From Candidatus Hydrogenedentota bacterium (GTDB lineage: Bacteria > Hydrogenedentota > Hydrogenedentia > Hydrogenedentales > JAEUWI01): DNA of 38,912 nt. Position 1 is the first letter of the stretch, and each line of letters begins with the position of its first letter. The stretch covers positions 1 to 38,912 of the forward strand of contig JAHBVV010000043.1 of the NCBI GenBank assembly GCA_019637335.1. The letters are read 5' to 3'. Both the position numbers and the translations under genes were made by a program. The notes under the pieces were generated by a model, which searched no databases, had not been told where the DNA came from, and worked only from the letters and a program-made list of their open reading frames with translations. Shown here piece after piece: positions 1 through 38,912 of this stretch.

Positions 1-188
1 ACCCGATTGCTTGAATCGGTGTACTTGCCGGTTTTCGGACGTATTGCCGTCATTGTTTGCAGAAAGGGGATGGCTTCTCTAACGATAGGCTCATTACACG
101 GGACGCCGGCAGCCATGCCTGCAATTGTTCAGCTTCTGTGACGAAGTCTGTGAAGAACGCCCGAGCGCTACGTACTTTGCGACCGAGA

Positions 189-1433
189 TCAAGGAAATTG
201 CGGGTCCTCGCCATTACCTGTCAGCCGCTTACGCACCGCCTCAATGATCTCACGGTGCTCCGGGCTCACCGGGCGCATGTATACATCGGCCATGGAAGAG
301 CTCGCCGAATGCCCAAGCCAGCGCTTCATATCGGAAATCGAACAGCCTTCGCGGGATCCAAACTCGGTGGCGCCAAGGTGGCGAAGAATGTAGAATCCAT
401 CGAGGGTTTCTTTGGTCTCGCCGATGCTGGTTCGGAGGCGGTTCCACCATTGGAGTACGGAGTCGGACCTGGTATGGACCAGGGGCTTGCCATTCCGGGT
501 CACGAACAGCGCTGAACCGCGTGGTCTCGGGTTCTCGTCAAGATATACTTTGATTGCACGCCAGACGCCGGGCGGTGTTGCGCCGTATCGGTCGATTCCG
601 GTCTTACTGCGGCGAAGGTCGTAGCCCTGTTCGTCGATGTCATCGACGCGTATTGCCGCCAGATCACCTTGGCCGAAGCCCAAACCGATCCCCATCCAGA
701 TCATGGCCCGGCCGCGGGCATCGGCCTTGTTGTGCAGTTTCTTGAGTTGCTCCAGGGTGGGGAGCTGCTTTTGTTTTGGCGCTCGGCCGGGCGAACGGTC
801 TACCGAATCCCAATTCCACGAGAGTTCCTGTTCGCCATATTCCTGCCGGCCGGCGCGATCCACAATCCGCTTAACGACCTGCATTTTGTGGCCGACCGTG
901 TTGACGGAAAAGCGCTTGGCCACCAGGTACTGATTGTAGGCTTCTACATCGAGGAGGGTCAGATCGGCCAGGCGCAGTCGGCCAACGGCGCCATCGCCGT
1001 GACGGTGGTTAAGAAACGCCAGGAAGTCCTTGATGTCCTTTTTCCGGTCGGCGGCAACCTGGGGGGAGATAGTGCCCGCAACCCGATTGCCCGGCTCCGC
1101 GCGCACACGGCCCTCCTCGTATCGGATGAGTCCGGAAGCGATGTGGAGAATAGAACCCGGCGCCGTGGCCACGTTTGCGGCAAGCTGGTCTTTTGTAGTG
1201 CGCTGGGCGCCATTCTTGCCCGTGAATGCCCACAACCGTTCTGAGTCATCACCGAGGTAGGCCGCGACCCAGGCATGGTACGCCCGTTCCGCTTCACCTT
1301 TGGAAACCATGCCAAAGCGCTGCTTCTTTGGCATTCCGGTCTCCCGGTCGCGGTAAGATACGTGCCACCCAATTCCACGCAATTTGGCATACTTGAGTTG
1401 AGGAACCCTGCGCTTCCGTTCTTGTGACGGCAC
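189..1433 (-). CDS. Tyrosine recombinase (phage-type integrase)
   Basis: A 414-aa site-specific recombinase that would cut and rejoin DNA at att sites. The C-terminal catalytic domain shows the RH box (R351-H352 in YILRHLGAT), the LGH box (H375) and the nucleophile Y385 (ADVYMRP). The N-terminal part (about 1-190) resembles a core-binding SAM-like domain. The usual first catalytic arginine (G-L-R before the x-L-x-x-L-R-W-x-D segment) is not apparent: the segment reads GLGFGQGDLAAIRVDDID. The residue before the RH box is also Tyr/Ile rather than His. Start is GTG with GGGAGG about 9 nt upstream. It reads away from the tRNA-Gly fragment at 1566-1616, the usual arrangement for an integrase at the end of its own element. 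I infer an integrative element extending left beyond the window. Family assignment is firm; activity is not certain. Confidence 0.9.
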   Translation of the reverse strand: MPSQERKRRVPQLKYAKLRGIGWHVSYRDRETGMPKKQRFGMVSKGEAERAYHAWVAAYLGDDSERLWAFTGKNGAQRTTKDQLAANVATAPGSILHIASGLIRYEEGRVRAEPGNRVAGTISPQVAADRKKDIKDFLAFLNHRHGDGAVGRLRLADLTLLDVEAYNQYLVAKRFSVNTVGHKMQVVKRIVDRAGRQEYGEQELSWNWDSVDRSPGRAPKQKQLPTLEQLKKLHNKADARGRAMIWMGIGLGFGQGDLAAIRVDDIDEQGYDLRRSKTGIDRYGATPPGVWRAIKVYLDENPRPRGSALFVTRNGKPLVHTRSDSVLQWWNRLRTSIGETKETLDGFYILRHLGATEFGSREGCSISDMKRWLGHSASSSMADVYMRPVSPEHREIIEAVRKRLTGNGEDPQFP

Positions 1434-1499
1434 GGTTCGGAGCCTCCCGTTTGGCTATGATTTCTTGGTGGATTTGAGGATTTAACAGCCAAGACTTTT

Positions 1500-1533
1500 G
1501 TAGTGTAAGGCATTCGGACCATGTAGTGCAAGG
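1500..1533. repeat. Direct repeat pair between integrase and att core
   Basis: GTAGTGTAAGG at 1500-1510 and GTAGTGCAAGG at 1523-1533 are direct repeats 23 bp apart, 10 of 11 identical. They lie between the integrase start and the tRNA fragment. This is where arm-type integrase or excisionase binding sites are found in many integrative elements; that role is inference. Confidence 0.5.
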
Positions 1534-1565
1534 TTGCGTTTTTATTGGTGTTTTTCGAAATTTTA

Positions 1566-1616
1566 GCGGGCTTCCCAAGCTGGATGTCGCGGGTTCGAAC
1601 CCCGTGTCCCGCTCCA
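1566..1616 (+). tRNA. tRNA-Gly(CCC) 3' fragment, putative attachment site
   Basis: The sequence carries a recognisable tRNA 3' half: anticodon loop TTCCCAA (CCC), a T-arm GCGGG-TTCGAAC-CCCGT, acceptor strand GTCCCGC, discriminator T and encoded CCA. No 5' acceptor strand or D-arm lies at the right distance upstream; only GCGGG directly before the anticodon loop could pair with the acceptor 3' strand. It is therefore a partial gene. Two readings fit: an attR left by integration into a tRNA-Gly gene (the adjacent integrase supports this), or a tRNA-Gly that lost its D-arm by internal deletion. In the first case, DNA left of 1566 is the element and DNA right of 1616 is chromosome. Confidence 0.7.
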
Positions 1617-1792
1617 TTTAAGTTCTTCCCTCCCAAGGCTTTACGCCTTTCCTTAGAATTCCTTGCACGAAAGTTCTTTGTGCGCTTCATTGGCTCTTGT
1701 CGTGCATACTCGCCGAGTCTGGCAAGGCGCGGTTTCGGGACGGCGCGGCGGGGGCCGACGGGCTGCTTCGGGGTGGCGCAGGTCGTCCGCTA

Positions 1793-3463
1793 TTATTCGG
1801 ACGGAACCCGTTCGGGGGGGCCTAATCGGGTGGATCGGATGACGGTGATGAGTTCTTCCGCGGCGGCGTCTTTGGTCAGGCAGCCTATCGCCCCCGCCTT
1901 TCGCATCGCTTCGGCCACTTCGGCTTCGTCGTGCATCGACAGCGATACGACGCTGATATCGGCGTCATGCTCGAGTATCTCTTTGGTCGCCTGGATTCCG
2001 GAGGTGTCTCCCAGGTTGACATCCATAATCACCACGTCGGGTCGGAGCGCGGCGGCGCGGCTGATGGCTTCCGGGCCGCTGCTGGCCTCGCCTATGACCG
2101 CTATGCCCGGCTCCCGTTCCAGCAAACCGGTCAGGGCGTCGCGCATAATGGTCTGGTCGTCGACAATAAGCACCTTGATGGAGGTGTCGTAGGCCGCGCC
2201 GGCATGGACGGCGGCACGCGCCTCCCCGTCCCGTTGCTGTACAAACCGTTTGAGTTTCCGGGAACGTGATGGGGGCGAAAGCACCGTGGCTCTCGTCCCT
2301 TTTCCGGGTGTGCTGTGGATCTGAAGCTCGCCCCCCAAATGGGTCAGGCGTTGTTGAACGCTGAAGAGGCCAAAGGTCCCGCGCTCCCCGCTGGGGCGTC
2401 CGAGAATGCTTGCATCGAACCCCGCCCCCTGGTCTTCCACGACAATTTCTATTCTGTCGTTGCCACTGGGGGCAATGGATATTGTGGCGGCGCCCGCGCC
2501 CGAGTGTTTGACGGCGTTGAACAGGAGTTCGCGGGCGCATTCGTAGAGCAGGTAGCGTTCTTCGTGGATGTCGGTTTCCGCCTGCTCGTCCCCGTTGATG
2601 TGCACGTCGAAACCGTGCTTCCGGCGAATTTCCTTGGCCAGCCAGTTCAGCCCGGCCACGAGGCCGGCCTCATCCAGGACGGGCGGGCTGAGTTCGACGG
2701 TAAGCGTCCGGGATGCCACAATGGCCTCCTTCAACGTGGACTCGATCTCTTTCAGCGATCGGATGTTACGTTCGTCCCGGCTTTCGAGGGCGCACACACT
2801 GAGCTGGAGGAGCGCCGACGCGATGAGTTGCTGGATATGATCGTGCAGGATGCGCGCGAGCCGCTTGCGCTCCCGCTGTTCGGCCTGCGTGAGCTCCATG
2901 GCCAGGGCTCTCAGCTGTATGACCCGTTCCTGCACCTCGCAGGTGCGCTCCGCCAGGCGCCGTTCCGCGGCGCGCCGCTCGGCGATTTCATCCTGCAAGG
3001 CCTTGTTCGTCCGGTACATCCCGACAAAGGCCGCCACTTTGGATTGGAGCACCGCCGGATTCAGGGGCTTGGTCAGATAGTCCACGGCGCCGACGCCATA
3101 CCCCAGAAGCGCATGGGTCTCTTCCTGGTAGTAGGCGCTCAGGAAGATAATCGGGAGGTGCTCCGTCTTCTTGCGCTGCTTGATAATCCTGGCCAGTTCG
3201 AGCCCGCCAACCTGGGGCATGCGGACGTCGAGCACCAACAGGGCAAACTCCTCCTTCATCGTCGCGAGAAGGGCCTCGTCCGCGTTGCGGGCGCGGACCA
3301 GGCGGTATCCGGGCGCGTCCAGAATGGCTTCCAGCGCGGTGAGATTTCGCTCGTCATCGTCGACGAGGAGAATGTTTGCCTGGAGCAGCCGGGGAGGGGG
3401 CTCGAAATCACCGGGCTCGCCGTCCCCCGCTGGCGGGAGCGTATCACGATAGTTGGAAATCAC
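1793..3463 (-). CDS. REC - HisKA_3-type histidine kinase - REC hybrid protein
   Basis: A 556-aa soluble signalling protein. An N-terminal receiver (about 30-145; D79, K132, TKP motif) is followed by a coiled coil, then a NarX/DesK-type dimerisation segment with phospho-acceptor H207 in ARILHDHIQQ. An HATPase domain follows (ELLFNAVKHSG, EDQGAGFD), and a C-terminal receiver has D481. The protein stops just after this second receiver, so there is no DNA-binding domain. Start is GTG with GAGGAG 9 nt upstream; that SD lies at the stop of the kinase gene 13 bp before it, so the two are co-transcribed. HisKA_3 kinases normally phosphorylate NarL/FixJ regulators, and one is encoded at 13326-14018. 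Pairing with it is a guess. No transmembrane segment is visible. Confidence 0.88.
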   Translation of the reverse strand: MISNYRDTLPPAGDGEPGDFEPPPRLLQANILLVDDDERNLTALEAILDAPGYRLVRARNADEALLATMKEEFALLVLDVRMPQVGGLELARIIKQRKKTEHLPIIFLSAYYQEETHALLGYGVGAVDYLTKPLNPAVLQSKVAAFVGMYRTNKALQDEIAERRAAERRLAERTCEVQERVIQLRALAMELTQAEQRERKRLARILHDHIQQLIASALLQLSVCALESRDERNIRSLKEIESTLKEAIVASRTLTVELSPPVLDEAGLVAGLNWLAKEIRRKHGFDVHINGDEQAETDIHEERYLLYECARELLFNAVKHSGAGAATISIAPSGNDRIEIVVEDQGAGFDASILGRPSGERGTFGLFSVQQRLTHLGGELQIHSTPGKGTRATVLSPPSRSRKLKRFVQQRDGEARAAVHAGAAYDTSIKVLIVDDQTIMRDALTGLLEREPGIAVIGEASSGPEAISRAAALRPDVVIMDVNLGDTSGIQATKEILEHDADISVVSLSMHDEAEVAEAMRKAGAIGCLTKDAAAEELITVIRSTRLGPPERVPSE

Positions 3464-3476
3464 AGCCGGGCGCTCC

Positions 3477-6400
3477 TCAGCGCTTGAGCCAAACGCGAAG
3501 CAAGGACAGGAGATGATCCACGTTGACGGGCTTGGCGATGTAGTCCGAAGCGCCGGCTTCCAGACATTTTTCGCGGTCCCCTTTCATGGCCTTGGCCGTC
3601 AGCGCGAGGATGGGCAGGCTGGCGTAGCGGGCGTCGGTTCGAATCTCCCGCATGGTTTCGAAGCCATCCATTTCCGGCATCATGATGTCGAGCAAGACCA
3701 CCTCGACGTGCGGTGTGCGGTGGAGCAGATCCATGGCCTGCCGCCCATCGGTTGCGGTGAGCACCTCCATGCCCTGGTTCTCGAGGACGCTGAGGAGCGC
3801 AAAGATGTTTCGCACGTCATCGTCGACGACCAGGGCGGTGCGCCCGCGCAGTGTTCTACGGGAGTCCTGCAGGCTTATCACGAGATCGCGCTTGGCCCGG
3901 GGCAGCTCGTTTACGTTTCGGTGCAGAAACAACGCGGTTTCATCGAAGAGCCGTTCCGGCGATCGCACATCCTTGAGCACGATGCTCTTGGCGACGGCGC
4001 GCAGCGCGGTTTCCTCCGACGCGGCCAGTTCTTTGCCCGTGAACACAATAATGGGCAGGTTGGCGTGTTCTTCGCGCTTCTGGATCCAATCGAGTAGTTC
4101 GAGACCACTCATATCGGGGAGGCGGAGGTCGAGAACGCAGCATTCGAACGCCCGGCTGGCGAGGAGCCGCATCGCATCCGCGCCGCTGGGGGCCACGGCA
4201 ATTTCGAGGTCGTCGTGGGCGAGCAATTCAACGATGCTCCGGCCCTCGATATGGTCATCCTCGACGACGAGAAGCCGCTTCGGCCACTGGGATACGAAGT
4301 CCTTCATGCGCTCCAGGGACGCCGAGATTTCCTGGGCCGTAGCGGGTTTTTGGAGGAAGGAAAATGCCCCATGCGCGATGCCGTCGTGGCGCCGGTCGTC
4401 GTCACCGGAAATGAGCAGAATGGGTATGTGCCGGGTGGACAGGTCGTTTTTCAACTGGTTCAGGAGCGTCCAGCCGAGCGTATCCGGCAGGAATATGTCC
4501 ATGGCGATAGCGGATGGCTGGTACTGCTGGACCAGGCGCAACCCCTGATCGCCGTTTGTCGCAATGAGTACTTTGAAGCCGGTTTCACGGGCGATCGCGT
4601 AAAGGAATTCAGCGTAATGCCGGTCGTCCTCTATCACCAGCACCGAAAGATCGCCCGTCCCGACCTCATCGCGATCGTCGGGGATTGGTTCGTCCGACTG
4701 CTTCTCCAACAATCGCGAGGCGGGCAGGGGCGCAACCTCCGCGACGGGTGGCGGGAGGATGTCCGATTCGGCGCCACGCAACTGGAGCGGCAGGAATAAT
4801 GTAAAGGTGCTGCCTTGCTCCGGGCTGCTCGCCACCGTGATCTCGCCGCCCAGCAGAACCGACTGTTCGCGGCATATCGCCAGCCCCAGCCCGGTCCCGC
4901 CATACTTTCGGCTTGTTCCGGCGTCCGCCTGCTGGAATGCCTCGAAGATGAGCTTCTGCTTTTCCGGGGGGATTCCAATCCCGGTGTCGGAAACGGTAAA
5001 GGCTACTACGCTGGCGGCCGCGTTGAGCGATTGATTGATGCTGTTCCAGCCTTCGTTTGCGATCCCGATCCGGAGGCACACCTCCCCCGTGGAGGTGAAC
5101 TTGAAGGCGTTGGACAGGAGGTTTTTGAGAATCTGCTGGACCCGCTTGGGGTCGGTAATCATTGTGGGCGGCAGTTCGGATTCAAGTTCAACGAGGAATT
5201 CGATATTCTTGGATTCGGCGACGTGGCGGAAGTCCCGTTCGGCGCCTTCCCGGATCACCGCAAAGGGCAGTTCCTCCAGTTCAATAGTCACGGTTCCCGA
5301 TTCGATCTTGGAGAGGTCGAGAATTTCGTTGATGAGGGAAAGGAGCTCCGAACCGGCGGAATACATGTTGCGGGCAAACTCGATCTGCTTGCTGTTGAGG
5401 TTGCCTTCGGAGTTTTCGGCAAGTTGCTGCCCGAGAATCAGTATCGAATTCAACGGTGTCCGTAATTCGTGGGACATATTGGCTAGGAATTCGGATTTGT
5501 ACTTTGACGTGAGCGCCAGCTCGGCCGCTTTCTCCTCCAGCGCGCGCCGGGCGAGCTCGACTTCCTCGTTTTTGCGTTCGACTTCGACGTTCTGGTCCGC
5601 CAGCAGGCGCGCTTTTTCTTCGAGCTCTTCGTTTGTCTGTTGCAACTCGCGTTTTTGCGCCTGGAGCTCCGAGGTCAGCTGCTGCGACTGCTGGAGCAGG
5701 TTTTCCGTCTGCATCGTGGCTTCGATGGTGTTAAATACCACACCGATGCTGAGAGTGAGCTGGTCGAGGAAGGTCAGGTGCGTCGCGGTAAACGACCCCA
5801 GTGACGCAAGCTCGATGACGGCCTTGGTTTCCCCTTCAAAGAGGGTCGGTATCACCACCACGCTTTCCGGGTACGCGCTGCCCAAACCGGAATGGATTTT
5901 GGTGTATTCCGAGGGTACATCGGTGAGTATGATGCGCTTCTTCTCAATCGCGCACTGGCCCGCGAGGCCCTTTCCCAGGCGAATTTGTTCGGGCTGGTCC
6001 TCAGGTTGCGCGTAGCCGGCAAGCAACCGCAGAAAGGGATCCGGGCCATCCACCATCTGGTAGATGACGCCCTGCTGCGCGTTGACAAGCGGCACCAGTT
6101 CCGACAGCAGCATCTGGCCCACGGTAAAAAGATCCCGCTGGCCCTGCAGCATCCCCGCAAACTTGGCCAGATTGGTCTTGAGCCAGTCCTGTTCCAGATT
6201 GCGCTCCGTGGTTACGCGGAGATTGTGGATCATGGTGTTGACGTTGTCTTTGAGCGTGGCCACTTCGCCGCTGGCCTCCACCTGAATGGATCGGGTGAGA
6301 TCGCCCTGGGTAACCGCCGTCGCCACTTCCGCGATTGCGCGCACCTGCGTGCTGAGATTGGCCGCCAGCAGGTTCACGTTGCCGGTGAGATCCTTCCAGG

Positions 6401-8972
6401 TGCCCGAGGCCCCGGGGACGTTGGCCTGGCCACCCAACCGCCCGTCCACGCCCACCTCGCGGGCAACGTTGGTTACCTGCTGGGCGAAGGTGGCCAGGGT
6501 GTCGGTCATATTGTTGATGGTTTCTGCCAGCGCCGCGATTTCGCCCTTGGCCTCCACCGTGAGTTTCTGTTCGAGGTTGCCCTCGGCCACGGCGGTCACC
6601 ACTTTTACAATACCGCGCACTTGATCCGTCAAATTGGTGGCCATGGAATTGACGTTGTCGGTGAGGTCCTTCCACGTGCCCGCCACGCCCGGCACCGTGG
6701 CCTGCCCGCCGAGCTTCCCGTCCGTGCCCACCTCGCGCGCGACGCGCGTGACTTCGGCCGCGAAGGCGTTGAGCTGGTCCACCATGGTGTTGATTGTGTT
6801 CTTGAGTTCGAGAATTTCGCCCTTGGCGTCGGCCACGATCTTGCGCGAGAGATCGCCCCGCGCCACCGCCGTCGTCACCTCGGCAATATTGCGCACCTGC
6901 GATGTGAGATTGGACGCCATCGAGTTGACGTTGTCGGTGAGATCCTTCCACGTGCCCGCCACGCCCGGCACTGTCGCCTGGCCCCCGAGCTTGCCATCCG
7001 TGCCCACTTCACGCGCAACGCGGGTCACTTCCGAGGCGAATCCGCGAAGCTGTTCCACCATGGTGTTAATGGTTTCCTTCAGCTGCAAGAGCTCCCCGCT
7101 CACATCCACCGTGATGGTCCGGGAGAGATCGCCCCGGGCCACGGCCGTCGTCACCTCCGCGATGTTGCGCACCTGGGCCGTGAGGTTGGAGGCCATGGAG
7201 TTCACGTTGTCCGTGAGGTCTTTCCAAGTTCCCGCCACCCCGGGCACATCGGCCTGGCCCCCGAGCTTGCCGTCCGTGCCCACTTCGCGCGCGACACGGC
7301 TCACCTCGGAGGCGAACGCATTCAACTGATCGACCATCGTGTTGATGGTCTCTTTCAGCTCAAGGATTTCCCCCTTGGCGTCCGCGGTAATTGTCCGGGA
7401 GAGGTCGCCGCGCGCCACGGCGGTCGTGACCTCGGCGATATTGCGCACCTGGGAGGTGAGATTCGACGCCATGGAGTTCACATTATCCGTAAGATCCTTC
7501 CACGTGCCCGCCACGCCCTGGACCTCGGCCTGCCCGCCGAGTTTTCCGTCGGTCCCCACCTCGCGCGCCACCCGGCTCACCTCGGAGGCAAAAGCGTTCA
7601 ACTGGTCGACCATCGTATTGATCGTATCTTTCAGTTCGAGGATCTCGCCCTTGGCGTCCGCGGTGATCTTGCGGGACAGGTCGCCGCGCGCCACGGCCGT
7701 CGTTACCTCGGCAATATTGCGCACCTGGGCGGTGAGGTTGGAGGCCATGGAATTCACGTTATCCGTGAGATCCTTCCACGTGCCCGCCACGCCCGGCACA
7801 TCGGCCTGTCCCCCAAGACGGCCTTCCGTGCCCACCTCGCGCGCCACGCGGCTTACCTCGAAGGCGAATGCGCGAAGCTGCTCCACCATCGTGTTGATGG
7901 TGTCCTTGAGCTCCAGCAGTTCGCCGCGAACATCCACCGTGATCTTGCGGGAGAGGTCGCCGCGCGCCACGGCGATGGTGACCTCCGTGATGTTGCGCAC
8001 CTGGGTCGTGAGGTTGGCCGCCATGAGGTTTACATTGTCGGTCAGGTCTTTCCAGGTTCCGGCCGCGCCCGGAACCACCGCCTGGCCGCCCAGGTTGCCG
8101 TCCGTTCCGACTTCGCGCGCGACGCGGGTGACCTCCGAGGCGAACGAGCGGAGCTGGTCCACCATGCCGTTCATCGCCTCCTTCTGCTGGAGGATTTCCC
8201 CGCGCACGTCGACCGTGATCTTCTTCGACAGATCGCCATTGGCGACCGCGATGGTGACTTCGGCGATGTTGCGCACCTGGGCAGTGAGGTTGGAGGCCAT
8301 CGAGTTAACGCTTTCCGTCAACTCCTTCCAAACGCCGCTCACCCCTTCAACCTGCGCCTGGCCGCCGAGGCGCCCGTCCGTGCCCACTTCCCGCGCCACC
8401 CGCGTCACCTCCGACGTGAACACGGCCAGCTGGTTCATCATGGTGCTCACCAATCTTGCGGATCGCAGAAACTCGCCCTCCAGCGGGCGACCGTCCACTT
8501 CCAGCGACATCGTCTGGCTCAGGTCCCCGCGGGCGACGGCTCCAACGGCGCGGGTGATCTCCATCGTGGGCCAGACCAGATCATCGATGAGCGCGTTGAT
8601 GTCGTCCACGCCATCCGCCCAGCTGCCGACCGCGCCCGGGACGCTAATCCGCTGGGACAAGCGGCCCTGTTTGCCCACCGCGTGGCTGATTCGCGAAAAC
8701 TCGCTTCCGCGCCGTTCCACCACCATCATGACGTCGTTCAGGGCATCCGCGATCTTCCCGTAGGTTCCTGTCCACTCATTGGGAAGCCGCCGCGTAAAGT
8801 CGCCGGACCGCAGCGCGAGGACAACGTCCAGAATCTGATCGATCGGATCCTTGGCTTCCGGGGCGGGCCCGTTATCCGCGGCGTCGCGCCCCTTGCCGTC
8901 GGCGCCGTGCTCACGTCGCCTGGACGGTCTCAACGGCTTCGTGGAACGATTCGCGGTGGATTTGATGTCCAT
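3477..8972 (-). CDS. Multi-HAMP hybrid histidine kinase with GAF and three receivers
   Basis: A very large (1831 aa) cytosolic hybrid kinase without signal peptide or membrane segment. Residues about 40-915 are a tandem HAMP array, including eight 92-aa units each carrying an AREVG-x-DG-x-LGGQA core. Then come a GAF domain (about 925-1085), a coiled coil, HisKA with H1168 ([11 protein letters not shown]), HATPase (N box around [11 protein letters not shown]1 DTGIGIP, G2 GTGLGLAI) and three receivers with D1492, D1615 and D1762. There is no Hpt domain. The architecture is like bacterial relatives of the fungal Nik1/Os-1 group III kinases, which sense osmotic or envelope stress through poly-HAMP arrays. 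It lies 61 bp downstream of the sigma-54 activator gene and 13 bp upstream of the REC-kinase-REC gene. Start ATG has AGGAAGGGA upstream. Partner and signal are inferred, not shown. Confidence 0.93.
6241..8448 (-). repeat. Eight 276-bp in-frame tandem repeats (poly-HAMP array)
   Basis: The same codon landmark in the AREVG core recurs at 8380, 8104, 7828, 7552, 7276, 7000, 6724 and 6448, exactly 276 bp each time with no indel. The central units are the most alike in DNA and protein, and the outer ones more diverged. That is the pattern expected of unequal exchange or recent homogenisation. Unit limits are arbitrary within the register. A ninth, degenerate unit precedes the first. Confidence 0.92.
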
Positions 8973-9033
8973 CGATTCCCTTCCTCACGTTTGCTTTTCT
9001 GACTGCGCAACGCCCGGCCACCGGATATGGCGG

Positions 9034-10491
9034 CTACAGGCCATACTCCTTTCGGCGACGCCACAGGGTGGTTTCATCGATTTCCAGAATCGTGGCGGCT
9101 TCCCGCAAGGAACGGGTTGACGCCAGGACACGGCGAATATGATGTTCCTGCAGGGTTGCCAGGGACACCGGATCCCCAACCCGGGGCTCGTCCGGCGGCG
9201 CTATCTGGCCTCCGGGCAAATGTTCCGCGCCGATGTGCCCATTCGTGCAAAACACCAGGGCGCGCTCAATGGCGTTGCGGAGCTCGCGCACGTTGCCGGG
9301 CCACGCGTACTCCGTCAGGGCCCGCTCGGCCTCGGGGGTAAACCCGGCGACCGGCCTGGACGCGCCCTTCGCCAGGGACTGAAGCAATTGGCGGGCCAGG
9401 TCGGGAATGTCCTCTTTCCGTTCCCGGAGCGGCGGCACCCTCAGTTCGACCACGTTCAGCCGGTACAGCAGGTCCTCGCGCAGCCGGCCGCGGGAAACGG
9501 CTTGTTCAATGTCCGCGTTGGTGGCCGATATAATGCGCACATCGGCGTGCCGTGTTCGGGCGTCGCCGACCGGCTCGTACTCCTTGTCCTGCAGGAAGCG
9601 GAGGAGCTTCGGCTGGAGTTCGACGGGCAAATCGCCGATTTCATCCAGAAAGAGGGTGCCGCCGTCACACTGGGCGACGCGGCCGGGATTGTCCTTCACG
9701 GCCCCGGTGAATGCGCCGCGAACGTGGCCGAACAATTCGCTTTCCAGCAGTTGGGCGGAGAGGGAGGGGCAGGACACGATCCCAAGTGCGCGGTCCCGCC
9801 GGCTGCTCCATTCATGGATTGCCCGTGCGAGTAACGTCTTGCCCGTGCCGTGTTCCCCGCGCAGCAACACCGGAGCGCCGGATGCGGCAACTTGCAGCGC
9901 GCGGTTCAAGACAGCCTTCATCGCGGCGCTCGCGCTGGGCCACTGGACCGAGCCGCCTTCCGGCGCGCCGGAAGTTCCATTGCCGTTGGCGCGGCTGCGC
10001 ACACTGGCCGCCGCCCCCGCACGCGCCGCCGCTTTCGCGAGCGTATCGGCGGTGAACGGCTTTTCCAGATAGTCGCAGGCCCCCTTCCGGACAGCGCCGA
10101 CGGCGCCTTCTATGGTCGGATAGGCGGTCATTACCACGATTCCAAGACCGGGCTTCTCCGATAGCAGGGGCAGAATATACTCCTCGCCATTGGCGTTGCT
10201 CAGATAGACATCCAGAAATACAACATCAATATCCAACTTGGACACAGCCACCAGCGCGTCTTCCGCATTGCTTACGGCCGTCACAAGATATCCGTAGCCT
10301 TCCAGGCAGCCGACAATATTCGCCCGCAGCCGGTGTTCATCTTCCACAACCAGCACACGGAGTGGGGGGATCTCCGGAGACCTGGCGTCGCCTTCCAACA
10401 AAATGGCTTCTCCAATCGCTTGCGGCGCCGGCGCCAACCGCGCCCGCGGGCGCCGGCGGTTTGCGACAGGCCGAAATTCGTTAATAGACAC
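9034..10491 (-). CDS. NtrC-family sigma-54-dependent response regulator
   Basis: A 485-aa enhancer-binding activator of RpoN RNA polymerase. The receiver (about 44-160) has acidic pocket E50/D51/E52, phospho-acceptor D94 and K144. The AAA+ domain has Walker A GEHGTGKT (212-219), the sigma-54-contact loop GAFTGA (259-264) and Walker B LFLDE (280-284). The C-terminus (about 443-485) is a Fis-type helix-turn-helix (REAATILEIDETTLWRRR). It is the first gene of the three-gene signalling operon and is transcribed divergently from PEP-CTERM genes that have a strong -24/-12 promoter. That makes them its likely target, as in PrsR-type control of PEP-CTERM genes in exosortase bacteria. Start appears to be GTG with a weak upstream GGTAAG. 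Confidence 0.93.
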   Translation of the reverse strand: MSINEFRPVANRRRPRARLAPAPQAIGEAILLEGDARSPEIPPLRVLVVEDEHRLRANIVGCLEGYGYLVTAVSNAEDALVAVSKLDIDVVFLDVYLSNANGEEYILPLLSEKPGLGIVVMTAYPTIEGAVGAVRKGACDYLEKPFTADTLAKAAARAGAAASVRSRANGNGTSGAPEGGSVQWPSASAAMKAVLNRALQVAASGAPVLLRGEHGTGKTLLARAIHEWSSRRDRALGIVSCPSLSAQLLESELFGHVRGAFTGAVKDNPGRVAQCDGGTLFLDEIGDLPVELQPKLLRFLQDKEYEPVGDARTRHADVRIISATNADIEQAVSRGRLREDLLYRLNVVELRVPPLRERKEDIPDLARQLLQSLAKGASRPVAGFTPEAERALTEYAWPGNVRELRNAIERALVFCTNGHIGAEHLPGGQIAPPDEPRVGDPVSLATLQEHHIRRVLASTRSLREAATILEIDETTLWRRRKEYGL

Positions 10492-11015
10492 GGCTTACCG
10501 CGAAAAAGGGGACGGCACGGTTCAATCTGGACCAAACCGGCGCGGCTCACTCCCTTCCAGTAACGCGAACAACGGGCGCATCCGTATAATTCCCGATCCC
10601 GGGTAATTCTCGTTACGCCCGCCACGCTCCTTACAATACGATACTACACTGGTGTGCGATTTCCCGTTACGCCTTGTGGTCCGGCTGTTGTAAATAACGC
10701 ACTTCGGGGCATTTCTCGCTGGGGCGTGGCAATGGTGGCCCGGGATTGACACGTGCGCGCGTTGGCCGGCGGATATCGTCCGGGTTTTTCCCGATGCGGC
10801 TTGCAGTATGTGGTTCATACCAGGCCCGCCCCGCGTATTACACAGATACGCGAACGCGCCCGCCGGTCGCGGTGACCGCCCCACGAGCACACGGAATTCT
10901 CATTAATCTGCGGTCTTCGAACGCATTGTGCCCGCCTCGCTCCGGGTTTTTTCCTAGTCCAGCGGCGCCCCGCAAGGCGAACGGAGGCCCAATCGGCAGC
11001 GGGAGTCCCCTATCA
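10492..11015. other. Intergenic DNA, no gene seen
   Basis: No convincing coding sequence or RNA gene is seen. Frames open here lack ribosome sites and family motifs. The element CGTTACGCC occurs twice and GTAACGCG once between about 10560 and 10680. These could be sites controlling the minus-strand signalling operon, but that is speculation. Confidence 0.4.
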
Positions 11016-11040
11016 GGGATAACCCCCACGGGTATACCCG
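11016..11040. promoter_or_regulatory. Candidate enhancer (UAS): two GGG-N4-CCC palindromes
   Basis: GGGATAACCC (11016-11025) and GGGTATACCC (11030-11039) lie 14 bp apart centre to centre. The second extends to the perfect 12-bp palindrome CGGGTATACCCG. They sit about 100-125 bp upstream of the -24/-12 promoter at 11139, the usual distance for NtrC-family binding sites. Binding by the divergent activator (9034-10491) is inferred. Confidence 0.5.
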
Positions 11041-11138
11041 GAGCCAGGAGTGATTTTACCGCACTCAAACAGCGATTCAGCATTGCCGTGCGGCGTAAGT
11101 CCAAGGAAATACTCCTTTCAGCTTCCCGGGGGCGTACG

Positions 11139-11154
11139 TGGCACGCCCTTTGCT
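11139..11154 (+). promoter_or_regulatory. Sigma-54 (-24/-12) promoter
   Basis: TGGCACG-N4-TTGCT matches the RpoN consensus fully, with GG (11140-11141) and GC (11152-11153) separated by exactly 10 bp. Predicted transcription start is near 11165, about 145 nt before the first PEP-CTERM start codon. An RpoN activator gene is divergently transcribed next to it. Confidence 0.85.
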
Positions 11155-11311
11155 CTCTTCGACCCAACGCCTTTGGGAAGTATGCCGGCGGCGCCGGCGT
11201 GACAGAGGCTGGGCGTCATCCTACCGTGCCGACATACATTGCACCGGTTCGATGGTTGAGCCGAACGCCGGCACATACCGGATGACAACGCAGTAGACAA
11301 GGAGTATGAAT

Positions 11312-12157
11312 ATGAGTCGATGGAGACGGTTTGGCCCGAAATGGGTCGCGATGGCGTTCATTCTCACTGGAAGCCAGGCCTACGCGATTACCACGGACGG
11401 TGACTGGTCCGACTGGTTCACCTACCACGGCAATCTGGCGTCCGATGACTGGGAGCAGGGGAACTACACTCTCCTTGACGGTCACATCCGCGCGCAAGCC
11501 GACGAGGAGGGCACAACTCCGGGCGGCGGCGGACAGGAGTACGACAATGAAGAGATCTTCTACGTGTTCCGGTATGCCGACAACAGCGATCCCAGTCTCG
11601 GCGGCACGATACATGTGGGCCTGGTGACCGGGTTCGATGCGGCGGGGCGCTTTGGGGCCGGTGGCCCGCATTACGCCGGCGATATGTTCTTCGACTTCGG
11701 CGCGACGGGCGGCTTCGATCTGGCGGTAGCGGTTGGCGCCGAGGACACCCCCGAAAACCTGGGCGGACTCCGGTTTTCCCAGGCCTGGGTCAACCTGGGC
11801 GCCCCAAACTGGACAACGCTCGGGGTCAATACCCACTACGATTCGGGCCCCTACCGGGTGGACGAAAACGCCGCGGGCGCGGTGGACTACACGGGGGCCG
11901 TGGAAGTCGCCTGGGGCGGCGCGGGCCCCCACAATTTCCTCGAAATCGCGTTGACCGTCGGGGGGGACGTGGCGAGCCTCCTGACCGACCCGGAGAACGG
12001 CGGCCTCGGACTGCACTGGACCATGCTCTGCGGCAATGACGTGGTGGATGTCATGGACGAAAACCCGCTCAATCCGGTGCCCGAGCCGGCCTCAATCGCC
12101 CTGCTTGGCATTGGCTTCATGGGACTGGCGCTACGGTCCCGTTTCCCGCAGTGCTAG
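11312..12157 (+). CDS. PEP-CTERM sorting-domain protein
   Basis: A 281-aa exported protein. It has an N-terminal signal peptide (cleavage probably after SQAYA), a beta-rich middle without recognised catalytic motifs, and a C-terminal PEP-CTERM tripartite tail: VPEPASIALLG, a hydrophobic helix and a basic end (LRSRFPQC). PEP-CTERM tails are cut and processed by exosortase and are linked to extracellular polysaccharide or biofilm formation; no exosortase lies in this window. The ATG at 11306 sits only 1 nt from AAGGAG, whereas the in-frame ATG at 11312 has 7 nt spacing and is chosen. It is first behind the sigma-54 promoter, with a second PEP-CTERM gene 29 bp downstream. Specific role unknown. 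Confidence 0.88.
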   Translation: MSRWRRFGPKWVAMAFILTGSQAYAITTDGDWSDWFTYHGNLASDDWEQGNYTLLDGHIRAQADEEGTTPGGGGQEYDNEEIFYVFRYADNSDPSLGGTIHVGLVTGFDAAGRFGAGGPHYAGDMFFDFGATGGFDLAVAVGAEDTPENLGGLRFSQAWVNLGAPNWTTLGVNTHYDSGPYRVDENAAGAVDYTGAVEVAWGGAGPHNFLEIALTVGGDVASLLTDPENGGLGLHWTMLCGNDVVDVMDENPLNPVPEPASIALLGIGFMGLALRSRFPQC

Positions 12158-12186
12158 TTCAAACCCAACCCAAAAGGAGTATACCC

Positions 12187-12960
12187 ATGCGAACAACGAC
12201 AAGAAGAAGATCCCCCATGCAGCATCGAAAGGCTTTCCCGGCAATGGCCCTCGCCCTGGGCGCCGGTCTGGCGGCCGCAACAATGCTGGCGCCGGGCCGC
12301 GCCGGGGCCGTCGTCATCTACGACAACGGCGGGCCATCGGTCCTCAACGTCGTCAGCGACCAGGATGACCTCGGCAATGTTCCCGGGGTGGACTTGCCTA
12401 TCATCTTGAGTGATGATTTCGCGCTGGACGTGGACTCGGAATTGCAGGATGTCCACTGGTGGGGTTCCTACGCGCTGGACGTGGCGCTGGAGCTCCCCGA
12501 GGACGACTTCCGGCTGCAATTGTTCGCCGATGTCGGCGGCGCGCCGGAGATCAACCCCTTCTATTCCGTCGGTCTCGGCGAGGTGGGCCGCGTGGATACG
12601 GGCGATACCGACGCGGCTGGCAACCCGATCTACGAGTACTGGGTTGACTTGGCCGATCCAATCACCCTGAGCGCCGGCGTCACCTACCACCTCTCCATCG
12701 CAAATGACACAAGCGAGTCCATCGCCACCTGGCTGTGGGCAGCTTCCACGGAGACCGAGCGGTTCGGGTACCACCTGCGAGCCGGCGACGACATGCTCTG
12801 GTTGCCTCAAATGGTTCCCCCGAACCTCGCCTTCAATCTAACCGGCGAACCCCTGAATGGCGGGGCCCCCATCCCCGAACCCGCCACCGTCTCGCTGCTC
12901 GGCCTCGGCGTCGCGGGCCTGGTTGCGCGGTACCGCGGGAAGCCAAACCGGCGATCGTAG
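12187..12960 (+). CDS. PEP-CTERM sorting-domain protein
   Basis: A 257-aa exported protein with a basic N-terminus, a signal peptide ending near GRAGA, and a domain rich in D, G and aromatic residues. It closes with a PEP-CTERM tail (PIPEPATVSLLGLG, hydrophobic helix, RYRGKPNRR). The ATG at 12187 is chosen because AAAAGGAG lies 7 nt upstream; a longer in-frame start at 12151 would overlap the preceding gene and has no ribosome site. Both PEP-CTERM genes share the leader AAGGAGTAT. It is co-transcribed with the preceding PEP-CTERM gene and followed by a long hairpin at 12995-13044. Probably anchored or secreted to the surface through exosortase processing. Function beyond that is unknown. Confidence 0.87.
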   Translation: MRTTTRRRSPMQHRKAFPAMALALGAGLAAATMLAPGRAGAVVIYDNGGPSVLNVVSDQDDLGNVPGVDLPIILSDDFALDVDSELQDVHWWGSYALDVALELPEDDFRLQLFADVGGAPEINPFYSVGLGEVGRVDTGDTDAAGNPIYEYWVDLADPITLSAGVTYHLSIANDTSESIATWLWAASTETERFGYHLRAGDDMLWLPQMVPPNLAFNLTGEPLNGGAPIPEPATVSLLGLGVAGLVARYRGKPNRRS

Positions 12961-12994
12961 GTCTTCCTCCCCGAGGGCGGCCCTGCCACCCCTC

Positions 12995-13044
12995 GCGGCA
13001 TGAGCCCGGGACAAAGGTCGCGCAGCGTCCCGCGCTCATGCCGC
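12995..13044 (+). terminator. Long hairpin after PEP-CTERM operon
   Basis: The arm at 12995-13012 (GCGGCATGAGC-C-CGGGAC) pairs with 13027-13044 (GTCCCG-C-GCTCATGCCGC), 17 of 18 pairs, around a 14-nt loop. A further GCCAC/GTGGC pair lies outside it. There is no U-tract, so it may be a transcript-stabilising or REP-like hairpin rather than a classical terminator. Confidence 0.5.
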
Positions 13045-13123
13045 ACCTTGTGGCGGGCGCCGGCCGATCCGCCGGCGCGAAATAACCGGAGGGGGCAACA
13101 ACCGGCAATGAAAGGCCCGCGCC

Positions 13124-13297
13124 ATGCTGCTCCAATGTTGCAAGTGCAAGTGCGTTCGACTCGGCGACGCATGGATTCCGCTATCGCTTGACGGCGTGCA
13201 GGATCCCGTGTCCCACGGGTACTGTCCGGATTGTGCGCGCAGCGCCTTTGCGGAAATACACTGGAGGTTGCACGCCCGGCAGTTGAGAGAGGAATAG
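13124..13297 (+). CDS. 57-aa CxxC zinc-ribbon-like miniprotein
   Basis: A short ORF with ATG at 13124, GAAAGG 8 nt upstream and an in-frame TGA at 13109 that fixes the start. It encodes Cys pairs near the N-terminus (C5, C6, C8, C10: QCCKCKC) and a central SHGYCPDC motif (C34, C37). The pattern C-x-x-C-x-x-(I/V)-R ... W-x-P-(L/V) ... S-H-G-x-C-P-D-C matches a metal-binding-like segment I know from the end of many PAS-containing sensor proteins and receiver-linked modules. Here it stands alone. It lies 28 bp from the convergent end of a NarL-type regulator gene. It may be a free-standing regulatory module or a remnant of a sensor gene. Coding status rests on motif, ribosome site and position only. 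Confidence 0.55.
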   Translation: MLLQCCKCKCVRLGDAWIPLSLDGVQDPVSHGYCPDCARSAFAEIHWRLHARQLREE

Positions 13298-13325
13298 CGG
13301 CGCGCGGCGCGATCCGGCGCGCGGC

Positions 13326-14018
13326 TCAGCCCTGCGCCTTGATCGACCAGCGCATCGCGCATTCCTTCAATTCATGGGCGGACGAGAGATGGAGCTTGCG
13401 CCGGATATTGGCCCGGTGCGTCTCCACAGTCTTCACCCCAATCCCCAGATAGGACGCGATGGCCACCGTGGACATGCCCTCGCCAATCGCCTTGAATACC
13501 TGGAGTTCGCGCATGCTCAATTGCTTGATCAGATTGCCCGATGGCTGGCGCCCATCCACGTCGCCAGACCGCCCGCCGTCCAGCAAATCCTCCCCCAGGT
13601 ACGTCTCGCCCGCCAGGACGCACCGGATCGCCGCCAGCATTTCGTCCAGCGCCGAGACCTTCGAAATGAAACCGCTAGCGCCCGCCGCGATCGCCTGCCG
13701 GGCATACACCGGCTCCGCAAAAACCGACACAATTAACACCCGGGTTCCCGGCGACAACTTCTGGATGCGCCGCGTTACATCGATCCCGTCGCCGTCCTGC
13801 AGGCCAATATCCACGATCGCCACATCCGGCTGGTGCTCAAGAATCAGCTGGAGACCATCCCGCGCGCCCTCCGCCGTGCCACACACCTCAAGATCGGCCC
13901 GCTCGCCTATTAAGCCGCAGAGCCCCTGCCGGATGAGCGGGTGGTCATCAACCACCACAATCCGACCGCACTGCCCTGGCGGCCGCGCGGGCAGGCCTCC
14001 TCCCCGGGTATCGTCCAT
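13326..14018 (-). CDS. NarL/FixJ-family response regulator
   Basis: A 230-aa two-component regulator. The receiver has acidic pair D24/D25, phospho-acceptor D70 and a K in FISKVSAL. The C-terminal LuxR-type HTH contains LSMRELQVFKAIGEGMST and GIGVKTVETHRANIRRKL. ATG at 14018 is chosen because GAAGGA lies 7 nt upstream and the receiver starts soon after; a longer open frame to 14135 has no domain. Many receivers of this class are paired with HisKA_3 kinases, and the only one in the window is the REC-kinase-REC protein at 1793-3463. That pairing is inferred. Its targets are unknown. Confidence 0.92.
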   Translation of the reverse strand: MDDTRGGGLPARPPGQCGRIVVVDDHPLIRQGLCGLIGERADLEVCGTAEGARDGLQLILEHQPDVAIVDIGLQDGDGIDVTRRIQKLSPGTRVLIVSVFAEPVYARQAIAAGASGFISKVSALDEMLAAIRCVLAGETYLGEDLLDGGRSGDVDGRQPSGNLIKQLSMRELQVFKAIGEGMSTVAIASYLGIGVKTVETHRANIRRKLHLSSAHELKECAMRWSIKAQG

Positions 14019-14540
14019 TTCCGTATCCTTCACGCGGCGGCAAGCACACGCAACCCATAGCCCGGCACCCGCGGCGCTCCGATACGCAACTCCCGCGGGA
14101 TTCGCGCGGAGCCCACGCCGCCAACGGGGAGCCACTGCCCGCCAAGCCCGTTAACCAGCATGCAGCATACACCACGCCCGCACCCGCTTTTCCAATTCGC
14201 ACCACCCCGCCCCACGCCGCAGGCGCGCCAGGATCGCGGACGTTCATGTCCGCGGCAAATGTAGGATAGCCGTCCCGACTGTCCACCGCGCCGGAGGAGC
14301 AAAGTGTCGTGGAGATTCAAGTCCGCTGCAGGACGAGGCACAAGACATTTCCTAATCGATTTGAACGTGAAGAGGCCCAGGCCCCAATGCGTTCCGCTCC
14401 TCGGGACTCCGATTACGTCTCTTTATGTCCCGAACTCCCTCTGCCGCGCTTACTCGCATGTTAACGGACCGTTCGCGCTATTTCCGCGCGTCGCTGCGTC
14501 AGACGGCAAAAACGTTATGATGGCGCGAACTTCGCCCTGT
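14019..14540. other. Intergenic DNA with one dispersed repeat
   Basis: About 520 bp between the response-regulator start and the sulfatase stop. No coding sequence is supported. It holds the dispersed repeat at 14261-14285 and, just before it, the hairpin GCGGAC-GTTCAT-GTCCGC (14236-14253). Confidence 0.5.
14261..14285 (+). repeat. Dispersed repeat, copy 1
   Basis: A 25-bp stretch beginning GTAGGATAGCCGTCCCG matches 35904-35928 at 23 of 25 positions. Both copies lie in intergenic DNA, which suggests a genome-wide interspersed repeat. Confidence 0.6.
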
Positions 14541-16163
14541 TCACGGGGGGCCCGAGGCGCGCCAGCCGGCGCCGAGCATTCCGATCAGTTCCCGGACCGT
14601 CGCCGCGTGCGCGGGGTCGTCCGCAAGGTTGTGGGTCTCGCCGGGGTCGGTCGCGTAGTCGTACAACTCGATCGCTTCGATTTTCTCGGGCTCCAGCACA
14701 TGCTCCCAGATCACCAGCCGGTGGCGGTCCGTCCGGATCGCCCGCCCCATCAGGTCGCCGGGTTGCGGGGCGATTTCCGGGCGGCTCAGCCGGACGGGAT
14801 TCGGGAACTGGCTGAATGCCGCGCGCTTCCAGGGGCGGTCCGGCGCATCGAGCAGGGGCGCGAAGCTGGCGCCCTCGAGGGCCGGGGGGGCCGGCAGGCC
14901 CGCCAGCTCGCACAGGGCGGGGAAGAGGTCCACATACTCCACGAGGGCGTCGGTGCGGGCGCCCCGCGCGGCCATGCCCGGCGCGGCGACGATCAGCGGG
15001 GCGCGCGTGGCGGTCTCGTAGCAGGTCTGCTTGCCCCAGCGGCCCTGCTCGCCCAGGTGGTAGCCGTGATCCCCCATGAACACGACGATCGTGTTGTCCG
15101 CGAGTCCGAGGCGCTCCAGTTCATCCAGCACGCGGCCGGCCTGCGCGTCCACGAAGCTGGCGCACGCCGCGTAGCCGTGCATCAGGGCGCGGGCCGTGGC
15201 GTTGTCCAGCGGGCCCTCGGGAACTGTATCCTCATAGGCCCAATGGTCGTGCATGCGGGGATAGGTTTCGATGGAGACCCCCGCCGGCATCGCGCCATTG
15301 GCCACGGGATCGAAGTCGGCCCGGTCGTAGAGGTCCCAGTATTGCTTCGGCGCCACAAAGGGAACGTGGGGCCTGAGGAAACCCACCGCCAGGAAAAACG
15401 GGCCGCCCCGCGCCGCCCGCAGCGCCTCGATCGCGCGATCGGCGATCTGTCCGTCCCCGAGGTCGCTGTCGGGGACGTCGGGGGCCTCCAGAAGGGCCCC
15501 CTGCACGAAATGGCGCTTCCACTCACCGCCGCCATATCGTGCGCGCTCCTCGGGGGTCAGTTCCGCCGGCGTCTGGAGGCGGTTGTGGATGCAGGTCTCC
15601 CCCCGATACATCCCGCAGCCCGGATGCCGCAGAAAAACTGACTCGGCCAGGGCCATGCCAGCCTCCGTATGGTAATACTGCGGCGGGGGATACCACGTCG
15701 GCTCACTCCAGGAGGGGGGATCGTCCAGCCGCGCGCTCACGTAGGCCTGGGCGAAGCTGGGGTGAAAGATTTTGCCCGCGGCCTGGGTTCGGTAGCCGTG
15801 CCCGCGGAAGTGCTGCGGCAGCGTCACAATCCGTGGATCGTGCAGGCGGAAATGCGTGTCATTGTCGAAGATCCGGGTGGTGTCCGGCCGCAGCCCCGTC
15901 AGAAAGCTGGCCCGCGAAGGCCCACAGACCGCGTTCTGGCAGTACGCCCGGTTGAACAGCAGGCCCCGATCCGCCAGGCGGTCGAGGTGGGGCGTCCGCA
16001 CGGGCGCCGCGGCATAGGCCCCGATCCACGGGCGCATATCGTCGGCAATAAGGAGCAGCACGTTGGGAGCGGGCGCGGCGAAGGCGGCCGTCGAATGGAC
16101 GAGCAGCAGGGCGGCGGGCAACAGCGTGGCGGGCGACAGCCCGCAAGATCGGAATAGGGACAT
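14541..16163 (-). CDS. Secreted sulfatase, iduronate-2-sulfatase-like
   Basis: A 540-aa type I sulfatase expected to hydrolyse sulfate esters on a glycan. It has a signal peptide (cleavage near TAAFA), metal-binding D41/D42 in LLIADDMRPW, and the sulfatase signature C80-G-P-S-R with LTG following. C80 is the residue converted to formylglycine by an FGE or anSME partner, not found here. The context QNAVCGPSRASFLTGLRPDTTRI is close to iduronate-2-sulfatase enzymes. Lower motifs GDHGYHLGEQGRWGK and DLFPALCELAG are typical of the family. ATG has GGAG 8 nt upstream. It is divergent from the pseudopilin gene and near the glycan operon, so desulfation of the same polysaccharide is plausible. Exact substrate unknown. 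Confidence 0.92.
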   Translation of the reverse strand: MSLFRSCGLSPATLLPAALLLVHSTAAFAAPAPNVLLLIADDMRPWIGAYAAAPVRTPHLDRLADRGLLFNRAYCQNAVCGPSRASFLTGLRPDTTRIFDNDTHFRLHDPRIVTLPQHFRGHGYRTQAAGKIFHPSFAQAYVSARLDDPPSWSEPTWYPPPQYYHTEAGMALAESVFLRHPGCGMYRGETCIHNRLQTPAELTPEERARYGGGEWKRHFVQGALLEAPDVPDSDLGDGQIADRAIEALRAARGGPFFLAVGFLRPHVPFVAPKQYWDLYDRADFDPVANGAMPAGVSIETYPRMHDHWAYEDTVPEGPLDNATARALMHGYAACASFVDAQAGRVLDELERLGLADNTIVVFMGDHGYHLGEQGRWGKQTCYETATRAPLIVAAPGMAARGARTDALVEYVDLFPALCELAGLPAPPALEGASFAPLLDAPDRPWKRAAFSQFPNPVRLSRPEIAPQPGDLMGRAIRTDRHRLVIWEHVLEPEKIEAIELYDYATDPGETHNLADDPAHAATVRELIGMLGAGWRASGPP

Positions 16164-16389
16164 GGGTCTTGCTCCGGATTCGTTTTCGGGGCCATGGTCG
16201 CCGAGTGCACCCGGGCCAGCATGCCGGAAATCAGTGGCGGATGCACGCGTGGTTCGTCTCAGGGGCGCCCAACAGTATCGATAAATCTGACTCTAGCGAC
16301 ATTGTAAGCCGGAGGGTGGGGCCTACGCAAGGGCCTGAAACTTAGCTATTCTTCGCGTTTGGCGTGTTTAGATGGGGTTTGGGAAGTGC

Positions 16390-16418
16390 TTGACAAGGAT
16401 GAAAGCTTGTGTTAACTT
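16390..16418 (+). promoter_or_regulatory. Candidate sigma-70 promoter with overlapping palindrome
   Basis: TTGACA (16390-16395), 17-bp spacer, TAACTT (16413-16418). The near-palindrome TGTTAA-C-TTGACA at 16410-16422 covers the -10 and could be an operator. The distance to the pseudopilin start is about 150 bp. The -35 is perfect and the -10 weak. Confidence 0.45.
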
Positions 16419-16567
16419 GACATGGTCGATACACTCAGCACGTGGTGGTCGATTCAGTCGGGATGGTGTGGCGAGCCGGTTCGGGCGCGGGCCCGGCGGC
16501 GACGCGGATCGTGCAGGCGTTTTTATTCATGGTTTTGGCGCATTAATTCAACAGAGGAGAAGAAGTC

Positions 16568-17650
16568 ATGACAGGCAGAAGGCGAGGATTTACCCTGATA
16601 GAGTTGCTCGTGGTCATCGCGATCATCGGCATCCTGGCGGCGATTCTACTGCCGGCTCTGGCCCGGGCGCGCGAAGCGGCCCGGCGCGCGAGCTGCCAGA
16701 ACAACCTCAAGCAGTGGGGCCTGATTTTCAAGCTCTACGCCGGTGAGAGCGAAGGGGAACGATTCCCGTCCGGCTCGCAGTGGATTGCGGGCGGCTGGAT
16801 CTGGTCGATGGGGGTGGACAGCGAAGCGCTGTACCCGGAATACTGGACCGACCCGAACATCACCATATGTCCCTCGGATTCGCGCAATGGCCGCCCGCCG
16901 ATTTCCAACGGCGCCTCCATCTGGTTTACGGGTTCCGTGGGTATTCAGGAGAACATTGCCGAACAGGTCAACCGGATTCAGGGCAGCACCCCGGAAGCGA
17001 ACGCGGTGCGCCACGGGATCCTGTCCTGGCCCGTTTCGTACTTCTACATGCCGTATGCGGTAACCACAAGTTCGCAGCTCATGGACGCCTACTACGGCAC
17101 CTGCTGGTGGTACCTGAATCCGTCGACGCCCAGCCAGCCGGAAATCAGTTACTCCTCCGCGCAGGTCACCGCGGTCGGCGGTCCCCCGGAATGGTCTCGC
17201 GTGGTGAAGTGGCAGAACCGTTCGCAGCAGGATATCGCGGCGGGCGCGCCCCAGCTCCCCTCGACCTACCTCAGCTTCCTGCCGGTCGGCGATGACAACG
17301 GCGCGCTGCTGACCTCCGGGTACAAGCGAACCCGGGAAGGCATCGAGCGCTTCTTCGTCACCGATATCAACAACGCGGGCGCGTCGGCCAAGGCGCAATC
17401 GGAAGTCATTGTCATGTTCGACGCGTGGTCCGGGTCGGAGACTCAGTCCGTGGAGGGCATCTCCAACGTCGCGCAGTTTAACCACATTCCCGGCGGCGTA
17501 AACGTGCTGTACATGGATGGCCACGTGGGCTATGTGAAGTACAACGATGGCGCGCCGGTAAATCCGGCCAGCGGCCCCGGAAGCAATGGCGTGTGGCCCC
17601 TCAGCGTGTTCCTGGTGGGCGATCTCACCCGGGGCGCCGGCTTCGGCTGA
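16568..17650 (+). CDS. Type II pseudopilin-like protein with H-X-DG tail
   Basis: A 360-aa exported protein with a class III prepilin signal: basic leader MTGRRRG, predicted cleavage before F8, E12 at +5, then the long hydrophobic helix [16 protein letters not shown]. The following [18 protein letters not shown] is characteristic of DUF1559-type proteins in planctomycetes and their allies. The C-terminal [17 protein letters not shown] is the prepilin-associated H-X9-DG motif, here with 10 residues between H and DG. Such proteins are often highly multiplied in these genomes; their role (surface or secretion fibres, macromolecule uptake) is not established. GAGGAG lies 8 nt before the ATG. Followed by a GC hairpin and a small membrane protein. 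Confidence 0.93.
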
Positions 17651-17673
17651 TACCTTCTTGCATCGTAATCGGC

Positions 17674-17706
17674 GGCGGCGCGGGGCCGCGAGGCGCCCGC
17701 GCCGCC
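17674..17706 (+). terminator. GC-rich hairpin downstream of pseudopilin gene
   Basis: GGCGGCGCGGG (17674-17684) pairs perfectly with CCCGCGCCGCC (17696-17706) over 11 bp, with an 11-nt loop. No U-run follows, so termination may be partial, or the hairpin may protect the upstream mRNA. Confidence 0.45.
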
Positions 17707-17736
17707 CAAATCCAGACCCAGGTTGGAGCATGGCCC

Positions 17737-18114
17737 GTGGAAAAAAAGACAAAGCGGCGGCATAAGCATAGGAAACCCCGTCCAGATACGCCATCGGGCG
17801 GACCAAAACCGTCGAAATTGCAGAGGAAGCTCTCCCGATTCGGAAGAAAACTGGCGAAACTGGTTCCGTCCTTTCCGAAGGGGGCCGGCAAACGGGCGGA
17901 AACCCCGTCCCGGGCCGCGTCCAAGTCTGGGACGAAGGGGATTCCCCGGCTCGCCCTGTTAATTCCCCTCCTGGTCGCGGGGGCGGCGCTCGCCGTTTTT
18001 CTGCGCAGTTGCAACTCCACCCAGGTGGTTATCGAAGAGAACGAGGAGATGATCCGGGTAAGGCAGATGATGAACCAGGTTCTGGAGCAGCAACAGCAGC
18101 AGAGCGGGCCGTGA
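17737..18114 (+). CDS. Small basic single-pass membrane protein
   Basis: A 125-aa protein of unknown function. The N-terminal 75 residues are strongly basic (KKTKRRHKHRK and many K/R/P). One transmembrane helix follows (about LALLIPLLVAGAALAVFL), then a short tail with acidic residues and a Gln run (EQQQQQ). The likely start is GTG at 17737 with GGAG 8 nt upstream; the nearby ATG at 17730 leads to a stop after 11 codons. By the positive-inside rule the basic part would be cytoplasmic. It sits between the pseudopilin gene and the glycan operon and could belong to either. I recognise no family. Confidence 0.6.
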   Translation: MEKKTKRRHKHRKPRPDTPSGGPKPSKLQRKLSRFGRKLAKLVPSFPKGAGKRAETPSRAASKSGTKGIPRLALLIPLLVAGAALAVFLRSCNSTQVVIEENEEMIRVRQMMNQVLEQQQQQSGP

Positions 18115-18185
18115 GGGCGCGCGGGCGCGGGCCGCGGCCACCGCATCAACACCCCGTAGTACCGCTGGGCTCGAAAGGAGCAGCC

Positions 18186-19286
18186 ATGCGCGGGGCCATC
18201 GCATGTCTCGCCATGCTGCTGGCCGCCGGTACGTCGCCCCGCGAGGGCGCCGCGGCGGCGGAACCCGCCGACATCGTCGGAATCAACCATATCAACAGCT
18301 TTTATCACTTTACCGGCGGCGACTATATAAACGAAGGGGCGGATCAGATTCTGGCGTTGGGCAGCCGTGTCATCAAATTGATTATTCGCGACCGGCTGGA
18401 GGGCTACTACAAGTTCAACACCAAATGGCCGGAAATCACGAGCCTGGTCCAGGCGGCGAAGACGCCCTACTTCCGGGAGGTGTTTTCCAAGCCCTTTACC
18501 GCCTTTGTGCTCATGGCCTATGCGCCCGGCCCCGAAATTCACTACTTCACGGGCGGTATGACCCCGGAAGACGAGACGCGCGAACGGGACGCCTTCTATG
18601 AATTCACAAGCTATCTGCTCACCGAATACCGGGGCTCCGGAAAGACCTTCGTGCTTCAGAATTGGGAGGGCGACTGGGTGCTGACGCCCCCGCCGCTCGA
18701 TATGGACAAGAAGCCGGACCCCGTGGCGGTGGACGGCATGATCAAGTGGCTCAATGCGCGCCAGGATGGCGTGCGGCGCGCAAGGGAAGCGCTGGGAATG
18801 GACGGCGTGCGGGTGTTTCACGCGGCCGAAGTGAATCTGGTCGAGAAGGCGCAACTTGGCCATCCCACGGTAACCAATGATGTCCTGCCCCATACAAGTT
18901 GTGATCTCTATTCCTATTCCGCCTACGACACGATGGCGCAGAGTGAGGAGAAGTATCGCGCGGCCCTCGCCTACCTGGCCGAAAAAGCGCCCGACAGCGA
19001 GCACTTCGGCGCGAAGAATGTTTATGTGGGCGAGTTCGGGTGGCCCGAAAGCCTGGTTAGCGAGGAGCAGCGCCTGAACATGATACGCTACAGCGTGGAA
19101 GCCGCGCTGGAGTTCGGCGCGCCCTACATCCTCTTCTGGGAATTGTATTGCGATGGGCCGAAGGCGGGAAGCGCGCCGCCATATGAAAACGGCGAAATGA
19201 TGGGCAACTGGTTAATCCGGCCCGACGGATCCAAGTCGCCCGCCTGGCGCTATTTCAGAAATCTATTCGCCGCAAACGCGGATTGA
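18186..19286 (+). CDS. Exported clan GH-A-like glycosidase candidate
   Basis: A 366-aa protein with a signal peptide (cleavage near GAAAA). A probable TIM barrel starts at DIVGINHINSFYHF. Two acidic sites are placed as in clan GH-A enzymes: E161 in LQNWEGDW (strand 4, acid/base position) and E283 in YVGEFGWPE (strand 7, nucleophile position). The end, LFWELYCDG ... DGSKSPAWRYFRNLF, also resembles retaining TIM-barrel glycosidases. Family number cannot be assigned by eye. ATG at 18186 has AAAGGAG 5-6 nt upstream. It is the first gene of the run that continues with the sugar importer, so it probably helps to make or process the imported sugar. Confidence 0.75.
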   Translation: MRGAIACLAMLLAAGTSPREGAAAAEPADIVGINHINSFYHFTGGDYINEGADQILALGSRVIKLIIRDRLEGYYKFNTKWPEITSLVQAAKTPYFREVFSKPFTAFVLMAYAPGPEIHYFTGGMTPEDETRERDAFYEFTSYLLTEYRGSGKTFVLQNWEGDWVLTPPPLDMDKKPDPVAVDGMIKWLNARQDGVRRAREALGMDGVRVFHAAEVNLVEKAQLGHPTVTNDVLPHTSCDLYSYSAYDTMAQSEEKYRAALAYLAEKAPDSEHFGAKNVYVGEFGWPESLVSEEQRLNMIRYSVEAALEFGAPYILFWELYCDGPKAGSAPPYENGEMMGNWLIRPDGSKSPAWRYFRNLFAANAD

Positions 19287-19366
19287 GCGGCGGATACGCG
19301 CCAGCCGCGGACAGTCGCGCCGGCGCGGGTTGAATTCACGTTCGAATAGGCTGGAAAGGTATTGGT

Positions 19367-20359
19367 ATGGGTTCAAAGGCAATTGGAGTAATGGCGGCCG
19401 CGCTGGCCGCCCTGTGCGCGGTCTTCGCGGGGTGCCAGCCCCAGCCGGCGGTGGACGGCGGACGGATCACGGTCGGCGCCATCGTTTTTCAGGAAGATCA
19501 GTACTTCCGCCTGATCGCGCAAGGCATGCGCGACGCCGCCGCAAAGCTCGACGTGAACCTCATGCTGAATAACAGCTTCGGAACGCTCGACAAGGAAATC
19601 GCCATCATCGACACCTACCTCGCCAATCGGGTGAACGCCCTCGTCATAGCCCCGTTGAGCCCGCAGAGTTCCATCCCCGCGCTCAAGCGGACCCACGACC
19701 GGGGGATACCCGTCATTACTTACGACGCGCACGTGGAGGCCGACTTTCCCGCAAGCAACATCCGCAGCGATCAGCTCGAACTGGGCCGCATCACGGGCGA
19801 GGCGGCCCGGGCGTTCATCGAAAGCCAGCTCGGCGGCAACGCCAGGATCGCCATCGTGCAGTACATCGCGCTGGCCCCGGAAACCGCCAGCCAGCGCGTG
19901 AAGGGCTTCAAGGATGAAGTAACAAAGCTCCCCGGCGTCGAAATCGTCACCGAGCAGGACGCCTGGCTCGCGCCGGAGGCCACCTCGCTCGTGGAAAACA
20001 TGCTGACGGCCCGGCCGGATATCGATCTGATCTGGGCGGCCAACGAGGGCGGCACCGTCGGCGCGGTTAATGCGGCGGGCGCGGCGAACCGGAAAACACC
20101 CGATCACCATGTGTACGTCTTCGGCACCGACATGAGCGAACAGATCGGGGCCTTTCTGCTCTCCGGGGAAAACGTCCTGCAGGCCGTTACGGGCCAGAAG
20201 CCCTTCGATATCGGCGCCCAGGCGGTTCAGGCGGCCGTGGCCGTGTTGAATAACCAGCCGGTGGAGAAGAAAGTGGCCCTTCCGGGGCTCCTTTTCTCGC
20301 GCAACAACCCCGCCGAAATTGAGGAGTACCTGGCCCTGCTCAAAGAGCTCGCCAGCTGA
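19367..20359 (+). CDS. Sugar ABC transporter substrate-binding lipoprotein (RbsB type)
   Basis: A 330-aa periplasmic binding protein of the ribose/galactose/xylose cluster (Peripla_BP_4). It has a lipoprotein signal with lipobox FAGC (C23), the N-lobe start ITVGAIVFQEDQYFRLIAQGM, GIPVITYDAHV, and hinge-side segments such as DLIWAANEGGTVGAVNAA and HVYVFGTDMS. It delivers a monosaccharide or small sugar to the permease encoded two genes on. AAAGG lies 7 nt before the ATG, and only 5 bp separate its stop from the ATPase gene. Substrate identity cannot be read from sequence. The surrounding glycosidase-like genes suggest a released hexose, pentose or polyol. Confidence 0.94.
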   Translation: MGSKAIGVMAAALAALCAVFAGCQPQPAVDGGRITVGAIVFQEDQYFRLIAQGMRDAAAKLDVNLMLNNSFGTLDKEIAIIDTYLANRVNALVIAPLSPQSSIPALKRTHDRGIPVITYDAHVEADFPASNIRSDQLELGRITGEAARAFIESQLGGNARIAIVQYIALAPETASQRVKGFKDEVTKLPGVEIVTEQDAWLAPEATSLVENMLTARPDIDLIWAANEGGTVGAVNAAGAANRKTPDHHVYVFGTDMSEQIGAFLLSGENVLQAVTGQKPFDIGAQAVQAAVAVLNNQPVEKKVALPGLLFSRNNPAEIEEYLALLKELAS

Positions 20360-20364
20360 TCGCC

Positions 20365-21888
20365 ATGATGACCGAACCCCAAGTCGAAGCCAGAAATATT
20401 ACCAAGGTTTATCCCGGCACGGTGGCGCTGAAGGGCGTGAGCCTTGCCTTTATGCCGGGCGAGGTGCACGCGCTCATCGGCAAGAACGGCGCGGGCAAAA
20501 GCTCCCTCGTGAAAATTCTCTCCGGCGCCGCCCGGCCCACGGAGGGCCGCATCCTGGTGGGCGGGCGGGAGGTGGAGCTCCGCTCGCCCGGCGACGCCTT
20601 CCAGAAGGGCGTCGCCACAGTCTACCAGGAGCTCAGTCTCGTGCCGGGCCTCAGCGTGGCCCACAACATGCTCCTGGCCAACCTCCCCACGAAGTTCGGC
20701 GGAATCTGCATTGACTGGACGGCGGTCTATGATCGCGCCGCGGCCATTCTCGAAAGCCTGAACCTCAACATCAATCCCCACCGGCCCGTCAATACCCTCG
20801 GGATGGCAAGCCAGCAAATGGTGGAGATCGCCAAGGCGATGTCGTTCGAGCCGCGTGTTCTGATGCTGGACGAACCCACCTCCTCACTCGCAAACGACGA
20901 AACGGACAGCCTCTTCCGGCTGATCCGAGAGCTGGCCGCCAAGGGCGTCGCCATTATCTACATCTCCCACCGCCTCCAGGAACTGAAGCGGATCGCGGAC
21001 AAGGTCTCCGCGCTGCGCGACGGGGAACTCGTGGGGACGATTCCGATCGAGGAAGCGGATCCCGCCACCGTCGCCCACATGATGTTCGGCGAGGTCGTGC
21101 CCCGCCATCGTCCGGAAAACCTGGAGGCGGGGGAGGGCACGGTGCTCGAAGTGCGCGGCCTGGAACGCGCCGGCAAGCTCCACGGCGTCTCCCTCTCGCT
21201 CAACCGCGGCGAAATACTCGGTATCGCCGGGCTCGTCGGCGCGGGGCGCACGGAACTGCTGCGTTCCATCAGCGGCGCGGACGGGATCGATTCCGGCGAA
21301 ATCATCATCGACGGCCACGCCGTCACACGGCCGACCCCGGCGAGGATGAAGGGGCTCGGCATCGGGCTCATCCCGGAAAACCGGAAGGAAGAGGGCCTCG
21401 TGCTCAGCCTGAACACCCGGGAGAACATTTGTCTCGCGAGCCTGGGCCGGATCGCCTGGCGCGGCGTGATCTGGAAGGCCCGCCAGGCCCCCGCGGTCCG
21501 CCGGAACGTCGAAGGGCTCCATATTGCCGTGCACGACGTGGAAGCCCCCGTCACGACGCTCAGCGGCGGCAACCAGCAGAAGGTGGTGGTCGGGAAGTGG
21601 CTCAACACGGAACCGCGCGTCCTCCTCCTCGACGAGCCGACCCGGGGCATCGATATCCAGGCCAAGCAGCAGATCTTCCAGTTGATCTGGGATCTGAGCA
21701 AGCAGGGTATCAGCACGATTTTCGTATCGAGTGAACTTGAAGAGCTGGTCGACGTCTGCCACCGCATCGTGGTTATGCGCGAGGGCCGGATCGTCGGGGA
21801 AGTCTCCCCGGATTCGATCACGCCGCAGAAGTTGTTTGAGTACTGTGTGGGCGCGGGCGCGCCGGTGGAAGGTGTATCAAATGCTTAA
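20365..21888 (+). CDS. Sugar ABC transporter, double ATP-binding protein (RbsA/MglA type)
   Basis: A 507-aa protein with two nucleotide-binding domains, the normal length for this class. The first has Walker A GKNGAGKSS, a degenerate signature (LGMASQQMVEIAKAM) and Walker B VLMLDEPTSSL. The second has a weak P-loop GLVGAGRTE, signature LSGGNQQKVVVGKWL and Walker B VLLLDEPTRGID. The unequal halves are usual for RbsA, MglA and XylG. ATG at 20365 or the adjacent ATG at 20368 may be used. Its last 8 bases overlap the start of the permease gene, indicating translational coupling. It powers import of the sugar bound by the preceding lipoprotein. Confidence 0.96.
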   Translation: MMTEPQVEARNITKVYPGTVALKGVSLAFMPGEVHALIGKNGAGKSSLVKILSGAARPTEGRILVGGREVELRSPGDAFQKGVATVYQELSLVPGLSVAHNMLLANLPTKFGGICIDWTAVYDRAAAILESLNLNINPHRPVNTLGMASQQMVEIAKAMSFEPRVLMLDEPTSSLANDETDSLFRLIRELAAKGVAIIYISHRLQELKRIADKVSALRDGELVGTIPIEEADPATVAHMMFGEVVPRHRPENLEAGEGTVLEVRGLERAGKLHGVSLSLNRGEILGIAGLVGAGRTELLRSISGADGIDSGEIIIDGHAVTRPTPARMKGLGIGLIPENRKEEGLVLSLNTRENICLASLGRIAWRGVIWKARQAPAVRRNVEGLHIAVHDVEAPVTTLSGGNQQKVVVGKWLNTEPRVLLLDEPTRGIDIQAKQQIFQLIWDLSKQGISTIFVSSELEELVDVCHRIVVMREGRIVGEVSPDSITPQKLFEYCVGAGAPVEGVSNA

Positions 21889-22834
21889 AGCAGTCCTGGG
21901 CGGAGACGCCCGGCAATGGTTGTCCCGGTCCGTGATGGATCTTGTGCTTCTGGCAATTTGCATCGTGCTCGCGTTCACCGCCCCGAACTTCCTGTCGCTG
22001 GAGAACTTCCTCAATATCCTGCGCGCGGTCTCCATGATGGGCCTCATCGCCTTCGGCATGACCATGGTCATCATCTCCAAGGAGATCGACCTGAGCGTCG
22101 GTTCGGCCGTGGCCCTCTCCGGCTGCATCGCCGCCAGACTGATGCAGATGGGGGTCCCGATTCCCCTCGCCATGGTCATTACCCTCGTTACCGGCGCGCT
22201 GATCGGCGCCTTCACGGGATTCATACGTGTCAAGTTCGAGGTGCCCTCCTTCATCACCACACTCGCGCTCTTCACCGCCGAACGCGGCGTCGCCCTGATG
22301 ATCACAAATGGCTTCCCCATCGCGATTACCTCCGAGTGGTACGCCTTCCTGGGCGGCGGATACGTTTTTGGTATTCCGTTCCCCGCCATCATATTCATCA
22401 TCGCCTTCGCGGCCATCCATTTCCTCATGAAGTACACCGTCTTCGGCGGCGAGGTCTACGCCGTGGGCGGAAACGACGAAGCGGCGCGCCTCTCCGGCAT
22501 CAACGTGGGCCGGGTGCGCATTCTCGTCTTCTCGATCACCGGCGGGCTTGCGGCGCTCAGCGGCCTGCTGATGTCCTCCCGGATCGCAAGCGGATCGCCG
22601 ACCCTCGCCATGGGGCTGGAGCTCGATGTGATCGCCGCGGTCATCATCGGCGGAACCAGCTTCACCGGCGGCATCGGCACCGTCCGGGGCACCCTGATCG
22701 GCGTGCTGTTCATCGGCGTCATCACCAACGGCATGACGCTGCTCAATCTGGATGTCTACTTTCAATACATCGTGCGCGGTGGCCTGATCCTGGCCGCCGT
22801 GCTGGCAAACCGGCTGCAGGAGGTCAAGAAATGA
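21881..22834 (+). CDS. Sugar ABC transporter permease (RbsC type)
   Basis: A 317-aa inner-membrane permease with about eight to ten hydrophobic segments. It carries the family signature around VGGNDEAARLSGINVGR (the coupling region facing the ATPase) and the glycine-rich GLELDVIAAVIIGGTSFTGGIGT typical of BPD_transp_2 permeases, which usually act as homodimers. ATG at 21881 overlaps the ATPase stop (ATGCTTAA). Its own stop overlaps the next start as ATGA. The importer is thus complete: one binding lipoprotein, one double ATPase and one permease. Confidence 0.96.
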   Translation: MLKAVLGGDARQWLSRSVMDLVLLAICIVLAFTAPNFLSLENFLNILRAVSMMGLIAFGMTMVIISKEIDLSVGSAVALSGCIAARLMQMGVPIPLAMVITLVTGALIGAFTGFIRVKFEVPSFITTLALFTAERGVALMITNGFPIAITSEWYAFLGGGYVFGIPFPAIIFIIAFAAIHFLMKYTVFGGEVYAVGGNDEAARLSGINVGRVRILVFSITGGLAALSGLLMSSRIASGSPTLAMGLELDVIAAVIIGGTSFTGGIGTVRGTLIGVLFIGVITNGMTLLNLDVYFQYIVRGGLILAAVLANRLQEVKK

Positions 22835-24408
22835 ACGCAAGAATCGCAATGTTGCTCGCCCTGGCGGCGGTCTGGGCGGGAGCCATGCCCGCCGCGGGCG
22901 CCCAGGAAACGTCCAGTTCCTGGGACAAGCCGCCGATGATCGGCATGTACGTGCACCAGCACTGGTCCTACAACCACCCGTATGCCGCGCGCACGTGGAA
23001 CATGGACGACTGGAAAGGCTACCTGGACGGCCTGAAGAGAATCGGCTTCAACACCGTGCTGATCTGGCCGGTGCTGGAGACCATGCCCGATCCATTGACG
23101 CCGAGCGACGAGGAGAACCTCGAAAAAATGGCGGCGGTCGTCGATTTCGCGCACTCGCAGGACATGCGGGTCCTCATCGCGCTCTGCCCCAATGTCATCG
23201 CGAAGAACGACGAGGCCAGCAAGTACACCTTCGTCGAGCGCCCCTTCTTCTACACGGACCAGCGCGTCAACCCGGCGGACGCCATCGCAATGGGCAAGAT
23301 GCTCGAATGGCGCAAAAAGATCTTCACGCCCCTGAAGAAGATTGACGGCGTCCTGATCATCGACAGCGATCCCGGCGGCTACCCGGGCTCGGACAATGTC
23401 GAGTTCGTTTCGCTGCTGAACTCCCACCGTACCATGTTCAACGAGCTGAACCCGGATATCGAGCTGTACTACTGGATCCACGCGGGCTGGGAAGCCTACT
23501 GCCGCTTCTACGAGACCGCCGAATTCGCCATGGGGGAAACCGACGAGATCCAGGAGGCCATCTCGCTGCTGGCCAAGGTCAATCCCGAACCCTGGGGGCT
23601 CGCAAGCGGCCGCGGGCCCGGTGTCGCCGATTTTATCGGCAGGCCGGACCGTGTCCTCAACTACCAGTACGGCGCGATCGAAGGGGAGCCCAGTTTCCCC
23701 ATGCTCAATTTCGGCACCGAGCGGGCGTACGTCGTAGGCAAGAACAAGGGTGTGCGCGGCACCCTTGGCAATTCGCAGACCCACTGCCTGCAACTCCCCA
23801 ACGCCTTCCTGTTCGCCCGCGGCGCGAATGACCTGCCCATGCCCGAGCGTGGCGACTACGTGACCTTTGCGGAGCGCCTGCTGCCCGGACACGGTGAAAC
23901 CATCGTCGCCGGGTGGGAAGCGGTGAACCAGATCGACCCCGCCATCATTGAGGCGGCGGAGGCCAACGTGACCGCCATGCTGAACACCGAGCTGAAGCCG
24001 GGCGACCTCGAAGGGCTCCTGTTCGGCGATCCCGCGCGTTTCGTGAAGGACCTGGGCCACGTCCTGCGATTCCGCGCCACGCTGGAACGATTCCGCGCCG
24101 CCGCGTTGGAAGGCGCGGACAAAGCCGTCGTGGCGGAAACCATGGCGGCCTTCGTCAAGGAAGCATCCGACTGGCAACAGGTCCATGACTACAAAAACAA
24201 CTGGTACATGCCGCGCATGGAAGAGGCGCTGGTGAAGGTCGATCCGGCGGTGTACGGCCCCTTCTTCGTGCGCGATCAGAACGCCTACAAGGGCGAGGGC
24301 GACACCCCCTTTGAGCAGGTGCAGAACGCCTACAAGAAGGTGGAAACCTTCACGCCGCGCTTGATCGAAGCCATGAAGAAGACGGTCGCGGAACTGATGT
24401 CACTTTAG
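22831..24408 (+). CDS. Exported TIM-barrel protein, short paralogue of the DP(G/A)G group
   Basis: A 525-aa protein with a signal peptide (cleavage near AAGAQ), then a probable glycosidase-like barrel: MIGMYVHQHWSYN, WKGYLDGLKRIGFNTVLIWP, VDFAHSQDMRVLIALCPNV. The segment IDGVLIIDSDPGGYPG aligns by eye with VDGYIVWFYDPGGCFC in the protein at 31153 and VDGYVVWFYDPAGCFC in the one at 29179. The following NPDIELYYWIHAGWE matches their (A)-x-x-QAVLWPTW region. It lacks their N-terminal domain and Cys motif. Start overlaps the permease stop (ATGA), tying it tightly to the importer. Probably hydrolyses or binds a glycan; reaction unknown. Confidence 0.7.
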   Translation: MNARIAMLLALAAVWAGAMPAAGAQETSSSWDKPPMIGMYVHQHWSYNHPYAARTWNMDDWKGYLDGLKRIGFNTVLIWPVLETMPDPLTPSDEENLEKMAAVVDFAHSQDMRVLIALCPNVIAKNDEASKYTFVERPFFYTDQRVNPADAIAMGKMLEWRKKIFTPLKKIDGVLIIDSDPGGYPGSDNVEFVSLLNSHRTMFNELNPDIELYYWIHAGWEAYCRFYETAEFAMGETDEIQEAISLLAKVNPEPWGLASGRGPGVADFIGRPDRVLNYQYGAIEGEPSFPMLNFGTERAYVVGKNKGVRGTLGNSQTHCLQLPNAFLFARGANDLPMPERGDYVTFAERLLPGHGETIVAGWEAVNQIDPAIIEAAEANVTAMLNTELKPGDLEGLLFGDPARFVKDLGHVLRFRATLERFRAAALEGADKAVVAETMAAFVKEASDWQQVHDYKNNWYMPRMEEALVKVDPAVYGPFFVRDQNAYKGEGDTPFEQVQNAYKKVETFTPRLIEAMKKTVAELMSL

Positions 24409-24461
24409 CCGAACGATGTACAGTGGCCAAACTAGAGCGACTTGCAAAATAAAGGCGACGC

Positions 24462-24630
24462 GCAACTATGGAGTGCCGGCAGATTTCGCCGCTGGCGCAA
24501 GACAGCTATAGAGCGCCGGCGGCCCGCCGGCAAATTGCGCCCCCGGCGCAAGCCAGCTACGGAGCGCCAAGGCGCGCCGGCAAATTGCGCCCCCGGCGCA
24601 AGACAACTATGGAGCGCCAAGGCGCGCCAC
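24462..24630 (+). repeat. Tandem 50-bp repeats in intergenic DNA
   Basis: Units starting GGCGCAAG(A/C)CA(A/G)CTA occur at 24494, 24545 and 24595 (periods 51 and 50), with a shorter degenerate copy from 24462. Each unit holds GGAGCGCC followed by GC-rich inverted stretches (GGCGCGCCGGC, AATTGCGCC). The array fills most of the 269-bp gap between two operon genes. It shares the GGAGCGCCGGC core with the MITE at 34839-35066. It is not a CRISPR: there are no unique spacers. Confidence 0.8.
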
Positions 24631-24677
24631 CCGGGCGCTGAAGGCGGCCGGACGCGAATGAGAAAGGCTCTGAAAGA

Positions 24678-26078
24678 ATGAACCGCAGGGAATTTCACAA
24701 GACATGCGCCCTCGGCGCGGCTTCCGCCATGCTGGGCCAGCGCGCCGTTGCCGCGGCGGGGGAGAATCCCCGGAAGCCCTTCAAGCTTCGGGGCGTCTAC
24801 TTTCACGACGGGTTCACCGTCGATCCACAACATCACGCGCCGCTCCACTGGGGCCGCGAGGAGTGGCTGCGCCAGATTCGGTGGCTGCACGCGTGCGGCG
24901 TGAACGCGGTCGAGTTCGCCACCATGCTCGAATTCAATCGCATCCCGCAGACCGAAATGGAGCGCGAGAAAATCGAGGACCGCAGGCTCGTGTTGGAGCT
25001 GGCCCACTCGCTCGGTCTGGAATTCGGTTACATCCTCACCAATACGGTCGTCAGCACCGTGCCCGAGGGCGAGGAGCCCGGCCACCAGCTGCTCAACCGC
25101 GCGGTCCAGCTCTGCCCGCAAGATCCCGGAAATTTTGAGAAGACCATCGCCCTCCAGGAATGGTACATGGACACCTACAAGGAGGCCGATTTCTTCGACG
25201 AGTTCGCCGCCGACTGGGGCGGGTGCCATTGCGGCCAGTGCGCGGTTCCCGACTTCATGCGCTATGTGGATACCCTCGCCAAAAAACTCCAGGCGAAGAA
25301 TCCAGATGCGCGGATGTACGCCAACACCTGGTGCATCGCCTACTGGGGCCCCGGCCCCGAGGAGCAGGGCTGGGAGAAGGTTTTCGACAACGAGATCCGC
25401 GGATCGCGCGAGGTGATCGAACTGCTCGACACCATGCCGAAAAACGTGCACCTCGCCCTGCCGTGCCACCACCTCTACCGCCCGCTCGTCTACACCACCA
25501 AGGGCGGCAAGGCCAACACCCCGGTCTTTCCGACCCGCGAGGACATCAAGAAAGTTGAGGCGATGGGCCGGGGCGTCCTGGCGTGGCCCCATTTTGTGAT
25601 GGACGACGACACCGGCCGCGCGCCGCAGTGGGGGCTGGTCCACAGCGAGGTGCGCTACATCCGCGATTTGCTCCAGCGACTCCAGGAAACCGGCATCGAT
25701 CAGGTCATGGGTAACCTCTACTTGCCCTATTTGCAACTGTCGAACACCTACGCTTACGGCCGCCTGCTGGACAATCCCGATACGGAGCCCATGGTCATCC
25801 TTCAGGACTTCGCGAAGCTCGTCGCGCATCGGGACGACGCCGATCAACTCGCGGAGGTGCTCGCCTGGCTGGAAAACCACAGCTACTGGGAAGAGCAGAT
25901 GCCCAAGGATGGCCGCCTGCCCGAATTGCCCTGTTCCCTGGATAAGGCGGGCGCCCTCAACGCCATCGCCGCCATCCGCCCCAATGCGTCCCCGGAGATG
26001 CCCGTGCCCTACGCCCCCGACGCGTGGTTCAAGGATGTGGCCCGCTCCATCGAAAAAATGACCTGGGTGACAGAATAA
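24678..26078 (+). CDS. Tat-exported TIM-barrel protein with CxCxxC motif
   Basis: A 466-aa protein with a twin-arginine signal (NRREFHK followed by a hydrophobic stretch and AVAAA). This suggests folding or cofactor binding before export. The body looks like a TIM barrel: FKLRGVYFHDGFTVD, WLRQIRWLHACGVNAVEFATML, LELAHSLGLEFGYILT. C183, C185 and C188 form CHCGQC, which may bind a metal and recurs as CFCDQC and CFCDVC in the products of 29179 and 31153. Acidic residues DFFDEFAADWGG precede it. The order barrel strand, acidic patch, Cys cluster resembles DUF4838 and GH20-like proteins, but assignment is tentative. ATG follows the tandem repeat array. Confidence 0.72.
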   Translation: MNRREFHKTCALGAASAMLGQRAVAAAGENPRKPFKLRGVYFHDGFTVDPQHHAPLHWGREEWLRQIRWLHACGVNAVEFATMLEFNRIPQTEMEREKIEDRRLVLELAHSLGLEFGYILTNTVVSTVPEGEEPGHQLLNRAVQLCPQDPGNFEKTIALQEWYMDTYKEADFFDEFAADWGGCHCGQCAVPDFMRYVDTLAKKLQAKNPDARMYANTWCIAYWGPGPEEQGWEKVFDNEIRGSREVIELLDTMPKNVHLALPCHHLYRPLVYTTKGGKANTPVFPTREDIKKVEAMGRGVLAWPHFVMDDDTGRAPQWGLVHSEVRYIRDLLQRLQETGIDQVMGNLYLPYLQLSNTYAYGRLLDNPDTEPMVILQDFAKLVAHRDDADQLAEVLAWLENHSYWEEQMPKDGRLPELPCSLDKAGALNAIAAIRPNASPEMPVPYAPDAWFKDVARSIEKMTWVTE

Positions 26079-26146
26079 ACCGAGATTCACGTTGGCGTTA
26101 TGTCGTCTGCTGGCCGCCATCGGGACGCTACTGAATCAGCGCAATT

Positions 26147-26181
26147 GTGCCACGCGATCCGGCAACGCCGGTTCGTGTGCC
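26147..26181 (+). repeat. Hairpin repeat, variant core A
   Basis: GTGCCACGCGATC, core CGGC-AAC-GCCG, then GTTCGTGTGCC. The flanks are identical to those of the copies at 38580-38615 and 38774-38809, while the core differs but stays self-complementary. The whole folds as a stem (CACGCGA with TCGTGTG). It lies in the leader before the gene starting at 26230. Confidence 0.7.
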
Positions 26182-26229
26182 CGTTGGAAGACTTACCCAA
26201 CCATGGTTTTTGAAAGCCTGGAGTTGTCT

Positions 26230-29154
26230 ATGAAGCCGTGGAGATTCACCTTTTTCCTCGCCCAGGTCCTCCTGATCACGCTGGCCTGTGGAAGCGCTAT
26301 CGCCGCCCCGCAAACGCCCGTGCAGGTCGTCCTGCCCGATGACCTCGCGGCGGCGCTCGCCGCCGATCTGCCCCCAAACCTCCAGCCCGTGCCCCGCTCC
26401 GGACTGGACGCGGAAGCGCTCGTGGCGCACGCGGCGGCCGGCGGCGCCATCGTCTGGATCGGTTCGCCCGACGGGCTGCCGCCCGAGTTATGGATCCAGA
26501 GTTTCGAACTGTCACCGGAACCCCTGAATATCTCCCAGGCCGCCGCCGCGCCCGTGGACCTGCCCGCGGCCTTTCAAATGATTGCCCGCGCGGAATCGGC
26601 CTTCCTCTACAGCGCAAACGAATTCCCCAAGCACAACATCGACGAGGAAATTCGGGCCGATTTCCTGCCCATCCTGGCGGCGCGGGATCGTTTCGGCGAA
26701 GTCATCGGTTATCCCGGCGTGCTGGTGAGCCATGTCGCGCCGTCGCTCGTGAAGAACCGTTTCGATGGCTGCCAGGCGTATTTCTTCTTCTTTGAAGACC
26801 CCCTCGCCGCCCGGCACGAGAATCGGTGGCGGGAACTCCTCGCCGCCATCGCCCTGCGCCACGAAAGCGGGCTACAAGTGGAGTATGTCGAAACAAACTA
26901 CGCTTCCTACCGCCCCGGCGAACGCGCCCAGATTCGCGCGCGCATTCGCAACTTCCGAAGCGCGGGCGCGTCCCTCAACGTGCGCTTTTCCATCGCCGCG
27001 CCCGGCGATTCGGCGTGGCGCACGCTCGCCACGGTCCGGCGCGTCGCCGGGGGCGACAGCGCAACGGAGGCCGTGGCGGATTTCCCCGTCAGCGGCCCCG
27101 ATGGATTGCACCGGATCCGCGTCGAAGTCCTGCAGGATGTCGCCTTGGCCGAAAAGACCGCCGTGCTCGGCGCCCCCGAAGTCATTGAGGCCCGCGAAAC
27201 CGCCATCGTGGTGCTCTCGGAGGGATGGTCCACGCCCGAACTCCTCACCGTAGACGGCCTGAATTTCGCCATCGCCGGAGAACCGGGTTTCTACGCCGGC
27301 ACGCATTACTACCCGTCGAATGTCTGGTGGGAGTGGGCCTGGCGCGATTTCCGGCCCGCGCTGGCCGACCGCGATTTCCGCGGCATGCGCCAGGCGGGCA
27401 ACCGCATCGTGCGCGTCTGGGCCGACCCCACGCTGGACGAAATATCCCTGCGCGCCAAGGACGCCGCCGTGTGGATCGCCGCATCCCACGGCATCGTGCT
27501 GGATGTGTGCGTGTTCAATCAGTGGGTGCGCGACTTGAGCTATCCCGGCGAGGACGGCGCCCAGGTCGACTTCGAATTTCGCCACCCGAAGGACTTCAAC
27601 CTCTACAGCTTTTCGCTGCGCAACTTCGATCACCAGCGCAACTACATCCAGACACTCGCCCGCCGCTGGCCGCGCGCCGGCAACGTGCTCTACAACCTGG
27701 CGAACGAAACCTACGTAAAAGATCCCGACGCGTCGCAGATGGATCCCGAGGTCCGCGCGTGGGACGAGGCGGCGTTGCCCTCCGGCGAGCGGCGCGACTC
27801 CCTGCTGTTTCAGCGCTGGGGCGAGGAACTCGAACAGGCCGTGCGGGATGCCGGCGGCGCGCAGATGGTCTTCCCGGGCTACATGTTCTCCCTGAGCATA
27901 GGCGGCGACGCCTTTCTGGGCAACGCCCTGGCGCCCTTCATGACCTGGCACGGCTACTTCTCACCGGAGGGCATTGGCCAGACTGTGCATTATTTTGATT
28001 CGATTTCTTCCGATCGCCCGCTCCTGCTGGAAGAATTTGGCAACCTGGGTTGGAACAACGCCGTCCACTATGACGCCGCTATGCACTATGCCCTCGCCGC
28101 GGGCGCCGGCGCAGCCATGTCCTACGAATGGGGCATCAGCTGGATGGCCCGGGAATCCTCCTTCGTGCCCCTGCCCATGCGCGACGCGCTGGAAGGCGCC
28201 GACCCGCGCTGGTTCCAGCCCATTGTGGACTACGCGCGCGAAAACGCCAGCGAGTCGGGGGTGGGCATCGCGCCGTGGCCGAGCGGATGGGGCTACGGCT
28301 CCATATACCATGGCACGCCCTTTCCCGCGGAAGCCGCCGAGGCCGTCCAACGCATGGCCCGGTTCGGCGATCGCTTCGCGCGCGCCAGCCAACCGGAATC
28401 CGTGTATGCCGTCATTCCAGAGGCGAACACCGTCACACTCAACACCGCCATGCCGATGTTCAAGCACCTGTGGGCGCGCGGCGTGCGCTTCGGCGTCTGG
28501 CAGGAGGTCCACCTCGATGCCCTTCCCGATTCCGCGAAGTGGGCGATTTTGCCCGCGCCGCTCTCCACGGACCAGGCCCAGGCCGCATTGCGGGAGCGCC
28601 AGGCGATGGGCCTCGTGGTGCTTGATGGCGCGGCCCTGACCGATGAAGCCATGACCCAGCTCCCCGCCGTGGACTTCGCGCCCGCGGACGGAATCAACAT
28701 GCTCGTCCGGCATACCGTACACGGCCCCTTGTACGCATTCCTGAGCGAACGAATCGATGTGGATCTAACGGCCCGGATCGATGGGAGGGAGGTAACCGCG
28801 GAGCTGGACAACTACGTGCTCGTGCAGTCGTCGCCCGGGGGCCCGACCCTGATCGAAGCATCGGGCACAGTGGCTGTGGACGGTGATCCCGTCTTTTCGG
28901 CGGAAGGAGGCCGGGTCATCGCCGCTTCGGTGGACGGATCGCCGCTGCGTTCCGCCGCACGATGGAAAGTCGCTGTCAGCAGCGCCCCGACTGTGCTCGA
29001 CGTTCCGCGCGCCATCGCCGGGGTGGAGGTGCTGCGCAACGATAGCGGCCAGACCGCCCGCGTGGAAATCGCGCCCGGCGCTACCCAGATCACCATCGAC
29101 CGCGAAATGGCCCGGTACCCCGTATTGATCAAATTCCAGGCGCCCGCCCAATGA
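26230..29154 (+). CDS. Large exported clan GH-A-like glycosidase candidate
   Basis: A 974-aa protein with a signal peptide (cleavage near GSAIA). Residues about 25-210 show no family I recognise. Next is a beta-sandwich-like segment (VEYVETNYASYRPGERAQIRA), then a catalytic-type barrel: FAIAGEPGFYAGTHYYPSN, QAGNRIVRVWADP, YNLANE with E493 at the acid/base position, and LLLEEFGN with E602 (or E601) at the nucleophile position. A beta-rich C-terminal part follows. The N-E and E-F-G sites fit GH5, GH2 and related clan A enzymes. ATG at 26230 is chosen for GGAG 6 nt upstream and the signal peptide; an upstream in-frame ATG at 26203 has no better site. It lies 24 bp before the next gene. Confidence 0.8.
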   Translation: MKPWRFTFFLAQVLLITLACGSAIAAPQTPVQVVLPDDLAAALAADLPPNLQPVPRSGLDAEALVAHAAAGGAIVWIGSPDGLPPELWIQSFELSPEPLNISQAAAAPVDLPAAFQMIARAESAFLYSANEFPKHNIDEEIRADFLPILAARDRFGEVIGYPGVLVSHVAPSLVKNRFDGCQAYFFFFEDPLAARHENRWRELLAAIALRHESGLQVEYVETNYASYRPGERAQIRARIRNFRSAGASLNVRFSIAAPGDSAWRTLATVRRVAGGDSATEAVADFPVSGPDGLHRIRVEVLQDVALAEKTAVLGAPEVIEARETAIVVLSEGWSTPELLTVDGLNFAIAGEPGFYAGTHYYPSNVWWEWAWRDFRPALADRDFRGMRQAGNRIVRVWADPTLDEISLRAKDAAVWIAASHGIVLDVCVFNQWVRDLSYPGEDGAQVDFEFRHPKDFNLYSFSLRNFDHQRNYIQTLARRWPRAGNVLYNLANETYVKDPDASQMDPEVRAWDEAALPSGERRDSLLFQRWGEELEQAVRDAGGAQMVFPGYMFSLSIGGDAFLGNALAPFMTWHGYFSPEGIGQTVHYFDSISSDRPLLLEEFGNLGWNNAVHYDAAMHYALAAGAGAAMSYEWGISWMARESSFVPLPMRDALEGADPRWFQPIVDYARENASESGVGIAPWPSGWGYGSIYHGTPFPAEAAEAVQRMARFGDRFARASQPESVYAVIPEANTVTLNTAMPMFKHLWARGVRFGVWQEVHLDALPDSAKWAILPAPLSTDQAQAALRERQAMGLVVLDGAALTDEAMTQLPAVDFAPADGINMLVRHTVHGPLYAFLSERIDVDLTARIDGREVTAELDNYVLVQSSPGGPTLIEASGTVAVDGDPVFSAEGGRVIAASVDGSPLRSAARWKVAVSSAPTVLDVPRAIAGVEVLRNDSGQTARVEIAPGATQITIDREMARYPVLIKFQAPAQ

Positions 29155-29178
29155 CCCCGCCGGCCCTGGACGCAACAC

Positions 29179-31122
29179 ATGCAGGTGTATAGTTCAATGA
29201 AACCCGTTCGATTGGCTGCCAATCTCATCCTGCTCCTCGCGATTCTGGCCGCAACTTCGCCTGCCCCGGCGGAGTTTGTACCCCTGGAAGGCATGGCAAT
29301 CCAGGGCCCGATCACGCCTTCGGAAGGGGAACTGCTCGCGGTGCGGGCGTTCAATATGCGCCTGGCCCAATTCACTGGAACGCCGGCTCCAGTGCTCTGG
29401 GGCGCCGCCAACAACCCGCCCGCCACGCTGCTCGTGGGTACGCGTGTAAGCCAGCCCGACGCCTTCGCGGAGTTCGCGGGAGCGCTCCCCGACGTCCCAA
29501 ATAGCGACGCGGCGGATCAGTCGTATCGTATCGCGTCCACAGAATCCCGCATTGTCGCATTGGGGGCCGGCGCATCGACCTCGGGTCGATCCTCCCTCGG
29601 GCTTGGCTACGCCCTGGGTGAGTTGCTCCGCCGCCTCGACAAGCGCGACGGCGTCTGGGGTTTTGAGCTTCCGGACTACCCCATCACCGGCGCGCCCGCG
29701 ATGCCAAACCGAACGCTCTACCTGAACAGCGGCGCGGGCCGGCCCAAAGGCGTTTCCCTGGAACATCTTTCCGAGGCCGAATTGACGGGCTATGTCGATT
29801 TCCTCATCGAATCGGGCATTTCTCGCTTGTCCTTCTGGCAGGTCCACCCCGGTTACCTCTATCCGGGGAATGCCGAAGCGCAGCGGCCTGGCAACGTACG
29901 CATTCACCAGGTGCTGCGCACGATCTTCGACTACGCGCGCCGCCGGGGCCTCGAGGTCTACCACCAGTTGACCCCGGCCTATATCGACCCGAGCCCGCTC
30001 GGCGATCCGGATCGCTATCGCGGCGTCGGCTGGTACACCGAGAAGGCGGGCCACGGCGGCATCTGCTGGAGCCAACGCGAGGTCCGCGAACTCGCACAGA
30101 AAATGGTGCGCCTCGAGATGGAGTACTTCTCGCCGGTCGACGGCTACGTCGTGTGGTTCTATGATCCGGCGGGCTGCTTCTGCGATCAGTGCAAGCCCAA
30201 CCAGGCCGGCGTTCTCTACGATCAGTATCAGAGCATCGCCGCGCGCGCGAACGACATCAGTCCCAGAGCCCGCATGCAGGCCGTACTCTGGCCCACATGG
30301 ATTTTCCCGCAATACGAGCACGAGGGCATTCCCTTCAATGCGGAGGAGCGCGACGCCTTCGTGAAGGACTTCCTCGGGCGGCTTGCGGCGGCAAACCCGC
30401 CGCGCACGGTCTCCATCATGGACAGTTGCGAAGGCGAGTACACGAATATCTTCAACGGGCTCGTGGACCCCACCGTTTTCCAGCGCAACGGGTTTATCTA
30501 CAGCCTGCTCGGCTATCCGGGCGAAACCGCGAATATCTTCATGCCGTACCGATTCGGGCAGCAGGGCAGCGTGCTGGGGAAGGCGCGCGATGCCGGCCTG
30601 GAGGAGTCCACCCTCTATGATCACTATGCGCCGGTGAGCCAGCCGGTCGTGCATGGCTTCGCGCGCATCCTGTATGACAAGACGATCGACGGCCCCGCCG
30701 CCCTTGCGTCGTATGCCGCCACCGTGGCCAAGGCCGATGCGCGTGCGCCGTTCACCGCCATGCTGGAGGCCCTCGGCGCCATGGACGACGCCACGACCTA
30801 TGAGGAGCGCGAGACGCACCTGGATGCCGCGGACGCCGCCTGGCGGATGGCCGCCGAAAGCCCCGATCTGCACGTGTCCCGCGAATGGATGGACGGCTAC
30901 CTGCGCGCGCAGCGCCACTACCTGGCCATGGCGCGCACAACCACACCCGAATCCTTCCTCCAGGCCTATGAGGCGTTCAAGGCCGGCATCGGCGCCATTC
31001 CCATGTACGAGGATTTCGCGGCGCGCTCCCTCACGCCGAAGGTTGTCGCGGAAATGCAGGTCGGTACTTACTGGCGCCACCCCTGTGGCGACGCGACATC
31101 GAAGGGCGTTCCCACGCATTAG
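29179..31122 (+). CDS. Exported TIM-barrel protein, paralogue A (CxCxxC)
   Basis: A 647-aa protein. After the signal peptide (cleavage near SPAPA), residues about 35-175 look like the alpha/beta N-terminal domain of GH20- or GH67-type enzymes (AVRAFNMRLAQFTG, LLVGTRV, LGLGYALGELLRRLD). A barrel follows: MPNRTLYLNSG, YVDFLIESGISRLSFWQ, YHQLTPAYIDP, MVRLEMEYFSPVDGYVVWFYDPAGCFCDQC (split here only in description) with C333, C335 and C338. A helical C-terminal region ends near LTPKVVAEMQ. Closely related along its full length to the next gene product, so a tandem duplication. Start may be 29179 or the in-frame ATG at 29197. Substrate unknown; DG-x5-YDP is the best candidate for an active-site strand. 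Confidence 0.75.
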   Translation: MQVYSSMKPVRLAANLILLLAILAATSPAPAEFVPLEGMAIQGPITPSEGELLAVRAFNMRLAQFTGTPAPVLWGAANNPPATLLVGTRVSQPDAFAEFAGALPDVPNSDAADQSYRIASTESRIVALGAGASTSGRSSLGLGYALGELLRRLDKRDGVWGFELPDYPITGAPAMPNRTLYLNSGAGRPKGVSLEHLSEAELTGYVDFLIESGISRLSFWQVHPGYLYPGNAEAQRPGNVRIHQVLRTIFDYARRRGLEVYHQLTPAYIDPSPLGDPDRYRGVGWYTEKAGHGGICWSQREVRELAQKMVRLEMEYFSPVDGYVVWFYDPAGCFCDQCKPNQAGVLYDQYQSIAARANDISPRARMQAVLWPTWIFPQYEHEGIPFNAEERDAFVKDFLGRLAAANPPRTVSIMDSCEGEYTNIFNGLVDPTVFQRNGFIYSLLGYPGETANIFMPYRFGQQGSVLGKARDAGLEESTLYDHYAPVSQPVVHGFARILYDKTIDGPAALASYAATVAKADARAPFTAMLEALGAMDDATTYEERETHLDAADAAWRMAAESPDLHVSREWMDGYLRAQRHYLAMARTTTPESFLQAYEAFKAGIGAIPMYEDFAARSLTPKVVAEMQVGTYWRHPCGDATSKGVPTH

Positions 31123-31152
31123 CAACCCACCCACATCCGCGGAGGAATGAAC

Positions 31153-33078
31153 GTGCTGAATAAGCCGCATACAACCATCGCCGGGGCGCTGCTCGCCCTG
31201 CTGCTGGCCGCGCACGCGCCGCTGTGCAAGGCGGAACACTTCGTGCCGGTGCGTGACATGGTAATCCATGGCCCCGGAACGCCAACCGAGGCGGAGCTGC
31301 TCGCCGTGCGCAGCTTCACCGGGGCCGTCGCGCGCATTACGGGGGCGCCGCTTCCACAGGCCTGGGGCGGCGACGTCGCGGTGGGGGAGATCCCGCTTCG
31401 CGTGGGAAACGCCACCACGCTCGGTGCGCGGCTCGAATCGGTTGACCGCTCCGAGCTACCGGCGGGCGATGCGGACGCGCGGCGCCAGTCCTACGTCGTC
31501 GCGGCGTCTCCGGATGGCGGTATTCTCGCGGCGGGCCTCGGCGAGGAGGAGGAGGCGCGCGCCTTTCTCGGCCTGGGCTACGCCCTGGGCGACTTGCTGC
31601 GACGCCTGGATATGCGTGATGGCGCGTGGGGCTTCGTCTTGCCGGAGGAACCCATCCTCGCCGCGCCGGCCATGCCCAACCGCACGCTCTACCTCATGAA
31701 CAGCAACCACATGAACCCCGGCCTGTCGATCGAGTACTTCAGCGAGGCGGATATCGAGGCCTACGTGGATTTCCTCGTCGAGGCGCGCTACTCCAGGGTC
31801 TCCCTCTGGCAGTGGACCGCAAACATGCTGTACCCCGGTAATTTCGAGGAAAATCGCGCCCGCAACCAGATGACCCACCGCGCCATGCGCCACCTGTTTC
31901 GCTATGCGCGCCAGCGCGGCCTCCACGCCTACCACCAGCTCGCGCCCATGCACGCCAACGTCAAGCTATTGCCCGACGACCCGAAATTCCGGGCGACCGG
32001 CTACTATGCTCCGAACAGCATTTGCTGGGCCCAGCCCGAAGCCCGCGACCTCGCGAAAAACATGGCGCGCCTGGAGATGGAGTACTACGGGCCCGTGGAC
32101 GGCTATATCGTATGGTTCTACGACCCGGGCGGCTGCTTTTGCGACGTATGCAAGCCGAACCAGGCCCAACACTTGTTCGAGCAATTCACGATGGTGCATG
32201 AACTATCGAAAACCATCAGCCCCGGTGCGGAATTCCAGGCCGTGCTCTGGCCCACGTGGTGTTTTCACGAGTACACGGACCGCGGCATACCCTACGAGGA
32301 CCCCGAGGAAGTGAACGCCTTCGTCTCCGATTTCCTCGGCAAGATGCGAGGCGCGTTCGGACCGCGTGAAATCACCATCATGGACACGGCGGAACTGGAA
32401 GGCTCGAACATCTACAACGGCCTCGTGGATCCAGCCGGCTTCAAGCGCTCCGCCTTCCTCTACAGCGTCATGGGACTGCCGAGTGAGTCCGTGTTCCCCT
32501 TCGCCTCCTTCAAAATCAACGAGATCGCCCGCGTCATGGGCCGCGCGCGCGACCGGGGCGTGGAGGACGCAAACTTTTTCATCCAATACGCCAACGTGAA
32601 CCGACCGTCGGTGTACGCCTTCGGTCATGTGCTGTACGACCGAAACACCACGGCGGAGGCCGTGCTTCGCGGATTCGCCGCAACGGAGGCCGCTGGCGAA
32701 GCGCGCGAACTCCTGTATCATGTTCTTGATCGCCTGGAGGCCATGCAGGCGGCCGCGACCTACGACGCAAAGGAGACAGCGCTCGGCGAGGTGAAGACCG
32801 CCTGGGAGGCGCTGAGCGCGCATCCCCGCTACCTCGGCAACCGCGAATGGCTTGAGGGATTCGTGCGGTCGCAGCAACACTACCTCGGCATGGCCCGCGC
32901 CGCGTCGGAGGTGGAATTTACCGATCAGCTGAATACGCTCAAGGCAAAACTCGCCGAAATTCCGATGTGGGAAGATTTCGCGAGACGTGTACTGAGCCCG
33001 GCTCTCGCCGCGGGCCACATTCAGACGTACTGGCGCGGCCCGCTCAACGACCCGAATATCGTGGGCCTTCCGAAGTAG
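31153..33078 (+). CDS. Exported TIM-barrel protein, paralogue B (CxCxxC)
   Basis: About 641 aa. GTG at 31153 is preferred: GGAGG at 31141-31145 is 7 nt upstream, whereas the ATG at 31147 is only 1 nt away. Domain order equals that of its neighbour: signal peptide (near LCKAE), N-terminal alpha/beta domain (LLAVRSFTGAVARITG, LGLGYALGDLLRRLDMRD) and a barrel with MPNRTLYLMNSNHM, YVDFLVEARYSRVSLWQW and VDGYIVWFYDPGG. C328, C330 and C333 (CFCDVC) follow, then QAVLWPTWCFHEY. Identity with the upstream paralogue is high around the DP-Cys motif and lower in the N-terminal domain. Last gene of the operon, followed by a hairpin. Confidence 0.75.
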   Translation: MLNKPHTTIAGALLALLLAAHAPLCKAEHFVPVRDMVIHGPGTPTEAELLAVRSFTGAVARITGAPLPQAWGGDVAVGEIPLRVGNATTLGARLESVDRSELPAGDADARRQSYVVAASPDGGILAAGLGEEEEARAFLGLGYALGDLLRRLDMRDGAWGFVLPEEPILAAPAMPNRTLYLMNSNHMNPGLSIEYFSEADIEAYVDFLVEARYSRVSLWQWTANMLYPGNFEENRARNQMTHRAMRHLFRYARQRGLHAYHQLAPMHANVKLLPDDPKFRATGYYAPNSICWAQPEARDLAKNMARLEMEYYGPVDGYIVWFYDPGGCFCDVCKPNQAQHLFEQFTMVHELSKTISPGAEFQAVLWPTWCFHEYTDRGIPYEDPEEVNAFVSDFLGKMRGAFGPREITIMDTAELEGSNIYNGLVDPAGFKRSAFLYSVMGLPSESVFPFASFKINEIARVMGRARDRGVEDANFFIQYANVNRPSVYAFGHVLYDRNTTAEAVLRGFAATEAAGEARELLYHVLDRLEAMQAAATYDAKETALGEVKTAWEALSAHPRYLGNREWLEGFVRSQQHYLGMARAASEVEFTDQLNTLKAKLAEIPMWEDFARRVLSPALAAGHIQTYWRGPLNDPNIVGLPK

Positions 33079-33081
33079 CAG

Positions 33082-33110
33082 CCGATGCCTCGGCGTCCTG
33101 GCATCGGTTT
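33082..33110 (+). terminator. Probable intrinsic terminator of the glycan operon
   Basis: CCGATGCC (33082-33089) pairs with GGCATCGG (33100-33107), an 8-bp perfect stem with a 10-nt loop, starting just after the stop codon. A short TTT follows, then GGG, so the U-tract is weak. Confidence 0.55.
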
Positions 33111-33626
33111 GGGTGACACTTTAGCTGCCTGAACGAGCATGTATAGTCCCAGGCACGCCGGCAATTTGGGAGGAAGCACGGTAAGAGGATCGCGGGCATT
33201 CCTGCCTGCGGCAACGCCCGCTTCGGCATTCGACGGGCATGGCTCGCCTGGAATAGGACCCACGCATCCCCAAAACCGGAATGCAGTGGGGGCCGGGGTC
33301 AATTCACAAGCGCAGCGATCACATCAAGTATTGCGCTCCCGCTGCCGCAGGCAGGCCGAAGGTGCGCCGTGGCGTAAATGTCCGCGATCTCTTGATTCAC
33401 GCTCTCGTGACCGAAAAATGCGTTAACACCGGGGGAACTTCATTACGCTATAGTGTTACCGGTTCGGTAGCCATCGCCATTTTCGCAGGAGAGAGCGCCC
33501 GCGCGACAATGCGCCGAAGGCGCGCATCATACCAGCCCGGAACAAGGGCCCGGGATCATCGGCCATGGAAGGCAGGGGAGAGGGCTGAAGGCTCGTATCA
33601 TGGATGCATGGCGCCAGCCAGCCCCG
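33111..33626. other. Convergent intergenic DNA, no gene seen
   Basis: About 515 bp between the ends of two convergent genes. No frame here has a ribosome site and recognisable motif. Short inverted elements occur (GCGGGC ... GCCCGC near 33197-33220; ACCG-GTT-CGGT near 33460), without clear function. Confidence 0.4.
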
Positions 33627-34709
33627 TCAGTGGCGCCCGGACTTGGGCCGGCCGGTCGACGCACGCTCCACCACGCGCGGCACGATCAGAATCTCGCGCG
33701 GACGGACGCTCGACTGGCGCGCGTCCATCCGCTGGAGGATGCACTCGGCGGCCTTGCGGCCAATCTGCTCCTCGTGCTGCTCCACAGTCGTGAGCGGTAT
33801 TTCCAGGTACTTCGCCGCCAGCACGTCGTCATACCCCATCAGCGAGATATCGCCGGGAATCGAGTAGTCATTGGCGCGAAGCAATTGCATGGCCTGCATC
33901 GCAAGCATATCGTTGACCGCAAAGACCGCGGTCAGGTGTTCCCGGCGCACAAAGTCCACAAATCCCTGGCCCAGCTGCTTGTGCGCGCCGGCGCTGAACA
34001 CCCGGTTCTCGGGAAGGGAGAGCCGGTGCTCCGCGAGCGCCTGCTTGAAACCCTCCAGGCGCGCCCGGGACGTGAACACCCAGTCCACATAGCCGATTTC
34101 CCGGTGGCCCTTCTCCGCCAGGTGCGCCGCCGCCTCGTAGCCGCCCCGGTAGTGGTCGCAGTTGATGAACACGCAGCGGTCAAGCAGATCCTCGGGGCAG
34201 TGGTCGATGACCACCAGCGGCGGGCCGGTCACATTCGACGCCAGGTCCATCACCGGCACGCCGCCGGAAATGAGCACAACCCCCGCCGCCTGCTGCCCCG
34301 TCATGATCCGGTTGAACAGGCCGCGCTCGGAATCCGCGCGATAGCCCGTGCAGGAAAGCTCCACGATCACGCCCGCTTCCCGCAGGTGTTTTTCGACGCT
34401 GCCGACCACCTCCACGTTGAACGGGTTGGACATGTCGGGCACAATCAGCGCCACGCGCTTGCTCGTCCGGATCTGGAGCGCCGCCGCGTCCTGCATGCTC
34501 ACGAACGTGCCGCGGCCGTGCTCCCGGCGGACGAAGCCCTCCGACTCCATCTCCGTAATGGCCCGCACCGCCGTCACCTTGCTGACCCGAAACTTCTCCA
34601 TGATCTCCGATATGGAGTAGATCCGGGCGCCGGGGAGAAGCTCGCCGTCACGTATCTGCCCCAGAATCTCGTTGCGTATCTGGATATACTTGGGAGAGGA
34701 AGTAGTCAC
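33627..34709 (-). CDS. GntR-HTH / LacI-type ligand-domain transcriptional regulator
   Basis: A 360-aa regulator. Residues 4-72 are a GntR winged helix (SPKYIQIRNEILGQIRDG, SISEIMEKFRVSKVTAVRAI, EGFVRREHGRGTFVS). Residues about 85-360 form a periplasmic-binding-like effector domain (RVALIVPDMSNPFNVEVV, GVVLISGG, FAVNDMLAMQAMQLLRAND, DISLMGYDDV). This is the AraR-type layout, usually a sugar-released repressor. Start is assigned to GTG at 34709 because the HTH begins immediately after it and 360 aa is normal for the class; the frame is open to 35039, across the MITE, without domain content. The ribosome site is weak, so the start is uncertain. It is divergent from the cupin-aminotransferase-dehydrogenase operon and convergent with the glycan operon, both likely targets. 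Confidence 0.88.
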   Translation of the reverse strand: MTTSSPKYIQIRNEILGQIRDGELLPGARIYSISEIMEKFRVSKVTAVRAITEMESEGFVRREHGRGTFVSMQDAAALQIRTSKRVALIVPDMSNPFNVEVVGSVEKHLREAGVIVELSCTGYRADSERGLFNRIMTGQQAAGVVLISGGVPVMDLASNVTGPPLVVIDHCPEDLLDRCVFINCDHYRGGYEAAAHLAEKGHREIGYVDWVFTSRARLEGFKQALAEHRLSLPENRVFSAGAHKQLGQGFVDFVRREHLTAVFAVNDMLAMQAMQLLRANDYSIPGDISLMGYDDVLAAKYLEIPLTTVEQHEEQIGRKAAECILQRMDARQSSVRPREILIVPRVVERASTGRPKSGRH

Positions 34710-34790
34710 GCGGTGTCGTACCAGAATATCCTGCAAAACGCGCCCGCCGGCCGGAATCCGGCTGCGGAGCGCGAAAAAGTAACAACCTGC

Positions 34791-34835
34791 CAGTCTATCA
34801 GTAGAGCTTATACCACATTGACCAGCCCGGTGCAA
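34791..34835 (-). promoter_or_regulatory. Sigma-70 promoter and possible operator of the regulator gene
   Basis: On the minus strand, TTGCAC (34835-34830), a 17-bp spacer and TATAAG (34812-34807) give a good promoter with a start near 34800. The imperfect palindrome CTCTACTGATAGACTG (34806-34791) covers the predicted start and could be an autoregulatory operator. The -35 lies inside the left 10-bp target duplication of the MITE. Confidence 0.6.
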
Positions 34836-34838
34836 CGT

Positions 34839-35066
34839 CAGGGAAATCGCATTTAAACTCGATCTCGGTATATGGGCGTAAACTTGAGTCGATTTGGAAC
34901 CTTCAATCAACGATAGTGAGCGTTTTGGAGCGCCGGCATCTGTGCCGGCACGGTCAGGGATTCGCCGCAGGCGAAATGCCAGCGCTCCAACACGCGCCCT
35001 TTTTAACATTGAAGGTGGTTCATGTGGCGCTCGGCTCAAGTTGGAAGTTTAAATGCGATTGCCCTG
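34839..35066. mobile_element. MITE-like element with 21-bp inverted repeats and 10-bp target duplication
   Basis: Terminal arms 34839-34859 and 35046-35066 are inverted repeats, 20 of 21 identical, beginning CAGGG and ending in TTTAAACT. Exact direct copies of GGTGCAACGT flank the element (34829-34838 and 35067-35076), the mark of transposition. Further nested inverted pairs follow inward: AACTTGAG/CTCAAGTT, CCTTCAAT/ATTGAAGG and GGAGCGC/GCGCTCC. The loop carries two small perfect hairpins (GCCGGCA-TCTG-TGCCGGC and TTCGCC-GCA-GGCGAA). At 228 bp it has no transposase, so it would move in trans. CAGGG ends and 8-10 bp duplications are, as I recall, features of the ISAs1 family; that link is inference. 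Confidence 0.85.
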
Positions 35067-35140
35067 GGTGCAACGTTTTCGGAGAACCGGTTGCGCATGC
35101 GGAGGGACGCGGTCGCAACGGCGGAAAAGGGTTTTTTCGC

Positions 35141-35169
35141 TTGAATTTTCGGCGCGTTTATGCTACTGT
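35141..35169 (+). promoter_or_regulatory. Candidate sigma-70 promoter of the cupin operon
   Basis: TTGAAT (35141-35146), 17-bp spacer, TACTGT (35164-35169), about 155 bp upstream of the cupin start. The boxes are moderate matches. It lies to the right of the MITE, so the element separates it from the regulator promoter. Confidence 0.4.
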
Positions 35170-35323
35170 ACCGACCAAGTTTAGAGTTGCAGGACTCTTG
35201 CCCGCGTTACTATGCGCCAGCTCCCCGCGGATCCCCTCGAATCGCGGATGCCGCGCCGGCCTCCGGATGGCTCCGCCGGAACGCCGGACGTCCTGATGTG
35301 GAGCGTTGTCGGGAGGTATTTGG

Positions 35324-35821
35324 ATGCAAGAACTGGAAAAAGCGCTCGGTATCTCGCTGGCCGGAGAAGCCCGGGAGGAGATTCTGGCCGCGTTCGACGC
35401 GCAGATCGAAGCGTGGGCGATTACCATGCCGGCGGTGCAGCCGCTGGTGCTGGATTTCGGCCTCGGACGCTTCAACGAGGTGGGGCTGGTCGAAGCGTGG
35501 ATCTGCAACGAAACCGGCGCCGGGTACTGCGGCAAATACCTGTTTCTATTCGACGGGCAGCAGTGCCCCATGCACCGTCACCGGCTCAAGTCCGAAACGT
35601 TCTTCATCGCCCGGGGTGCTATTGATGTCTGCCTCGACGGGAAAAAATTCCGCTTGAAGGAGGGGGACACCCTCTTCATCGAACCGTGGTCCCCCCACAG
35701 CATGACGGGCGTGGGGCCGGCCCTCATCCTCGAGATTTCCACCGCCTGCCTGGTGGACGACAACTATTTTGAAGACCCCAACATCCCCATCGGAGGTAAC
35801 TTCGGCGGCGGCGTTTTGTAA
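35324..35821 (+). CDS. Cupin protein, D-lyxose-isomerase-like
   Basis: A 165-aa single-domain cupin. The metal site is visible as H84-x-H86-x4-E91 in PMHRHRLKSET and H125 in PWSPHSM; G98 and the GDTLFIEPW strand fit the beta-barrel. The P-M-H-x-H-x-x-K-x-E context resembles D-lyxose ketol-isomerases, though those are usually longer (about 225 aa), so another sugar isomerase or sugar-binding cupin is possible. ATG at 35324 is chosen since GGGAGGT lies 6 nt upstream. A class III aminotransferase and a Gfo/Idh/MocA dehydrogenase follow, which points to sugar or amino-sugar conversion. Soluble; no signal peptide. Confidence 0.8.
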   Translation: MQELEKALGISLAGEAREEILAAFDAQIEAWAITMPAVQPLVLDFGLGRFNEVGLVEAWICNETGAGYCGKYLFLFDGQQCPMHRHRLKSETFFIARGAIDVCLDGKKFRLKEGDTLFIEPWSPHSMTGVGPALILEISTACLVDDNYFEDPNIPIGGNFGGGVL

Positions 35822-35903
35822 TAAGCCCGCTGACCGATCGGACGCGCTTACTGCGGAACTTTTCGGCGCGACAAACTGGATCGGTCTGGACGCCTGACCA
35901 AAA

Positions 35904-35928
35904 GTAGGATAGGCGTCCCGCCTGTCCA
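35904..35928 (+). repeat. Dispersed repeat, copy 2
   Basis: Begins GTAGGATAGGCGTCCCG and matches 14261-14285 at 23 of 25 positions. It runs into the perfect palindrome CTGTCCATGGACAG (35922-35935). It lies in the gap between the cupin and aminotransferase genes. Confidence 0.6.
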
Positions 35929-35970
35929 TGGACAGCCGAGACACCTGTCCGACCATAAGGAGACTGCGAT

Positions 35971-37344
35971 ATGCTAGCCACCCAGACTTCCCTCGAATGG
36001 GCCAACGCCCGTTGTGCGGATCTTCCCAACATCAGCGTGCCCCCGCCGGGCCCGGTGTCGAAGGACTACCACGCGCGCTGCTGCAAATACTTCAAGGGCC
36101 TCAGCGGCCAGGTGAAGCTCTTCCCCGTGGCCTTTGAGTCCGGCGAGGGCTGCATGCTCACCGACGTGGACGGCAACGAGTACATCGACTTCTCGTCGGG
36201 CATCTACGTCACCACGCTGGGCCACTGCCACCCGAAGATCAGCGAGGCCATCGCCAAGTACGCGGGGCAGCTGATGAACGCCCACGACTTCACCACGCCG
36301 ATCAAGACCATGCTCGTGGAGAAGCTCGCGGAAATCCTGCCGGGCGACCTCAACGGCTTCCAGTTCTACGATTCCGGCACGACGGCGGTGGAGGCGGGCA
36401 TCCGCGTGCTCCGCGCGGGCACAAAAAAGAACGAGACCATCTCCTGCTTCTACGACTACCACGGCAAGACCTACGGCGCGGTGTCGCTGGGCCACATCCG
36501 CTCGTCGGTCTATGGCGCGGTGCGTGCGCCCGGCGCCCACATGGTCCCGCGCCCCGATGTCTACCGTCCGATGTGGACCAAACCGGACGGAACGATCGAC
36601 ACGGACGCCTACATCAACTTTTACCGCGAATACCTCGACAAGGCCACCGTGGGCGACGTGGCGGGCTTCGTGCTCGAACCCATCCAGGGCTGGGGCGGCA
36701 CCATCATGCCGCCGGATGACTTCTTCCCCAAGTTGCGGAAACTGTGCGACGAGCTTGGCATCCTGCTCATGGCCGACGAAGTGCTAACGAGCTGGGGTCG
36801 CACCGGCAAGTGGCTGTGCATGGAGCACTACGACACCCTGCCCGACGTCGTAACCATCGGCAAAGGCTTCGGCAACGGATTCCCCGTGACCTGCGTGGCG
36901 GTGCGCGAGCCGTACAAGGAGGCTTTCGAGGCCATCTCGGCATCCAGCAGCTACGGCGGCAACCCGATGGCCTGCGCGGCGGCCCTGGCGTCGACCGAGG
37001 TCATCGAAGAAGAAAACCTGCTCGAACACGCGCAGCATCTCGGCGATGTGGCGAACAAGCGCATGGCGAAAATGAAGGAAGAGCACAAAATCATCGGCGA
37101 CGTCCGCGCCAAGGGCTGCCTCATGGGCATCGAGCTCGTGAAGGACCGAACGACCAAGGAGCCCTTCAACAAGGCGGGTGAGCTGGTCTACCAGAAGGCC
37201 TTCGCGAAGGGCCTGGCGTGGATCCCGGCGGGGCACATCCTCCGCATGAGCCCGCCGATCGTCATGAACGAAGAGACGCTGCTCAAGGGCCTCGACATCA
37301 TCGACGAGGCCATCGGCGAGACCCAGAAGGAACTGATGGGATGA
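35971..37344 (+). CDS. Class III pyridoxal-phosphate aminotransferase
   Basis: A 457-aa fold-type I aminotransferase. The PLP Schiff-base lysine is K298 in VVTIGKGFGNGFP. Other family marks are DFSSGIYVTTLGHCHPKI, the FYDSGTTAVEAGIRVLRA substrate/PLP region, VLEPIQGWGG and the LMADEVLTSWGRTGKW metal/PLP-ring aspartate motif. Relatives use 4-aminobutyrate, ornithine, glutamate-semialdehyde or amino-sugar substrates, and the substrate cannot be read here. AAGGAG lies 8 nt before the ATG. Its stop overlaps the dehydrogenase start (ATGA), so both are translated together. It could interconvert a keto-sugar and an amino-sugar or amino-polyol with the dehydrogenase; this is inferred from context. 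Confidence 0.95.
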   Translation: MLATQTSLEWANARCADLPNISVPPPGPVSKDYHARCCKYFKGLSGQVKLFPVAFESGEGCMLTDVDGNEYIDFSSGIYVTTLGHCHPKISEAIAKYAGQLMNAHDFTTPIKTMLVEKLAEILPGDLNGFQFYDSGTTAVEAGIRVLRAGTKKNETISCFYDYHGKTYGAVSLGHIRSSVYGAVRAPGAHMVPRPDVYRPMWTKPDGTIDTDAYINFYREYLDKATVGDVAGFVLEPIQGWGGTIMPPDDFFPKLRKLCDELGILLMADEVLTSWGRTGKWLCMEHYDTLPDVVTIGKGFGNGFPVTCVAVREPYKEAFEAISASSSYGGNPMACAAALASTEVIEEENLLEHAQHLGDVANKRMAKMKEEHKIIGDVRAKGCLMGIELVKDRTTKEPFNKAGELVYQKAFAKGLAWIPAGHILRMSPPIVMNEETLLKGLDIIDEAIGETQKELMG

Positions 37345-38504
37345 GCGCGCCAGCGTTGGGCGTGGGCATCATCGGGTTCGGTTTCATGGGCCACACCCAC
37401 ACCTACGGGCTCATCAATATACCGCTCTTCTACAACCCGGCCCCCTTCAAAGTGAAGCATATCTCGGTCTGCACGCCGGTGGCCGCGGAACGGGCGGCCG
37501 CCGAAGGCCTGGGCTACTACCGTAAGGTGGTGGCGGACTACCGCGAACTCATAGACGACCCCGAAATCGATGTGATCGCCGTGAGTTCGCCCAACCGCTT
37601 CCACAAGGAGCAGTTGATCGCCGCCATACAGGCCGGAAAGCACCTCTATTGCGACAAGCCCGTCGTGGCCTCCCTCGAAGAGGCCGAAGAGGTCTTCGAG
37701 GCCATGCGGGCCTGCAATTACCGGGGCAAGAGCCAGGTCGTGCTGCAATACCGCTATTTCCCCGCAACGCTCCGGGCTCGGCAGCTCATGGACTCGGGCT
37801 TCACCGGGCGGGTTTTCCACTACCGCGGCGGCTACCTGCATTCGAGCAACATCGACCCCGCGAAGCCCCTCAACTGGAAATCCGAAAAGAGCCAGGGCGG
37901 CGGCGGATCCCTCTTCGACATGGGCGCGCACACCCTCGACATGATGACGCACCTCCTGGGCGACGTGGCCTCGATCAACGCCCTCTGCGAGACCTTCATC
38001 AAGGAGCGCAAGCACAAGGACACCGGCGAGATCGTGCCCGTCGACACCGACGACGTCGCCCTGATGCTGCTCCGCCACAAAAGCGGGGCCGTGGGGACCC
38101 TCGAAGCAACCAAATTCGCCACCGGCGTTTGCGACGAACTGCGTTTCGAGATCCACGGCGAGCTCGGCGCCATCCGCTTCAACCTCATGGAGCCCAACTG
38201 GCTCGAGGTATACGACGTTCGCGACGACAAAGGCCCCTACGGCGGACAGCGCGGCTTCAAGCGCATCGAATGCGTCCAGCAATACGGCCCCCCGGGCGGC
38301 GGCTTCCCCAACCCGAAATTCAGCATCGGCTGGATACGCGCGCACATGCACTGCCTCTACAGCTTTCTGGAATGCATCGCGCTCGACAAAACGCCCAGCC
38401 CCTCGCTCGAAGACGGCATCCGCCTGCAGCGGGTCATGGTCGCCGGCTACCGATCCGCCGAATCCGGCCGCTGGGTGGACGTAGACTCCCTCGCGCTCCA
38501 GTAG
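37341..38504 (+). CDS. Gfo/Idh/MocA-family NAD(P)-dependent oxidoreductase
   Basis: A 387-aa cytosolic dehydrogenase. The N-terminal Rossmann fold has GVGIIGFGFMG and VIAVSSPNRFHKEQLIAAIQAGKH, with catalytic-type K106 in YCDKPVV (the EKP motif, here DKP). The C-terminal GFO/IDH domain contains GGSLFDMGAHTLDMMTHLLG, whose D and H are the usual active-site pair. Family members oxidise or reduce sugars, inositols and their amines. The start overlaps the aminotransferase stop, and the gene ends an apparent three-gene operon. Substrate unknown. Repetitive DNA follows its stop. Confidence 0.95.
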   Translation: MSAPALGVGIIGFGFMGHTHTYGLINIPLFYNPAPFKVKHISVCTPVAAERAAAEGLGYYRKVVADYRELIDDPEIDVIAVSSPNRFHKEQLIAAIQAGKHLYCDKPVVASLEEAEEVFEAMRACNYRGKSQVVLQYRYFPATLRARQLMDSGFTGRVFHYRGGYLHSSNIDPAKPLNWKSEKSQGGGGSLFDMGAHTLDMMTHLLGDVASINALCETFIKERKHKDTGEIVPVDTDDVALMLLRHKSGAVGTLEATKFATGVCDELRFEIHGELGAIRFNLMEPNWLEVYDVRDDKGPYGGQRGFKRIECVQQYGPPGGGFPNPKFSIGWIRAHMHCLYSFLECIALDKTPSPSLEDGIRLQRVMVAGYRSAESGRWVDVDSLALQ

Positions 38505-38579
38505 CAGTCCAACCCCGCCAGGCCGTCTCACCCCAAGCCACCCACCCGGCGCACCACGGACAAGCCCGCAAGTCAACCC

Positions 38580-38615
38580 GTGCCACGCGATCGCGCCCCA
38601 GCGCGTTCGTGTGCC
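38580..38615 (+). repeat. Hairpin repeat, variant core B, copy 1
   Basis: GTGCCACGCGATC, core GCGC-CCCA-GCGC, then GTTCGTGTGCC. Flanks are identical to 26147-26181, with a different but still self-complementary core. Confidence 0.7.
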
Positions 38616-38702
38616 AGGAGCAACACCAGCCCAACACCACCAACACCACCCCACACGAGCGGCGAAACCACCCCACACCCCAAGCCCCCTCTCCCGGCGT
38701 GC

Positions 38703-38732
38703 CACGGACAAGCCCGCAAGGGCTTGCCCGTG
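38703..38732. repeat. 13-bp stem hairpin with GCAA loop
   Basis: CACGGACAAGCCC pairs with GGGCTTGCCCGTG (one A-C mismatch) around the tetraloop GCAA. A shortened version lacking part of the right arm occurs around 38555-38582. It may be a REP-type element or a bidirectional terminator. Confidence 0.6.
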
Positions 38733-38773
38733 CCAGTCCCGTCGCCACCCACCCCAGCCCCGGGCGTCAACCC

Positions 38774-38809
38774 GTGCCACGCGATCGCGCCCCAGCGCGT
38801 TCGTGTGCC
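38774..38809 (+). repeat. Hairpin repeat, variant core B, copy 2
   Basis: Identical to 38580-38615; part of the second 194-bp unit. Confidence 0.7.
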
Positions 38810-38912
38810 AGGAGCAACGCACACCCACCACCGCCAACACCACCCCACACGAGCGGCTCCACACACCCACACACCCCACGCTCCAGCCCACGTCTCCCTC
38901 CCGGCGCGCCAC

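Follow-up and report, generated by a model that had tools for sequence, protein, structure and literature searches.

The window analysed here, a stretch of 38,912 nt, is the entire contig C43 of a 7.16-Mb assembly in 55 contigs (G000). Near its left end lies a gene for a tyrosine-recombinase integrase of 414 amino acids (189..1433, minus strand), followed by a displaced 3' part of a tRNA-Gly(CCC) gene (1570..1616, plus strand), which corresponds to positions 30-76 of the 76-nt gene, CCA included. This tRNA part forms the beginning of an 86-bp direct repeat (1570..1655, plus strand). Between the start of the integrase ORF and the repeat to its right are 137 bp, and the ORF is read in the direction leading away from the repeat, an orientation that the sequence-only reading had stated, with a distance of 130 bp. 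That reading had also pointed out two 11-bp direct repeats between the gene and the fragment, and we located them as two putative integrase sites of the P arm: site 1, TTGTAGTGTAA (1498..1508, plus strand), and site 2, ATGTAGTGCAA (1521..1531, plus strand), 23 bp from site 1.

Using ARAGORN, we found no complete tRNA in the window, and an intact tRNA-Gly gene with the anticodon CCC on another contig of the same assembly, C46. The 3' part of this gene is identical to the window fragment, and the identity continues 39 bp beyond the tRNA 3' end, so that 1570-1655 is an exact copy of the repeat on the reverse strand of C46. Outside the repeat, the 30 bp left of 1570 have 3 of 30 positions in common with the intact gene locus, and the 30 bp right of 1655 have 15 of 30 in common with the C46 locus. 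One genome holds both an intact gene and a fragment of that same gene, that is, a split tRNA. The fragment had been described before as a tRNA-Gly(CCC) 3' part without its 5' half, and the intact tRNA-Gly with an identical 3' half, for which a search had been proposed, is the gene on C46.

The pattern WTGTAGTGYAA has five matches in the whole assembly, namely two in the window, two on C46, and one on C16; both C46 matches lie within 290 bp of the 3' end of the intact tRNA. The reversed pattern, used as a control, gave six matches in the genome. Four of the five matches border one or the other part of the split tRNA, a placement that shows the 11-bp sites not to be due to chance. They are on the element side of both junctions, left of the core in the window and right of the core on C46. 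With the P arm and the integrase gene in the window and the P' arm on C46, the two junctions are assigned to attR and attL, respectively. The earlier proposal of an attR with the chromosome to the right and the element to the left gains support from the position of the P arm and the integrase gene left of the core as well as from the layout of a sibling island (see below). Accordingly placed, the right end of the integrated element is 1..1569, with the integrase gene and the P-arm sites, and its remainder lies beyond the contig start; 1656..38912 is, by the att topology, the chromosomal right flank, where Pfam matches indicate two-component genes, an ABC transporter, a sulfatase, and others.

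These results argue strongly that an element was inserted in tRNA-Gly(CCC) by a tyrosine integrase and that its integrase-proximal junction, attR, occupies window 1-1655; we regard this as very probable. The element attP would have carried the tRNA 3' part plus 39 bp beyond it. The integrase presumably took the inverted repeat of the anticodon arm as its core and would have exchanged strands at the anticodon stem-loop, where we place the crossover; the same protein presumably also bound the TGYACTACAW sites of both arms, P and P'. Insertion would then have rebuilt a working tRNA at attL on C46 and left the original 3' part in the window. By inference, the integrase would be active, and the element may be mobile at present. 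Counted against the island are the separate contigs, the distance of only about 1 kb between the element end on C46 and chromosomal genes, the absence of an MOBF (TrwC) relaxase, and an integrase that is without Arg I and does not reach the Phage_integrase model. Anticodon-centred tRNA islands of the Islander survey (PMC4383910) are alike in having an intact tRNA, a 3' fragment, and a tyrosine integrase at the fragment end. The Islander signature also has gene and fragment oriented alike on a single replicon at a distance of 2-200 kb, whereas the element studied here is on two contigs, C43 and C46, and has an integrase outside Pfam Phage_integrase. We conclude that the genomic island boundary is of an ordinary kind and well supported, and that the integrase family is mildly unusual. 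In a lineage that has been little studied, the junction marks one chromosomal boundary exactly.

The integrase gene is inside the island, at one end of it. Its product consists of N-terminal arm-binding-like, core-binding, and catalytic domains and matched a PHROG integrase family at 3e-24. No Pfam family matched at 1e-3; Phage_integrase (PF00589) was not reached, and under a loose limit there were solely weak SAM-like N-terminal models below the cut-off. A sequence profile search of solved structures, with the PDB families in the VIA list as its scope, matched no recombinase. We modelled the protein with AlphaFold2 from a 7-row alignment (pLDDT 77, pTM 0.48) and compared the model with structures, which gave Z scores of 16.8 for XerA, 15.2 for the Tn1549 integrase, and 13.9 for Cre; lambda integrase was matched with Z 13.7 over residues 10-395. 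The model thus predicts the core-binding and catalytic fold of tyrosine recombinases. A search of 400 bp next to the window integrase gave no excisionase-like HTH_17 gene. A small HTH_17 protein is kept with the integrase family at three other loci (L152:12218-12532, L040:7267-7509, L039:7252-7467), and it is a likely excisionase.

To find relatives, we scanned one genome per species from 84,980 species and obtained six integrases of 50-61% identity, all hosted by metagenome-assembled genomes (MAGs) titled Planctomycetota, Phycisphaerae, Phycisphaerales, or Pirellulales. No relative was found in viral contigs or in the plasmids searched, and phages gave two distant matches of 24% identity. In literature on recombinases and defence islands of Planctomycetes, on anticodon-site islands, and on Hydrogenedentota, we found no paper on this integrase family.

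Pairwise alignments with other recombinases from the relatives' genomes place Gly254 opposite Arg I for three of them (L044, L045, L049), and the fourth (L046) is gapped there. The canonical Arg I is absent, with Gly in its place, in all seven family members, and Arg262 is invariant across the family. The member L043 is cut by a contig end before the Tyr347 region; in each of the six that reach it, the first His of HxxR is replaced by Tyr347, and LRH, LGH, and Tyr occur at the usual spacing, which we take to be the second Arg, the LGH His, and the nucleophilic Tyr of tyrosine recombinases. Arg262 may do the job of Arg I in the window integrase. According to a paper on such enzymes, Arg I can be missing from IntCTnDOT integrases, which then employ an Arg further downstream; in IntDes, Arg I is shifted and Tyr stands for the first His (PMC8138268). 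With its Gly254 for Arg I and Tyr347 for His, the window integrase resembles these arm-binding-domain recombinases with an altered pentad, as they are described there. In that paper, IntDes, known to us by description, is reported in Desulfovibrio only (PMC8138268), unlike the window integrase with its relatives in MAGs of Planctomycetota, Phycisphaerae/-ales, and Pirellulales. If the altered site is functional, the window integrase would be a further tyrosine recombinase without the canonical first Arg, beside IntCTnDOT and IntDes.

Upstream of each of the seven integrase genes, the adjoining 120 bp contain two or three sites of the [CT]ACT[AG]CA type, and a site pair is present in each case, the first two sites being spaced by 23 bp in six and by 22 bp in one. 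The tRNA genes beside these integrases vary: a tRNA-Gly(GCC) 3' fragment at L038, an intact tRNA-Gly(TCC) with its 5' end towards the integrase gene at both L039 and L040, and a tRNA-Arg(ACG) at L041, with no tRNA called at L042 and L043. The genomes of L039 and L040 contain tRNA 5' halves together with arm-type sites elsewhere (G062:C21 24382; G061:C1 651601 and 2443720). Since the tRNA at the integrase end is complete in L039 and L040, the displaced part is the 5' half there and the 3' half in the window and L038. A near-symmetric anticodon arm used as the core would allow either half to be displaced. The 5'-fragment configuration is rare but known, because Islander counts 5' fragments in 159 of 3919 islands and 3' fragments in 3760, and also gives 2083 anticodon-centred sites (PMC4383910). 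It is an evenly balanced call whether these integrases form a clade marked by a rebuilt active site (Gly for Arg I, Tyr for the first His, and an invariant downstream Arg, Arg262 in the window integrase, substituting), an arm code of TGYACTACAW pairs 23 bp apart, and a near-symmetric anticodon arm that lets either tRNA half be displaced. The integrase family, the 23-bp arm pairs, and the split tRNA together provide a signature for related islands.

In addition, a tRNA 5' half with arm-type sites and about 0.9 kb of adjoining sequence occurs twice, in nearly identical form (92-94%), at distant places of one contig (L163, G061:C1:2443720; L162, G061:C1:651601). One copy has about 1 kb inserted. 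On G062:C21 (L164/L166), a tRNA 5' half with P'-type sites is at 24.4 kb and the integrase end at 182.2 kb; their orientation would place the element outside the intervening 158 kb, an odd arrangement, as on C46.

The genome of L038 (G060) contains a complete sibling island of about 37 kb on one contig (L152/L153, G060:C68 about 114.8-151.8 kb). An intact tRNA-Gly, with P' sites at its end of the island, lies about 37 kb from the L038 fragment on this contig, and both are on one strand. The fragment shares 82% identity with the intact gene over 103 bp. This island shows the layout of a whole member. Its genes include a TrwC relaxase, a TrwB/TraG-type coupling protein, ParA, and ArdC, together with defence genes, by which it is IME-like. 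The defence genes are Hachiman HamA and HamB, a short-Argonaute pair, and an HmaA/HmaB/HmaC-like set (helicase/methylase/ATPase), in which HmaC is a weak match (1.9e-6), so that one sibling island is packed with anti-phage systems. Except for the integrase and the small HTH_17 gene, the 29 tested genes of this island have almost no counterpart in the compared stretches of the other loci. The relaxase search of G000 covered the TrwC/MOBF family (PF08751) and gave 0 matches; on this basis we do not assign the window's own element, whose body is unplaced, to the IMEs.

We also looked at the tRNA-Gly(CCC) site in 59 further genomes, drawn from the genus, the family, and the order. Internal 3' fragments of tRNA-Gly(CCC) starting from position 26-30 were present in at least four of them (G013, G016, G018, G047), leaving out weaker or contig-end fragments in G009, G040, G052, and G056, and the site is therefore a recurrent target. 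G047 has its intact gene 19.9 kb from the fragment on one contig (L082/L083, G047:C68:11623-31579); between them are a different integrase (Pfam Phage_integrase), which overlaps the tRNA, and a type I restriction system. No close relative of the window integrase occurs among the 59 genomes; five of them gave weak partial matches of 27-45% identity.

The attL and attR are on different contigs, and we compared the C46 side with relatives. Left of the C46 tRNA, a TPP-dependent enzyme is encoded that is 75-81% identical at the same tRNA in G001, G002, and G005; further genes on this side are conserved in G001 and G002, and in G005 it is the enzyme that is conserved. This flank is conserved at the same tRNA, and thus is the chromosomal side of attL, as expected. 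On the other side, a conserved block begins at C46rc 7617, about 1-1.3 kb past the repeat; G001 and G002 share its synteny, and G005 and G008 do so in part. It contains what we take to be menaquinone (mqn) genes of the futalosine type. Its MqnE has one close copy in G000; of 11 relatives searched in addition to G000, six gave a match, which was weak in one case. Such a conserved block near P' means that the element is broken or very large, that two chromosomal sites were joined, or that the assembly is in error. The window begins 188 bp past the integrase gene, and in a search for end-overlap links the best match of its positions 1-188 elsewhere in G000 had an E value of 0.096. A circular excised element was considered as an origin of the window and rejected, as the contig ends do not overlap. 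Window 1617-3463 has no DNA match in any of the nine relatives searched, and the right flanks of the tRNA in G001, G002, and G005 have no syntenic-block match to C46 or C43, so no empty site could be shown.

For the C46 side, the best-placed explanation, to which we give an even chance, is that the ends are real and the element is broken: a deletion, inversion, or translocation just inside the left end would have brought P' next to the C46 mqn block, with the body of the element now elsewhere or lost. This accords with the start of the conserved block at C46rc 7617, 1.3 kb past the repeat, with the single close copy of MqnE in G000, and with MqnE orthologues that lie off the tRNA-Gly contig in G001, G002, and G005. 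On the other hand, the left flank of the block has no match at 1e-15 in G001, G002, G005, and G008, so that the original neighbour of the mqn block cannot be named, and an assembly error gives the same picture. A single intact, very large island, running from C46 through unplaced contigs to window position 1 with the mqn block as cargo, seems fairly unlikely. By the att topology, all sequence right of the repeat on C46 would belong to the element, the mqn block has a patchy distribution (G003, from within the genus, gave no MqnE match), and the C46 GC3 is 0.65-0.80 right of the tRNA versus 0.78-0.88 left of it; however, MqnE identity tracks kinship (81 and 75% in the genus, 69 and 66% in the family, 66% in the order) and looks vertical. 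Recombination by the integrase between the tRNA attB and an attP that was already a fixed part of the chromosome, which would have rearranged the chromosome without the insertion of a separate element, is improbable. P' is within about 1.3 kb of conserved C46 genes and one such step would explain both contigs, but the sibling in G060 is an ordinary inserted island and there is no direct sign of an inversion. As for the fragment itself, the sequence-only reading had noted GCGGG directly before the anticodon loop, which is indeed present at 1566-1570, with solely its final G inside the repeat, and could pair with the acceptor 3' strand. It would be the old acceptor strand if a D-arm deletion had caused the decay of the tRNA gene. 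We reject this alternative as having next to no chance, given that the identity with C46 is exact over 86 bp including the downstream flank and ends at one point, that the arm sites and integrase gene adjoin the fragment immediately, and that the other displaced fragments read begin near the same tRNA position without GCGGG in common.

Right of the repeat, the window contains a run of large proteins at 21916-33078 (830, 562, 1020, 647, and 643 aa) with no Pfam match at 1e-3. It also encodes, on the minus strand at 3477-8972, a hybrid kinase of 1831 aa with eight HAMP repeats, GAF, HisKA, and ATPase domains, and three receiver domains.

Follow-up and report, generated by a model that had tools for sequence, protein, structure and literature searches.

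A sigma-54 promoter in front of PEP-CTERM genes in Candidatus Hydrogenedentota and a candidate Kdp/Trk-type regulator beside it

The stretch of DNA analysed here, referred to as the window, comprises 38,912 nucleotides of contig JAHBVV010000043.1 (assembly GCA_019637335.1) from a Candidatus Hydrogenedentota bacterium. A regulator-kinase operon and two PEP-CTERM genes diverge from an intergenic region with a -24/-12 promoter and three short palindromes:

1793-3463, reverse strand: second soluble hybrid kinase (REC-HisKA_3-HATPase-REC), in the regulator operon
3477-8972, reverse strand: soluble hybrid kinase with about 8 HAMP, GAF, HisKA, HATPase and 3 REC domains, 61 bp after the regulator
9034-10491, reverse strand: NtrC-type response regulator (REC, AAA+ with GAFTGA, Fis HTH), N-terminal start uncertain
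11001-11010, no strand: third GGG-N4-CCC palindrome (GGGAGTCCCC), missed in the preliminary description
11016-11025, no strand: GGG-N4-CCC palindrome (GGGATAACCC), candidate activator site
11030-11039, no strand: GGG-N4-CCC palindrome (GGGTATACCC), candidate activator site
11139-11154, forward strand: -24/-12 sigma-54 promoter TGGCACG-N4-TTGCT (TGGCACGCCCTTTGCT)
11165, forward strand: predicted transcription start, placed by sigma-54 geometry about 12 nt past the -12 GC
11306-12157, forward strand: PEP-CTERM gene 1 (283 aa, Pfam PF07589)
12188-12960, forward strand: PEP-CTERM gene 2 (DUF7901 plus PEP-CTERM; ATG at 12188), 30 bp past gene 1

The preliminary description had proposed a perfect sigma-54 promoter in front of two PEP-CTERM genes, two GGG-N4-CCC palindromes 14 bp apart upstream of it, and a divergent operon starting with an NtrC-type activator that has GAFTGA; all of these are present. 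Both PEP-CTERM genes score above the Pfam cut-off and likely form one operon. The genome holds 18 PEP-CTERM motifs above the cut-off and two exosortases, the combination by which the sorting system is recognized. No report on PEP-CTERM proteins or exosortases in Hydrogenedentota was found in the openly accessible literature. The 5' leader gave no Rfam match, and its score for structured RNA was z = -1.88.

The promoter TGGCACG-CCCT-TTGCT has the GG-N10-GC spacing and is the sole site in the window that matches the consensus in 12 of 12 positions. Pattern and profile searches of the genome (7.16 Mb) gave four perfect copies, that of the window included; one lies 39 bp above the start of rpoN, another 56 bp above a gene with a FlgB-like N-terminus, and the fourth (C20:22351) has no clear gene within the stretch read. 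The presence of rpoN, whose absence had been named as a refutation, was confirmed, with a single copy in the genome. Allowing at most one mismatch gives 68 sites genome-wide, compared to 71 with the pattern reversed. Taken by itself, the motif therefore proves little; what exceeds chance is its position before PEP-CTERM genes. These one-mismatch counts are what speaks for the reading that the window match is a chance sequence and that the operon uses another sigma factor. This is very improbable given the 12/12 match, its placement where such sites usually lie ahead of PEP-CTERM genes and the conservation of homologous promoters in relatives, since -24/-12 promoters also precede homologues of PEP-CTERM gene 1 from the same genus and family. 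Sequence comparison thus supports the site as a real sigma-54 promoter of the PEP-CTERM operon.

Other -24/-12-like sites were encountered in these scans. An 11/12 site (TGGCCCGCCAATTGCT) at 9383-9398 on the reverse strand lies within the regulator gene and faces the kinase, and the same 16-mer recurs at G000:C40:21443. Two adjacent sites on opposite strands at G000:C13:133997 and 134024 (L037; TGGCACATTACTTGCT and TGGCACAACACTTGCT) suggest a divergent sigma-54 promoter pair. The 16-mer TGCCACGTTC(T/C)TTGCA is a dispersed repeat found in nine places in G000 (C4:231763, C4:233932, C5:248031, C8:208633, C11:119807, C16:18578, C38:43393, C39:54668 and C41:812).

Nine Hydrogenedentota genomes supplied 100 PEP-CTERM genes whose upstream regions place the window promoter in a wider context. 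Start codons were set by a simple rule, which blurs the distances and leaves the comparison with controls unaffected. A site matching at least 10 of 12 positions lies within 320 bp upstream of 55 of the 100 genes, compared to 3 for antisense, 1-4 for reversed and 3-10 for wrongly spaced controls. At a threshold of at least 11/12, such sites precede 23 genes, against 0-1 in the antisense or reversed and 0-3 in the wrongly spaced controls. Sigma-54 control of PEP-CTERM genes therefore appears to be widespread in Hydrogenedentota.

When the sequences above these promoters were searched for words in an unbiased way, the palindrome GTCA-N4-TGAC emerged. Its exact form is found in 22 of the 55 promoters, while five other palindromes were found in none and other spacings in 0-1. 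Within 500 bp, 32 sites are distributed over 29 of the 100 genes, where 0.75 sites would be expected, and their commonest position is 110-113 bp above the promoter. The longer form TNGTCANNNNTGACNA has 41 copies in six genomes compared to 12 for its reverse, and by comparison of coordinates about 16 of the 41 precede PEP-CTERM genes or the activator of the exosortase locus. The sequence statistics that define the promoter class thus also define GTCA-N4-TGAC as a new palindrome and the usual putative upstream site of these promoters.

The probable general activator is P0001 (C39:3935-5041), a sigma-54 activator without a receiver domain, encoded about 5-7 kb before the genes for a TPR protein and an exosortase. 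Orthologues with 53-80% identity and a nearly invariant recognition helix occur in 12 of the 13 genomes tested, and the TPR protein and exosortase are found in the P0001 region of the genome itself and of six relatives. Eight of the 12 orthologues have a -24/-12 site of their own upstream (at least 10/12). Furthermore, the promoters of P0001 and of its G001 orthologue each have an exact GTCA-N4-TGAC at 154 bp upstream. P0001 is the likely reader of this palindrome.

This arrangement can be compared with the PrsK/PrsR/PrsT regulon that controls PEP-CTERM genes in Proteobacteria (Haft 2006, PMC1569441), under which DVUA0057 in D. vulgaris is also counted here (PMC3333781); in Aquincola, pepA is RpoN-dependent (PMC9850573). 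In both cases, PEP-CTERM genes stand behind -24/-12 promoters with an activator site upstream, and a sigma-54 activator as well as a TPR protein are likewise encoded at the exosortase/EPS locus of Hydrogenedentota. The systems differ in phylum, in the absence of a receiver domain from the probable general activator P0001, and in the enhancer, which in Proteobacteria is a 17-nt box ending in TTTACA (for example TGTCGATATATTTTACA on a Vibrio alfacsensis plasmid with true PrsK/PrsR). The half-sites TGTC/GACA look alike in both enhancers, but their spacing is 6 in Hydrogenedentota and 9 in the Proteobacterial box. TTTACA was found in only 2 of the 55 upstream regions and TGTC-N9-GACA in none, ruling out the Proteobacterial box as the Hydrogenedentota enhancer. 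With the PrsR model (TIGR02915, cut-off 502.6 bits), two proteins of the genome were scored, the window regulator (306) and P0001 (249); both are ruled out as PrsR, while true PrsR controls scored 585 and 666. No protein of the genome exceeds the cut-off for PrsK (TIGR02916), the best score being 107 bits against 300 and confined to the C-terminal kinase part. The TPR protein beside the exosortase is related to PrsT but below threshold (101 compared to a cut-off of 312). The comparison with PrsK/PrsR that had been drawn for this locus hence stands for the sigma-54 PEP-CTERM promoters and the missing PrsK, but not for the activator.

The window promoter itself has no exact GTCA-N4-TGAC upstream, its best match, with two mismatches, being at chance level. 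Degenerate or distant sites could allow P0001, or another of the roughly 20 sigma-54 activators of this genome, to serve it. More specifically, it may be an ordinary P0001 promoter whose GTCA-N4-TGAC enhancer has decayed or lies farther off, with the neighbouring regulator controlling something else and GGG-N4-CCC being incidental. Homologous PEP-CTERM genes, including a paralogue of the window gene on C39 of the same genome, do carry GTCA-N4-TGAC, other PEP-CTERM promoters of this genome also lack the exact palindrome, and a two-mismatch version (ATCA-GGGA-TAAC) is present at 11012-11023. However, two-mismatch matches are found at about half of the promoters even with scrambled palindromes, and the GGG-N4-CCC cluster is improbable by chance and lies at the right distance; we consider this reading unlikely, albeit the strongest of the competing ones.

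The centre of GGGTATACCC is 104.5 bp upstream of the first base of the promoter, compared to a modal distance of 105.5 for GTCA-N4-TGAC elsewhere, so that the cluster occupies the position of the enhancer at other promoters. In dinucleotide shuffles of the intergenic region, a GGG-N4-CCC pair within 20 bp is rare (p=0.0045), although 20% of whole-window shuffles contain such a pair somewhere. Three palindromes within 40 bp were obtained in none of 4000 intergenic and none of 200 whole-window shuffles. For NtrC dimers bound to one face of the DNA, a distance of 14-15 bp from palindrome to palindrome is unusual. Genome-wide, GGG-N4-CCC is found near 5 of 63 -24/-12 sites, with about 4 expected, and tandem pairs number 4 compared to 6 for reversed-pattern controls. 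Moreover, the promoters of the homologous PEP-CTERM genes do not contain it, and many of them have GTCA-N4-TGAC instead. The earlier expectation of motif enrichment before PEP-CTERM genes is consequently borne out for -24/-12 and fails for GGG-N4-CCC, and the combination of both as a genome-wide code is rejected. The palindromes are a local feature of the window promoter.

The single-copy rpoN gene (G000:C6:178891, L001) has, besides its perfect -24/-12 site, a lone GGGTATTCCC 97 bp upstream of the promoter, one letter off the window palindrome GGGTATACCC, and autoregulation of rpoN is possible. A LuxR/NarL-type response regulator is encoded at 13326-14135 on the reverse strand, beyond the PEP-CTERM genes at a distance of 0.4 kb, and the HisKA_3 hybrid kinase (1793-3463) is of the type that would naturally partner it.

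These neighbours bear on the question of which protein would bind the cluster. Another activator, or the LuxR-type regulator with the HisKA_3 kinase, may bind GGG-N4-CCC, and the site may serve the divergent operon instead of the PEP-CTERM promoter. The number of sigma-54 activators in the genome, the proximity of the LuxR-type gene and the occurrence of GGGTATTCCC at rpoN, far from the window regulator, are in line with this. Against it, the start of the regulator is some 510 bp away from the cluster, whereas the -24/-12 site is only 100 bp away, which puts the cluster in the position of an enhancer. Such a binder seems improbable to us, slightly more so than a decayed P0001 site. That the window regulator reads GGG-N4-CCC is plausible.

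The product of 9034-10491 has Walker A and B motifs and the receiver residues in addition to the GAFTGA loop which, together with rpoN in the genome, are the features of a bacterial enhancer-binding protein. In the tree, it is nested in a clade of Hydrogenedentota and Desulfobacterota regulators encoded with kdpA/kdpB or trkA/trkH (support 97/90 inside, 100/100 for the wider clade), which points to a Kdp/Trk ancestry on statistical grounds, and has a long branch (0.77). Full-length relatives (49-59% identity) adjoin a membrane kinase and in most cases kdpA/kdpB, two Deltaproteobacterial/Desulfobacterota contigs have relatives with TrkA/TrkH-like neighbours, and a truncated 59% match exists in the same family (L072, G006). 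Known regulators of Kdp potassium uptake include DVU3334 of D. vulgaris, whose role as a sigma-54 regulator of kdp has been tested (PMC3333781).

Unlike these systems, the window locus has PEP-CTERM neighbours and no kdp or trk genes, and its recognition helix is IDETTLWRRRKEYGL in place of IDQATLWRRRKQYGI of the clade, with at least three positions changed. At several Kdp/Trk loci, TTGCA-N3-TGCAA lies between the regulator and kinase genes, ahead of a -24/-12 site. In the intergenic region of the window it has no match with fewer than three mismatches, and a Kdp enhancer is rejected there. More generally, Kdp-type operons from Hydrogenedentota and Desulfobacterota, as well as loci with Trk-type neighbours (together L145-L154, L071, L073, L078), frequently have CCTTGCA-N3-TGCAAGG above -24/-12, and these loci can be described from their sequences as a defined putative sigma-54 potassium-uptake regulon.

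The membrane kinase of Kdp systems is replaced at the window locus by the soluble multi-HAMP hybrid kinase. As had been proposed, this kinase (3477-8972) takes the place of a membrane PrsK, with no predicted membrane segment, and the window kinases are soluble by hydropathy (1.29 compared to 3.06 for a Kdp-linked kinase). The "different wiring" postulated for the locus applies chiefly when it is compared with Kdp two-component systems and not in the PrsR frame, the regulator being of the Kdp/Trk type. A known kind of soluble hybrid kinase with multiple HAMP domains is the fungal group III type (Nik1/Os-1), which shares the HAMP array, kinase core and receiver with the window kinase. The latter differs in being encoded in a bacterial operon together with an NtrC-type regulator and in having about 8 HAMP domains, a GAF domain and three receivers.

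Three genus mates lack the regulator, yet the homologous PEP-CTERM genes in their genomes keep -24/-12 promoters; PEP-CTERM control in general therefore does not require the regulator. Because of this absence, the regulator-kinase locus may be mobile. The gene at 189-1433 (reverse strand), at the end of the operon, has a weak match to tyrosine recombinases/integron integrases.

Taken together, the site at 11139-11154 would be a working sigma-54 promoter of a two-gene PEP-CTERM operon and part of a programme, extending across Hydrogenedentota, that uses sigma-54 promoters for PEP-CTERM (exosortase-sorted, presumably surface) proteins. Most of these promoters are probably activated via GTCA-N4-TGAC about 110 bp upstream by the receiver-less activator of the exosortase/polysaccharide locus. 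At the window promoter, the divergently encoded Kdp/Trk-family regulator would instead be phosphorylated by the adjoining soluble multi-HAMP hybrid kinase and then bind the GGG-N4-CCC cluster that lies 109-138 bp upstream. We favour this explanation as a whole by a small measure over an even chance. Its local step, activation by the neighbouring Kdp-clade regulator, which we infer from position, falls just short of even. The fuller proposition that a Kdp/Trk regulator has been re-wired to a soluble multi-HAMP kinase and a new GGG-N4-CCC site and activates exosortase-sorted proteins, with the general regulon left to the receiver-less activator and GTCA-N4-TGAC, is more tentative still.

Sigma-54 control of PEP-CTERM genes has so far been described only from Proteobacteria, with PrsK/PrsR. 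That it is found throughout Hydrogenedentota, where the enhancer and the activators are different ones, suggests either an old link between sigma-54 and exosortase substrates in which the activator was exchanged, or two origins. What results is a regulon open to testing, its site defined and its candidate activator named, in a little-studied phylum, and, if the local reading is true, an ion-uptake regulator may have been re-assigned to the cell surface.

Follow-up and report, generated by a model that had tools for sequence, protein, structure and literature searches.

A nearly palindromic sequence of 228 bp lies between a gene for a GntR/LacI-type regulator (minus strand) and a cupin gene (plus strand) in the window, i.e. 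the whole stretch of 38,912 nucleotides of Candidatus Hydrogenedentota DNA that was analysed, raising the question of whether it is a mobile element and which enzyme could have moved it. The original prediction, made from this stretch only, was a new MITE-like element that encodes no transposase and is mobilised by an ISAs1-like transposase, the last point being suggested by its CAGGG ends and the length of the duplication. Analysis of the source genome and its relatives indicates, with a probability of about 0.92, that the element is a MITE with the 21-bp ends of an ISAs1-family (DDE) transposase, lacking a transposase of its own and mobilised in trans by a helper since lost or only transiently present. 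It is a new MITE family of a kind already well known, whose ends can be cleanly assigned to the ISAs1 type. The prediction is thereby borne out in its observations and, judging from the present evidence, in its interpretation.

Structure of the element

The element occupies positions 34839-35066 of the window. The 21-bp terminal inverted repeats (TIRs), the perfect 10-bp direct repeat outside them, the nested inverted pairs and the two small hairpins that had been predicted are all found in their expected places, as follows (strand given where one is assigned):

34829-34838: left target-site duplication (TSD) GGTGCAACGT, 10 bp; exact copy at 35067-35076, with 10-bp repeats also at other copies
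34839-35066: the MITE itself, 228 bp, a nearly palindromic, non-autonomous transposable element; 89-97% identical to full-length copies at other places in the genome
34839-34859, plus strand: left TIR CAGGGAAATCGCATTTAAACT, 21 bp; 20/21 against the right TIR
34881-34892: left arm of the inner inverted pair; partner 35031-35042, 11/12 complementary
34899-34939: left arm of the central long stem; partner 34976-35016, 41 nt, 76%
34932-34949: small perfect hairpin 1, 7-bp stem GCCGGCA/TGCCGGC; found in the 228- and 206-bp forms
34961-34975: small perfect hairpin 2, 6-bp stem TTCGCC/GGCGAA; missing from the 206-bp form
34976-35016: right arm of the central long stem; partner 34899-34939, 41 nt, 76%
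35031-35042: right arm of the inner inverted pair; partner 34881-34892
35046-35066, minus strand: right TIR CAGGGCAATCGCATTTAAACT (minus-strand reading), 21 bp; identical to one end of an Aquimarina ISAs1-family insertion sequence (IS)
35067-35076: right TSD GGTGCAACGT, 10 bp; 10/10 match to the left copy

At position 6 of the left TIR, the family consensus reads C. The element strand has a folding energy of -65.6 kcal/mol, compared with -37.6 +/- 3.8 for dinucleotide shuffles (z -7.3), and in the minimum-energy fold hairpin 1 is partly displaced by pairing with the long arm. As anticipated, no transposase-sized ORF is present within the 228-bp element, and the 206-bp form is likewise devoid of a transposase ORF.

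Other features of the window were also recorded. A hairpin-forming intergenic sequence (TAGGATAGGCGTCCCGCCTGTCCATGGACAG..., 35901-35953; RNA fold z -3.9) lies just upstream of an aminotransferase gene; it recurs in several places in the congener G002 (83-87%) and as an inverted pair in the source genome (G000:C1:23662-23717), and is possibly another dispersed palindrome. The genome has a second copy of the start of the class-III aminotransferase gene, window 35931-36600 being 92% identical to G000:C1:22977-23647. A very long hybrid sensor kinase (3477-8972, minus strand, 1831 aa) contains many HAMP repeats, GAF and HisKA domains and three response-regulator domains.

Copies and size forms in the source genome

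The source genome assembly (7.16 Mb, 55 contigs, 96% complete) contains at least 40 strong, near-full-length matches to the whole element, with 89-97% identity in the scored set. The 21-bp end matches 172 places with up to three mismatches, against none for a reversed control pattern, and the family is estimated at a minimum of about 80 copies, with ends that are near-identical among copies. Most of the 66 copies that could be delimited at both ends, which formed the set for flank analysis, are 228-230 bp long; a second form of 206 bp differs from the 228-bp form by the 22 bp that hold hairpin 2. Since the 206-bp copies bear their own TSDs, hairpin 2 is dispensable for transposition; thus, of the predicted layered hairpin, the elaborate fold was confirmed, while the case for a special role was weakened. 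Enlarged copies of 397-1010 bp carry insertions, and two copies of 543 bp have a common insert and differing TSDs (GGCATTGTAGC and GGTTGATTGC), indicating that the enlarged element transposed as a unit. The inner palindrome TTGGAGCGCNGGCAT was considered as a separate repeat family inserted in the MITE, an idea that was mostly rejected, since almost every occurrence examined beyond the listed elements is within a decayed MITE copy.

Target-site duplication and distribution of the insertions

When the two flanks of each of the 66 copies were compared, mean identity was 0.78 at 10 bp and 0.28-0.39 at the other lengths tested, from 6 to 13. In 48 of them the flanks agree at 8 or more of the 10 bases, against 0.015% of mismatched (shuffled) left/right pairs. 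This sharp 10-bp repeat is direct evidence that the element transposed in the past, with a stagger of 10 bp. Chance is ruled out, since copies recur across the genome and most sites have a 10-bp repeat of their own.

Almost all classified copies (62/65) are intergenic: 36 between tandem genes, 25 between divergent genes and a single one between convergent genes, where 15 (by length) or 12 (by count) would be expected. The shortage has a binomial p of 1.5e-6 or 6e-5, respectively, values to be read with crude gene calls (a rough codon-usage caller) and a small intergenic background of about 27 kb of the same genome. It is therefore a lead, for which a target preference of the transposase or selection could be responsible. 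A tentative and rather doubtful extension is that the MITE enters promoter-bearing intergenic DNA by preference, or is kept there by selection, and so would provide hairpin cis elements genome-wide, affecting dozens of genes; Correia elements in Neisseria reportedly have cis effects on gene expression.

The strong hairpin and this distribution are also what could be expected of a dispersed regulatory or structural repeat kept by selection, such as a REP/BIME-like sequence, a terminator or a DNA-binding palindrome, with no transposon involved. However, the 10-bp duplication is found at most sites and confirmed at the exact element ends, nested insertions have moved as units, as in the 543-bp form, and ends identical to those of an ISAs1 IS require transposition; moreover, a terminator role is hard to reconcile with the scarcity of copies between convergent genes, and an Rfam search with the element returned nothing at threshold. 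Such an origin is therefore extremely improbable, and the copies are best regarded as those of a transposon.

Presence and absence in relatives

When the genomes of relatives were searched with the element and its ends, as the prediction had proposed, no full copy was found in any of three available congeners, nor among about 190 other relatives. Weak matches of 25-49 bp in other genomes of the order are without the ends and correspond to chance or generic hairpins; no relative was found among the plasmids, phages and viral contigs searched.

Sites without the element, which the prediction had suggested looking for, do exist in the congener G001. Its DNA orthologous to the window locus (G001:C17) is without the element, although the target cannot be made out because the intergenic DNA has diverged too far. 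For the copy in L088, both flanking genes align with an orthologous locus devoid of it (G001:C75), and the gap between the aligned blocks measures 214 bp in the source sequence, after removal of the element, and 221 bp in G001; this was the one locus at which joined flanks aligned on both sides, the others aligning on one side only. Presence/absence polymorphism at orthologous sites is thus observed, while the exact single-copy target is unreadable, congeners being too diverged outside genes. Neither outcome that had been named as fatal to the prediction, a single-copy sequence in all relatives or a locus never found empty, occurred. The element is short (the usual limit being about 600 bp), has TIRs and a fixed-length TSD, lacks coding capacity, is dispersed in high copy number and is absent from congeners; its status as a MITE was thereby upheld.

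Relation to ISAs1 insertion sequences

The ISAs1 family is defined by inverted repeats of 14-22 bp starting with CAGGG and by 10-bp direct repeats (2025 paper, PMC11946415), both of which are found in the MITE. The exact 21-bp end pattern was searched in 84,980 species genomes, one per species, and occurs in three places, against a chance expectation of about 0.5 matches, obtained by simple arithmetic from pattern length and collection size. One is in Aquimarina sp. RZ0 (L103:3916-5144), where a 1229-bp IS has one end identical to the MITE end (21/21) and the other matching at 19/21, with a flanking repeat of 9/10 bp; its broken frames match the NF033564 ISAs1 transposase and PF13808. Single MITE-type ends in Desulfobacterales and Saprospiraceae (L104, L105) gave no partner end in the search.

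Closer relatives carry similar elements. In G005, a genome of the same family, a 1327-bp ISAs1 IS (L144) has CAGGGCAATCGCATTAAAACT at both ends, 20/21 against the MITE end. The ends of same-order ISAs1 ISs are one to three bases off over 18; L141 and L143 have exact 10-bp TSDs, and L142 and L145 have the ends CAGGGCAATCGCATCTAA. An ISAs1 copy in the congener G002 (L117) has one end further off, at 4 of 18. Plasmid ISAs1 ISs, relatives of ISAeme1, ISPa60 and ISAzs5, also have CAGGG-type ends, one being CAAGG, and exact 10-bp TSDs; for the plasmid records L120 and L121 and for L122 the end search found no convincing pair. An IS of about 1.2 kb with the same end, of the kind the prediction had suggested looking for, exists in Aquimarina, and one of 1327 bp with ends one base different in the same family; none was detected in the source genome.

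The 228-bp element is not itself an ISAs1 IS: it is non-coding, whereas these ISs span 1.2-1.6 kb with a transposase gene, and its interior has no demonstrable sequence in common with theirs. As only the ends could be matched, descent by internal deletion of an ISAs1 IS lacks support.

Mobilisation by another DDE family, e.g. by the IS4-type transposases carried by the source genome, has also to be weighed. PF01609 matches are present at six places in this genome, and one MITE copy (C28:81109-83174, 2066 bp) holds an IS4-type gene; however, this IS4-like IS is bounded by different ends, CATAAGCGCTAACTTGTTT, and flanked by an 11-bp duplication of its own, GGGCGTTGCCC, and is therefore a nested insertion, placed within a second element with ends GGCTCATCCGGTTTGA, so that it was rejected as the autonomous partner. 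Neither CATAAGCGCTAACTTGTTT nor GGCTCATCCGGTTTGA resembles CAGGGCAATCGCATTTAAACT, which ISAs1 ends match at 19-21 of 21, and a mobiliser from another family is accordingly very unlikely.

The ends GGCTCATCCGGTTTGA belong to a second repeated family (L059:2633-4504; L066:2687-3185; L029, L084, L091, L092, L096), which has short forms of about 0.5 kb and long forms of about 1.85-1.9 kb. DDE_Tnp_1 matches lie inside the long forms of L091, L092 and L096. In the L059 element the transposase part is delimited by separate ends and an 11-bp duplication, so the long form may be composed of a short element and an IS, the two having spread jointly.

Helper transposase and proposed history

No NF033564 or PF13808 match was found in the source genome, while an ISAs1 transposase is present in the congener G002 and in G005. 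Because the helper IS was not detected there, we infer the mobilisation by an ISAs1 transposase predicted for this element from the matching ends and the duplication length. That no such transposase was detected restricts what can be claimed about present mobility but not about origin.

Two genomes of the same order, G048 and G031, have many ISAs1-type ends (CAGGGCAATCGCATTAAAAGT, CAGGGCAATCGCATCTAAAGT) about 105-126 bp from contig starts, which suggests many nearly identical ISAs1 copies breaking those assemblies; these are possible helper donors.

In a modified form of the main reading, the source organism might still carry an ISAs1 helper, hidden in assembly gaps or in an unassembled replicon, and the family would then still be mobile. 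The assembly is 96% complete and in 55 contigs, and repeated ISs commonly break assemblies, as the contig-end matches in G048 and G031 suggest; however, about 90 of the 110 contig ends of the source genome were read and none stops in an ISAs1-type end, the only such end near a contig start being that of a decayed MITE copy. A hidden helper is thus unlikely, and with neither an ISAs1 gene nor an ISAs1-type end at contig breaks detected, the family looks orphaned.

In the preferred reading, that of a MITE mobilised by an ISAs1 helper since lost or transient, the transposase supplied in trans would have bound the 21-bp ends and cut the target with a 10-bp stagger to insert the element. Repeated rounds in the source lineage would have produced at least about 80 copies, most of them in intergenic DNA that carries promoters. 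With the helper IS later lost, or present only for a time, the copies have probably ceased to move and begun to decay.

Comparison with known systems

With ISAs1 ISs (relatives of ISPa60, ISAeme1 and ISAzs5, and those of the same order) the MITE has in common the CAGGG start of the TIRs and the 10-bp duplication, and with the closest of them the CAATCGCAT core of the ends. In a survey of the open-access literature, with most subscription literature and ISfinder outside its scope, no paper linking a MITE family to ISAs1 was found. The family represents a large ISAs1-linked MITE expansion, restricted to one species among the sampled congeners and apparently orphaned by its helper. Its skew away from convergent regions makes it possible to test, for an ISAs1 transposase, whether targets are chosen or the distribution is shaped by selection.

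Other bacterial MITEs, such as Correia, Chunjie of Geobacter, QMITE2 of Coxiella and MITEAba12, are likewise short and intergenic, with TIRs, a TSD and a stem-loop, and are present in tens to over a hundred copies with size variants. Chunjie is 235 bp long, with 37 further copies having conserved TIRs and DRs (PMC10969869). The present family differs from them in its ISAs1-type ends, its 10-bp TSDs and its G+C-rich genome; moreover, the reported locations of QMITE2 are mainly 3' untranslated regions, whereas here a strong shortage is seen between convergent genes. MITEPye1 of Paracoccus yeei is similarly non-autonomous, with TIRs matching a known IS family and a long stem-loop; conversely, it is tied to IS1182 and present in 1-3 chromosomal copies (PMC11578231).
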